From an uncultured Lachnospiraceae bacterium (lineage in GTDB: Bacteria; Bacillota; Clostridia; Lachnospirales; Lachnospiraceae), in contig CALWOX010000005.1 of NCBI GenBank assembly GCA_944383265.1, positions 143,863 to 190,685 on the forward strand: DNA of 46,823 nucleotides, read 5' to 3'. This document shows positions 1 to 46,823 of this stretch, one piece after another. The notes beneath the pieces were generated by a model that searched no databases, had not been told where the DNA came from, and worked only from the letters and a program-made list of their open reading frames with translations. The stretch's first letter is position 1. Every line of letters begins with the position of its first letter. The position numbers were made by a program, and so were the translations under genes.

Positions 1-2
1 CC

Positions 3-851
3 GAGTACGGCCGCTCGGCGCTTGACGCTGTGGAGCTTATGAACATAGGCGTACAGTTTTTGAGAGAGCATATGCCCTCGGAGGCAAGGATACATTACGC
101 CATAACGGATGCGGGAGGAGAATCCCCTAACGTTGTGCAGCCCCATGCACAGGTACTGTATATGGTAAGGTCGGTCCTTGCAAAGGACGCCCTTGAGCTT
201 CAGAAAAGGGTAGACGACATAGCGGAAGGTGCGGCAAAGATGACAGGCACCGTGCTCAAAAAGAAATTCATAGACGGATGCTCGAATACTGTCACAAACA
301 AGGTGCTTGAGAGCCTTCTCTATAAGAACTTCGAGGAGGTCGGAGTCCCTGAGTATACCGAAAAAGAGAAGGAGTATGCGGCAAAGCTTGTGGATTCCTA
401 CGAGATAAAAAAGACAAGGCTTCCCGGCGCGGCCACAGACGAGAGCGAGGATATAAAGAAATATGTAAAGGAAAAGTCTCAAAACGGAACCAAGCCCTTA
501 AATGATTTCCTTATTCCATATTACTACAGCTCAAAAATGAGGGCAGGCTCCACCGATGTGGGAGATGTGAGCTGGCTTACACCCACAGCCCAGATAAATG
601 TCGCATGCTTTGCGGCAGGCTCTCCCGGACACAGCTGGCAGAATGTCTCATGCGGACATTCCTCCATAGGACACAAGGGTCTTATCTGTGCGGGAAAGGT
701 CATGGCTTCAACTGCCATCGATCTATACGAGGATCCGGATATTATAAAGGCTGCGAGAGAAGAGTTTGAGGAAAAGACAGAGGACGGCTATTATTGCCCT
801 GTTCCCGAGGGAGCGGTTCCTGTTTTGAGCGGAGAAAAGATCGAGTTTTAA
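3..851 (+). CDS. M20-family amidohydrolase, AbgB type (5' truncated by window edge)
   Basis: This is the C-terminal part of a zinc-dependent amidohydrolase resembling the B subunit of p-aminobenzoyl-glutamate hydrolase, which cleaves amide bonds of folate breakdown products in the cytoplasm. The frame is open from base 3 with no stop, so the true start lies upstream of the window; the GTG at 30 is internal, because the residues before it (EYGRSALDA) continue a typical M20 helix. About 280 residues are visible. Family signs are SPNVVQPHAQV, the STDVGDVSW segment expected to carry a metal ligand, and PGHSWQ followed by GHKGLICAGKVM near the C-terminus. A strong hairpin terminator follows, so the gene ends its transcript. 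Substrate is uncertain: related M20 proteins act on other N-acyl amino acids and peptides. Confidence 0.85.
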   Translation, partial: EYGRSALDAVELMNIGVQFLREHMPSEARIHYAITDAGGESPNVVQPHAQVLYMVRSVLAKDALELQKRVDDIAEGAAKMTGTVLKKKFIDGCSNTVTNKVLESLLYKNFEEVGVPEYTEKEKEYAAKLVDSYEIKKTRLPGAATDESEDIKKYVKEKSQNGTKPLNDFLIPYYYSSKMRAGSTDVGDVSWLTPTAQINVACFAAGSPGHSWQNVSCGHSSIGHKGLICAGKVMASTAIDLYEDPDIIKAAREEFEEKTEDGYYCPVPEGAVPVLSGEKIEF

Positions 852-871
852 ATTTTAACAGATGTTAAGGC

Positions 872-918
872 GGCAGGCCTGCAAAAGTACTATAAGGTAT
901 TTTGCAGCCTGCCTTTTT
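872..918 (+). terminator. Rho-independent terminator after the amidohydrolase gene
   Basis: GGCAGG and CTGCAAAA on the left arm pair with TTTTGCAG and CCTGCC on the right arm, with one bulged C and a loop of about 13 nt, followed by five T. It starts 21 nt after the stop codon. Confidence 0.85.
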
Positions 919-962
919 GCGTCCTTGTTTTCCCAAAAGAGCAATCAAAGATAAATTAATCC

Positions 963-991
963 TTGGAATAGGAATTAAAATAAGCTATATT
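963..991 (+). promoter_or_regulatory. Probable sigma-A promoter for the YeiH-family gene
   Basis: TTGGAA (963-968), a 17-bp spacer and TATATT (986-991) give a near-consensus promoter. It implies a leader of nearly 90 nt, which contains two mutually exclusive hairpins (see findings). Confidence 0.55.
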
Positions 992-1085
992 TTATAGGCT
1001 GCCCTGACGGTATGAAAATTTCGTCCGCTCAGGCGGAAAAAACATATCAAACATATCAGGAAAAAACTGAATAGGAGAAAGCTTA

Positions 1086-2114
1086 ATGGAAAAACTAAAG
1101 AAAATGATCCCGGGTATTGCATTGTGCCTTATAATAGCGGTACCCTGTCACATTTTGGGAAAAGCCTTTCCCGTAGTGGGAGGCCCTGTATTTGCCATAC
1201 TTTGCGGCATGATAATAACATTGTTTATCAAGGATAAGAGCAGTCTTACTCCCGGCATTGCCTACACCTCAAAGAAGGTGCTGCAGTATGCGGTAATACT
1301 TCTCGGCTTCGGACTCAACCTTTCAGAGATAGCAAAGGTAGGATCCGATTCCCTTCCGATAATAATATCAACCATATCCACCTCACTTATAATTTCATAT
1401 ATCCTGTGCAGGCTCATGAAGGTGTCTTCAAACACAGCCGTCCTTGTAGGAGTTGGCTCCTCCATATGCGGAGGCTCGGCTATAGCTGCCACAGCCCCTG
1501 TCATAGGAGCTGACGATGAGGAGATAGCTCAGGCTATATCCGTAATATTCCTCTTTAATGTGATCGCAGCCCTCACCTTCCCCACTCTCGGCACTGTGCT
1601 CGGCTTCAGTGAGGAGGGCTTCGGACTTTTTGCGGGTACTGCGGTAAACGACACCTCTTCCGTTACTGCGGCGGCTGCTGCGTGGGATGGAATGCACCCG
1701 GGACACAATACTCTTGACATAGCTACAATAGTAAAGCTCACAAGGACTCTTGCCATAATCCCCATAACCCTTGTGCTTGCTCTTTACAAGGCCTCCAAAG
1801 ACAAAAAAGCGGGAAATTCAGGCGAAGGCGGATTTAATTTAGCGAGGATATTCCCCTTTTTCATACTTTTCTTTGTGCTTGCATCCCTGATCACCACTAT
1901 CTGTACAGTAATGGGCGCTCCCGAGTCAATGTTTTCTGTATTTAAGGACATCTCAAAGTTCTTTATAATAATGGCGATGGCTGCCATAGGACTCAACACA
2001 GACATAGTAAAGCTTGTGAAAAACGGAGGAAAGCCTGTATTTATGGGCTTTTGCTGTTGGGTGGGTATTGCCCTTGTAAGCATAGGAATGCAGCATTTGC
2101 TTGGAATATTTTGA
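1086..2114 (+). CDS. YeiH/UPF0324 family membrane protein (putative sulfate exporter family)
   Basis: This is an integral membrane protein of 342 residues, the usual length of the family. It has about nine to ten hydrophobic segments starting with [17 protein letters not shown]. Family signatures are visible: [46 protein letters not shown], and a C-terminal [12 protein letters not shown]. The family is annotated as putative sulfate exporters on limited evidence, so the transported molecule is not known. The ATG at 1086 has AGGAGAAAG just upstream. It is transcribed alone, with a terminator before it and its own promoter. No sulfur-metabolism gene lies nearby to support the sulfate label. Confidence 0.88.
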
Positions 2115-2225
2115 TTCAAATTTAATCAGGAATGTGTAAATCTCGGATAAAATGTGCTATTGTATTTCTGAATAAAGGAAGGATATTCCGTATATAAAAT
2201 TAAAACATAGAGATTGGAGATAATT

Positions 2226-2822
2226 ATGGGAGCTGAAGAAATAAAAAACGAGAACTGTGAAGAAATGTTTGAGGTGGACGAGACCGTCTATACAGGAAGG
2301 CCTTCGGATACCACCGGAAGAAAGGATACGGAAATAAGGGCATATGATCTCCTTGACGAGCTTAATATAAGCTACGAGAGAGTAGACCACAGTCCTGCCT
2401 ATACTATCGCAGCCTGCGAAGCGATAGATAAGCTTTTTAATACCCATATGTGCAAGAATCTTTTCCTCTGCAACAGTCAAAAGACCGCTTTCTATCTGCT
2501 TATGATGCCCGGCGACAAGAAATTCAAGACAAAGGATCTTTCAAAGCAGATAAATACTGCAAGGCTCTCCTTTGCCAATGAGGACTTTATGAAGGAGCTT
2601 TTGGGTCTGACTCCCGGAGCTGTGACAGTTCTCGGACTTATGAACGACAAGGAAAACAGGGTAAGGTTAATTATTGACAAGGACCTTTTAGAGGACGAGT
2701 ATATAGGCTGTCATCCCTGTGTAAATACTTCAAGCCTTAAGATAAAGACCTCAGACATAACGGAAAAGTTCTTGAAGGCTGTCGGACACGACTATACTGT
2801 GGTGGACCTTCCCCGTGAATAG
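2226..2822 (+). CDS. Free-standing Ala-tRNA(Pro) deacylase, ProXp-ala/PrdX (YbaK/EbsC fold)
   Basis: This 198-residue protein belongs to the YbaK/EbsC superfamily of trans-editing factors, which hydrolyse alanine mischarged on tRNA(Pro) in the cytosol. It has the family pattern: ISYERVDHSPAYTI near residue 50, the CKNLFL lysine segment, then FYLLMMPGDKKF, LTPGAVTVLGL and the near-C-terminal IGCHPCVNTSSLKI. I chose ATG 2226 (MGAEEI) because TTGGAGA lies immediately upstream; the TTG at 2214 would sit on top of that site. Bacterial ProRS enzymes without a complete inserted editing domain rely on such proteins, but proS is not in this window. In some Clostridia a relative, PrdX, sits with proline reductase genes; those are absent here, so a translational role is more likely. 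Confidence 0.88.
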   Translation: MGAEEIKNENCEEMFEVDETVYTGRPSDTTGRKDTEIRAYDLLDELNISYERVDHSPAYTIAACEAIDKLFNTHMCKNLFLCNSQKTAFYLLMMPGDKKFKTKDLSKQINTARLSFANEDFMKELLGLTPGAVTVLGLMNDKENRVRLIIDKDLLEDEYIGCHPCVNTSSLKIKTSDITEKFLKAVGHDYTVVDLPRE

Positions 2823-2951
2823 GGCATGACGGAGAATCAAGACTTCAGGGAATGCGGACAGAACAGGTAATTGATAAATAACTAACAATTTTATCAAAAA
2901 TAAAACAATAAGGTCAACATAATAACACTGCCGTTAAGGAGGAGACTTTTA

Positions 2952-2980
2952 TTTACTAATATTAGTCTGTATGATAAAAT
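2952..2980 (+). promoter_or_regulatory. Promoter of the HAD-DegV-Dabb operon
   Basis: TTTACT (2952-2957), a 17-bp spacer and TAAAAT (2975-2980) preceded by TGA form an extended -10 promoter with a start site near 2987. The spacer and -35 are covered by the palindrome at 2955-2966. Confidence 0.55.
2955..2966. repeat. 12-bp perfect palindrome over the -35/spacer
   Basis: ACTAATATTAGT is its own reverse complement. It lies inside a larger hairpin whose arms are AGACT (2943-2947) and AGTCT (2964-2968). Its position over the promoter suggests an operator. Confidence 0.5.
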
Positions 2981-2992
2981 TTCAGCAAATAA

Positions 2993-3008
2993 CATGATCC
3001 GGATCATG
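2993..3008. repeat. 16-bp perfect palindrome just downstream of the predicted start site
   Basis: CATGATCCGGATCATG is a perfect dyad placed at about +7 to +22 of the predicted transcript and 31 bp before the HAD start codon. Such placement fits a repressor operator; as RNA it would also form a short hairpin. Confidence 0.55.
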
Positions 3009-3039
3009 AATTATATGTGTTGCATAGGAGAGTAAGATT

Positions 3040-3912
3040 ATGGATAAATGCTCATTTGACAGCTTTGAGAAAAAGAAGGATTATCTTATATGCATAGACT
3101 CCGACGGCTGTGCCATGGATACCATGGATATTAAGCACAAGCACTGTTTCGGCCCTTGTATGGTAAAGGAGTGGGGACTTATGGAGCATGAAAAAGAGGT
3201 ACTCGATATATGGAATGAAGTAAATCTCTATACCATGACCAGAGGTACCAACCGTTTCAAGGGTTTGCTCCTTACCATGGGACTTTGCGAGGAGCGCGGA
3301 ATATGCAGCGTCAGCGGTTACGAGGATATATCAGACTGGGCTAAGAATGCAAAGGCTCTGAGCAATACCACCTTGAAGGAGGAGATAGAAAGGAGAGAGC
3401 GTGAAGGCGGGGACCCCTCAGCTTTAAAAAAGGCATTGGAGTGGTCTGTAAAGACAAATGAATGTATAGCGGCTCTCCCGGAGGAAGAGATGCTTCCTTT
3501 TCCCGGCATGATAGAAAAACTTGAAAAAATGCATGAAGCTGCGGATATAGCTGTAGTTTCATCGGCAAATCCCGAGGCTGTAAAGAGCGAATGGAACAGG
3601 CACGGCCTCATATCACACATAGATATAATGCTTACCCAGGAGGTAGGCCCCAAGTCATACTGTATAAAGAAGATGCTTGAGTACGGATATGACAGTGACA
3701 AGGTAATAATGATAGGCGACGCCCCCGGAGACAGAAAGTCCGCAGAGAAGGCGGGAGTTAAATTTTTCCCTATTCTTGTAAGGCATGAGGCCGAGAGCTG
3801 GGAAAAATTTATGAAAGAGGGTATCGTGAAATTCACCTCCGGCAGCTATGATGACAGCTATCAGACAGAGGTAAATATCGAGTTCGAGAAGGATCTGGGA
3901 AAGCTTGATTAA
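3040..3912 (+). CDS. HAD-superfamily hydrolase
   Basis: This 290-residue protein is probably a cytosolic phosphatase of the haloacid dehalogenase superfamily. Motif I is D20-S-D22-G23, with the nucleophile and acid/base aspartates; motif II is the VVSSAN serine region; the lysine of motif III is in GPKSYCIKK; motif IV is IGDAPGD with D227 and D231. The long segment between motif I and motif II (roughly residues 30-160) is a helical cap domain rich in Glu and Lys that should set substrate choice. ATG 3040 follows AGGAGAG. It is first in an operon with a DegV protein 15 bp downstream and a Dabb protein. The substrate is unknown. I found no feature that links it to a named pathway. Confidence 0.85.
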   Translation: MDKCSFDSFEKKKDYLICIDSDGCAMDTMDIKHKHCFGPCMVKEWGLMEHEKEVLDIWNEVNLYTMTRGTNRFKGLLLTMGLCEERGICSVSGYEDISDWAKNAKALSNTTLKEEIERREREGGDPSALKKALEWSVKTNECIAALPEEEMLPFPGMIEKLEKMHEAADIAVVSSANPEAVKSEWNRHGLISHIDIMLTQEVGPKSYCIKKMLEYGYDSDKVIMIGDAPGDRKSAEKAGVKFFPILVRHEAESWEKFMKEGIVKFTSGSYDDSYQTEVNIEFEKDLGKLD

Positions 3913-3927
3913 AAACGGAGGTATGAC

Positions 3928-4818
3928 ATGCCTGCAGATTATATATTGAGCTGTGAATCCACAGCTGATCTTACAGAGGAATATCTTAAGGAGAGAAATA
4001 TCCCCTTTGCCTGCTTTTCTTTTCAGATAGACGGGAAGGATTATAAGGATGACTATGGTCACTCTATGGGGATAAAGGAATTTTACGACAGCCTCAGAAG
4101 GGGACTTGTTTCAAAGACCTCTCAGGTTCCCGCCTCCGATTATGAGGAGCTGTGGAGACCGTATCTTGAATCGGGAAAGGACATAATCCACATTACTCTT
4201 TCGGAGGGAATATCAGGCTCGTACAACTCCGCATGCCTTGCGGTAAGACTCATGCTTGAGGAATTCCCTGAGCGCAGGATATATGTCATAAATTCGGAAA
4301 ATGCTTCGTCAGGCTATGGACTTATAATGTCTCTTGCGGCAGATAAGAGAGACGAGGGAGCGGATATAGACGAACTGAGAGAATATATCCTCGGAATAAG
4401 GGATCATGTACAGGCATGGTTCTTTACCTCGGATCTTACTTATCTTTACAGAGGAGGGAGACTTTCAAAAACAGCCTGCGTATTCGGGACAGCCTTAAAG
4501 ATATGTCCTGTAATGACGGTGAACCGCATGGGAAAGCTGGAGGCTGTGCTTAAATGCAGAGGAAAGAAGAAGGCTATGGAGGCCTGTGTTTCCAAAATGC
4601 TTGAAAACTGTGATGACGGGAATGAATATAAAGGATACTTCTACATCTGTCATTCCGACTGTATGGAGGATGCCATGGCCATGAAGGAAATGGCCGAAAA
4701 CACTTTTCCGAATATAAAGGGAAAGACTCGCATATTTAATATAGGAACAGTTATAGGTTCGCACACAGGCCCCGGAACATTGGGGATATTCTTTAAGGGC
4801 AAGGAAAAGGAGGCTTAA
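3928..4818 (+). CDS. DegV family fatty-acid-binding protein
   Basis: DegV (FakB-like) proteins bind a single fatty acid in the cytosol; in Firmicutes some present it to the kinase FakA for phosphorylation. The 296-residue length is normal. Family elements are STADLTEEY near the N-terminus, SKTSQVPASDYEE, ITLSEGISGSYNSA, VINSENASSGYG, FTSDLTYLYRGGRLSKT and the C-terminal IGTVIGSHTGPGTLGIFF. The start ATG follows a GGAGGT site. No fakA gene is nearby, so whether it feeds exogenous fatty acids into lipids or has another role is open. It is co-transcribed with the HAD hydrolase upstream and a small Dabb protein 3 bp downstream. Confidence 0.92.
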   Translation: MPADYILSCESTADLTEEYLKERNIPFACFSFQIDGKDYKDDYGHSMGIKEFYDSLRRGLVSKTSQVPASDYEELWRPYLESGKDIIHITLSEGISGSYNSACLAVRLMLEEFPERRIYVINSENASSGYGLIMSLAADKRDEGADIDELREYILGIRDHVQAWFFTSDLTYLYRGGRLSKTACVFGTALKICPVMTVNRMGKLEAVLKCRGKKKAMEACVSKMLENCDDGNEYKGYFYICHSDCMEDAMAMKEMAENTFPNIKGKTRIFNIGTVIGSHTGPGTLGIFFKGKEKEA

Positions 4819-4821
4819 GCC

Positions 4822-5127
4822 ATGGTAAGGCATGTGGTAATGTGGAATTTCAAACCTGAGATAAAGGAAGAAGACAAGGCTGAATTGAAAAGAAATATGA
4901 AGGAAAACCTTTCAAAGCTTCAGGGAAAGGTGGAAGGACTCCTGAGCGTAAGCTTTATCGAAAATCCGGAGGAGGGAAGTACACACGAGATAGCTCTTGT
5001 TACAGAGCATGAATCCGCAGAGGCTGTGCTTTATTACGGTACACACCCCGAGCATGTAAAGGTGGCGGATACATATGTAAGGCCATATACCTGCGAAAGA
5101 GCTTGTCTTAATTATAAAATCTTATAA
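4822..5127 (+). CDS. Dabb (stress-responsive alpha/beta-barrel) domain protein
   Basis: This 101-residue protein matches the Dabb fold, a dimeric ferredoxin-like barrel. Typical elements are the opening MVRHVVMWNFKPE, a helix EEDKAELKRNMKENL, and the strand ending HPEHVKVADTYVRPY. Members range from plant stress proteins to polyketide cyclases; most bacterial ones have no assigned reaction. The start is 3 bp after the DegV stop, so the two are almost certainly translated from one message. It is last in the operon and is followed by a shared terminator. Confidence 0.85.
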   Translation: MVRHVVMWNFKPEIKEEDKAELKRNMKENLSKLQGKVEGLLSVSFIENPEEGSTHEIALVTEHESAEAVLYYGTHPEHVKVADTYVRPYTCERACLNYKIL

Positions 5128-5191
5128 AGTCCGGTTAAGAATGTCGGAACTTAAAAGCTGATTTTGTTTATTAAATATTGTTTTCTCATAT

Positions 5192-5242
5192 AAAAAAGTC
5201 TTCCTGCTTTCGGAAATTGATTCGAAAACAGGAGGACTTTTT
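5192..5242. terminator. Bidirectional terminator between the Dabb gene and dtd
   Basis: AAAGTCTTCCTG pairs with CAGGAGGACTTT, with an adjoining TTTCG/CGAAA pairing and a short loop. There are A runs on the left and T runs on the right, so it can stop transcripts from both the rightward operon and leftward dtd. Confidence 0.85.
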
Positions 5243-5272
5243 GCTGACTTTATTTACATTCTCTCTTTTTAT

Positions 5273-5722
5273 TTACAGTATTTCCTTTGAGTCAAGGATT
5301 ATGGTGAATGGACCGTCATTTAAAAGCTCGACCTTCATGTCGGCGCCGAAAACTCCACGCTGCGTATCAGGTACATATTTCTTTGCTTCCTCGATTATAT
5401 ACTCGTAGAGCTTTGAAGCGTGCTCGGGCTTTCCCGCCTGTATAAAGCTCGGCCTGTTGCCCTTCTTGCAATCGGCATAAAGTGTGAACTGAGATATGAG
5501 AAGCAGCGAGCCGCCGACGTCTGCAAGAGACAGATTGGTCTTGCCCTCAGAGTCCTGAAATATCCTTAATCCGCACATCTTTTTTACGAGCTTGTCCGCT
5601 ATGGCTTCATTATCCGTATCAGATATGCCTATAAGCACCATAAAGCCTTTGCCTATCTTTCCTTTTATTTCACCGTCCACAGTCACGGAAGCATGCTGTA
5701 CTCTCTGTATTACAAACTTCAT
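5273..5722 (-). CDS. dtd: D-aminoacyl-tRNA deacylase
   Basis: Dtd removes D-amino acids (and glycine from tRNA-Ala) wrongly attached to tRNA, protecting protein synthesis. The 149-residue length is typical. Both active-site signatures are present: SQFTLYAD around residue 78 and NDGPFT near residue 136, which form the cross-subunit pocket of the homodimer. The start MKFVIQRVQHASVTVDG is canonical, and AGGAG precedes the ATG on the minus strand. It is divergent from the secreted hydrolase gene to its right and convergent with the Dabb gene to its left. In many Firmicutes dtd follows relA; here it stands alone. Confidence 0.96.
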   Translation of the reverse strand: MKFVIQRVQHASVTVDGEIKGKIGKGFMVLIGISDTDNEAIADKLVKKMCGLRIFQDSEGKTNLSLADVGGSLLLISQFTLYADCKKGNRPSFIQAGKPEHASKLYEYIIEEAKKYVPDTQRGVFGADMKVELLNDGPFTIILDSKEIL

Positions 5723-5906
5723 ATTTTTATTCTCCTATCACGTTTATTTCATATGTCAGAAAATCGTCAGAAAAAATTATAATAGCAGTCACTAAGGATG
5801 TAAAGAATATATCTTGCTTAAAAATTATGTATCAAGTATATTAATAATGTTTGAATATAAGAACGGTATATCAGTGATGTATGAATATAAGAGTGGAGAA
5901 ATAAAC

Positions 5907-6914
5907 ATGAAAATGCTTTTGAGATTGGCTGTGGCCTCTGTATTTTTGGGGATTTTCGGTACATCCTCTCTTGAGGCCTCGGCAGAGCCCGCAAAGGTCA
6001 TCTATAGGGTGACAGAGTCGGATGGCCCCGGAAGGGAGGCTTCCAATCTTTCCTACAGACTCGACAATTTTGATAAGCCTCAGCAGTTTCAGGGAGGAAC
6101 GGTAAGCTTCCTTTCTAACGATGCCTCAGAGAGACAGCAGCTTTGCGGCATATTTAAGTCTGCGGACGGCAGCCTTCTTGTGATCGACGGTGGCGTTCCC
6201 GAAAATGCCGACAAGCTTGTTTCCGCCATAAGTGCGGCGGGGGGAAGCGTGGACGCATGGCTTATAACTCATCCTCAGGATGATCATGTCGGGGCCCTGT
6301 ATGAGATACTTCATAACCGAAGCACAGGCATAGAGATAAAAAATATATATTATAATTTCCATGATTTTTCATGGTACTCAAAGGTGGCCCCGGATGAGCA
6401 GGGTATGGTATGGAACCTTATGGAGGAATTTGAAAATATAAGGGCTTCGGGATCACCCACAGTGCTCCACTCCGAAATAAAGAAGGGAGACGTTATAGAT
6501 GTATCCGAAAATATATCCGTGAGGGTACTGAACGATCCCCTCAAGATAGAAGACAGCGCATACTCGGTAAATGATTCCGGAATAATGTATGACATAAGCT
6601 TTGAGGGCAAGAACTTTTTTGTACCCGGGGATATGGGGCCCGACGGAGGGGAAGAGCTCCTTAGGGCAGGAGTCCTCGAAGGTTTAAATGCTGATTATTG
6701 TGTTATGTCTCATCACGGGCAAAACGGACTTAAGGACAATTTCTATAAGAAGCTTTCACCAAAGGCATGTATATGGAGCTGCCCTGCGTGGATATATGAT
6801 GCTCAATTCGGAAATTCTGACGGATTAAAGACATATGAGACAAAGCAATGGATAAAGCAGATGAATATAACGGATAACTATTGTACTTATAACGGCGATA
6901 TAAACTTAAAATAG
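5907..6914 (+). CDS. Secreted metallo-beta-lactamase-fold hydrolase (ComEC C-domain-like)
   Basis: This is a predicted exported metallohydrolase of 335 residues. A signal peptide (MKMLLRLAVASVFLGIFG, then an ASA-type cleavage site) is followed by a metallo-beta-lactamase domain with the metal motif THPQDDHVGAL, a central DGG near residue 95, PGDMG and the late SHHGQNG. The motif layout resembles the hydrolase domain found at the C-terminus of ComEC competence proteins, whose role is degrading one DNA strand, and also free-standing secreted relatives. I chose ATG 5907 because GTGGAGA precedes it and the signal peptide starts there; in-frame ATGs at 5847 and 5877 would add a repeated 10-residue peptide. 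Substrate is unknown. A terminator follows. Confidence 0.82.
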   Translation: MKMLLRLAVASVFLGIFGTSSLEASAEPAKVIYRVTESDGPGREASNLSYRLDNFDKPQQFQGGTVSFLSNDASERQQLCGIFKSADGSLLVIDGGVPENADKLVSAISAAGGSVDAWLITHPQDDHVGALYEILHNRSTGIEIKNIYYNFHDFSWYSKVAPDEQGMVWNLMEEFENIRASGSPTVLHSEIKKGDVIDVSENISVRVLNDPLKIEDSAYSVNDSGIMYDISFEGKNFFVPGDMGPDGGEELLRAGVLEGLNADYCVMSHHGQNGLKDNFYKKLSPKACIWSCPAWIYDAQFGNSDGLKTYETKQWIKQMNITDNYCTYNGDINLK

Positions 6915-6933
6915 CACAGAAGCCTCGGTTGAT

Positions 6934-6974
6934 AAAGAGCCTCACGGGAGGAAAAAATCCCATGGGGCTCTTTT
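6934..6974 (+). terminator. Terminator after the secreted hydrolase
   Basis: AAGAGCC pairs with GGGCTCTT; inner GGGA/TCCC pairs extend the stem, with an A-rich loop, followed by a T run. It separates the hydrolase from the regulator pair. Confidence 0.75.
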
Positions 6975-7032
6975 CCAATCCTAGAAACCGGTGCAAAATA
7001 GTAAAACACGATTTCGGGAGGCGGAAACAAGA

Positions 7033-7248
7033 ATGATAAGCTATGACGGACTTTTCAGACAGATGAGAAAAAGGGAAATCAGCCAGTACAGGCTCCACAA
7101 GGAGTTCGGAGTCTCAAAAAGCAGGATATATTATATGAAACATAATAAATACGTGAATACGGATCTTATAGATCTTTTGTGCAGGGTACTTTCATGCGGC
7201 GTGCAGGATATAATAAGTATTGAGGAAAAAGAGGAGTCGGAAGCATGA
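7033..7248 (+). CDS. Mini XRE/Cro-type helix-turn-helix regulator A
   Basis: This 71-residue protein is essentially one helix-turn-helix domain of the Cro/C1 class (YozG-like), with no effector domain. ISQYRLHKEFGVSKSRIYYMK forms the helix-turn-helix, followed by the typical LIDLLCRVLSCGVQDII helix. It should bind DNA as a dimer. ATG 7033 is preceded by GGGAGGCGG; an in-frame ATG at 6991 has no such site. Its stop overlaps the start of the next gene in an ATGA, so the two are translationally coupled. The two proteins are clear paralogues. No operator could be identified. Confidence 0.82.
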   Translation: MISYDGLFRQMRKREISQYRLHKEFGVSKSRIYYMKHNKYVNTDLIDLLCRVLSCGVQDIISIEEKEESEA

Positions 7249-7445
7249 TAAGCTACTCAAAACTATGGATTAAACTCAAGAAAGAGAGGATCCCCGGATC
7301 TTATATGAGGAAAAAGGCGGATATTTCTCCCGGAACCCTTAAAAGACTTAAAGAAAACGGGCAGGTCTCTCTATATTCTCTTGAGAAGATCTGCAGACTG
7401 CTTGACTGCAATATAGGTGAAATAATGGAATATGTGGGGGATTAG
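7245..7445 (+). CDS. Mini XRE/Cro-type helix-turn-helix regulator B
   Basis: This 66-residue protein is a single Cro/C1-type DNA-binding domain. It aligns end to end with the preceding gene: both open MISY, both have a Lys-rich helix, an Ser-centred turn (DISPGTLKRLK), and close with a CR-L-x-C-x(3)-I motif. It therefore arose by tandem duplication. The start ATG overlaps the upstream stop by 4 bp. Heterodimer formation with the partner is a reasonable guess but is not shown by the sequence. It ends just before the promoter of the next HAD gene. Confidence 0.82.
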   Translation: MISYSKLWIKLKKERIPGSYMRKKADISPGTLKRLKENGQVSLYSLEKICRLLDCNIGEIMEYVGD

Positions 7446-7456
7446 AACAAATTTGC

Positions 7457-7485
7457 TTGCCTATAACTATATAAAGTGGTAGAAT
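7457..7485 (+). promoter_or_regulatory. Promoter of the phosphoglycolate-phosphatase-like gene
   Basis: TTGCCT (7457-7462), 17-bp spacer, TAGAAT (7480-7485) preceded by TGG. The start codon is about 50 nt downstream of the predicted start site. Confidence 0.55.
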
Positions 7486-7539
7486 GTATGTGTTTGCATA
7501 TAAATATAGCTTTACGTTTTTACAGTAATCGGGAGTATT

Positions 7540-8220
7540 ATGGATAAGAAATATATTCTGTTCGATCTGGACGGAACACTGACGGATTCATATGAAGGCA
7601 TTATCAATGCTTTGAAGTACTCGCTTTCGGAGCTTGGGATAGAGCCTGTGCCTGAGACCTTCAGATCGGTTATAGGCCCGCCTCTTAATATTACTTATGA
7701 GAATGTATACGGCCTTAAGGGCGAGGATGTGAACCTTGCCATAAAGATATTCAGAGAGTACTACAGCGAGAGGGGTAAGTTTGAAAATCACCTTTACCCC
7801 GGGATAGAGGACGTACTTAAGACTCTGTACGCCCACGGAAAGAAGCTGATGCTCTGTACCGCAAAGCCTGAGCATATGGCTCTGCAGATAGTTGAGCATT
7901 TCGGATTGTCTCAGTATTTCTGCTTTATGGCGGGAGTTACCGAGGACAGAGTAGGAGAGGTTGCCGAGACCGACCCCAACGCAAGGCGGACAAAGACAGA
8001 TGTGATAAGATACATCCTCAAGACCAACGATATAAAGGATCCTGAGAATGCTGTCATGGTCGGAGACAGATATTATGACATGACCTCAGCGAAGGAGATG
8101 TCCGCACAGGCTCTGGGGGTGCTTTACGGATACGGCACCAGGGAAGAGCTCGTAAAGGCAGGTGCTGATTACATAGCCGAGACAGTAGAGGATATAACAA
8201 AAATAATCATTGAGCAGTAG
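7540..8220 (+). CDS. HAD hydrolase, Gph/phosphoglycolate phosphatase-like
   Basis: This 226-residue HAD phosphatase has the classic FDLDGTLTDS motif I with D9 and D11, a four-helix cap of about 60 residues (PVPETF to LYPGIEDVL), motif II around MLCTAKP, a lysine in RTKTDVI, and motif IV MVGDRYYDM. This subfamily covers phosphoglycolate phosphatases and 5'-nucleotidase-like enzymes, so the substrate cannot be fixed from sequence. The MVGDRYYD form is common in Firmicute proteins annotated as phosphoglycolate phosphatase or 5'-nucleotidase. It has its own promoter and is followed by a long hairpin terminator. Confidence 0.88.
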   Translation: MDKKYILFDLDGTLTDSYEGIINALKYSLSELGIEPVPETFRSVIGPPLNITYENVYGLKGEDVNLAIKIFREYYSERGKFENHLYPGIEDVLKTLYAHGKKLMLCTAKPEHMALQIVEHFGLSQYFCFMAGVTEDRVGEVAETDPNARRTKTDVIRYILKTNDIKDPENAVMVGDRYYDMTSAKEMSAQALGVLYGYGTREELVKAGADYIAETVEDITKIIIEQ

Positions 8221-8244
8221 ACTTCAGAAGCTGTGAGTATAGAG

Positions 8245-8304
8245 GGACTGCGGCAAAAAAGAATTAAGTATATACCAAGATACTCTTTTTGCCGAGTCCT
8301 TTTT
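8245..8304 (+). terminator. Terminator upstream of the MATE gene
   Basis: GGACT and GCGGCAAAAA on the left pair with TTTTTGCCG and AGTCC on the right (with small mismatches), then TTTTT. It lies only 6 nt before the MATE Shine-Dalgarno, so it could also reduce read-through into that gene. Confidence 0.75.
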
Positions 8305-8324
8305 AATTTGAAGGAGGGATTTTT

Positions 8325-9707
8325 TTGAAGGGAGCGATCACTCAGGAGGAAAGATATACTCAGATGATGAATGAGCCTGTGGAGACTCTTATCCCCAAGA
8401 TGGCAGTCCCCACCATAATCAGCATGCTCGTTACCTCAATATATAATATGGCGGACACTTTCTTTGTCAGCAAGCTGGGAACCTCGGCTTCAGGGGCTGT
8501 AGGCATAATTTTTTCTCTGATGGCCATTATACAGGCCCTCGCCTTTATGATAGGTATGGGGACGGGGAACAATATAGCAAGGCTTTTAGGCCAACAGAAG
8601 AAGGAAGCCGCAGAGCGCTACGCCGCTGTCGGCTGGATCACGGAGTTTGCAGTGGGTGTCATACTTGCGGCTGTATGTCTTTTTGCTCTTGAGCCTCTTG
8701 TGATCCTTCTCGGGGCTACCGAGACCATAGCTCCCTATGCTATGGACTATGCAAAGTACATACTTTATGCCGCGCCTTTTATGATGTGTTCCTTCGGCAT
8801 GAACAATATGCTGAGATTTCAGGGCAACGCTTTTTATGCGATGCTTGGCATAACCTCCGGCGGAATATTAAATATGATACTTGACCCGATACTGATATTC
8901 GGATTTGATATGGGGATAGCGGGAGCGGCCATAGCCACAGGCTTCAGCCAGTTCGTGTCATTTCTCATACTGCTTATGCAGTGTAATTTTAACCCCTCCT
9001 GCATACCCATAAAGCTCTCGGGATTCAGGCCGAGCACAAAAATTTATATGAATATAATAAGAAGCGGCATACCGTCTCTCACAAGGCAGGGAATATCAAG
9101 CATAGCGGTCATAATACTCAATCACGCCTCGCATCCCTACGGAGACGCCGCCATTGCTGCGGTAAGCATAGTAAACAGATTCATGAATTTCCTGAATTCC
9201 GCGGTAATAGGCTTCGGTCAGGGCTTTCAGCCGGTGGCGGGCTTTAATTTCGGCGCCGGAAATTATGACAGAGTGCTTAAGGCCTTTCGCTTCTGTATAA
9301 AGGTGGCGACGGCGGTACTTTTGGTATTTGCCGTAATATCGTTTATATTTGCGGATCCTATCATTGCACTTTTCAGAAAAGAGGATCTTGAGGTCATGAG
9401 GATAGGCTCCGTTACTCTGAGGCTTCAGTCTGTAACATTGCCACTTCTCGGATATATCACTATGTGCAACATGTTTACTCAGACTATCGGCTACGGTTTC
9501 AGGTCAAGTATAATATCCCTCTTAAGACAGGGAATATGCCTGATCCCCGTACTCTTTATCTTCCCCGGGATATTCGGACTTTTCGGTATAGAGGTCTCAC
9601 AAACTGTGGCGGATGTATTGAGTTTTGTGATAGCAGGCTTTATAGTAAGAGGCATAGTCCGCGAGCTTGAAGAAAAAGCTGAGGACAAAATAAAGATAAG
9701 GACATAA
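8325..9707 (+). CDS. MATE family multidrug/cation antiporter
   Basis: This 460-residue inner-membrane exporter has about twelve hydrophobic segments arranged as two homologous halves. Characteristic sequences are LIPKMAVPTIISMLVTSIYNMADTFFV near the N-terminus, the GMGTGNNIARLLGQ loop, FRFQGN-like MLRFQGNAFYAM, and GFGQGFQPVAGFNFGAG in the second half. MATE proteins use sodium or proton gradients to expel drugs, organic cations or metabolites. The start is a TTG at 8325 with an excellent AAGGAGGG site 6 nt upstream; the next ATG is 13 codons inside and has no site. A CmpB-type membrane gene follows after 22 bp and is probably co-transcribed. Confidence 0.93.
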   Translation: MKGAITQEERYTQMMNEPVETLIPKMAVPTIISMLVTSIYNMADTFFVSKLGTSASGAVGIIFSLMAIIQALAFMIGMGTGNNIARLLGQQKKEAAERYAAVGWITEFAVGVILAAVCLFALEPLVILLGATETIAPYAMDYAKYILYAAPFMMCSFGMNNMLRFQGNAFYAMLGITSGGILNMILDPILIFGFDMGIAGAAIATGFSQFVSFLILLMQCNFNPSCIPIKLSGFRPSTKIYMNIIRSGIPSLTRQGISSIAVIILNHASHPYGDAAIAAVSIVNRFMNFLNSAVIGFGQGFQPVAGFNFGAGNYDRVLKAFRFCIKVATAVLLVFAVISFIFADPIIALFRKEDLEVMRIGSVTLRLQSVTLPLLGYITMCNMFTQTIGYGFRSSIISLLRQGICLIPVLFIFPGIFGLFGIEVSQTVADVLSFVIAGFIVRGIVRELEEKAEDKIKIRT

Positions 9708-9729
9708 AAACAAAGACAGGAAAGTAAAA

Positions 9730-10569
9730 ATGGGTAAGATCAAGGATTCAGGCTTTTACACAAAAGGAAAGGACATTTACGGAAGATACAGCCAAAAAAG
9801 AGATACTGTATTAAGAAAAGCCGCAAGGCCGAAGGAGAAATTTCCGGATGAACCGGAAAAGAAGGTCTTTGCAAAGGGCTGCGGATTTTACAAGCTCTTT
9901 TGGGTATTTGTATTGGGTTCATTTTATGGGGATATAGTGGAAACTCTCTGGTGCAGGATCACGGCGGGAGAGTGGATGAGCCGAAGCTCCCTCGTTTTCG
10001 GGCAGTTTTCCATAGTATGGGGCCTCGGATGCTTCCTTTTGACACTGTTTCTTCACAGGCTCATAGGCAAGGACGACAGATATATTTTCCTCTGCGGAAC
10101 GCTTTTGGGAGGAGCCTTTGAGTACTTTTGCTCTGTGTTTACAGAGAAGGTGTTCGGATGCATCTTCTGGGACTACAGCCACATACCCTTTAATCTTAAC
10201 GGAAGGGTAAATCTGCTTTTCTGCTTTTTCTGGGGGATAATGGCTCTCGTATGGTTAAAGATCATATACCCCTGGATGAGCCACGGAATAGAGAAGATCC
10301 CCATAAGGTTCGGAAAGATAATGACATTCATACTTATAATATTCTTTGCCTTTGACATAGCAATTTCTGCCGCGGCTCTCTACAGAATGAAGACAAGGGC
10401 GGAGGACATACCTCCCGCAAACTGGGCCGAGAGGTATGTGGACGAGCATTTCTCTGACGAGTGGCTTATGGAAAGATACAGAAACCTCAAGACTGTAGAG
10501 CATGCGGAAAGTACTTTTGACATAAATCTGGGGCAACCTGTGACCTCCCGGGATGATAAAATAAGATAA
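9730..10569 (+). CDS. Putative ABC-transporter type IV/CmpB family membrane protein
   Basis: This 279-residue protein matches the small membrane family labelled putative ABC-transporter type IV (CmpB). It has a basic, hydrophilic first 50 residues, then about five membrane segments (LFWVFVLGSFYGDIVETLW, the VFGQFSIVWGLGCFLLTLF region, a FCGxxxGGAFEYFCS-like segment, LLFCFFWGIMALVWLKIIYPW, and MTFILIIFFAFDIAISAAAL) and an acidic soluble tail. The motif GxxVETLW, then GGAFEYF and WDYSHIPFNLNGRVNL, is diagnostic. Despite the family name it has no ATPase partner here and its function is unknown. AGGAAAG precedes the ATG. Confidence 0.8.
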   Translation: MGKIKDSGFYTKGKDIYGRYSQKRDTVLRKAARPKEKFPDEPEKKVFAKGCGFYKLFWVFVLGSFYGDIVETLWCRITAGEWMSRSSLVFGQFSIVWGLGCFLLTLFLHRLIGKDDRYIFLCGTLLGGAFEYFCSVFTEKVFGCIFWDYSHIPFNLNGRVNLLFCFFWGIMALVWLKIIYPWMSHGIEKIPIRFGKIMTFILIIFFAFDIAISAAALYRMKTRAEDIPPANWAERYVDEHFSDEWLMERYRNLKTVEHAESTFDINLGQPVTSRDDKIR

Positions 10570-10638
10570 AATTAATTTATACTGAAGCTGCAGGCTGAAA
10601 TCCGTAAAATAAACGTAAGGAATTTTTGTAAGGCTCTA

Positions 10639-10647
10639 TGCTATAAT
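10639..10647 (+). promoter_or_regulatory. Extended -10 promoter of the L,D-transpeptidase gene
   Basis: TGCTATAAT is a perfect TGn plus TATAAT extended -10. No good -35 is present at 17 bp, which is tolerable for extended -10 promoters. The start site would be near 10654. Confidence 0.55.
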
Positions 10648-10687
10648 ACTTTTGCAATTATTGAAAATTCAGAGGATCTTACGTAAT

Positions 10688-12097
10688 ATGAAGAGATTTA
10701 AAAATATTTTAAAGGGACTCTTCCTTGGCGGAATACTTGCGGCGCTCTCCGCAGGCAGCGCCTTTGCCGAGGATGACATAACAAAGACCTTTATCGCCGG
10801 TACTCAGATAAACGGAGTTGTAGTCGGCGGAAGGACTGTGGAGGAGGCCGGAAAGGCTATAGCTGATTCCTACAGCAATACCTACAGCCTCACCATAAAC
10901 GAGAAAAACGGAGAGCAGGAAAAGATATACGGCGGAGACATAAGCCTTACAACTACTGTATCTCCCGAGCTCTTAAATGAGCTTTTGGCAAAGCAGAACG
11001 CCGCAGGCAGAGTATTCGGAAGCGAAGTTCCCATAAATACTCCCTTAAGCGTCACTACCTCCTATGATCAGGAAAAGCTCAACTCAAAGCTGGACAGCTT
11101 AAGCTGCATTACAGATCAGGTTAAGACCTCGAATGCATATATAAGCGCCTATGAGGAGGGCAAGGATTTCACCATAATACCCGAGGTATACGGAGACAGT
11201 CTTAATGTTGAAAAGACCAAGGAGGCCATAACTCAGGCTGTATCATCAGGTCAGACATACATTGACCTCAACAGCATCGGAGTATACGATGAGGTCACAA
11301 AGACAGCTCAGGATCCCGCGCTTTTAAAGCTCATGGAGGACATGAACAAATGCGTGGACATGACCATCACATATAAGATAAGAGGAAACGATGAGGTCCT
11401 CCCCGGCTCTGTGATAGTTACATGGCTTACGGGAACAGACGAGGGCGGCCTTATGGGAGTTGACTCAAATCAGGTCTATGCCTATATAGACGGTCTGAAG
11501 GCAAAGTATGACACCTCCGGTACCACGAGGACCTTGAAGACAGCTACAGGAAGAGACGTGAGCGTAAGCGGAGCCTACGGCTGGGCCATAGACAGAGACA
11601 AGGAGGCGGCTGCCCTTATAGGAATGATAAGGACAGGCACTACTCAGGACAGAGTCCCCGAGTACTCCAAGAAGGCTGCTTCCGAGACGGGAAATGACTG
11701 GGGAAATACCTATGTAGAGGTCGATCTTACAGGACAGCATGTCTACATGATAAAGGATGGAGCCCTTGTATGGGATGCTCCCTGCGTTACGGGAAATGTG
11801 TCGAAGGATTACACCACACCTGCAGGAATTTATTCCATATACTCCAAGGAACGCGACAGGGTCCTCAGAGGAGCGAAGCAGGCTGACGGAAGCTATGAGT
11901 ATGAAAGCCCCGTTTCCTATTGGATGCCCTTTAACGGCGGAATAGGACTCCATGATGCAAACTGGAGAGGAAGCTTCGGAGGAGACATATATAAGACGAG
12001 CGGCTCTCACGGCTGTGTGAATCTGCCCCCTTCAAAGGCGCCCGCACTTTTTGATCTTATATATGTAGGATGCCCTGTAATATGCTATAATTACTAA
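10688..12097 (+). CDS. L,D-transpeptidase with peptidoglycan-binding domain (YkuD family)
   Basis: This exported enzyme forms 3-3 crosslinks in peptidoglycan or attaches proteins to it. It has 469 residues: a signal/anchor segment at the N-terminus (LKGLFLGGILAALSAGSAFA), a long middle of the PG-binding type 4 class (VVVGGRTVEEAGKAIADSY and a second, similar stretch), and a C-terminal YkuD domain. The catalytic motif is S440-H441-G442-C443-V-N-L with an upstream histidine in GIGLHDANW. The ATG at 10688 follows AGAGGA; the in-frame start at 10652 lies at the predicted transcription start and can be excluded. It is followed by a wall-binding repeat protein, which suggests a shared role in the envelope. 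The last codons contain another TGCTATAAT sequence. Confidence 0.93.
   Translation: MKRFKNILKGLFLGGILAALSAGSAFAEDDITKTFIAGTQINGVVVGGRTVEEAGKAIADSYSNTYSLTINEKNGEQEKIYGGDISLTTTVSPELLNELLAKQNAAGRVFGSEVPINTPLSVTTSYDQEKLNSKLDSLSCITDQVKTSNAYISAYEEGKDFTIIPEVYGDSLNVEKTKEAITQAVSSGQTYIDLNSIGVYDEVTKTAQDPALLKLMEDMNKCVDMTITYKIRGNDEVLPGSVIVTWLTGTDEGGLMGVDSNQVYAYIDGLKAKYDTSGTTRTLKTATGRDVSVSGAYGWAIDRDKEAAALIGMIRTGTTQDRVPEYSKKAASETGNDWGNTYVEVDLTGQHVYMIKDGALVWDAPCVTGNVSKDYTTPAGIYSIYSKERDRVLRGAKQADGSYEYESPVSYWMPFNGGIGLHDANWRGSFGGDIYKTSGSHGCVNLPPSKAPALFDLIYVGCPVICYNY
12083..12091 (+). promoter_or_regulatory. Possible extended -10 inside the end of the L,D-transpeptidase gene
   Basis: TGCTATAAT overlaps the final codons (C-Y-N) of the transpeptidase, about 150 bp before the next gene. 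A TTGACA at 12162 and a TATAAT at 12202 are also present but are 34 bp apart and cannot form one promoter together. Confidence 0.3.
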
Positions 12098-12246
12098 AGC
12101 TTAAGATTTGAAGCGGGAAATAATACGAAAATATAAATTCAGTTTTTAAATTTGTAAGATATTGACATATTTTAGATGTAGGTTTTTTAAGAACTGATGT
12201 GTATAATATATACCAAGCAAGAATTTGGAAGGAGAAATGCTTATTT

Positions 12247-13881
12247 ATGAAAAAGACAGTAAAGCTGACCGCAGCTCTCTCAGCAGCTGCACTTATGGCT
12301 CTGGCAGGAGCTGCAGGAAACAACGCGGTTTTATCAGATATATTGGGAGGAATGGTGAGCTATGCCGCTGAGGGCTGGCAGCAGTCAGGCGGAACATGGT
12401 ATTACTACGGAAGCGACGGAAATCCTGTTACTGACGAGCTCAAGAGATCGGACGGAATCTGGTATTACCTCGGCTCTGACGGAACTATGCAGACCGACTA
12501 TATGTACGAGGACGAGGACGAAAATATCTACTACTTCAACTCTGACGGAGCTATGGTGACAAACAGCTGGCTTCTCTACGAGGACGGAGGAGAATCAAAC
12601 TGGTACTACTTTGACGGATCAGGAAAGGCTGCAAAGAGAAAGAGCGACAGCGACAATATCTACACAAGATCCATAGACGGAAAGACCTACGGCTTCGATG
12701 AGGACGGAAGGATGCTTTACGGTTGGGTAGACGAGGACGGAGAGCTCATTGAGGATGAAGAGGACGCCTTCATGGACGCGAAGTATTACTTCGGAGACTT
12801 TGACGACGGACAGATGAGGAAGAACACTTGGGAGCTCTATGAGGAGACTTCCGAGGAGGAGAGTAACGTCGATGGTATCAAATACGAGGATAAAGACGAG
12901 CTCTGGTTCTTCTTTGATTCAAGCGGAAAGAAGGTAGTACCCTCAGAGGGCAAGGAAACAATAGAAAAGACTATAAACGGAAGCAAGTATATCTTCGATC
13001 AGAACGGAGTTATGCTTTCAGACTGGATAATCTCATCTTCATCAACAGCAAGCCCTTCATTCAAGTACTTCTCAGGTGACGAGGACGGACACATGAGAAA
13101 GGAGACTTGGATCTACGCTGTTCCCAGCAAGGAGATGGATGAGGAAGATTACGATAACGATGAGTACAGCTGGTTCTATGTAAATAAGAGCGGTAAGGCT
13201 TATACTGACGGAATCGACAAGGTAAAGGGAAAGAAGTACGCCTTTGACGATAAGGGCAGAATGCAGACTGAGTTCGTTCTTTTGGATGGTGATGGTAAGT
13301 TCAAAGATAACTTCACAGTAGAGGATGACGACATTGAGTCTGATGACTTTAAGGACAGCAGCAGCGATCTCTTTGATGATATCTCATCAGGAACACTCTA
13401 CTACTTCGACGCTGACGAGGAGAACGGCGGACAGATGAAGACCGGAAAGAGCGTTAAGGTAGAGCTTGCTGACGATACATATACCTTCGGCTTCAATAAG
13501 GACGGAAAGGCTTACGGCTCAGGCGGAAAGCTCGAGGAGGAGAGCAGAAAGTACTACATAAACGGACTTCTTCTCGCAGCCGATAAGGAGGCAAAGTACG
13601 GTGTCGTACAGACTGAGAATGGATTTGTTGTTGTAAACTCAAGCGGAACTATTCAGAAGGGTAACAAGAAATCTATTAAGGATGGCAATGGCGGATATAT
13701 CCTTATAAATGAGGATAAATACTATGGCTACTACGATGATGACGACCACAAACCCGTATGGGAGGACGGAGCCGCATATGAGTATGACAGCGATGCTGAC
13801 GATAAAAAGGGAGAGCCTATAGGTGAGGATCATGGCGCATCCATTATCCCCGACGATATGGTAGTATACAGAGCCAACTAA
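12247..13881 (+). CDS. Secreted wall-binding repeat protein (choline-binding-type repeats), very acidic
   Basis: This is a secreted protein of 544 residues with a signal peptide (KKTVKLTAALSAAALMALAGAAG). The N-terminal 110 residues hold cell-wall-binding type repeats of the W-YYY-GSDG and W-YYLGSDG form, the fold that binds choline or wall polymers. The rest consists of three degenerate modules of about 105 residues, each with a KYYF/KYFSGDEDG/YYFDADE strand, a GQMRKxTW-type turn, a W-F/Y-F segment and a K-Y-x-FD-x-x-G motif. It is exceptionally rich in Asp and Glu. No catalytic domain or sortase signal is visible, so it is probably structural or adhesive. ATG 12247 follows AAGGAGA; the upstream in-frame start at 12199 lacks a site. 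A terminator follows. Confidence 0.82.
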   Translation: MKKTVKLTAALSAAALMALAGAAGNNAVLSDILGGMVSYAAEGWQQSGGTWYYYGSDGNPVTDELKRSDGIWYYLGSDGTMQTDYMYEDEDENIYYFNSDGAMVTNSWLLYEDGGESNWYYFDGSGKAAKRKSDSDNIYTRSIDGKTYGFDEDGRMLYGWVDEDGELIEDEEDAFMDAKYYFGDFDDGQMRKNTWELYEETSEEESNVDGIKYEDKDELWFFFDSSGKKVVPSEGKETIEKTINGSKYIFDQNGVMLSDWIISSSSTASPSFKYFSGDEDGHMRKETWIYAVPSKEMDEEDYDNDEYSWFYVNKSGKAYTDGIDKVKGKKYAFDDKGRMQTEFVLLDGDGKFKDNFTVEDDDIESDDFKDSSSDLFDDISSGTLYYFDADEENGGQMKTGKSVKVELADDTYTFGFNKDGKAYGSGGKLEEESRKYYINGLLLAADKEAKYGVVQTENGFVVVNSSGTIQKGNKKSIKDGNGGYILINEDKYYGYYDDDDHKPVWEDGAAYEYDSDADDKKGEPIGEDHGASIIPDDMVVYRAN

Positions 13882-13900
13882 TCCATAACTTAATAAAAAC

Positions 13901-13949
13901 ATTGAGCGTTACATCTTATTTAATACAATTAAGGTGTGGCGCTCATTTT
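13901..13949 (+). terminator. Terminator after the wall-binding repeat gene
   Basis: GAGCG and ACATCTTA pair with TAAGGTGT and CGCTC across a 2-nt internal bulge, loop of about 10 nt, followed by ATTTTAT. Confidence 0.8.
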
Positions 13950-13956
13950 ATGTCTC

Positions 13957-13965
13957 TGCTATAAT
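13957..13965 (+). promoter_or_regulatory. Extended -10 promoter for the acetyltransferase gene
   Basis: TGCTATAAT, the same 9-mer seen at 10639, 27507 and 36421. A start site near 13972 leaves about 94 nt of leader before the favoured ATG. Confidence 0.5.
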
Positions 13966-14065
13966 TAATCACAGTCTGTGTTATCCTAAGCTGATAAATC
14001 TATGCTAAGGATACAGATGCTAAATGCAAAGTAAGCATAAATATAAAATAAACAAGAGCATTGAT

Positions 14066-14644
14066 ATGGATAAGAAAGATAAAAATAATTTAATTATAAG
14101 AAAAGCCTCCGAGGCTGAACTTCCTCAAATAATGGAGATATACGAGGCGGCAAGGGCTTATATGGCTAAAAACGGAAACCCTACCCAGTGGACAGACGGA
14201 TATCCTTCCAAGGAGCGTATAAGGGAGGACATGAGCGGGGGAGATCTCTATGTATGCGTTGATGCAAAAGGAAATGAGGCTGACACTACAGGACATGCTT
14301 TGGATCCGGACAAAGCTCAGGACATCCTTGCGGTATTTGCATTCTTTATCGGAGTGGAGGATCCCAACTATGGATATATAGAGGACGGCGAGTGGCTTAA
14401 TGACAGGCCCTACGGAGTCATCCACAGGATAGCGGTATCCGAAAAGGCCCATGGAAGGGGAGTGGGACTTTACTGCCTTGAGAAGTGCTTTGAGCGCTGT
14501 GACAATCTCAGGATAGACACTCACAAGGACAATATCCCCATGCAGAAGGTAATAAAGAAAGCGGGATTTTCCTATTGCGGCGTCGTGTATATGGAGGACG
14601 GTTCTCCGAGATTTGCCTATATGAAGACAAAACAGCTTCCATAA
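14066..14644 (+). CDS. GNAT family N-acetyltransferase
   Basis: This is a single-domain GNAT enzyme that would transfer an acetyl group from acetyl-CoA to an unknown amine. The family start is LIIRKASEAELPQIMEIYEAAR; motif A for CoA binding appears as IHRIAVSEKAHGRGVG, followed by the motif B segment around NLRIDTHKDNIPMQKVIKKAGF, which resembles GNAT proteins that acetylate small molecules or proteins. I chose ATG 14066 (192 residues) because the fold begins soon after it; the in-frame ATG at 14024 adds an unrelated lysine-rich tail. Neither has a strong ribosome-binding site, so the start is uncertain. Confidence 0.85.
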   Translation: MDKKDKNNLIIRKASEAELPQIMEIYEAARAYMAKNGNPTQWTDGYPSKERIREDMSGGDLYVCVDAKGNEADTTGHALDPDKAQDILAVFAFFIGVEDPNYGYIEDGEWLNDRPYGVIHRIAVSEKAHGRGVGLYCLEKCFERCDNLRIDTHKDNIPMQKVIKKAGFSYCGVVYMEDGSPRFAYMKTKQLP

Positions 14645-14736
14645 AAAGACGTAAATAAAGACATAAAACGAGTTGCCCCGCAAACAGGGTGACAGGATAC
14701 ATAATTAAAGTTTTAAAAGAAACGGAGTAAACCGGT

Positions 14737-15912
14737 ATGACAGATTTTCTTGTCAGACATTTTGTCAAAAACAGTGAGGATACAGATAACAGGATAGTGA
14801 GGACGGCTTACGGCCAGCTCTCAGGAGGAGTAGGCATTGCACTTAATATCATATTGTTTGCTGTAAAGCTTTTGATAGGCTTTATAAGCAATTCGGTCTC
14901 TGTAATGGCGGACGCCTTCAACAACCTCTCCGATGCGGCCTCAAGTATTATCTCCTTTGTGGGAGCGCGAATGGCGGGAAAGCCCGCCGATGAGGAGCAC
15001 CCCTTCGGCCATGGAAGGATAGAATATATCTCAGCCTTCATAGTGGCATTTTTGGTTTTACTGGTGGGAGTTTCTCTCTTTAAGAGCTCCGTAGCAAAAA
15101 TATTCACACCGGAGGATATGACATTTTCATATATCTCCGTCATTATCCTTTTGATATCGGTGCTGGGTAAGCTGTGGCTTTCGGCCTTCAATACAAAGCT
15201 CGGAAAAAGGATAAATTCTCAGGTAATGCTTGCCACAGCAGCTGATGCAAGGGGAGATGTCCTTGCCACCTCGGCCACCATCTTGTCGCTCCTCCTTTAC
15301 AGCCTTTTTTCTATAAACTGCGACGGATTTATAGGAGTGATAGTCTCCGTCTTTGTACTTAAGGCGGGTTATGAGATAGCAAAGGATACTCTTCAGCCTA
15401 TCATAGGCGAGGCCATAGATCCTGAGATGTATGAGAGGATAAGCGAGTTTGTCAGAAAATATGAAGGTGTTGTGGGAAGCCACGACCTTATAGTAAACAA
15501 CTACGGGCCTTCAAACAGCATAGCAAGCATCCATGTGGAGCTTCCCAATACCATGACTCTCGATGAGGCCCATTGCCTCCTGGACAAGATAGAAAACGAT
15601 GCGAAGAGAGAGCTTGGAATACTTCTCGTCACCCATGCGGATCCCGTTGACTTAAATGACAAGAGCACAAACGAGGTGAGAGCTATAGTAGATGAGGTGG
15701 TGAGAGCGGAAAAGGATCCCGGCATATCCTTCCACGATCTAAGGCTTGTTCACGGCTCGGAGGGGATAAACGCAGTCTTTGACCTTGTTACACCTTGGAA
15801 TTATGAGGAGGACAGGATAAGGCATATTATCGGAAGGATAAAGAAGAGCGTAAAAGAAAAGGACAGCAGATTGAACTGCATAATAACTATAGAGCACAGC
15901 TACGGTGCATAA
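14737..15912 (+). CDS. Cation diffusion facilitator (CDF) family metal transporter
   Basis: This 391-residue membrane protein exports divalent metals such as Zn, Mn or Fe in exchange for protons. It has about six transmembrane segments in the first 215 residues. The metal-site motifs appear as SVSVMADAFNNLSDAA (the D-x-x-x-N/D pair of TM2), HPFGHGRIEY, and DARGDVLATSATI in TM5. The C-terminal 170 residues form the cytoplasmic ferredoxin-like domain, followed by a second globular extension (NEVRAIVDEVVRAEKDPGISFHDLRLVHG) that makes the protein longer than the usual 290-310. The N-terminal NSEDTDNRIVRTAYG form is typical of Clostridial homologues. ACGGAGT precedes the ATG. Metal specificity cannot be told from sequence. 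Confidence 0.92.
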   Translation: MTDFLVRHFVKNSEDTDNRIVRTAYGQLSGGVGIALNIILFAVKLLIGFISNSVSVMADAFNNLSDAASSIISFVGARMAGKPADEEHPFGHGRIEYISAFIVAFLVLLVGVSLFKSSVAKIFTPEDMTFSYISVIILLISVLGKLWLSAFNTKLGKRINSQVMLATAADARGDVLATSATILSLLLYSLFSINCDGFIGVIVSVFVLKAGYEIAKDTLQPIIGEAIDPEMYERISEFVRKYEGVVGSHDLIVNNYGPSNSIASIHVELPNTMTLDEAHCLLDKIENDAKRELGILLVTHADPVDLNDKSTNEVRAIVDEVVRAEKDPGISFHDLRLVHGSEGINAVFDLVTPWNYEEDRIRHIIGRIKKSVKEKDSRLNCIITIEHSYGA

Positions 15913-15913
15913 A

Positions 15914-15942
15914 AAAGTCGGCAGGTTTATCTTGCCGACTTT
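15914..15942. terminator. Bidirectional terminator between the CDF and LysR genes
   Basis: AAAGTCGGCA pairs with TGCCGACTTT around a short loop, with A runs to the left and T/A runs to the right. The stop codon of the LysR gene (15927-15929 on the minus strand) lies in its loop, so the last LysR codons are part of the terminator. Confidence 0.85.
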
Positions 15943-16814
15943 AAAAATGCATCCAGAGCGGAATTCATATTGTTTTCATCATAGGTAAAGCCTATAGTCC
16001 TCTTTTTTACAGGAGGCTTTAATGGTATTTGAACAAGGGTCCCCTCGTGGAGCTCCTTAAGGACGAACTCCTTAATGACAGCGGCCACTCCGAGGCCGAT
16101 CTTTGCAAACTCTATAAGAAGATCCATAGTTGATATCTCAAGCACCTGGCGGGGAACCACACCTATCTCCTTTAAGTGTTCGTCGATAAATCTCCTGGTA
16201 AGGTTCTCCTTGTCAAGGAGCATGATATTTGCTGTCTCAAAGATATCCGTGTCCTCGCCTTCTCTCAGGTAGAGATTCTTGAGATAATCGGGCGTAGCCA
16301 CAAACACATCCTCTATCTCCATGACGGTAGAGAACTTAAGCCCGTGCTTTAAGGGGACAGAGCCCATTCCCACAAGGCCTATATCAAGCTTTTTCTGTTC
16401 AAGCTTTTGGACAGTCTTTGCGGTAGCCTGATTTTCTATGGTTATCTTCATGTGAGGATATTTTATCAAAAATTCCTTGAGATAAGGTATAAGGATATAC
16501 CGGCACAGCGTATTGCTGACGCCTATCCTCAAGTGCCCGATATTAAATTCCCTCAGTCTTTTCAGCTCATCCTCACCGCGGTCTATATAATCGAAGGCCT
16601 CGCTGACATGGTTAAAAAGTATCTCGCCCTCGGCCGTGAGGTGGACACCTCTTGAATTCCTGGAGAAGAGCTTCACGCCCAGATGATCCTCCAGCTTCAC
16701 TATTGACTTTGATATGGCGGGCTGGCTTATGTAAAGCTTTTTTGCGGCTTTACTGATATTTCCCGACTTAGCCACTTCAAAAAAAACTTTGTAAGATGAT
16801 AATGCTTGTTCCAT
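15927..16814 (-). CDS. LysR family transcriptional regulator, divergent from leuCD
   Basis: This 295-residue regulator has an N-terminal winged helix (residues 1-60; FFEVAKSGNISKAAKKLYISQPAISKSIVKLEDHLGVKLF) and a periplasmic-binding-protein-like effector domain starting around HLRIGVSNTLCRYIL. LysR proteins usually control a divergently transcribed operon and repress themselves. Here the neighbour is leuCD, and a T-N11-A dyad sits over the leuC -35 in the 110-bp divergent region, so it probably regulates leucine synthesis, possibly with an isopropylmalate-like coinducer as LeuO-type or LysR-type regulators do elsewhere. The ligand is inference. Its terminator overlaps its own stop codon. Confidence 0.92.
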   Translation of the reverse strand: MEQALSSYKVFFEVAKSGNISKAAKKLYISQPAISKSIVKLEDHLGVKLFSRNSRGVHLTAEGEILFNHVSEAFDYIDRGEDELKRLREFNIGHLRIGVSNTLCRYILIPYLKEFLIKYPHMKITIENQATAKTVQKLEQKKLDIGLVGMGSVPLKHGLKFSTVMEIEDVFVATPDYLKNLYLREGEDTDIFETANIMLLDKENLTRRFIDEHLKEIGVVPRQVLEISTMDLLIEFAKIGLGVAAVIKEFVLKELHEGTLVQIPLKPPVKKRTIGFTYDENNMNSALDAFLKSAR

Positions 16815-16845
16815 AACTTACCCTTATATAAATCATTAGTATTAT

Positions 16846-16860
16846 GTATTTTAACTATAC
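16846..16860. promoter_or_regulatory. Candidate LysR-type operator (T-N11-A dyad)
   Basis: GTATTTTAACTATAC has GTAT/ATAC arms and fits the T-N11-A rule with T at 16847 and A at 16859. It overlaps the predicted -35 of leuC at 16850-16855. Confidence 0.5.
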
Positions 16861-16878
16861 CGGATATTATGATAAAAT
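16850..16878 (+). promoter_or_regulatory. leuC promoter
   Basis: TTTAAC (16850-16855), 17-bp spacer, TAAAAT (16873-16878) preceded by TGA. The start site near 16885 leaves about 40 nt of leader, too short for a T-box or leader-peptide attenuator. Confidence 0.55.
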
Positions 16879-16924
16879 ACAACAATGATAAAAGGATTTT
16901 TAATAAAAATACAGGAGAAGCTTT

Positions 16925-18259
16925 ATGGGAATGACAATGAGCCAAAAGATTTTGGCAGCACACACAGGAAAGAATGAGCTTGAAGCCGGTGAGCTTATTG
17001 AGGCCGATATTGACCTTGTGCTCGGAAATGACATAACCTCCCCGGTCGCAATAAGGGAGATGGCTAAAATAAATGCGGATAAGGTCTATGATAAGGATAA
17101 GGTAGTCCTTGTTATGGACCATTTTGTACCTAATAAGGATATTAAGTCGGCGGAGAATGCAAAGACCTGCAGGGAGTTTGCCTGCAGCCAATGCATAAGT
17201 CATTTTTATGATGTCGGGAAAATGGGAATAGAGCACGCCCTTATACCTGAAAAGGGGCTTTGCCTTCCCGGAGACCTTGTGGTGGGAGCGGACTCCCACA
17301 CAGTCACCTACGGAGCTCTCGGAGCATTTTCCACAGGAGTCGGCTCCACAGATATGGCGGCTGCCATGGCTACGGGAAAGCTTTGGTTCAAGGTGCCTCA
17401 GGCCATAAGGATAAGGCTTAAGGGCAAGCCCTCAAAATATGTTACAGGAAAGGACCTCATCCTTCATATTATAGGAAAGATAGGTGTGGACGGAGCGCTT
17501 TATCAGTCTATGGAGTTCTGCGGAGAGGGAGTAAAGTATCTTTCTATGGATGACAGGCTTGCTATCTGCAACATGGCTATAGAGGCAGGCGGAAAGAACG
17601 GAATATTCCCTGTGGACGATCAGACCCTCGAGTATGTGGCCACACATCTTTCCGAAAAGAACAGAGCCCTCTTTGGAGAAAACGCGGATATAGAGGAGAT
17701 AAAGAAGGGAATAGGCTCTGTAATAGGGCATATATATGAGGCTGACGATGACGCCGTATATGCTGCGGAGCTTGAGATAGACCTCTCAGAGCTGAAGCCC
17801 ACAGTATCCTTCCCTCACCTTCCTTCAAACACAAGGACCATAGACGAGGCTGAGGACATGAAGGTAAAGATAGACCAGGTTGTCATCGGCTCCTGCACAA
17901 ACGGAAGGATAAGCGACATGAGGCAGGCTGCCGAAGTGTTAAAGGGAAGAAAGGTTGCGGATAATGTGCGCTGCATAATTATCCCCGCTACCCAGGAGAT
18001 ATATCTTCAGTCCATGAGAGAGGGACTTCTTGAGATATTCATAGAGGCGGGAGCTGTAGTTTCAACACCCACCTGCGGACCCTGTCTCGGAGGACATATG
18101 GGAATACTTGCGGACAAGGAGCGCTGCGTCTCCACCACCAACAGAAATTTCGTCGGACGTATGGGCGCAAAGACTTCGGAGGTATATCTTGCAAGCCCCT
18201 ATGTGGCTGCCGCAAGCGCTGTTACAGGTTATATATCAAGCCCCGCTTCGATAATGTAA
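16925..18259 (+). CDS. leuC: 3-isopropylmalate dehydratase, large subunit
   Basis: LeuC with LeuD isomerises 2-isopropylmalate to 3-isopropylmalate in leucine synthesis, using a labile 4Fe-4S cluster. The 444-residue length and form match the aconitase-like type with separate subunits. The three cluster cysteines are visible: C324 in IGSCTNGR, and C384 and C387 in CGPCLGG. Other family motifs are [43 protein letters not shown] and the C-terminal [12 protein letters not shown] 16925 follows CAGGAGAAGC. It is 27 bp upstream of leuD. Homoaconitase-type or dimethylmalate/citraconate dehydratases are close relatives, so the assignment rests on pairing with LeuD and the LysR neighbour. Confidence 0.94.
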
Positions 18260-18286
18260 ATTTTAAAGTTTGAGAGGTTCGCACTT

Positions 18287-18787
18287 ATGAGAGCAAAGGG
18301 AAAAACAATTAAATACGGGGACAATATAGACACAGACATTATAATCCCCGCCAGATATCTTAATATAATGGACAGAAAGGAGCTGGCCTCACATTGTATG
18401 GAGGACCTTGACGCGGATTTTGCAAAGAAGGTAAATGACGGCGATATCATAGTCGCAGGAAGCAATTTCGGCTGCGGCTCATCAAGAGAGCATGCTCCTC
18501 AGGTAATAAAGGACAGCGGAGTCGGCTGCGTCATTGCGGAGTCCTTCGCAAGGATCTTTTACAGAAACGCCATAAACATAGGACTTCCCATAATCGAGTG
18601 TCCCGAGGCGGCAAAGGCCATTAATGACGGAGACGAGGTCGAGATAAATTTTGACACGGGAGATATAAAGGACATTACAAAGAATGAGAGCTTTAAGGCT
18701 CAGCCCTTCCCGGGCTTTCTTCAGAGCATGATAAATGCGGGAGGACTCATTAACTATATAAATGAGAAGTCCGAAAATAAACAATAG
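18287..18787 (+). CDS. leuD: 3-isopropylmalate dehydratase, small subunit
   Basis: LeuD supplies the swivelling aconitase domain and substrate-recognition loop of isopropylmalate isomerase. The 166-residue length is that of the short archaeal/Clostridial type. Motifs are [32 protein letters not shown] (the substrate-contact segment), and [17 protein letters not shown]. It lies directly after leuC. leuA and leuB are not in this window. A terminator follows, shared in space with the end of the convergent exonuclease-like gene. Confidence 0.95.
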
Positions 18788-18807
18788 AATCGAATGAAAC
18801 CGGATAC

Positions 18808-18853
18808 AAAAGGCGGACAGGCTGACATCAGTCAGCTTATATCCGCCTTTTTT
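18808..18853 (+). terminator. Terminator after leuD
   Basis: AAAAGGCGGA pairs with TCCGCCTTTT; an inner GCTGA/TCAGC adds to the stem, followed by a T run. The right arm lies inside the last codons of the minus-strand gene, so the structure works for both strands. Confidence 0.85.
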
Positions 18854-19995
18854 GCAGCTTTTGAGGCCTTGAGCATAAGCTCAAGCACAGCATGGGCATA
18901 GTTCGAGGCCCTGCTGATGTCGGAAAAGATATTATCGTCATATATGGCATATATATCCTTTCCCTTGTACTCCTCATAAAATCCCGGAGTGAATATCTCC
19001 TTGGGCTGAGGGAAAAACAGCCCCGTTTTCTTCATATAACAGGTCTTTGCCGTAGCCTTTTTCTTTGCGCCCTTATCCACAAATTCTCCTACGGACTTAT
19101 GAACCGCATAGTCTTCATAGATGAGATAATAATAATCTTTATAATTATTGAAAAAATACTTGAGCTCGCCCTCGCGCATCTCGGCTGTTATATTAAGATT
19201 TTCATCTGACATGGCAATATTAAAAGGCCCTGTACTGAAGTCAAGGGGCACAGGGAGCCTTGCGGGCAGCTGATAGTTTAAGTCAAGGACCGAGCCTCCT
19301 GCATTAAAGCCGAGTTCTGAGAGATCGACCGTCTCATGGGAGGATAGCTTAAGCTCGGAGCTGAACATATCATTATATGAGAGGACAGAGAGCACCCGGG
19401 GCATATCAAGAATGTCCTCCTCGTTGTGAAGAAGCAGCATGTCAAGAAGCTCTGTTGCCTCGTCACCCTTTTGCTTTCTTTTGAGATAGTCCTCATAGAC
19501 GTATATCAACTCACCTCCGCTATAGCCGTCCTCTCTGTACAGCCCGAGAAATTTTTCAACTGATTTCAGCTTGCAGTCGCTAAGCCCCAGAATGCTCTTT
19601 AATGGTTTTACTTTTCTGTAAAGGTCAAGGCTTATTATATCCGTGAAGTCATAGGAGAGCCTGTAGTTTTTTATGCAGCCCTTCATGAAGGGGATGTCAA
19701 ACATGTCACCATTATAGTGGATGAGTATGAGATTTCCGGGAAGCCTCCTTTTCTTATTTACAAGCTCAAAGAAGGAGTCGATGAGCGCCTCCTCATCCAA
19801 TATGCTCTTTGCAAAGTATTGGGCAAAGATCCATTTTTTATCCTCCGAGAAAAGAACGCCTATAAGGTACAGAGATGACCTTCCGAAGCTTAAGCCTGTG
19901 GTCTCTATGTCAAAAAATACAAGATTTTCCTCAGGGCCTAAAAGCTTCGGGTCATAAGCGAAATTCGGGTTTACTTCTTTTTTTATCGTGATCAT
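18832..19995 (-). CDS. RNase H-like/DnaQ-fold exonuclease domain protein (YprB type)
   Basis: This protein of about 387 residues carries a 3'-5' exonuclease-like RNase H fold in its N-terminal half, as in the YprB family. The DEDD motifs are FFDIETTGLSFGRSS (first D-x-E), LIHYNGDMFDIPFM (second D), and LLLHNEEDILDMPRVL (final D). The C-terminal half has no recognisable domain and ends in a Lys/Ala-rich helix. Function is likely nucleic acid processing; no phenotype can be assigned. I chose ATG 19995 (MITIKKEVN) because AAGGAAG precedes it by about 8 nt; upstream in-frame starts would add up to 17 residues. It is convergent with leuCD and divergent from ruvA. Confidence 0.82.
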   Translation of the reverse strand: MITIKKEVNPNFAYDPKLLGPEENLVFFDIETTGLSFGRSSLYLIGVLFSEDKKWIFAQYFAKSILDEEALIDSFFELVNKKRRLPGNLILIHYNGDMFDIPFMKGCIKNYRLSYDFTDIISLDLYRKVKPLKSILGLSDCKLKSVEKFLGLYREDGYSGGELIYVYEDYLKRKQKGDEATELLDMLLLHNEEDILDMPRVLSVLSYNDMFSSELKLSSHETVDLSELGFNAGGSVLDLNYQLPARLPVPLDFSTGPFNIAMSDENLNITAEMREGELKYFFNNYKDYYYLIYEDYAVHKSVGEFVDKGAKKKATAKTCYMKKTGLFFPQPKEIFTPGFYEEYKGKDIYAIYDDNIFSDISRASNYAHAVLELMLKASKAAKKADIS

Positions 19996-20131
19996 AGTGA
20001 ATTCTTCCTTAAAAGATACGGTCTCGCCGATCATGAGTAAGCTCACATTGGCTCGGGTCCGTTGATTTCAGCACCATAAATTATAGCAAAATAAAGAAAT
20101 GTTTTAAAGCGTAAACCCTGGTGTCTCAGCG

Positions 20132-20160
20132 TTGATATGACAGCCGGTATGTGGTAAACT
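20132..20160 (+). promoter_or_regulatory. Promoter of the ruvAB-zapA operon
   Basis: TTGATA (20132-20137), 17-bp spacer, TAAACT (20155-20160) with TGG just upstream. The leader is about 35 nt. Confidence 0.55.
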
Positions 20161-20201
20161 TATATTAAATATGCTTTTAGGACAGCACGGAGATTGAACA
20201 G

Positions 20202-20825
20202 ATGATAAGCTATGTGAGAGGGATCTTAAGTGATATAGGAGAGGGCTTTGTGGTAGTTGAGGCCTGTGGTATAGGGTATATGATATATGTCCCTGCGACG
20301 GTACTTCCGGGGCTCCCGCCTTTAGGTGATGAGATAAAGATATACACGCATTTTTCCGTAAAGGAGGACGGACAGTCTTTATACGGCTTCCTTCAGAAGG
20401 AGGACAGAGAGATGTTCAGGCAGCTTTTGGGAGTCAACGGAGTGGGTCCCAAGGGGGCTCTCGGGATCCTTTCGGTTCTGAGGCCCGATGAGCTGAGGCT
20501 TGCCATAATATCCGGGGACGCAAAGGCCATAAGCCGAGCTCAGGGCATAGGCCTTAAGACGGCACAGAGAGTCATACTGGACCTTAAGGACAAGGTTTCC
20601 ATGCCTGACCTCGGAGATGTGACCGGGGGATATGGAGACATAGCCTCGGGCGGAGCCTTTGCTTCAGGCTCACAGGGAGCCTTCGGAGAGGCTATGGAAG
20701 CCCTTATCTCTCTCGGATACTCAAGGAGCGAGGCGGGCACAGCCTTAAGGAAAGTGAAAAACTCAGGGATAGGAGAGGATGCCGGAGCCGAGGCTATACT
20801 TAAGCAGGCTTTAAGAAATTTTTAA
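20202..20825 (+). CDS. ruvA: Holliday junction branch migration protein RuvA
   Basis: RuvA tetramers bind four-way DNA junctions and load the RuvB motor. The protein has 207 residues with the three RuvA domains: an OB fold (MISYVRGILSDIGEGFVVVEACGIGYMIYVP), a central helix-hairpin-helix region (LLGVNGVGPKGALGILS and ISRAQGIGLKTAQRVILDLKDK), and a C-terminal RuvB-binding domain (EAMEALISLGYSRSEAGTALRKV). Between domains II and III is a Gly/Ala-rich linker. It is followed by ruvB after 78 bp. ruvC is not in this window. Confidence 0.97.
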   Translation: MISYVRGILSDIGEGFVVVEACGIGYMIYVPATVLPGLPPLGDEIKIYTHFSVKEDGQSLYGFLQKEDREMFRQLLGVNGVGPKGALGILSVLRPDELRLAIISGDAKAISRAQGIGLKTAQRVILDLKDKVSMPDLGDVTGGYGDIASGGAFASGSQGAFGEAMEALISLGYSRSEAGTALRKVKNSGIGEDAGAEAILKQALRNF

Positions 20826-20903
20826 AGTGAAGCTTAAGGAAAATATCTTGTGTTTCAGATAAAATATAATAAAAACATCTTTTGGGAAGAAACTTGAAAA
20901 TAT

Positions 20904-21947
20904 ATGGAAAGAAAGATAATAAGCACTGATGTAAGTGAAGAGGAAAAGAAAATAGAGACCTCCCTGAGGCCGAAAAGACTTGATGAATATATCGGACAGT
21001 CAAGGATCAAGGAAATGATGAAGGTCTATATTGAGGCGGCAAAAAACAGGGGAGAATCTTTGGATCATGTTCTTTTTTACGGGCCTCCCGGACTGGGAAA
21101 GACTACTATCGCGGGCATAATCGCAAACGAGATGGGTGTGAATATGAAGGTCACCTCAGGGCCTGCAATAGAGAAGCCCGGGGAGATGGCGGCGATACTC
21201 AACAATCTTCAGGCGGGAGACGTGCTTTTTATAGACGAGATACACAGGCTCAACAGACAGGTTGAGGAGGTGCTTTACCCTGCCATGGAGGATTTTGCCA
21301 TAGACATAATGTTGGGCAAGGAAGCATCCGCAAGGAGCATAAGGCTGGACCTCCCGAGATTTACTCTTGTGGGGGCAACCACCAGAGCGGGACTTCTCAC
21401 AGCGCCCTTGAGAGACAGATTCGGCATGGTCCAAAAAATGGAATTTTATACCCCTGAGGAGCTGAAGGAGATAGTTATACGCTCCGCAGGAGTACTGGGA
21501 GTGGGAATAGATGAGGAAGGGGCAATGCGTATAGCAAGACGCTCGAGAGGAACGCCGAGGCTTGCAAACAGGCTCCTTAAGAGAGTCAGGGACTTTGCAG
21601 AGGTAAAGTATGACGGCGTAATAACAAGGGAGGTCGCCGACTTTGCCCTTGACATACTTGACGTTGACAAGCTTGGTCTTGACAATAATGACAGGACCAT
21701 ACTCTCGACAATAATCGGGAAATTCGGAGGCGGGCCTGTGGGAATAGACACCCTTGCCGCAGCCCTTTCGGAGGATTCGGGGACTCTTGAGGATGTGTAC
21801 GAGCCGTATCTTCTTATGAACGGACTTATACAGAGGACTCCCAGAGGGCGAATAGCCACAGAAAATGCCTACAGACATCTGGGCATCCCCTATACAGGCG
21901 GGAGGGCAAAGGACGAGGTATACGGCCAGCAGAGGCTTGACCTTTAG
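20904..21947 (+). CDS. ruvB: Holliday junction ATP-dependent DNA helicase RuvB
   Basis: RuvB is the hexameric AAA+ motor that drives branch migration. The 347-residue sequence has the N-terminal [12 protein letters not shown], Walker [10 protein letters not shown], Walker B DEIHRL, sensor 1 VGATTRAG, the arginine finger region APLRDRFG, and the winged-helix C-terminal domain with the signature [17 protein letters not shown]. It follows ruvA. The start is ATG 20904; the upstream ribosome site is weak (GGGAAGA at a long spacing), so translation may depend on coupling or the start may differ by a few codons. Confidence 0.97.
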
Positions 21948-22003
21948 AGGCCTGAAAGATCAGATATACAGTCATACATAAATATCCCTAAAGAGGTACA
22001 TAT

Positions 22004-22396
22004 ATGAACGAGACAAATTCTACAGAGGTTTTGATAGACGGCAAGGTATACACTATAAGCGGCGCCGAGGACACTTACATGCAGCAGGTGGCCGCATTTA
22101 TAAATAAAAAGCTTGAGGAGATAAGGAAGATCCCCGGATATTCGAGGCTTGACTCCGAGTACAAGAGACTTCTTCTTAATCTCAATCTTGCCGACGAGTA
22201 TTTCAAATCGGAGATCGAGCTTAAAAGGCTTATGAAGGAAAAGGCCGAGTCCGAAAAGGATCTCTATGGTCTTAAGCACGATCTCATCAGCACTCAGATG
22301 AAGCTTGATGCCGCCTTAAAGCAGCAAAAGAGCGTGGAGAAGAGCTATAATGAGCTCAAGGCAAAGTATGAGGAGCTTAAGCGTGAAAGCAAATAA
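22004..22396 (+). CDS. zapA: Cell division protein ZapA
   Basis: ZapA binds FtsZ filaments and promotes their bundling into the Z ring. The 130-residue protein has the ZapA head (TEVLIDGKVYTISGAEDTYMQQVAAFINKKLEEI), a helix of LNLADEYFKSEIEL, and a long C-terminal coiled coil (from about residue 65 to the end), longer than in E. coli but usual for Clostridia. AGAGG precedes its ATG. Its last 14 bases overlap the start of the U32 gene, so the two are translationally coupled. Confidence 0.92.
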   Translation: MNETNSTEVLIDGKVYTISGAEDTYMQQVAAFINKKLEEIRKIPGYSRLDSEYKRLLLNLNLADEYFKSEIELKRLMKEKAESEKDLYGLKHDLISTQMKLDAALKQQKSVEKSYNELKAKYEELKRESK

Positions 22397-23771
22397 TTAT
22401 ACTGAACTCCTGTCACCTGCGGGAAGCATGGAATGTGTAAGGGCTGCTGTGAACGCGGGTGCGGATGCTGTCTATATGGGTGGAAAGCGCTTCGGAGCAA
22501 GGGCCTATGCCGAGAGTGCCGTATCCGAGGAGGATGAGCTCCTTTCGGCTATTGATTATTGTCACCTTCACGGAGTGAAGGTCTACATGACAGTAAACAC
22601 TCTCCTGAAGGACAGGGAGCTTTCTGAGCTGTATGATTACATGCTTCCCTATGTTGAAAGAGGCGTGGATGCAGCCATAGTTCAGGATATGGGAGTCCTT
22701 GAGTTTATAAGAGAGAGCTTTCCGAGGCTTCCTATACACGCAAGCACCCAGATGACCGTAACAGGCCACTACTTTGCAGGGCTCCTTAAGGACATGGGAG
22801 CGGTAAGGGTAGTGACGGCAAGAGAGCTTTCTCTTGAGGAAATAAAGACTATAAAAGACAGAGTTGATATAGAGATAGAGGCCTTTGTCCACGGAGCCCT
22901 GTGCTACGCCTACAGCGGGCAGTGCCTTATGAGCTCCGTAATAGGCGGAAGGAGCGGAAACAGAGGAAGGTGCGCAGGACCCTGCAGACTGCCCTACGAT
23001 GTGCTTGACGACAGGATGAGGAGCATAGGAAAGAGCGGGGAAAGATATGTTTTAAGCCTTAAGGACTTGAACACTCTTCCTTACCTCGCAAAGATGCTGT
23101 ATTCGGGAGTATGCTCCATGAAGATAGAGGGAAGGGTAAAGAGCCCTCTCTATGTGGCGGGAGTCACCTCCGTATACAGGAAATATCTTGATCTTGCCAT
23201 AAAGCTTTTTAACGAGGCCGGAGACAGTGAGCCCGGGCTTATACCTGTAGAGCCCGAGGATATGAGGATCCTTTCGGAGATATATGACAGGGGAGGTTAT
23301 ACCGCAGGCTATCTCACCGAGCACAACGGCAGAGATATGGCCGCACTTTTTGAAAAGCCCGAGAAGAGATTTCCCGACGAGGAGATCATAGGAAGGATAC
23401 GCAGGGAATACCTTGAGACCGACAGGAAGATACCTCTTTTTGCAAAGCTCACAGCAAAAAAGGGTGAGAGGCTTTCCCTTAAGCTTAAGTACGATTACAG
23501 AGGCTTAAGCTGTGAGGAAACGGTATTTTCGGATACAACTGTCGAATCCGCCATCAACAGAGCCATAAGCAGAGACGAGCTTTCCGAAAGGATATCAAAG
23601 CTCGGAAATACCTGCTTTTACTTGGAGGATACAGAAATCGACGCCGACGATGATATTTTTATACCTGTCAAACAGATAAATGAAATAAGGAGAGCTGCTG
23701 CAGATGCTATTACAGGAAAGATACTTGAGAGCAGGAGTGGAAACAGAGGAACAGCTCAGGGCCTGCATTGA
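22383..23771 (+). CDS. U32 family peptidase-like protein, N-terminal part (U32 plus DUF3656-like region)
   Basis: This 462-residue protein contains a complete U32 domain (residues 1-320): ELLSPAGSMECVRAAVNAGADAVYMGG, the Cys-rich VHGALCYAYSGQCLMSSVIGGRSGNRGRCAGPCRLPY, and SLKDLNTLPYLAKML, SMKIEGRVKSP. Family members such as RlhA and TrhP act in RNA hydroxylation rather than proteolysis, with conserved cysteines that probably bind an Fe-S cluster. Residues 335-440 match the DUF3656-type region. In related Firmicutes a further C-terminal domain is fused; here it is encoded by the next ORF in the +1 frame. The GTG at 22383 is chosen because AGGAG lies 7 nt upstream. Overlaps zapA by 14 bp. Confidence 0.88.
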   Translation: MKANNYTELLSPAGSMECVRAAVNAGADAVYMGGKRFGARAYAESAVSEEDELLSAIDYCHLHGVKVYMTVNTLLKDRELSELYDYMLPYVERGVDAAIVQDMGVLEFIRESFPRLPIHASTQMTVTGHYFAGLLKDMGAVRVVTARELSLEEIKTIKDRVDIEIEAFVHGALCYAYSGQCLMSSVIGGRSGNRGRCAGPCRLPYDVLDDRMRSIGKSGERYVLSLKDLNTLPYLAKMLYSGVCSMKIEGRVKSPLYVAGVTSVYRKYLDLAIKLFNEAGDSEPGLIPVEPEDMRILSEIYDRGGYTAGYLTEHNGRDMAALFEKPEKRFPDEEIIGRIRREYLETDRKIPLFAKLTAKKGERLSLKLKYDYRGLSCEETVFSDTTVESAINRAISRDELSERISKLGNTCFYLEDTEIDADDDIFIPVKQINEIRRAAADAITGKILESRSGNRGTAQGLH

Positions 23772-24597
23772 TGCCCCTGAGCTTTCTTTAATATATATAG
23801 ACACAGGATATTTTGCCCCTGAGATGTGGAGGGAAAAGGCGGAGGCCGTAAGGAAAAGCGGGAAGCTTTGCGCCGCGAGGTTTCCTCACATATTCAGGAA
23901 AGAGGCGGACAGGCTTTTTACTGAAAATATAGAGGAGCTGAGTGCTTTTGACGCATTTTTGCTGCGCTCCTTTGAGGAATTGGGATTTATATATGAAAGG
24001 CTCCATAAGGAAGGAAGGCATATACCTCCCCTTATCTTTGACCACAGCATGTACAGCTTTAACCTTGAAGCCTTGAGGGCGGCGGCAGGGCTTGGAGCCG
24101 ACACGATCACGCTTCCTCTTGAGCTTAACATGAGAGAACTGAAATACCTCTGCTCCAAATATCGTATATATAAGGAAAAGAAAGAGGCAGAGACTAAACA
24201 GGCACCCGGGATTGAGCTTACAGTCTACGGCAGGATACCTATGATGGTGACTGCCCAGTGCGTAAAAAAGACAAAGGCGGGCTGTGACAAAAAGCCCTGT
24301 GTGCTTTACCTTAAGGACAGGAAAAATGAGCTTATGCCCGTAAAAAACTGCTGCAGCTTCTGCTATAATACTGTGCTCAATTCAAAGCCCACAGTGATCT
24401 ACGACATGAAGGATGAGATAGAGGAGCTTGCCCCTGATTTTATGAGACTTGAGTTCACTGTTGAAGACTATAAAGATACCGCAAGGATCATATCTGAGGC
24501 TGCAAAAATATGGAGCAGCACGGGAAAAGATATCGAAAAAAGATCCGGGAGAGCGGAAGATTTTACAAGGGGACACTTTAAGAGAGGCGTTGAGTAA
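23704..24597 (+). CDS. U32 family C-terminal part as a separate overlapping ORF
   Basis: This 297-residue ORF resembles the C-terminal portion of the long U32/DUF3656 proteins: it begins GVETEEQLRACIDAPELSLIYIDTGYF, contains FDHSMYSFNLEAL and the paired cysteines of GCDKKPCVLYLKDRK and KNCCSFCYNTVLNS, which fit the Cys-rich end of the family. It overlaps the preceding U32 ORF by 68 bp in the +1 frame; the in-frame stop before it is at 23686-23688. A perfectly placed AAGGAGAG (23687-23694) and ATG 23704 make independent initiation plausible. Either the gene has split and works as two subunits, or a single-base frameshift or sequencing error has divided one gene. Confidence 0.75.
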   Translation: MLLQERYLRAGVETEEQLRACIDAPELSLIYIDTGYFAPEMWREKAEAVRKSGKLCAARFPHIFRKEADRLFTENIEELSAFDAFLLRSFEELGFIYERLHKEGRHIPPLIFDHSMYSFNLEALRAAAGLGADTITLPLELNMRELKYLCSKYRIYKEKKEAETKQAPGIELTVYGRIPMMVTAQCVKKTKAGCDKKPCVLYLKDRKNELMPVKNCCSFCYNTVLNSKPTVIYDMKDEIEELAPDFMRLEFTVEDYKDTARIISEAAKIWSSTGKDIEKRSGRAEDFTRGHFKRGVE

Positions 24598-24657
24598 TTG
24601 TATAAGCAGAGCAATATGACCGGCAAGCGGAGCAACAGGATAACGGAGTAACTGTGT

Positions 24658-26007
24658 ATGGTAAATATATATGTAGAGATAAGTAAATATCTTATTATAA
24701 TCGTTATGGCTCTCTACACCTTCTGCAATTTCAGATATTTCTCAGTCACGGATAAGACCGCGGCAGACGGATATTGCAGGGTGCAGCGGAGGGCTGTGAT
24801 TATACTGCAGCTTATCGCCTACAGTGTCATATATTTAAAGACAGAGGATCCTGCAATAATTATATTTTTCCTTGCACAAGCTGTATTTGTTACAGTTTAT
24901 CTGAAACTTTCTGTTGTATTCTATAAAAATATATCAAAGCTTCTTTTGAACAACATCTGCATGTTTATAAGCCTGGGACTTATAATGCTCACAAGGCTTG
25001 ACCTCAATGATGCTATGAGGCAGTTTGTGATAATAGCCATAAGCGCTGTCATAACATGGGTCATACCTCTCATTGTAGACAAGGTATGGGGAATAGCATC
25101 ATGGAGCTTCCTCTATATGGGAGCGGGGCTTTTGCTGCTTTTGGCAGTGCTCTTCACAGGAGATGTCACCTACGGAGCGAAGATGGAGCTTGAGCTTGGG
25201 CCCATAGCCTTTCAACCCTCGGAGTTTGTGAAGATAACCTTTGTATTCTTTGCCGCAAGTATGCTGGGAAGATCGGTGGACTTCAAAAATATAGTCATAA
25301 CCTCAGCCATTGCGGCGCTTCATGTGCTCATACTTATAGCCTGCAGGGACCTGGGTACAGCCCTTATATTCTTTATAGCCTATGTGGTGATACTCTATAT
25401 AGCCACGGGAAAAAAGATATATGTCATTATGGGAGGAGGTATGTTCTCTCTGGCGGGAGTCTTTGCCTACAGGCTGTTTTCCCATGTGAGGACAAGAGTT
25501 GCGGCGTGGCTTGATCCTTGGAGCGATATCACTGACAAGGGATACCAGATAGCCCATTCACTTTTTGCCATAGGTACGGGAGGCTTTGTGGGTATGGGTC
25601 TTATGCAGGGAATGCCTCAGAGGATCCCCATAGTGGAGAAGGATTTTATCTTTTCGGCCATCTCTGAGGAAATGGGAGCCGCTGTTGCACTCTGTATAAT
25701 ACTTCTTTGCCTCGGATGCTTTCTCCAGATGATGACAGTGGCCACATACATGGATATGAGCTTTTACAAGCTTGTCGCTGTAGGACTCGGCTTTGAATAT
25801 ATAGTCCAGGTCTTTCTGACCATAGGAGGGGTGACGAAGTTCATTCCTTCCACAGGAATAACTCTTCCCTTCATGAGCTACGGAGGAAGCTCCATATTAA
25901 GCTCCTTTGCTCTGTTTATGGTGGTGGAAGGACTTTATCTGATAAAGAAAAATGAGGACGAGGCTTTCATGGAGGAGTACGACGAGGAATATGAGTCTGA
26001 TGAATAA
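24658..26007 (+). CDS. FtsW/RodA/SpoVE family SEDS peptidoglycan polymerase
   Basis: SEDS proteins polymerise lipid II into glycan strands at the membrane, working with a class B PBP, here the next gene. The 449-residue sequence has about ten membrane segments. The core motifs are LELGPIAFQPSEFVKITFVFFAASML, RDLGTALIFFIAYVVILYIA, WLDPWSDITDKGYQIAHSLFAIGTGGFVGMGLMQG, DFIFSAISEEMG and TGITLPFMSYGGSS near the end. The first 75 residues are an extra membrane-rich N-terminal extension seen in Clostridial relatives. The C-terminal 20 residues are strongly acidic. The ATG is preceded by ACGGAGTAACTGTGT. I cannot tell FtsW from RodA or SpoVE by sequence alone. Confidence 0.92.
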   Translation: MVNIYVEISKYLIIIVMALYTFCNFRYFSVTDKTAADGYCRVQRRAVIILQLIAYSVIYLKTEDPAIIIFFLAQAVFVTVYLKLSVVFYKNISKLLLNNICMFISLGLIMLTRLDLNDAMRQFVIIAISAVITWVIPLIVDKVWGIASWSFLYMGAGLLLLLAVLFTGDVTYGAKMELELGPIAFQPSEFVKITFVFFAASMLGRSVDFKNIVITSAIAALHVLILIACRDLGTALIFFIAYVVILYIATGKKIYVIMGGGMFSLAGVFAYRLFSHVRTRVAAWLDPWSDITDKGYQIAHSLFAIGTGGFVGMGLMQGMPQRIPIVEKDFIFSAISEEMGAAVALCIILLCLGCFLQMMTVATYMDMSFYKLVAVGLGFEYIVQVFLTIGGVTKFIPSTGITLPFMSYGGSSILSSFALFMVVEGLYLIKKNEDEAFMEEYDEEYESDE

Positions 26008-27484
26008 AAAAAAGGATGATTCAGATAGCGGAATAAAGTCGAGAAATCTGAGGAACAGGTCAAACCGCAGCATACTGCACATAACCTATGCTGTCACGGT
26101 GGTGTTTATCCTTCTCATAGCTTACTTTATGTATTTTGTCTTTGTGCAAAGCCAAAGTGTGATAGGAAACACCTACAATCCGAGGCTTGACCTCTTTTCG
26201 GAGAGGATAATAAGAGGTGCCATAAGGACCTCCGACGGTGTAAAGGCAGCAGAGACTGTGACAGACCCGGATGGAACTGAGACGAGAAGCTATCCTTACG
26301 GGGACCTTTTCTGCCATCTCACAGGATATTCCACAAGAGGAAAGACAGGCATGGAGTCCCTCGCGAACTTTTACCTGCTGTCATCACATATAAACCTTAT
26401 AGAGCAGGCTCGAAACGACATATTCGGGGTAAAGAGTCCCGGAGATGACATTGTACTTACGGTAAGCTATGAGCTTCAGAAGGCGGCCTACGATGCCTTG
26501 GGAGACAGAAGAGGAGCGGTGATGGCCATGGATCCTAAGACGGGAAAGATACTCTGTATGGTGTCAAAGCCCGGCTTTGATCCGAATACCATAAACGAGG
26601 ATTGGGACAGTCTCACGGCAGAAGGAAATGACGCGGGACAGCTCCTTAACAGGGCCACCCAGGGTGCATACCCTCCGGGGTCGATATTTAAGATATTTAC
26701 TGTCCTCCAATATATGCATGAGCATCCATATGATTATGAGAGCTTCAGCTATACCTGCAACGGCTCATATGAGGATACGGAGGGGAATGTCATAAGATGC
26801 TTCGGAAATGAGGCTCACGGGGAGCAGGATCTTTACGAGGCCTTTGCAAATTCCTGCAACGGAGCCTTTGCCATGATAGGAAGGGAGACGGACACGGACA
26901 GCATGAAAAAGCTCTGCGAGAGTCTTCTGTTCAACTCAAAGCTCCCCATAGAGCTCCCTTATACTCAAAGTAAATATACGCTTTCTGACAGCGACAGCAA
27001 TTTTGTAAAGGAGCTGACAGGCATAGGCCAGGGAAATACCCTCGTAAGCCCCGCCCATATGCTCTTTGTGACCTCTGCCATAGCAAATGACGGAGTTTTG
27101 ATGAAGCCAATGCTTACAGAAAGCATAGAGAGCGCAGGGGGAGAGACTGTAAAACGCTTTAAGCCTGAGGAGTACGGAAGGCTCATGGATGCCTCGGATG
27201 CGGCAAAGCTTAGAGAGATGATGAGACTTGTAGTGACTGACGGAACAGGCTCTGCCTTCAGGGACGCCCCCTATGAGGCCTACATTAAAACAGGCTCTGC
27301 CGAGTATGAAAACGGAGAAAAGACTCACGCATGGTGCCTCTCCTTTGTCCCCGCATCAGGAGAAAACGCTCCGTCGGACATTGCCGTAGCGGTCATAGTT
27401 GAGGACGGAAGATCAGGCGGTTCAACGGCGGCTCCCGTGGCAAGACAGGTGACGGACGCATATTTTTCCTTCCTCAAAAATTAA
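26000..27484 (+). CDS. Class B penicillin-binding protein (transpeptidase), SEDS partner
   Basis: This membrane-anchored D,D-transpeptidase should crosslink the strands made by the adjacent SEDS protein. With ATG 26000 it has 494 residues: a basic cytoplasmic start, one transmembrane segment ([22 protein letters not shown]), a short pedestal, and a transpeptidase domain. The active-site motifs are S228-I-F-K231, S285-C-N287 and K430-T-G432. ATG 25991 is an alternative start; GAGGA at 25984-25988 favours 26000. The start codon overlaps the stop of the SEDS gene (ATGAATAA), showing tight coupling. Compared with PBP2 of rod-shaped bacteria it is short and lacks PASTA domains. Confidence 0.93.
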
Positions 27485-27485
27485 T

Positions 27486-27515
27486 TTGTATATGTATACT
27501 CAATTATGCTATAAT
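27486..27515 (+). promoter_or_regulatory. Promoter of the Nudix gene
   Basis: TTGTAT (27486-27491), 18-bp spacer, TATAAT (27510-27515) with TGC extension. Confidence 0.55.
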
Positions 27516-27576
27516 AACCCGAAGAGAATTCAGAGGACGATCGAGTGGTCCGAAGGACAGAAAAGAGGAACTGCAT

Positions 27577-28020
27577 ATGATAGAGGCAGTAAGCTGCGGA
27601 GGCGTAGTTATATACAGAGGGAAGATACTTCTCCTGTACAAGAATTTTAAAAACAGATATGAGGGCTGGGTCCTTCCCAAGGGCACTGTAGAGGCGGGAG
27701 AGACTCATGAAGAGACAGCCCTGAGAGAGGTAAAGGAGGAGACGGGAGCGGATGCCGAGATAGTCCGATATGTGGGGAAGAGCTCATATTCCTTCATAGT
27801 TCCCGAGGATAAGGTGGAAAAGGATGTATACTGGTATCTCATGCGAGGATTCAGCTACAGATCGAAGCCCCAGAGAGAGGAGTATTTTTTGGACAGCGGA
27901 TATTACAAATATCACGAGGCCATACACCTCCTCAAATTTCCTAATGAAAGACAGATGCTTGAGGATGCCTACAGCATATACAGAGAGCTCCACAAATCAG
28001 GAGAGTGGAACAAAGCATAA
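27577..28020 (+). CDS. NUDIX hydrolase
   Basis: This 147-residue protein carries a full Nudix box, [24 protein letters not shown], matching G-x5-E-x7-R-E-U-x-E-E-x-G-U, which binds Mg for cleaving nucleoside diphosphates linked to another group. The N-terminal strand [19 protein letters not shown] and C-terminal helix [16 protein letters not shown] are usual for the small Firmicute members resembling Ap4A hydrolase or MutT. Substrate cannot be told. AGAGGA precedes the ATG, and it has its own promoter and terminator. Confidence 0.93.
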
Positions 28021-28031
28021 GCTATAAATTC

Positions 28032-28062
28032 AGCCGGTCATGTTTGAACAGACCGGCTTTTT
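28032..28062 (+). terminator. Terminator after the Nudix gene
   Basis: AGCCGGTC pairs perfectly with GACCGGCT around an 11-nt loop and is followed by TTTTT. Confidence 0.9.
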
Positions 28063-28151
28063 GTATGCTTAAATATATTCGGATTTAAAATCGTTCTGGA
28101 CTTTTAAATTTAAAAGCTTAAATCCTTTCGTGCGTGGGTTTAAACGGAGCG

Positions 28152-28961
28152 TTAATCCGACATACAGTTGAGCTCCGCACCGAGAAAAATGACGCATATC
28201 ATTGCAAAGATCCAGAACATAAGAAGTATGAGAGCTCCTATTGAGCCGTACATGTAGGAGATATTCCTTATATAAGTGAAATATATGGAGAAGGCGTAGG
28301 ATACGACTATCCAGCCTCCCGCCGCAAGGAGAGCTCCTTTGTAATGCTTGAAAATGCTTTCGCGCTTTCCGGACATGAAGGCATATATGAACATAAATGT
28401 TACAAAGAGCACGCAGGCGGCGATTATGGTCCTTAAGCCCAAAATGTGGTTTATTATCTCAGACAAAAATACAAAGCGTGACAGTATGAGATCTGATATG
28501 GCGGAGCCCAATACCAGAAACAAAAGTGTAAGCACAAAGAGAATTATAAATATGATGGTATAAAAAACGGATGCAAGCCTTCTTTTTACATATCCTCCGT
28601 TTAAAGGAGCGCCTGCAATCTTCCTCAGACCTTTATCTATATTGAAAACTCCCGATGAGGAGGTCCATACAGATGCTGCGGCGGAGAGGGAGATCACAGT
28701 GGCGGGAGCCTCTACAAAGACATTGTCCATAAGGGAGCTAATAAGCGCCTTAAATTGCGGCATATCAGGAGTGACGGACATAAGCATAGTCTCGGCATAG
28801 TCCTTGGAGAGCCCCGGAACCAGCTGCACGGCGGAAAGGAGCAGCATCAAAAAAGGCAGCGCCGATATGAGCATCCAGAAGGATGCGGATGCGGCGTAGA
28901 CTACCATCTCGTCATTGATGAACTTTTTGTATAATCGATATCCGAATACTATCAGCTTCAT
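28152..28961 (-). CDS. YihY/BrkB family membrane protein
   Basis: This 269-residue protein has about six membrane segments and the YihY signatures MVVYAASASFWMLISALPFLMLLLSAVQ, TVISLSAAASVWTSSSGVFNIDKGLRKIA, and the final MYGSIGALILLMFWIFAMICVIFLGAELN. The family was once named RNase BN by mistake; the current view is an integral membrane protein of unknown function. Transcription is leftward from the 257-bp divergent region. No convincing -35/-10 was found for it. The ribosome-binding site (CGGAAA) is weak. Confidence 0.9.
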   Translation of the reverse strand: MKLIVFGYRLYKKFINDEMVVYAASASFWMLISALPFLMLLLSAVQLVPGLSKDYAETMLMSVTPDMPQFKALISSLMDNVFVEAPATVISLSAAASVWTSSSGVFNIDKGLRKIAGAPLNGGYVKRRLASVFYTIIFIILFVLTLLFLVLGSAISDLILSRFVFLSEIINHILGLRTIIAACVLFVTFMFIYAFMSGKRESIFKHYKGALLAAGGWIVVSYAFSIYFTYIRNISYMYGSIGALILLMFWIFAMICVIFLGAELNCMSD

Positions 28962-29008
28962 TCTTTTGTTTCCGTAATTTAATATAAGCCGATTTCCGGA
29001 AGGAAAAG

Positions 29009-29044
29009 CTTTACAGTTTTTCCTCCGAAAAATAAAGCGTTTTT
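29009..29044 (+). other. Hairpin in the YihY-ABC divergent region (28962-29218)
   Basis: GCTTTA and TTTTTC on the left pair with GAAAAA and TAAAGC on the right around a CTCC loop, followed by GTTTTT. It is terminator-like on the plus strand but no rightward gene lies just upstream, so it may serve as an insulator or belong to the leader of yihY on the minus strand. The rest of this 257-bp gap holds a possible extended -10 (TGGTATAAG, 29116-29124) for the ABC genes and nothing else I can name. Confidence 0.45.
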
Positions 29045-29218
29045 GTGTGATTTAGTAAATCATAGCATGAAGCTGTAGATTTGCAAAGAGATATGACTTT
29101 AAAATTAATTATATTTGGTATAAGATATATAAGTTGACTTTGTGTTCCGTATAGTTCAATGTAGCGGAAAACGACATAATAATTACACACACAAGGAAAG
29201 GATGAGACAGAAAGCACA

Positions 29219-31024
29219 ATGCAAAGATTACTGGCGTATCTCGGAAAATATAAGCTTTACTCGGTGCTGGCCCCGCTTTTTAAGTGTCTTGAGGCATGCT
29301 TTGAGCTGTTCGTGCCGCTGGTTGTAGCGGACATGATCGACATAGGGATAAGAGAAGGCAGCATAAGCTACATACTCGGAAGAGGCGGGCTCCTTATAGC
29401 CCTCGGGCTCATAGGTCTTGCCTGCTCCATCACAGCACAGTGGTTTGCCGCAAGGGTGGCGGTAAAGACAGGAACAGCCATAAGAAACGATCTTTTTTCA
29501 CATATTTTGGGAATGTCCTACTCGGAGCTTGACACTATAGGAAGCTCAACGCTTCTCACAAGGCTCACTTCTGATATAAATCAGGTTCAAAACGGTGTAA
29601 ACATGTTTTTGAGGCTCTTTATGCGCTCGCCGTTCATAGTCTTCGGAGCCATGATAATGGCTTTTTCTGTTGATATAAAAGGCGGAATGATATTTGCTGT
29701 GGCGGTCCCTCTTCTTATGGTGGTGGTTTTCTGTATACTGCTTTTGAGCATGCCACTTTATGAGAAGGTACAAAAGCAGCTTGACAGCCTGATGCTTACC
29801 ACAAGGGAGAACCTCCTTGGTGTGAGAGTCATAAGAGCCTTCAACAGGCAGGAGAGCGAAAAGGCCGACTTCAAGGAGGAAAATACTGTCCTTGTAAAGC
29901 TGCAGATATTTGTGGGAAGGATATCGGCCCTTCTCAATCCTCTGACAGTAGTCATTATCAATATAGCAATAGTTGCACTTCTCTATACAGGAGCTCTTGA
30001 GGTAAATGCGGGAGACCTTACTCAGGGAAAGCTTGTGGCTCTCGTAAACTACATGAGCCAGATACTGGTGGAGCTAATAAAGCTTGCAAACCTCATAATA
30101 CTTATATCAAAGGCCATCGCTTGCATGAGGCGTGTGGACGCGGTAATGAGCACGGAGAGCGAGGCGGATATATTAAAAGTAATATCAGATGGAAACGCAG
30201 ATTCGGCACATACAGGCTCTAATGCGGCTTCGGAAAACGGAGCTCCGGAAAACCCGGATACTTTCTCTTTGCCTGTCCTGGAATTTAAGGACGTATCCTT
30301 CGCTTATAAGGGGGCAAAAGCCGAAAGCCTTAAGGACATAAGCTTTTCCGTAAAGCGCGGTGAGACTGTAGGAATAATAGGGGCCACAGGAGCGGGAAAG
30401 ACAACACTTATAAACCTTATTCCACGTTTCTTTGACTCGACGGAGGGAAGCATAAATATATTCGGAAAGGATATAAAAGCTCATGAGCTCATGGAGCTCA
30501 GAAAAAGGATAGGTATAGTTCCTCAGAAATCTGTGCTCTTTTCGGGAAGCCTCAGAGACAATATGAAATGGGGCAGGAAGGACGCCACGGACGAGGAGAT
30601 ATACGAGGCTATAGACACAGCCCAGGCAAGAGAGATAGTGGATTCCAAGAAGGAGGGACTTGATCTTAAGATAGAGCAGGGCGGTTCAAACCTCTCGGGA
30701 GGCCAGAAGCAGCGCTTTGCCATAGCAAGGGCCCTTGTGAGAAAGCCCGAGATACTTATAATGGATGACTCTGCCTCGGCTCTCGACTTTGCAACAGATG
30801 CGGCCTTAAGGCGCGCCATTAAAAAGAACACCTCAGAGATGACAGTATTTATAATCTCTCAGAGAGTAGGTACCGTGAGAGATGCGGACAGGATACTTGT
30901 GCTGGAGGAGGGAAGGAGCGTGGGCTTCGGAACCCACAGAGAGCTTATAAAAAGCTGTAACGCCTACAGAGAGATATGCCTGAGCCAGATGACAGCAGAG
31001 GAGGTGGCACGAGATGAAGCCTGA
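29219..31024 (+). CDS. Heterodimeric ABC exporter, subunit with degenerate catalytic site
   Basis: This is a 601-residue half-transporter with six membrane helices (to about residue 300) and a C-terminal ATPase. Walker A is GATGAGKTT (from G388), the signature LSGGQ is at 492-496, Walker B is ILIMD516, but the following catalytic Glu is Asp (D517), and the switch histidine is Gln (Q548). Such asymmetry marks one subunit of heterodimeric exporters such as TM287/288 and BmrCD. A 50-residue Ser/Asn/Glu-rich linker separates the two halves. The last 11 bp overlap the next ABC gene. The natural cargo is unknown; drugs, lipids or peptides are all possible. The ribosome-binding site is weak: an AAGGAAAGG lies 17 nt upstream. 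Confidence 0.93.
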   Translation: MQRLLAYLGKYKLYSVLAPLFKCLEACFELFVPLVVADMIDIGIREGSISYILGRGGLLIALGLIGLACSITAQWFAARVAVKTGTAIRNDLFSHILGMSYSELDTIGSSTLLTRLTSDINQVQNGVNMFLRLFMRSPFIVFGAMIMAFSVDIKGGMIFAVAVPLLMVVVFCILLLSMPLYEKVQKQLDSLMLTTRENLLGVRVIRAFNRQESEKADFKEENTVLVKLQIFVGRISALLNPLTVVIINIAIVALLYTGALEVNAGDLTQGKLVALVNYMSQILVELIKLANLIILISKAIACMRRVDAVMSTESEADILKVISDGNADSAHTGSNAASENGAPENPDTFSLPVLEFKDVSFAYKGAKAESLKDISFSVKRGETVGIIGATGAGKTTLINLIPRFFDSTEGSINIFGKDIKAHELMELRKRIGIVPQKSVLFSGSLRDNMKWGRKDATDEEIYEAIDTAQAREIVDSKKEGLDLKIEQGGSNLSGGQKQRFAIARALVRKPEILIMDDSASALDFATDAALRRAIKKNTSEMTVFIISQRVGTVRDADRILVLEEGRSVGFGTHRELIKSCNAYREICLSQMTAEEVARDEA

Positions 31025-32807
31025 TAACAAGCTTAAAAAGACTCTCACAGGTATAAAAAGTATAGCCGAGCAGAGAGACACTATAAAACGTATACTTGTT
31101 TTAATAGGAAAATACAGGATACTCGTATTCGTATCGCTGATACTTGCGGCCCTGACTACAGCCCTTACGCTTTATATCCCCATACTTACGGGAAACGCTG
31201 TGGACTGCGTTATAGGTGAAGGAAATGTTGATTTTAATGAGCTTATGTCAGTCCTCATAAAGATAGCGGAAGCCGCTTTGCTGTCCGGAGTTTTCCAGTG
31301 GCTTATGAACCACATAAACAACAAGATAACCTACCATGTGGTCTCGGACGTCAGAGTAAAGGCCTTCAATCACCTGCAGGAACTCCCTGTGAGATACTTT
31401 GACACTCATAAATCAGGAGATACTGTCAGCAGGATAATAGCTGACATCGACCAGTTCTCAGACGGAGTACTTATGGGATTTACCCAGTTTTTTACGGGAG
31501 TGATGACAATAGTCGGTACCCTCGGCTTTATGCTCCTTATAAATCCTGTAATAGCTGCGGTAGTAGTTGTCCTTACGCCCCTCTCCTTCGTGGTGGCCGG
31601 CTTTATAGCAAAGCGCACCTACACCATGTTTTTGAAGCAGTCGGAGTCGAGGGGAGAACTGACGGCGCTTACTGATGAGCTCATAAACAATATAAAGACT
31701 GTAAAGGCCTTCGAGCAGGAGGAGAATTCAAAGAGAAGATTTGCCGAAATAAACGAAAGGCTCAGCGAATACTCACAGCAGGCCACCTTCTACTCATCCA
31801 TAACGAACCCCGCCACGAGATTTGTAAACTCCATGGTATATGCGGCGGTGGGTATAACGGGAGCCATAGCGGCTATTTACGGGTTTATCTCCGTAGGAAG
31901 GCTGACCTCATTTTTGAGCTATGCAAATCAGTATACAAAGCCTTTTAACGAGATAAGCGGAGTAGTCACAGAGCTTCAAAACGCCATAGCCTGTGCAAAG
32001 CGTGTATTTGACCTCATGGATGAGGAGCCCATACCGGCCGAGAAGGAGGACGTTAAAAAGCTTGAGAATGCTGAGGGAAGAGTGGATATAGAGCATATGT
32101 TCTTCTCCTACGATTCGAAAAAGCCTCTGATAGAGGACATGAATCTTTCCGTAAACAAGGGCGAGAGAGTGGCTATAGTAGGTCCGACAGGCTGCGGAAA
32201 ATCCACTCTGATAAACCTTCTCATGCGCTTCTATGATCCTTTAAGAGGAGAGATAATGATAGACGGAACAGACAGCAGAGATATAAGCCGAGGCTCTTTG
32301 AGAGACAGCTTCGGAATGGTGCTTCAGGAGACATGGCTCAAATCGGGAACCATAAAGGAAAACATAGCCTACGGAAAGCCCGACGCCACTGATGAGGAGA
32401 TCGTGAGGGCAGCGAAGGAGGCCTTTGCCGACAGCTTTATAAGGAGGATGCCTGAGGGCTATGATACTGTCATCGGAGAGGACGGCGGAAGCCTTTCTCA
32501 GGGACAAAAGCAGCTTTTATGTATTGCAAGGCTTATGCTGAAGCTCCCTCCCGTATTGATCCTTGACGAGGCCACCTCATCCATAGACACAAGGACAGAA
32601 GTCAAGGTGCAGAGCGCCTTTGCAAAGCTCATGGAGGGAAGGACCTCATTTGTTGTGGCTCACAGACTTTCCACCATAAAGGAGTCAGACGTAATACTCG
32701 TTATGAGGAACGGAAGCATAGTGGAGCAGGGAAAACATGAGGAGCTTCTCAGGAAAAAGGGCTTCTATCATGAACTCTACATGAGCCAATTTGCGGGCTC
32801 CCCTTGA
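31014..32807 (+). CDS. Heterodimeric ABC exporter, catalytically competent subunit
   Basis: This 597-residue partner has the six-helix membrane domain and an intact ATPase: Walker A GPTGCGKST (from G390), Walker B ending D518 followed by catalytic E519, and the switch histidine H550 (VVAHRLST). Its signature is LSQGQ instead of LSGGQ (from L494), so the site formed with the partner's Walker A, D517 and Q548 is the degenerate one, while the second site is standard. It overlaps the upstream gene by 11 bp, fixing a one-to-one product ratio. The family is broad (MdlB-like), so the substrate is unknown. Confidence 0.94.
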   Translation: MKPDNKLKKTLTGIKSIAEQRDTIKRILVLIGKYRILVFVSLILAALTTALTLYIPILTGNAVDCVIGEGNVDFNELMSVLIKIAEAALLSGVFQWLMNHINNKITYHVVSDVRVKAFNHLQELPVRYFDTHKSGDTVSRIIADIDQFSDGVLMGFTQFFTGVMTIVGTLGFMLLINPVIAAVVVVLTPLSFVVAGFIAKRTYTMFLKQSESRGELTALTDELINNIKTVKAFEQEENSKRRFAEINERLSEYSQQATFYSSITNPATRFVNSMVYAAVGITGAIAAIYGFISVGRLTSFLSYANQYTKPFNEISGVVTELQNAIACAKRVFDLMDEEPIPAEKEDVKKLENAEGRVDIEHMFFSYDSKKPLIEDMNLSVNKGERVAIVGPTGCGKSTLINLLMRFYDPLRGEIMIDGTDSRDISRGSLRDSFGMVLQETWLKSGTIKENIAYGKPDATDEEIVRAAKEAFADSFIRRMPEGYDTVIGEDGGSLSQGQKQLLCIARLMLKLPPVLILDEATSSIDTRTEVKVQSAFAKLMEGRTSFVVAHRLSTIKESDVILVMRNGSIVEQGKHEELLRKKGFYHELYMSQFAGSP

Positions 32808-32862
32808 AATAGAGCTTTAAATTTATTATAGTTCAGATAACAGATAAAACAGGAAGGTGCGG

Positions 32863-33516
32863 ATGGAGATAAAAGAATATATAAGGACACATAAATACTG
32901 TCTTTTAATGCTTTATTTTCCTGTATATCTTGTGGCGTTCTTTACCATAGACAAGATACCTGCGAGATATATAATAGAATGCTCTCTTGACAGTTTTATA
33001 GGCTTTAATCAGTACATGGTAATACCTTACTTCATATGGTATCCCTGGTTTGTGGGATGGCTTATTTTCTTCCTCATAAGGGACAAGGACGACTTCATAA
33101 GGCTCGCTGTGGTCATGTTTTCAGGCATGACCATATGCCTTATAATATACGTACTTTGGCCGAACGGAGTGGACTTGAGAGAGGAGATAACAGGAACAGA
33201 CATATGCAGCAGGATAGTTGAGCTTATAAGAGCCGCCGACACCCCCTATGCCGTATGTCCGTCCATACATATCTCAACGATAGCCGCGATACAGCTTGCG
33301 ATAAATGATACGAAGCTTCCGGAAATAAAGCCTCTCGTAAAGCTTTTGTGCGGAGCAGTGACACTTCTCATAGCCTACTCCACCATGGCAATAAAGCAGC
33401 ATTCCATAGTGGATGTGTTCTGGGGGGCAGTGCTCAGTATAGTCCTTTACTATATTTACATCATATGTGAAAAAATATTTAAAAGAATGCTCAAGGAAAA
33501 AGAAGAACGTATCTGA
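32863..33516 (+). CDS. PAP2-superfamily phosphatase-like membrane protein
   Basis: This is a 217-residue membrane protein with about six hydrophobic segments. The PAP2 signature appears in the CPSIH form common to the PAP2_3/inositolphosphotransferase branch ([13 protein letters not shown]), followed by the third motif [16 protein letters not shown], in which histidine and aspartate form the catalytic site. The K-x6-RP motif 1 is not obvious. It probably dephosphorylates or transfers phospholipid head groups such as lipid phosphates or undecaprenyl pyrophosphate, at the membrane. ATG 32863 follows AGGAAGG; a GTG two codons upstream is possible. Confidence 0.85.
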
Positions 33517-33558
33517 AAAATCAGAACATAAACGGTATAAATGGAGAAAAAAACGTAT

Positions 33559-36408
33559 ATGAGCAAACAATTTATTAAAATAAGAGGTGCTTCAGAGCAC
33601 AACCTTAAAAATATAGATCTTGACATACCGAGAGACGAGCTCGTAGTCCTTACAGGCCTTTCAGGCTCGGGAAAATCTTCACTGGCATTTGACACTATAT
33701 ATGCCGAGGGGCAGAGGAGATACATGGAGTCTCTGTCCTCCTATGCGAGACAGTTTTTGGGACAGATGGAAAAGCCCAAGGTGGAGAGCATAGAGGGACT
33801 TTCTCCGGCCATATCAATAGACCAGAAGTCCACAAACCATAACCCCAGATCCACAGTAGGTACAGTGACGGAGATATACGACTATCTGAGACTGCTTTAC
33901 GCGAGGATAGGAATACCTCATTGCCCGAAGTGCGGCAGGGAGATAAAGAAGCAGACCGTCGATGAGATGGTGGACATAATAATGAAGCTCCCCGAGAGGA
34001 CGAGGGTGCAGCTTTTGGCTCCTGTGGTCAGAGGAAGAAAGGGAGAGCATGCAAAGCTCATCGAAAAGACAAGGCGCTCGGGCTATGTGCGTATACGCAT
34101 AGACGGAAACATGTACGACCTTTCAGAGGACATAAAGCTTGATAAAAATATAAAGCACAACATAGAAATAGTTGTGGACAGGATAATAATAAAGCCCGGA
34201 ATAGAAAAAAGACTTACGGATTCAATAGAGACAGTGTTGCAGCTTGCAGGAGGACTTATGACTGTGGATGTGGCTGACGGAAAGCCTCTTACCTTCTCCC
34301 AGAATTTCGCCTGCCCCGACTGCGGCATAAGCGTGGAGGAGATAGAGCCCAGGAGCTTTTCCTTCAACAATCCCTTCGGAGCCTGTCCCGAGTGCTACGG
34401 ACTGGGATACAAGCAGGAGTTTAACGTGGACCTTATGATACCTGATCAGAGCTTAAGCCTCAATCAGGGAGCCATATCCGTTATGGGATGGCAGTCCAGC
34501 GGACAGAAGGGCTCATATACCCACGCAATGCTTGAGGCCCTGTCAAAGGCCTATGATTTCAGCCTTGATACGCCCTATGAAGAGCTTCCCGAGGACATAA
34601 AGCATATCATCCTTTACGGAACAGGCGGGAGAAAGGTAAAGGTCCACTATGAGAGCAAATTCGGAAGAGGAAATATCCATGAAGTAGCCTTCGAGGGACT
34701 TTTGGAAAATACCAACCGCAGATACAAGGAGAGCTATTCCACAGAGATGAAGGCCTCCTATGAGGAGTACATGAGCAAGATAACCTGTCCTCTCTGTAAA
34801 GGACAGAGACTTAAAGCCTCATCTCTTTCCGTTACGGTAGGCGAAAAGAACATATTCGAGATGACGGACTGCTCCATAGACGAGTTCAGAAGCAATCTTG
34901 ACGCCCTTGACTTAAGCAATATGCAGCATCAGATCGGAGACCAGATAATAAAGGAGATAAGGGCGAGGGTCACCTTCCTCATAGATGTGGGACTCAATTA
35001 TCTCACCCTTTCAAGGGCTACAGCCACCCTTTCGGGAGGAGAGGCCCAGAGGATAAGGCTGGCCACACAGATAGGCTCGGGCCTTGTGGGAGTTGCCTAT
35101 ATCCTTGATGAGCCCTCCATAGGACTCCACCAGAGAGATAACGACAGGCTCCTTGCAACCTTAAAGCACTTAAGGGATCTGGGAAACTCTGTTATCGTAG
35201 TGGAGCACGACGAGGATACCATGAGAGCTGCCGACTGGGTGGTGGATATCGGACCGGGCGCCGGAGAGCACGGCGGAAGAGTCGTCGCACAGGGTACAGC
35301 CGAGGAGATTATGAAATGCCCCGAATCCCTGACAGGACAGTATCTTTCCGGTAAAATGAAGATAGAGGTCCCCGCAGTAAGGAGAGAGCCGAAGGATTGG
35401 ATAAAAGTAGTAGGCGCAAGGGAAAATAACCTCAAAAACATAGATGTGGATATCCCTCTTGGAGTATTTACCTGTGTTACGGGAGTGTCGGGCTCCGGAA
35501 AATCATCCCTTGTAAACGAGATACTGTATAAGACTCTTGCAAGGAGGCTTAACCGCGCAAAGCTCATTCCCGGAAAGTGCACCGACATAGAGGGAACGGA
35601 AAAGCTTGACAAGGTCATATGCATAGACCAGTCTCCTATAGGAAGGACGCCGAGATCAAATCCCGCCACATACACAGGGGTATTCGACCTTATAAGAGAC
35701 CTATTTGCGGCAACGCCCGATGCAAAGGAGAGGGGCTACAGCAAGGGAAGATTCTCCTTTAATGTAAAGGGCGGACGATGCGAGGCCTGCTCGGGAGATG
35801 GAATCATAAAGATAGAGATGCATTTCCTTCCGGACGTATATGTTCCCTGTGAGGTCTGCGGAGGAAAACGCTACAACAGAGAGACCCTTGAGGTAAAGTA
35901 TAAGGGAAGATCCATATATGACGTTCTTAACATGACTGTTGAGGAGGCGTTGGAATTCTTCAAAAATGTTCCGAGCATAGAGAGAAAGATAAGGACTCTT
36001 TATGATGTAGGACTTTCATACATAAAGCTCGGGCAGCCCTCCACAGAGCTTTCAGGAGGAGAGGCTCAGAGGATAAAGCTTGCAACTGAGCTCTCAAAGA
36101 GGAGCACCGGAAAGACCATATATATCCTTGACGAGCCCACCACAGGACTTCATTTTGCGGACGTCCACAAGCTGATAGACATACTTCACAGGCTTTCCGA
36201 GGGAGGAAATACTATAGTTGTCATAGAGCATAATCTTGACGTAATAAAGACAGCGGACTACATTATAGATATAGGCCCCGAGGGAGGTGCGGGAGGCGGA
36301 ACGGTAATAGCCCGCGGAACTCCGGAGGAGGTGGCGGCAAATCCCGCATCATATACAGGAAAATACTTGAAGCCTTACCTCAAAAGATGCGGCGCAGACG
36401 TTGACTGA
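33559..36408 (+). CDS. uvrA: Excinuclease ABC subunit A
   Basis: UvrA finds bulky lesions for nucleotide excision repair, acting as a dimer with UvrB. The 949-residue protein has two ABC ATPase modules: the first Walker A at GLSGSGKSS (G33), the second at GVSGSGKSS, each with an LSGGEAQRI signature and the Walker B segments [11 protein letters not shown] and [11 protein letters not shown]. Zinc-binding CPKCGRE, CPDC/CPEC and the C-terminal [17 protein letters not shown] cysteines are present. ATG 33559 ([18 protein letters not shown]) was chosen because GGAGAAA lies 11 nt upstream and the family starts here; 33541 lacks a site. uvrB is not in the window. The TGA stop overlaps the -35 of the pyr promoter. 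Confidence 0.97.
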
Positions 36409-36429
36409 TAGGTAACACCGTGCTATAAT
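36401..36429 (+). promoter_or_regulatory. pyr operon promoter (consensus -35, extended -10)
   Basis: TTGACT (36401-36406), exact 17-bp spacer, TATAAT (36424-36429) preceded by TGC. The -35 overlaps the last codon and stop of uvrA. The predicted start at 36436 gives a transcript beginning GGTTTTTTG, and the leader before the pyrC ATG is only about 21 nt. Confidence 0.8.
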
Positions 36430-36456
36430 ATCGCAGGTTTTTTGAAAGGAGAGGTT

Positions 36457-37737
36457 ATGAGGACACTTTTAAAGGGTGCTGAGGTTTATACTGACGGCGG
36501 TTTTGTGAGGCGTGATATCTCCATTTGTGACGGAAAGATAAGCTTTGATATAACGGGTGCCTTTGACGTTTCTGAAAATATAGAAGGCTTTGTTGTTATT
36601 CCCGGTTTCGCAGATGTACATGTGCATCTGCGAGAGCCGGGTTTTTCTTATAAGGAAACTATAAGGACAGGAAGTATGGCTGCGGCAAGAGGAGGCTACA
36701 GCGCGGTTTGCGCTATGCCCAATCTGAAGCCTGTGCCGTCAACCCGGGAGAGCCTTTCACAGGAGATTGATATAATAGAGAGGGACGCTGTGGTGAGGGT
36801 ATATCCCTACGGCGCCATCACCATGGATCAGTCGGGAAGAGGAGAGCTCTCCGACATGGAAGAGATGGCTGATAATGTCATAGCCTTCAGTGACGACGGA
36901 AAGGGAGTGCAGACCGCGGAGCTCATGGAGGAGGCTATGAAAAGGGCCGCAAAGCTCGGAAAGCTCATAGTCGCGCACTGCGAGGACGAGAGCGAGCTCA
37001 AAAAGGGCGGATGTATACATGACGGACGCTTCGCGAGGGAGCACGGATACATAGGTATAAATTCCGCCTCGGAGTGGAAGCAGGTAAAAAGGGACATAGA
37101 GCTTGCGGAAAGGACAGGAGCTTCATACCATGTATGCCATGTATCCACAAAGGAATCCGTGGAGCTCATAAGAGAGGCAAAGAAGAGAGGCGTTAAGGTC
37201 ACCTGCGAGACAGGTCCTCATTACCTTATATATACGGACGAGGACTTAAAGGAGGACGGCTCCTGGAAGATGAATCCTCCCATAAGAGAGGCCGCGGACA
37301 GGGACGCGCTTCTTCGGGGAATAAAGGACGGGACAGTGGACTGCATCATAACAGACCACGCGCCTCACTCGAAGGAGGAAAAATCAAAGGGACTTGCAGG
37401 CTCGGCCTTCGGCATAGTCGGACTTGAGACAGCCTTCCCCGTTGTATACTCAAGGCTTGTAAAGACAGGGGAGATAAGCCTCGAAAGGATGGTTGAGCTC
37501 ATGAGCATAAATCCCAGAAGGATATTCGGCATCCCCGGGGGAAGCATAGCCGATGGAGAGCCGGCGGATATCTGTGTGCTTGACCTTAACAAGGAGTATG
37601 ATATCGACTCCTCGACCTTCTTCTCCATGGGAAAGAGCACGCTCTTTGACGGACAGAGAGTATGGGGCGAGGTGGTCATGAATTTTGTAAAGGGCGAGAA
37701 GGTCTTTGACAGAGAACGTGACCTGCCTGAGAAATGA
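36457..37737 (+). CDS. pyrC: Dihydroorotase
   Basis: PyrC closes carbamoyl-aspartate to dihydroorotate, step three of pyrimidine synthesis, in the cytosol. The 426-residue type I enzyme has the zinc motif D53-V-H55-V-H57-L-R with GFADVHVHLREPG, the conserved IVAHCEDES and YHVCHVSTKES histidines, TDHAPHSKEEK near the metal-binding aspartate, and the final GIPGGSIADGEPADICVLD. The ATG at 36457 follows AAGGAGAGG. An upstream TTG in frame (36442) lies inside the leader and is unlikely. It is first in the pyr operon, ahead of pyrKDFEBI. Confidence 0.96.
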   Translation: MRTLLKGAEVYTDGGFVRRDISICDGKISFDITGAFDVSENIEGFVVIPGFADVHVHLREPGFSYKETIRTGSMAAARGGYSAVCAMPNLKPVPSTRESLSQEIDIIERDAVVRVYPYGAITMDQSGRGELSDMEEMADNVIAFSDDGKGVQTAELMEEAMKRAAKLGKLIVAHCEDESELKKGGCIHDGRFAREHGYIGINSASEWKQVKRDIELAERTGASYHVCHVSTKESVELIREAKKRGVKVTCETGPHYLIYTDEDLKEDGSWKMNPPIREAADRDALLRGIKDGTVDCIITDHAPHSKEEKSKGLAGSAFGIVGLETAFPVVYSRLVKTGEISLERMVELMSINPRRIFGIPGGSIADGEPADICVLDLNKEYDIDSSTFFSMGKSTLFDGQRVWGEVVMNFVKGEKVFDRERDLPEK

Positions 37738-37779
37738 TTATCATTCAACCGGAAGATTCAGACCGGATTTTTAAAAGAT

Positions 37780-37825
37780 TTGAAACAGTTAAAATATCGA
37801 AATTGAAACACTTAAAATATCGAAA
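37780..37825 (+). repeat. Two-copy 23-bp tandem repeat between pyrC and pyrK
   Basis: Units 37780-37802 and 37803-37825 differ at one position (G versus C). Each unit runs TTGAAACAG/CTTAAAATATCGAAA. They sit in the 107-bp gap and end 7 nt before the pyrK ribosome-binding site. Confidence 0.8.
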
Positions 37826-37844
37826 ATGTTGAAAGGTGATGACA

Positions 37845-38609
37845 ATGCGTGATACAGTTTTTAAAATAGAAGAAAACAAAAGGATCGCGCGGGATGTGTA
37901 TGAGATGCTCCTTAAAGGAGACGCCTCCGACATAAAGGCCCCGGGACAGTTCATAAACATTAAGCTTGACGGTTTTTACCTGAGAAGGCCCATATCCGTA
38001 TGCGATTGGAAAAATGATGAGATAAGGATAATATATAAGGTCGTTGGAGAGGGCACCAAGTACATGTCGGAGCTCTCAAGGGGGGATGAACTCCTTGTGC
38101 TCACAGCTCTCGGAAACGGATATTCCACAGAGACTCTTCTTAATATAATTAAAAACGAGCCCGCTACCCGCGTTGTACTTGCGGGAGGAGGAGTGGGAGT
38201 TCCGCCTCTCTACGGACTTGCAAAGAGACTCTCGGAGCTTGGAGTAAAGCCTGATGTGGTCTTGGGCTTTAACTCTGCGGAGGATGTGTTTTATAAGGAA
38301 GAGTTTGAGGCGCTCGGGCTCTCTGTAAAGATAAGCACTATGGACGGAAGCATGGGAGTAAAGGGAGTCGTAACCGATGTGATGAAGGATGAGAAGGGCG
38401 AGCCTCTCTATGACTATGTGTTCACCTGCGGCCCTGAGCCCATGTTAAAGGCTGTATATAATGCTGTGGGAGACGGACAGTTCAGCTTTGAGGCAAGGAT
38501 GGCCTGCGGATTCGGAGCATGCATGGGCTGCAGCTGCAAGACGAAGTACGGAAACAAGCGCATCTGCAAGGACGGCCCCGTTTTATATAGGGAGGAAATA
38601 ATATGGTAG
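37845..38609 (+). CDS. pyrK: Dihydroorotate dehydrogenase B, electron transfer subunit
   Basis: PyrK (254 residues) passes electrons from PyrD to NAD+ through FAD and a 2Fe-2S cluster. The N-terminal half is a ferredoxin-reductase-like FAD domain (YLRRPISVCDW, GEGTKYMSEL), then an NAD domain with LAGGGVGVPPLYGLA. The cluster cysteines are in the C-terminal CGFGACMGCSCKTKYGNKRIC (C221, C226, C229, C241). ATG 37845 follows AAAGGTG; in-frame GTG 37836 and ATG 37839 are possible but overlap that site. The stop overlaps the pyrD start by 7 bp. Together they form the NAD-dependent type 1B dehydrogenase of Firmicutes. Confidence 0.95.
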   Translation: MRDTVFKIEENKRIARDVYEMLLKGDASDIKAPGQFINIKLDGFYLRRPISVCDWKNDEIRIIYKVVGEGTKYMSELSRGDELLVLTALGNGYSTETLLNIIKNEPATRVVLAGGGVGVPPLYGLAKRLSELGVKPDVVLGFNSAEDVFYKEEFEALGLSVKISTMDGSMGVKGVVTDVMKDEKGEPLYDYVFTCGPEPMLKAVYNAVGDGQFSFEARMACGFGACMGCSCKTKYGNKRICKDGPVLYREEIIW

Positions 38610-39520
38610 TACCTGATATAAGCACAGAATTAAGTGGAATAAGGCTTGACAATCCCGTGATACCCGCAAGCGGAACCTTCGGATTCGGAAAGGAATTTGC
38701 CGAGCTCTACGATATAAATATACTGGGCTCCATCAGCGTAAAGGGAACCACAAGAGAGCCACGTTTCGGAAACCCTCAGCCGAGAATAGCCGAGTGCCCC
38801 ATGGGACTTATAAATTCCGTGGGACTCCAGAATCCCGGAATCAAGGAGGTTGTGGAAAAGGAGCTTCCGGAGCTCTGTGAGATATACAAAAAGCCTGTCA
38901 TAGCAAACATCAGCGGATTTTCTGTGGACGAATATGTGGAATGCGCCGAGGCTGTGGATAAGGTTGAAAATGTCGGAATAATAGAGGTAAACGTATCCTG
39001 CCCCAACGTCCATGCGGGCGGAATGGCCTTCGGAACCTCAGCTGACAACATAGCAAAGGTCACAAAGGCGGTAAAGGCTGTGGCAAAAAAGCCTGTTTAT
39101 ATAAAGCTCAGCCCCAATGTGACAGATATTACAGAGATGGCAAAGGCTGCAGAGAGCGAGGGAGCTGACGGCCTCAGCCTCATAAACACCCTCATGGGTA
39201 TGAGGATAGATATAATGAGGAGAAGGCCCGTCATAGCAAACAAGATGGGAGGCTTCTCAGGCCCCGCCATACTTCCTGTAGCAGTAAGGATGGTATATCA
39301 GGTCTCAAAGGCTGTAAAGATACCTGTAATAGGAATGGGCGGCGTGAGCTCCGCAAGAGACGTCATCGAGATGATGATGGCGGGAGCCTCGGCAGTACAG
39401 GTGGGAGCCGCAAACCTCACAGACCCTTGGGCATGCAAAAAGATAATAGAAGAGCTTCCCAAGGAGTGTGAGAGGCTTCATATTGAAAAGCTTTCGGATA
39501 TAATAGGATGTATAGAATAA
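38603..39520 (+). CDS. pyrD: Dihydroorotate dehydrogenase B, catalytic subunit
   Basis: PyrD oxidises dihydroorotate to orotate with FMN. The 305-residue barrel has the class 1 catalytic cysteine C133 in [12 protein letters not shown], substrate lysine in [26 protein letters not shown], and the phosphate-binding [25 protein letters not shown]. The start overlaps pyrK, consistent with assembly of a PyrD-PyrK complex. pyrF follows after 22 bp. Confidence 0.96.
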
Positions 39521-39542
39521 AAGGAGAGGAGAGGTATCGAAG

Positions 39543-40241
39543 ATGGGAAAGGATGTAATCATCGCTCTGGATTTTAAGAATGCTGAGGAGACCTTCAGCT
39601 TTCTTGACAAGTTTACGGGAAGGAAGCCCTATGTGAAGATAGGCATGGAGCTTTTCTATGCTGAGGGGCCTCAGATCGTGAGGGAGATAAAGGCGAGGGG
39701 ACACAAGATATTCCTCGACCTAAAGCTTCATGATATCCCCAATACTGTAAAGGGAGGAATGAGAAGCCTGAGAGATCTGGGAGTCGATATGACAAACCTC
39801 CATGCGGCAGGAACTATAGACATGATGAAGGCGGCTCTTGAGGGACTCACAAGAGAGGATGGCACAAGGCCTCTTCTCATAGCCGTGACTCAGCTCACCT
39901 CCACATCACAGGAGCGCATGGAAAAGGAGATACTAATTGAGAAGCCTCTTGACGAGGTAGTAATAAAGTACGCACAGAACGCAAAGGAGGCGGGACTTGA
40001 CGGAGTCGTATGCTCACCTCTTGAGGCGGGAAAGATACATGAGGCCTGCGGAGAGGGATTTTTGACAGTGACTCCGGGAGTAAGATTTGCAGACGGAGAC
40101 ATAGGAGACCAGGTGAGAGTTACCACTCCCGAGAGGGCAAGAGAGATAGGCTCTGACTACATAGTAGTGGGAAGACCCATCACAAAGGCTGAGGACCCGG
40201 TGGCCGCATATGAGAGATGCATGCGCGAATTCGTAGGATAA
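39543..40241 (+). CDS. pyrF: Orotidine 5'-phosphate decarboxylase
   Basis: PyrF converts OMP to UMP. The 232-residue type I enzyme has the catalytic D59-x-K61-x-x-D64 in [11 protein letters not shown], the start [12 protein letters not shown], and the phosphate-binding loop [14 protein letters not shown] at the C-terminus. AAGGAGAGG precedes the gene. A 111-bp AT-rich gap separates it from pyrE, which carries a likely internal promoter. Confidence 0.97.
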
Positions 40242-40281
40242 TAAGTTTTTAACCATAAAAACAGAACATGAATATATAACT

Positions 40282-40312
40282 TTATATTATATTGAAAAGA
40301 ATTAATATAATA
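40282..40312 (+). promoter_or_regulatory. Probable internal promoter and inverted repeat before pyrE
   Basis: TATAAT at 40306-40311 has TTATAT (40282-40287) 18 bp upstream. A perfect inverted repeat, TATTATATT/AATATAATA (40285-40293 and 40304-40312), covers the spacer and the -10. The gap is far more AT-rich than its surroundings. Confidence 0.5.
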
Positions 40313-40352
40313 ATCAATATAAGAATTAAAGACATAAGGCAAAGGAGGATAT

Positions 40353-41018
40353 ATGAAAGAGGATATTGCAAAAGGCTTACTTTCAATAAAAGCCGTATTT
40401 TTAAGACCCGAGGAGCCCTTTACCTGGGCAAGCGGAATAAAGAGCCCCATATACTGTGACAACAGACTGATACTGACAGCTCCGGAGGTAAGGACTATGG
40501 TTGAGAGCTCAATAGCCGAGACCGTAAAGAAGTATTACCCCGACTGTGAGGCCCTTATGGGAACATCGACAGCGGGAATAGCTCACGCTGCTATCGCGGC
40601 TCACATGCTCGGCATGCCTATGGGCTATGTGAGAAGCTCCGCAAAGGACCACGGAAGAACAAATCAGATAGAGGGAAAGCTTGAGAAGGGTGAGAAGGTA
40701 GTAGTTGTCGAGGATCTTATCTCGACAGGAGGATCCGTGCTTGAAGTCGTAAATGTCCTCAGAGAGGCGGGAGCGGAGGTCCTCGGAATCGTCAGCATCT
40801 TTACCTACGGAATGAAGAAGGGGCTTGACCGACTGAGAGAGGCAAAGGTAAACAACATAAGCCTCTGCGACCTTGACACCCTTGTGGATATAGCGGCACA
40901 GGAGAATTACATTAAGAAGGAAGACAAGATAAAGCTTTTACAGTTCAGGGATAACCCCTCGGACGAATCATGGATGAAGGGAGAGGTAAAATGCAGGGAA
41001 ATAAGATCAGGAATTTGA
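40353..41018 (+). CDS. pyrE: Orotate phosphoribosyltransferase
   Basis: PyrE joins orotate to PRPP to form OMP. The 221-residue enzyme starts [38 protein letters not shown], carries the [11 protein letters not shown] flexible loop, and the PRPP motif [13 protein letters not shown] (from V116). AAAGGAGG precedes the ATG. The 3' end overlaps pyrB by 28 bp, so its last residues (KCREIRSGI) may be shaped by the overlap. Confidence 0.96.
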
Positions 41019-41923
41019 TAAGCATCACAGACTTGTCTGTAGATGAGATAAACGGACTTATCGAGGTGGCAAATGATATAGAGAAAAATCCTGTAAAGTA
41101 TCAGGATCTCTGCGCTCACAAGCAGCTTGCCACACTGTTTTTCGAGCCCTCCACAAGGACAAGGCTGAGCTTTGAGTCGGCTATGCTCTCCCTTGGCGGA
41201 CAGGTATTAGGCTTTTCATCGGCAAACTCAAGCTCCGCCGCAAAGGGCGAGAGCGTGTCAGATACTGTAAGGACTGTTGGAAACTATGCCGACATTATCG
41301 CTATGCGCCATCCCAAGGAGGGAGCGCCGGTAATAGCCGCACAGAAGACAGTGGTTCCCATAATAAATGCAGGTGACGGAGGACATTTCCACCCCACCCA
41401 GACTCTTACGGACCTCCTTACCATAAGCCGCAAGAAGGGAAGACTTTCAAACATGACCATAGGCCTTTGCGGAGACCTTAAGTTCGGACGTACAGTCCAC
41501 TCACTCATAGAGGCGACACTCAGATACGAGAACATAAAGTACGTGCTCATATCCCCCGATGAGCTGAAGCTTCCCGAATACATGACAGACATGATAAAGG
41601 CGGCGGGAGCAGACTACGAGGAGATAGCAAACCTCGAGGAGGCAATGCCCAAGCTCGACATACTTTACATGACAAGAGTACAGAAGGAGAGATTCTTCAA
41701 CGAGGAGGATTATGTAAGACTCAAGGATACCTACATTCTTACTCCCGAAAAGCTCGTAAACGCAAAAACGGATCTGACCATCATGCATCCCCTTCCCAGA
41801 GTAAACGAGATCTCGGTGCAGGTGGACGAGGACGATAGAGCCTGCTACTTCTACCAGACCCTCTGCGGAAAGCACATAAGGATGGCTCTTATACTTTTCC
41901 TTTTGGGAATAAAGGCGGAATAA
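40991..41923 (+). CDS. pyrB: Aspartate carbamoyltransferase, catalytic subunit
   Basis: PyrB joins carbamoyl phosphate to aspartate, the first committed pyrimidine step. With ATG 40991 it has 310 residues, the normal length. Carbamoyl-phosphate contacts are S54-T-R56-T57 in [29 protein letters not shown] and [10 protein letters not shown] also match. GAAGGGAGAGG lies upstream, inside pyrE; the in-frame ATG 40970 is possible but lies before the site. It is followed after 12 bp by pyrI, its regulatory partner. Confidence 0.96.
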
Positions 41924-41935
41924 GGAGGAAACAGC

Positions 41936-42358
41936 ATGAATATAGATGGTGTTAATACAGGTATAGTCCTTGACCATATCAAGGCCGGAAAGAGCATGGC
42001 TATATATGAGTACCTCGGACTGGACAAGCTCTCAAGCTGCGTGGCGATCATTCAGAATGTAAAGAGCGGAAAGTACGGAAAGAAGGACATAATAAAGATA
42101 GATGAGATAATAGACCTTGACCTTGACGTGCTCGGGTACTTCGACAGCAACATTACCGTAAACTACATTAAGGACGGAAAGCTCGTCGAGAAAAAGCATG
42201 TTGAGCTTCCCGAGAAGCTGGTGGATGTCATTAAGTGCAAAAACCCCAGATGCATTACAAGTACAGAGCAGGAGATACCTCATGTATTTGAGCTTGTGGA
42301 CAAGAGCAAAAAGATGTATCGCTGCATTTATTGCGACGCACAGGTAAAACTCAAATAG
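41936..42358 (+). CDS. pyrI: Aspartate carbamoyltransferase, regulatory subunit
   Basis: PyrI binds nucleotide effectors (ATP, CTP, UTP) and zinc, and regulates PyrB allosterically. The 140-residue protein has the allosteric domain (NTGIVLDHIKAGKSMAIYEYL) and a zinc domain with four cysteines in KCKNPRCIT and MYRCIYCDA. Its presence implies that this organism has an allosterically regulated enzyme, as in Enterobacteria and some Clostridia. A HicB-like gene follows after 38 bp. Confidence 0.96.
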   Translation: MNIDGVNTGIVLDHIKAGKSMAIYEYLGLDKLSSCVAIIQNVKSGKYGKKDIIKIDEIIDLDLDVLGYFDSNITVNYIKDGKLVEKKHVELPEKLVDVIKCKNPRCITSTEQEIPHVFELVDKSKKMYRCIYCDAQVKLK

Positions 42359-42396
42359 ATATTGCATAAAGCATACTGCGTAAATCGGAGGACAAA

Positions 42397-42669
42397 ATGA
42401 AATTTGTATATCCCGCAGTCATAAGAGAGGAGGAAGGCTGCTTTAAGGTCAGCTTTCCCGATCTCAAGGACTGCATTGCCGAGGGAGCTACTCTTGAGTC
42501 GGCTATAGAAAATGCCAAGGAGGCAGAGAAAAACTGGATAACAGTGGAGCTTGAGGACGAGGGGATACTTCCCGAGATCACCGCGGTGAGCGATATAGTG
42601 ACAGCGGAAAATGAGACAGTAAGGACCATATCTGCCACTGTAAAGTTTACCGAAGGGTGGGAGGAGTAA
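42397..42669 (+). CDS. HicB-like antitoxin-fold protein without HicA
   Basis: This 90-residue protein fits the HicB N-terminal fold: KFVYPAVIREEEGCFKVSFPDLKDCIAEGATLESAIENAKEAEKNWI matches the pattern Y-x-A-x-I...V-x-FPDL...A-x-EGxTLxEAxxNA. HicB is normally the antitoxin of the mRNase HicA, but no HicA-like ORF (about 60 residues, with a conserved histidine) is found on either side. It has a CGGAGGAC ribosome site and appears to sit at the end of the pyr transcript. It may be a solitary HicB-like protein of unknown role, and the usual C-terminal DNA-binding domain is absent. Confidence 0.8.
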   Translation: MKFVYPAVIREEEGCFKVSFPDLKDCIAEGATLESAIENAKEAEKNWITVELEDEGILPEITAVSDIVTAENETVRTISATVKFTEGWEE

Positions 42670-42690
42670 AAAGGGCTACACAAATCCTAA

Positions 42691-43053
42691 TTATACTACC
42701 ATTTCCCCTGCAAAAACCGCGAGGATTCCAAGTACAGTGCTGAGTATGACATATACTAATGCAATACCCGCATGTCCGCCTTTTATCAGATCGAGGCTCT
42801 CCAAAGCAAAGGTCGAAAAGGTGGTAAAGCCTCCGCATATTCCAACCTTTAAGAACAAAACAAACCGTGGGCTTATGGCGTGGCTTTTAGTAGAGGCTGC
42901 TGCTATAAGCCCTATTATAAATGCACCGATTATATTTATGACAAGCGTCTTTACAGGAAATACCGTATCTTCATTCAAGGGAATCAGCCCTATCAAATAT
43001 CTGAATACAGATCCTATAAAACCTCCAAGACCGACAAAAAAGCAATTTATCAT
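42691..43053 (-). CDS. crcB: Fluoride channel FluC/CrcB
   Basis: FluC is a dual-topology dimeric channel that expels fluoride ions through the inner membrane. The 120-residue protein has four membrane segments and the signature GGFTTFSTF, preceded by LFLKVGICG; the start FFVGLGGFIGSVFRYLIG and NIIGAFIIG are also canonical. TGGAGG precedes the ATG. Many bacteria encode two adjacent copies; only one is present. It is convergent with the pyr operon and HicB gene with only 21 bp between stops and no visible terminator. I do not see a fluoride riboswitch in its leader. Confidence 0.95.
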   Translation of the reverse strand: MINCFFVGLGGFIGSVFRYLIGLIPLNEDTVFPVKTLVINIIGAFIIGLIAAASTKSHAISPRFVLFLKVGICGGFTTFSTFALESLDLIKGGHAGIALVYVILSTVLGILAVFAGEMVV

Positions 43054-43071
43054 GTCAGACCTCCATTACTC

Positions 43072-43148
43072 CAAAACTGTATTTTGGCTTCGTTAATATT
43101 ACATTTAAGGCTCCGATCTGTAAACCGGAACCATGGAAAATTATACCA
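43072..43148 (-). promoter_or_regulatory. crcB promoter and hairpin leader
   Basis: On the minus strand TGGTATAAT (43148-43140) is a perfect extended -10 with a start near 43133. The transcript would begin with a stem of GGTTCCG and CGGAGCC (loop of 10 nt), and later a CCAAAA/TTTTGG hairpin just before the ribosome-binding site. The core does not match the fluoride riboswitch consensus. Confidence 0.5.
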
Positions 43149-43256
43149 TAATTATCAGAAAAGAAGTATTGATATCAGCTCTCTTTTCTTTTGCTTAAAA
43201 ACGAAGAAAAACACGGAAAATAAAGGATTTTCAGAGACAAGATAAAAAGAAAAAGA

Positions 43257-43284
43257 ACTTCCGATAAATTCGTTTATCGGAAGT
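43257..43284 (-). terminator. Leftward terminator with no known gene behind it
   Basis: A perfect 12-bp stem (ACTTCCGATAAA) closed by a 4-nt TTCG loop. Read leftward it is followed by TTCTTTTTCTTTTT, the tract expected of a rho-independent terminator; read rightward it is followed by AAGGTCC, so it points left. It lies between crcB and the hairpin-rich gap. Confidence 0.7.
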
Positions 43285-43774
43285 AAGGTCCTTAAACCTG
43301 ATAAACGAGGCCCCACATAAGCCTTAAAGCCTTCGCTTTATCGCCTGATGTAATGCCCCGTGATGTAAAAAGCTGTCATTATATCCGAAAACGGCCTTCG
43401 ATCTTCTTTAAATACCCCCTTATCGGAGAATCCTCATATGAGAGGGGGAACATGTATCTTACGGAATCGTCCGACACATGTAACGAACAAAAAGAAAACC
43501 TTACCCGTATCGTTTTTACTAATATTACCATATTTCGTACACAAATTCCATACCGCGAAGGTAAATTTAACAATAAAAAACGAAATTATACGAGGGGTGG
43601 TCAATAATTTTATCATTACGAATCGACTTCTTTCTTCCACTTATAAACGAATTTATCAGCAGTAAAAACTCAGCCCGAAAGGAGGGGGCAAAGCCCCTTA
43701 AATAAGGCTTTTACATAGATAAAAACGACAGGCCGAAAAGGAAATGCAGGGCCTGCGGAAAGGGGAGAGAAGCG
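43285..43774. other. Gene-poor region before the surface protein
   Basis: This 490-bp stretch has no ORF I trust. It contains a TAAAGC/GCTTTA hairpin (about 43325-43340), the CTCATATGAG palindrome (about 43432-43441), GGGGC-AAA-GCCCC (near 43686-43698) and CAGGCC/GGCCTG (about 43730-43755), plus an inverse match of the terminator loop region (ATAAACGAATTTATC near 43643). Short minus-strand frames end just before the leftward terminator (for example a 27-codon open tail ending KALRLMWGLVYQV), which could be remnants of a decayed gene or chance. The last 100 bp act as the leader of the surface protein gene. Confidence 0.4.
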
Positions 43775-46700
43775 ATGAAAGTGAAGAGAAAAGTCGCGGC
43801 GTTATTGGCTCTTGCCATGGTGCTGACAAGCCAGCCCTTCGGAGTATTGGCTGACGGTCTCGACAACATGAAAGAAGACTATGCCGTGACAGAGGAAGAT
43901 GTGACTACCCCGAGCGAAGCCGAAGAAGAGAACACTGAAGAAGAAAAGGAAGAGCTTGAGGTCACAGTCAACATCGATCCCGAGGATGGCGCTAATGTAA
44001 GAGCACCGAAGAAGGTCGATACAGGAGATACACTTGAATTCAGCGTGAAGGTCAAGGACGACTACAAGATCTCTCGGGTTGAAGTCTTCGGAGAGGATAT
44101 CGAAGGAGAGTACGATGAAGAGGATGACAGATATTATTATCAGGTTGAGGGTGTAGACTTTGCACCCGAGATAAATGTCAGCCTTGAGGAAGTCGATGAG
44201 GTCGAATATCCCGAGTTCAATGATGAGATCGAAGCGGACGGACTCCTGTTTGAGGTAAGCGCCGATGAAGGAGTTTTGCCTGAGGGAACCGAGGTCAATA
44301 TCATAAGCCTTGAAGATGTGGAGGATATAGATGCCGACGCTGTAAAGACCGAGGTATTAAAGGAAGCGGGAGCGGAAGACGAGGAAAGCCTTCAGTATTC
44401 AGCATACCGTATAGAGCTCAGAGATGCCGATGGAAATATTCTTACAGAGGATGACATCAACGGTTCGGTTGAGGTAAAGGTAAGTGTACCCGAGTCCGAG
44501 GACGAGGAGACAGAGCCCACAGAGCTTTCGGTATACAAAGTTGAAGTAGAGACAGCAGAGTCCAAGGAAGAAGCGACGGATGAAGCCACAGAGTCCGAGG
44601 ATGAGGCTGCAGCCAATACCGAGGAGAATACAACAGCAAGAATGGCAAATGCTGTATCACTCAATGCCGTAGCTCCGGATGACGAAGATAATATTGCGGA
44701 AATCAAGGCAAAAAAGACAGGCGAGAGCTTTGATGTAAAAGACGGAGTTTATGATGTGTCTGTGTTGGCTCGAAATAATGAAATATCAGTACTTGCAAAA
44801 TCAAGGTACCTTGAAGCCAAGATAGGTGAAACTTTCTCTATCGAAGGTAGTTCGAGTATTCGGAATCACTTATGGAAATTGGATACTGAAGGACTTTCAG
44901 GAGTAAAAATAGTAAAAGGACAAGATAGACAAGAAGTAAGTATTAAAATTCCTAATAATCCTAATCTTGTAGGCAAAACTTTTAAAGTTACACATACGTA
45001 TTATAGGCTTGGTTTTTTGGAGTATGTACAAGAAACCGAAACCTATACAGTATTAATAACCGGTGAGAAAACTTTAGTTTATTTTTATATTAAGAAAGCT
45101 GAATACGCAACAAAACCTGATGGCTCATCAGGTGGAGATGCGGGAAGCGATCCGGAGCACTTTGAATATTGGGGAACCGGAACAATAGAACTCGGACCTG
45201 CAGATTCATATGTTGAAAGTGGAGAAAATAATAAATATGTAACTTGGGACAGATTCGGAAACCCGACATTCAAAAAATTACCTTTATCTGATGTGAGATA
45301 TGACGCACCGGAAAGTCCTAATCATGCTACTGCAGAATCTGATTCGCCTTATGACTCTGAAGGATATCCTATTTTGTACTATCCTGCTTCAGGATCTAAC
45401 CGTACAGCTTATTATCATGAGAACAGCACGGATCCTAATGCATTAAACTCACAAAACAAATATTCAGTTAAATGGTCGGTATATACTATAGCTGCAGGTG
45501 CTACAGATGAGAATGACGAGACAATAACAGATGGTAATACTTGGCATATAGATGGTGATGTAACTCTCTATAATGCAAATGAAATTACTGCAAATGCTTA
45601 TTTGAAAAATTCTGACGGATCTGAGAAACATATAATAACTTGGATGATACCTCGAGATATTGATGAGGCGATGAAAAGTTGGAATACAATTAAGCAAAAT
45701 ATAGAAGAAGGCATTACAGATACAGTTGAATGGTATTTGGATGAAGATTACACAATCTCTTATTCATACAATACTCTTAAAGCAATACTGGATGATGAAG
45801 AAACCAAAGAAGTTAATTTCTATGGGAAGATTGTGGAAAAGCCAATAACGGTGAAATACAGCGTCGAGTACACTTACGGAGATAACGGAGAGAACAATCT
45901 GACAGCCGAAGACGGAATGTATACCGGAGGAACGGGAACATTTGAAGAGCCTGTTAATGTGGCGAAATACATCGATGCGGAAAGCGGAGACAATATCCCT
46001 TCGAGCATTGATATAGGCGGAGATAACTATGTGCTAGATCCGGAGAACGACTACACTATCTCAAGTCTTTCATTGGAAGATAAGCAGAATGTAATCAAGG
46101 TGAACTACCTTATTGACAAGATGGGAGGAACCGAGGAAAAACCCGGAGACGGAATCCCCGACAAGTACCAGAGAACAGTGAAGTTTGCGGTTGTGAACGG
46201 ATACTGGAATGAAGGAACAGAGGACGGTGCAATAAAGACAAAGACAGCGACATTGGTTGACGGGGAGGGTCATTACGACCTTGATGCGACCGTTGAGGTT
46301 GCATTGCCCGGAGTCGGAGAGAAGCCGGCTGACGGATTTGCGAAGAGCGGAAGCTGGGACAACGAAATCGGTGCCGAGGCGACAAGCGTGAATGTAGACA
46401 AAGACACCGAGAACGGAAAGACATACACCTACACTTACGATGAAGCCGGTAAGGTCACAATCACATACAAAGTTTCACCTGAAGGAAGCGGAACACTTAG
46501 CAGTTACCAAGATTTGGTTGCACCCGTAACGGGAACGGTACAGGGATCGACAGCGACAGCTAAAGACGGATACGCATTCATAAATTGGACGAGAGAATCC
46601 GACGGAGCGGTTGTGGGTTGGGATGATGAATTCAAGCCCGAGAAGGTCAACAATCTGAATGTTGCAGAGACTTACATCGCAAACTTCGGAGAAGACAAGA

Positions 46701-46823
46701 CAGGCGGCGGAGACGAAGGAGACGAGCCGGACCAGAAGCCGGATATGTACCAGAGAACAGTGAAGTTTGCGGTTGTGAACGGATACTGGAATGAAGGAAC
46801 AGAGGACGGTGCAATAAAGACAA
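43775..46823 (+). CDS. Large secreted repeat surface protein (3' end outside window)
   Basis: The frame is open from ATG 43775 to the window edge, more than 1,016 codons, so this is a large exported protein cut by the window. A signal peptide (MKVKRKVAALLALAMVLTS..LA) is followed by a very acidic region (residues 25-330) with two beta-rich segments (VTVNIDPEDGANVRAPKKV and FEVSADEGVLPEGTEVNI). Residues 330-690 are a different, more AT-rich stretch. Then comes a MucBP-like segment (ITVKYSVEYTYGDNG), and from residue 798 a 194-residue module (VKFAVVNGYWNEGT, TYTYTYDEAGK, GYAFINWTRESDG) that starts again at residue 992. Such proteins in Lachnospiraceae are adhesins; a C-terminal sortase signal, if any, lies outside the window. 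GGGGAGA precedes the ATG. Confidence 0.85.
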   Translation, partial: MKVKRKVAALLALAMVLTSQPFGVLADGLDNMKEDYAVTEEDVTTPSEAEEENTEEEKEELEVTVNIDPEDGANVRAPKKVDTGDTLEFSVKVKDDYKISRVEVFGEDIEGEYDEEDDRYYYQVEGVDFAPEINVSLEEVDEVEYPEFNDEIEADGLLFEVSADEGVLPEGTEVNIISLEDVEDIDADAVKTEVLKEAGAEDEESLQYSAYRIELRDADGNILTEDDINGSVEVKVSVPESEDEETEPTELSVYKVEVETAESKEEATDEATESEDEAAANTEENTTARMANAVSLNAVAPDDEDNIAEIKAKKTGESFDVKDGVYDVSVLARNNEISVLAKSRYLEAKIGETFSIEGSSSIRNHLWKLDTEGLSGVKIVKGQDRQEVSIKIPNNPNLVGKTFKVTHTYYRLGFLEYVQETETYTVLITGEKTLVYFYIKKAEYATKPDGSSGGDAGSDPEHFEYWGTGTIELGPADSYVESGENNKYVTWDRFGNPTFKKLPLSDVRYDAPESPNHATAESDSPYDSEGYPILYYPASGSNRTAYYHENSTDPNALNSQNKYSVKWSVYTIAAGATDENDETITDGNTWHIDGDVTLYNANEITANAYLKNSDGSEKHIITWMIPRDIDEAMKSWNTIKQNIEEGITDTVEWYLDEDYTISYSYNTLKAILDDEETKEVNFYGKIVEKPITVKYSVEYTYGDNGENNLTAEDGMYTGGTGTFEEPVNVAKYIDAESGDNIPSSIDIGGDNYVLDPENDYTISSLSLEDKQNVIKVNYLIDKMGGTEEKPGDGIPDKYQRTVKFAVVNGYWNEGTEDGAIKTKTATLVDGEGHYDLDATVEVALPGVGEKPADGFAKSGSWDNEIGAEATSVNVDKDTENGKTYTYTYDEAGKVTITYKVSPEGSGTLSSYQDLVAPVTGTVQGSTATAKDGYAFINWTRESDGAVVGWDDEFKPEKVNNLNVAETYIANFGEDKTGGGDEGDEPDQKPDMYQRTVKFAVVNGYWNEGTEDGAIKT
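46166..46823 (+). repeat. 582-bp coding tandem repeat, second copy begun at 46748
   Basis: Bases 46166-46241 and 46748-46823 are identical over all 76 positions visible. The offset of 582 bp equals 194 codons exactly, so the second copy keeps the frame. The second unit is cut by the window edge, and more copies may follow. Confidence 0.9.

Follow-up and report, generated by a model that had tools for sequence, protein, structure and literature searches.

The seven genes for UMP synthesis in the window (the whole stretch of 46,823 nucleotides that was analysed) are headed by a promoter that is a plausible candidate for codBA-like, UTP-sensitive slippage at initiation, within a clade of three species. 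That the pyr operon is indeed governed by a UTP-sensitive slippage initiation, with a predicted start site and a putative slippage and UTP dependence, is regarded here as evenly balanced. According to a 2026 review (PMC13328217), mechanisms based on slippage or on start-site selection are commoner in Gram-negatives; for Gram-positives, G slippage has already been described at pyrG (PMC4448216 and PMC6431027). If the reading is true, a codBA-type U-slippage promoter on a whole de novo operon, in a lineage in which no PyrR was detected, would widen the Gram-positive picture, and it would show how cheaply such a control can evolve, namely from a few T's suitably spaced from the -10.

The pyr operon and its promoter

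The operon has the order pyrC-K-D-F-E-B-I, with all seven UMP-synthesis genes on the + strand behind the T6 promoter:

36457..37737, + strand: pyrC, dihydroorotase (TIGR00857, 391 bits, cut-off 279)
37836..38609, + strand: pyrK, dihydroorotate dehydrogenase electron-transfer subunit (NF000799, E 3.1e-66, below the model's cut-off)
38603..39520, + strand: pyrD, dihydroorotate dehydrogenase (NF005574, 433 bits, cut-off 269)
39543..40241, + strand: pyrF, OMP decarboxylase (NF001273, 299.5 bits, cut-off 193)
40353..41018, + strand: pyrE, orotate phosphoribosyltransferase (TIGR00336, 143 bits, cut-off 106.8)
40970..41923, + strand: pyrB, aspartate carbamoyltransferase catalytic subunit (TIGR00670, 333 bits, cut-off 237)
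41936..42358, + strand: pyrI, aspartate carbamoyltransferase regulatory subunit (NF002063, 194 bits, cut-off 171)

The sole + strand terminator-like site that is listed in the operon lies within pyrF (39582-39599) and is probably due to chance. The region between uvrA and pyrC is laid out as follows:

36401-36406, + strand: -35 hexamer TTGACT, overlapping the last codons and the stop of uvrA
36406-36408, + strand: uvrA stop, overlapped by the -35 of the pyrC promoter
36421-36429, + strand: extended -10, TG C TATAAT (TG 36421-36422; TATAAT 36424-36429)
36422..36434, + strand: imperfect palindrome GCtATAaTATcGC, centred on the -10 (candidate operator, recognized by its symmetry)
36430-36435, + strand: discriminator ATCGCA, between the -10 and the predicted start
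36436-36437, + strand: GG, predicted alternative start bases G7 and G8 (placed by spacing only)
36438-36443, + strand: T6 run, predicted slippage tract, bases 9-14 after the -10 (sequence reading)
36444, + strand: G directly after the T6 run
36445-36451, + strand: ribosome-binding site AAAGGAG (sequence reading)
36457-36459, + strand: pyrC start codon ATG

The spacer between the -35 and the -10 is 17 bp long, and the T6 run (36438-36443) is followed by GAAAGGAG and then by the ATG at 36457. In a promoter scan of positions 30000-46823, the promoter scored 11 of 12 consensus bases, which is reached by only two sites in this range, and it is the only one of the two with the TG. The promoter had been described in the first-pass annotation as TTGACT, 17 bp, TGC-TATAAT and T6, with pyrC 21 nt past the predicted start, and with this the sequence agrees. 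Both the predicted start at G36436 and the 21-nt leader derive from the spacing alone, and given this start, the T run falls within about the first ten transcribed bases of a sigma-70-type promoter. The leader of 21 nt contains no ORF. In the interval from uvrA to pyrC, the scan lists no site on the + strand that resembles a terminator, and read-through could thus bypass the control, which counts against the slippage reading.

In the proposed mechanism, the initially transcribed GGTTTTTTG would be the slippage tract at the head of the UMP-synthesis operon, with RNA polymerase starting at G36436 or G36437. At high UTP, the short GG(U)n or G(U)n transcript would slip back on the A tract and add U repeatedly, and the slipped transcript would be released rather than extended, whereas at low UTP the polymerase would pass the tract and make the full mRNA. 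Starts at G8 (GpU) would be favoured at high UTP and slip, and starts at G7 (GpG) would escape. No regulator protein or leader structure would be required, and the allosteric control of aspartate carbamoyltransferase by PyrI could act alongside.

Relation to known promoters

The E. coli promoters were compared in the sequences of strain MG1655, in which codBA (codB) reads TAGAAT-GCGGCG-GATTTTTTGGG with the initial stretch GATTTTTTG, upp reads TATAAT-CCGTC-GATTTTTTTTG, and pyrL-pyrBI reads TATAAT-GCCGGAC-AATTTGCC; the pyrC promoter of the window reads TATAAT-ATCGCA-GGTTTTTTG. The likeness to codBA that had been noted beforehand, including the wording of its initial stretch as GATTTTTTG, thus holds: in both promoters, all six bases from 9 to 14 after the -10 are T, with two purines before them at bases 7-8 and a G after them, and both precede pyrimidine genes. 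Unlike codBA, which has GA (G7, A8), the window has GG at 7-8, it has a near-consensus extended -10, and the entire de novo operon would be under its control, in a Firmicute-type genome and with a function that is predicted from the sequence. For codBA, Qi and Turnbough (1995) reportedly described a UTP-dependent reiterative transcription with start-site switching, and slippage at codBA and upp is said to be coupled to such switching.

The other enterobacterial cases are less similar. With upp and carAB P1 the promoter has in common that a T run stands among the first transcribed bases before a pyrimidine gene, but the length of the run (8 and 3 there), the start context and the spacing differ (upp has GATTTTTTTTG, car P1 has GUUUGC). 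With E. coli pyrBI the promoter shares that pyrB and pyrI are controlled and that the slippage tract, here a predicted one, adjoins the start, but pyrBI has only three T (AATTTG) plus the pyrL leader peptide; the five T of AATTTTTG, which had been quoted for pyrBI in the first-pass annotation, are wrong for MG1655.

Two further types of control differ from what is found in the window. Start-site switching of the E. coli pyrC type requires a 5' hairpin that blocks the ribosome site, and no such hairpin is predicted in the leader of the window's pyrC, whose best fold up to codon 8 is weak (-5.1 kcal/mol). The G slippage of the B. subtilis pyrG type depends on a GGG start plus a leader terminator; the predicted start in the window is GGT, and the scan found no terminator-like site in the leader.

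How strong an effect could be expected can be judged from carAB P1 of E. coli (GUUUGC; T3, G start), where PMC6245113 describes a UTP-dependent stuttering that is abolished by interrupting the T run. There, stuttering is lower with a G start than with an A start and lower with 7-bp than with 8-bp spacing, and the promoter is controlled only at low UTP (0.9-50 uM). From the predicted G start of the pyrC promoter a weaker effect is thus expected, and from its longer T run a stronger one. In Streptococcus agalactiae (PMC4448216), non-templated starts are mostly A repeats (67%), but U reiteration occurs at thyA, and therefore the type of polymerase does not exclude U slippage in Gram-positives. 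Like the pyrC promoter, thyA belongs to a Gram-positive and has a short leader in which the tract adjoins the ribosome site, and it differs, according to the same paper, by its T start, its U-extended mRNAs, its gene product thymidylate synthase and a proposed effect on translation.

Conservation in the genus

The genus was represented by 25 genomes, including the window's own. In the nearest species, G017 and G021, whose PyrC is 82 and 84% identical to that of the window, the arrangement TTGACT-17-TGC-TATAAT-ATCGCAGG-TTTTT-G-AAAGGAG is kept, with T5 instead of the window's T6. The -35, the extended -10 and the discriminator ATCGCA are identical in all three species. In G021 (contig copy L074, 'uncultured Lachnospiraceae bacterium E04__bin383'), uvrA and pyrC are separated by another gene, and a gene of the same kind is found just upstream of pyrC in G017, which indicates that the promoter goes with pyrC and not with uvrA.

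From the extended -10 to the ATG, the window matches either species at 37 of 38 positions plus a one-T indel, and G017 and G021 match each other at 38 of 38, despite an identity of only 53.8, 50.0 and 54.5% at the four-fold sites of pyrC in the three species pairs. This contrast between 37/38 and 50-54.5% suggests that the block is under selection, with the T run sharing in it without being singled out. If 50% identity is taken as the neutral level, the chance probability of the 14 unchanged bases from the -10 to the G after the run is 6e-5 per pair, and that of the five T alone is about 0.03 per pair. Of the spacer, only 5/14 and 4/14 positions in G017 and G021 are identical to the window's, whereas these two species agree with each other at 11/14 spacer positions and at 76/99 positions of the sequence preceding the -35, and for their pair the four-fold sites may thus overstate the neutral divergence. 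A point against the slippage reading is that the block may be conserved for the sake of strong initiation and of ribosome binding.

The block could also be conserved for the sake of its palindrome, if a repressor bound to it over the -10 and slippage played no role. In favour of such an operator, 10 of the 13 positions are symmetrical, the palindrome is unchanged in G017 and G021, and only 5 of 276 TGnTATAAT sites in the compared loci reach 10/13 when the six copies of the pyr block are excluded. However, TATAATAT is largely palindromic on its own, the motif stops short of the conserved GG and T run, it is not over-represented in the window (2 occurrences with at most 1 mismatch against 1.8 expected), and no copy with up to 2 mismatches was found just upstream of the genome's own carA, pyrG and upp, which altogether makes an operator quite improbable.

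Outside the clade, the corresponding bases are CAGG-TTTT in G014, CAGG-TTT in G008, CAGG-TT in G019 and G006, CAGGC-TT in G009 and TAGA-TTT in G005, and G002 and G018 have a T-run score of 1. A run of at least five T is thus confined to the three-species clade among the congeners with a scored promoter, the rest having at most four, and the check proposed beforehand, whether the T tract is conserved at the pyrC promoters of relatives, comes out positive for G017 and G021 and negative for the other scored congeners. The range from T1 to T6 at the pyrC promoters of the genus offers a natural series for relating run length to UTP sensitivity.

The sequence CAGG at bases 5-8 after the -10 also occurs in G014, G008, G009, G019 and G006, and this retention in five further congeners with a shorter T run, together with the adjacent G at positions 7 and 8, fits a mechanism in which the choice between the two G starts responds to UTP or GTP by sensing of the initiating nucleotide, with little or no slippage. 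As the window's leader, with its best fold of -5.1 kcal/mol to codon 8, has no strong hairpin that would make the choice matter for translation, such a mechanism is considered very doubtful here. In four congeners, namely G009 (L021), G019 (L022), G008 (L024) and G006 (L026), a strong GC hairpin begins at most about ten bases from the predicted start, with folding energies between -24 and -32 kcal/mol for the sequence up to the start codon +24; it is positioned before the ribosome site and shows compensating changes (CCGGAGG/CCTCCGG versus CCGAAGG/CCTTCGG).

Rarity of the T run behind a good promoter

By itself, a T6 after TATAAT is at control level and not enriched in the own genome, where TATAAT-N5-9-T6 gave 33 rows (17+16) and the reversed pattern 28 (16+12). 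Inspection of 30 of the 33 rows, corresponding to 29 loci with about 25 distinct sites, revealed that the pyrC site alone has a -35 of 5/6, all others reaching at most 4/6. Among 137 promoter-like sites (score of at least 11) in 111 loci of relatives, searched on both strands, at least five T from bases 7-10 onward were found in only four, three of which represent the pyrC promoter in the two sister species (with L017 and L074 coming from one genome), the fourth being unrelated. The rare thing is thus a T run behind a good promoter, not a T run as such.

Two sites were considered as second cases and rejected. Site L045 of the own genome (TATAATATCGATCGTTTTTT) matches the -35 at 4/6 and its ORFs do not exceed 26 aa, and at L161 (1340-1447), before a permease gene, six T lie at bases 9-14 after a -10, but this -10 is weak (TAAACT) and the agreement is probably a coincidence. 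The permease of L161 follows arcC; its best family is the xanthine permease pbuX with 373 bits (cut-off 414), and it scores over the cut-off of the NCS2 superfamily. No promoter with the T6 layout was found near the own carA, pyrG and upp among the sites listed, which again counts against the slippage reading.

For a wider survey of pyrC, the best promoter-like site (score of at least 10) within 330 nt upstream of a PyrC match was taken in 108 loci, which gave 81 sites after exclusion of G017 and G021, not every one of which need be a true pyrC promoter. Not one of these 81 has five or more T, one (G014) has at least four, and 11 have at least three, a share that corresponds to the background (20/137). 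This absence, and the strong hairpins that some congeners have instead, speak against the part of the earlier slippage claim that would reach beyond the clade.

The pattern TGNTATAATN7RT5 was matched family-wide in 213 of 397 genomes, at no fewer than 150 sites. Of the 150 that were listed, 146 were inspected, as 30 loci and 116 further stretches (the pyrC site itself, G000:C7, G389:C63 and G204:C57 being left out), and 145 were readable, as L197, near a contig end, had no site. A -35 of at least 4/6 is present in 44 of the 145, and 30 of these also have an ORF of at least 60 aa with a ribosome site within 260 nt. Among the matches listed, none of the 145 sites precedes a pyrimidine or nucleobase gene as defined by blastp (E 1e-5) with a set of 14 proteins, a comparison that would miss pyrimidine genes outside this set and in which, as a positive control, the same script recovered pyrC in all three clade members. 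The idea that a T-run start is a genome-wide or family-wide signal of pyrimidine genes was therefore dismissed, with the own genome at control level and 0/145 among the matches listed. Judging from these comparisons, the T-run start either was invented locally, in a single clade, or is incidental there. Among the matches listed in the open-licence literature, none reports U slippage at a clostridial pyr operon.

Several of these results would also be expected if the promoter were simply strong and unregulated with a short leader, the T run being a clade-specific filler and the UMP flux being set by the allosteric feedback of PyrI on aspartate carbamoyltransferase. In the genome, T6 follows TATAAT at no more than control level (33 rows versus 28), sites of the T5 type precede other genes across the family, T runs are shorter in congeners that do not belong to the clade, and a pyrI gene is present. 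It does not fit, however, that the three species differ by no more than one extra T over the 14 bases that follow the -10 and end with the G behind the run, while four-fold sites are at about 50%, and to express an entire biosynthetic operon constitutively from a near-consensus promoter would presumably be costly. An unregulated promoter is thus regarded as possible but somewhat unlikely.

PyrR and the scope of the control

In many Firmicutes, the orthologous operon is regulated by PyrR attenuation of the B. subtilis type. Unlike such systems, the window's genome has no PyrR over the tested cut-offs, and neither a binding loop nor a terminator was found in the leader. The protein was searched with one model, NF003549, which reached at best 33.5 bits in the own genome (cut-off 138) and exceeded the cut-off in none of the 25 genus genomes (best 44.9), several of which are incomplete, but did so in 6 of 14 control genomes, B. 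subtilis among them. Hits resembling PyrR (33-45 bits versus 138), which occurred in the own genome and in G008 and G014, were taken as other phosphoribosyltransferases. The own genome is 97.5% complete, and a missed PyrR gene is therefore unlikely but possible. The PyrR RNA RF00515 scored at best 23.6 in the own genome (gathering score 54; 150 of 348 candidates scored), and no Rfam family was found in the window at gathering scores. The first-pass annotation had seen no room for a PyrR attenuator in the leader, and with a predicted leader of about 21 nt, no binding loop or terminator found in it and no Rfam family in the window, this assessment is supported. In the review mentioned above (PMC13328217), PyrR is named as the regulator for Gram-positives.

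A simple PyrR-loop pattern was matched by 4 of the 81 other pyrC-upstream promoter loci; the pyr leaders with such a PyrR-loop-like sequence, for example GATACAGAGAGATCGGC, belong to some uncultured Clostridia (L116, L125, L141 and L143). Given that such leaders exist in some uncultured Clostridia, PyrR control may have been lost in the genus of the window.

The wider statement made beforehand, that pyrimidine synthesis is regulated here by slippage at initiation, is partly supported, as a candidate mechanism within the clade, by the codBA spacing, by the lack of a PyrR over the cut-offs and by the block kept in three species, and has the shorter T runs outside the clade against it. In its most far-reaching form, the slippage reading would have the whole de novo UMP operon controlled only by the first eight transcribed bases, in a lineage related to Lachnospiraceae in which no PyrR was detected, with G8 starts slipping into poly-U at high UTP and G7 starts escaping at low UTP, as a convergence with enterobacterial codBA after the loss of PyrR attenuation. 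Taken as a whole, this scenario is considered unlikely.

Leaders of pyrG and carA

Two other leaders of the own genome have features of their own. In the leader of pyrG (L159, on C3), AAAAAGCG pairs with CGCTTTTT around a GAGGG...CCCTC stem that by eye is terminator-like, and the predicted start is not of the GGG type of B. subtilis pyrG. Upstream of carA (L160, on C1), a weak TATAAT is directly followed by six T, in a layout that differs from that of pyrC, and behind it lies, again by eye, a terminator-like GCCCGA...TCGGGCTTTTTC. This terminator-like leader suggests that carA may be attenuated in response to some signal.
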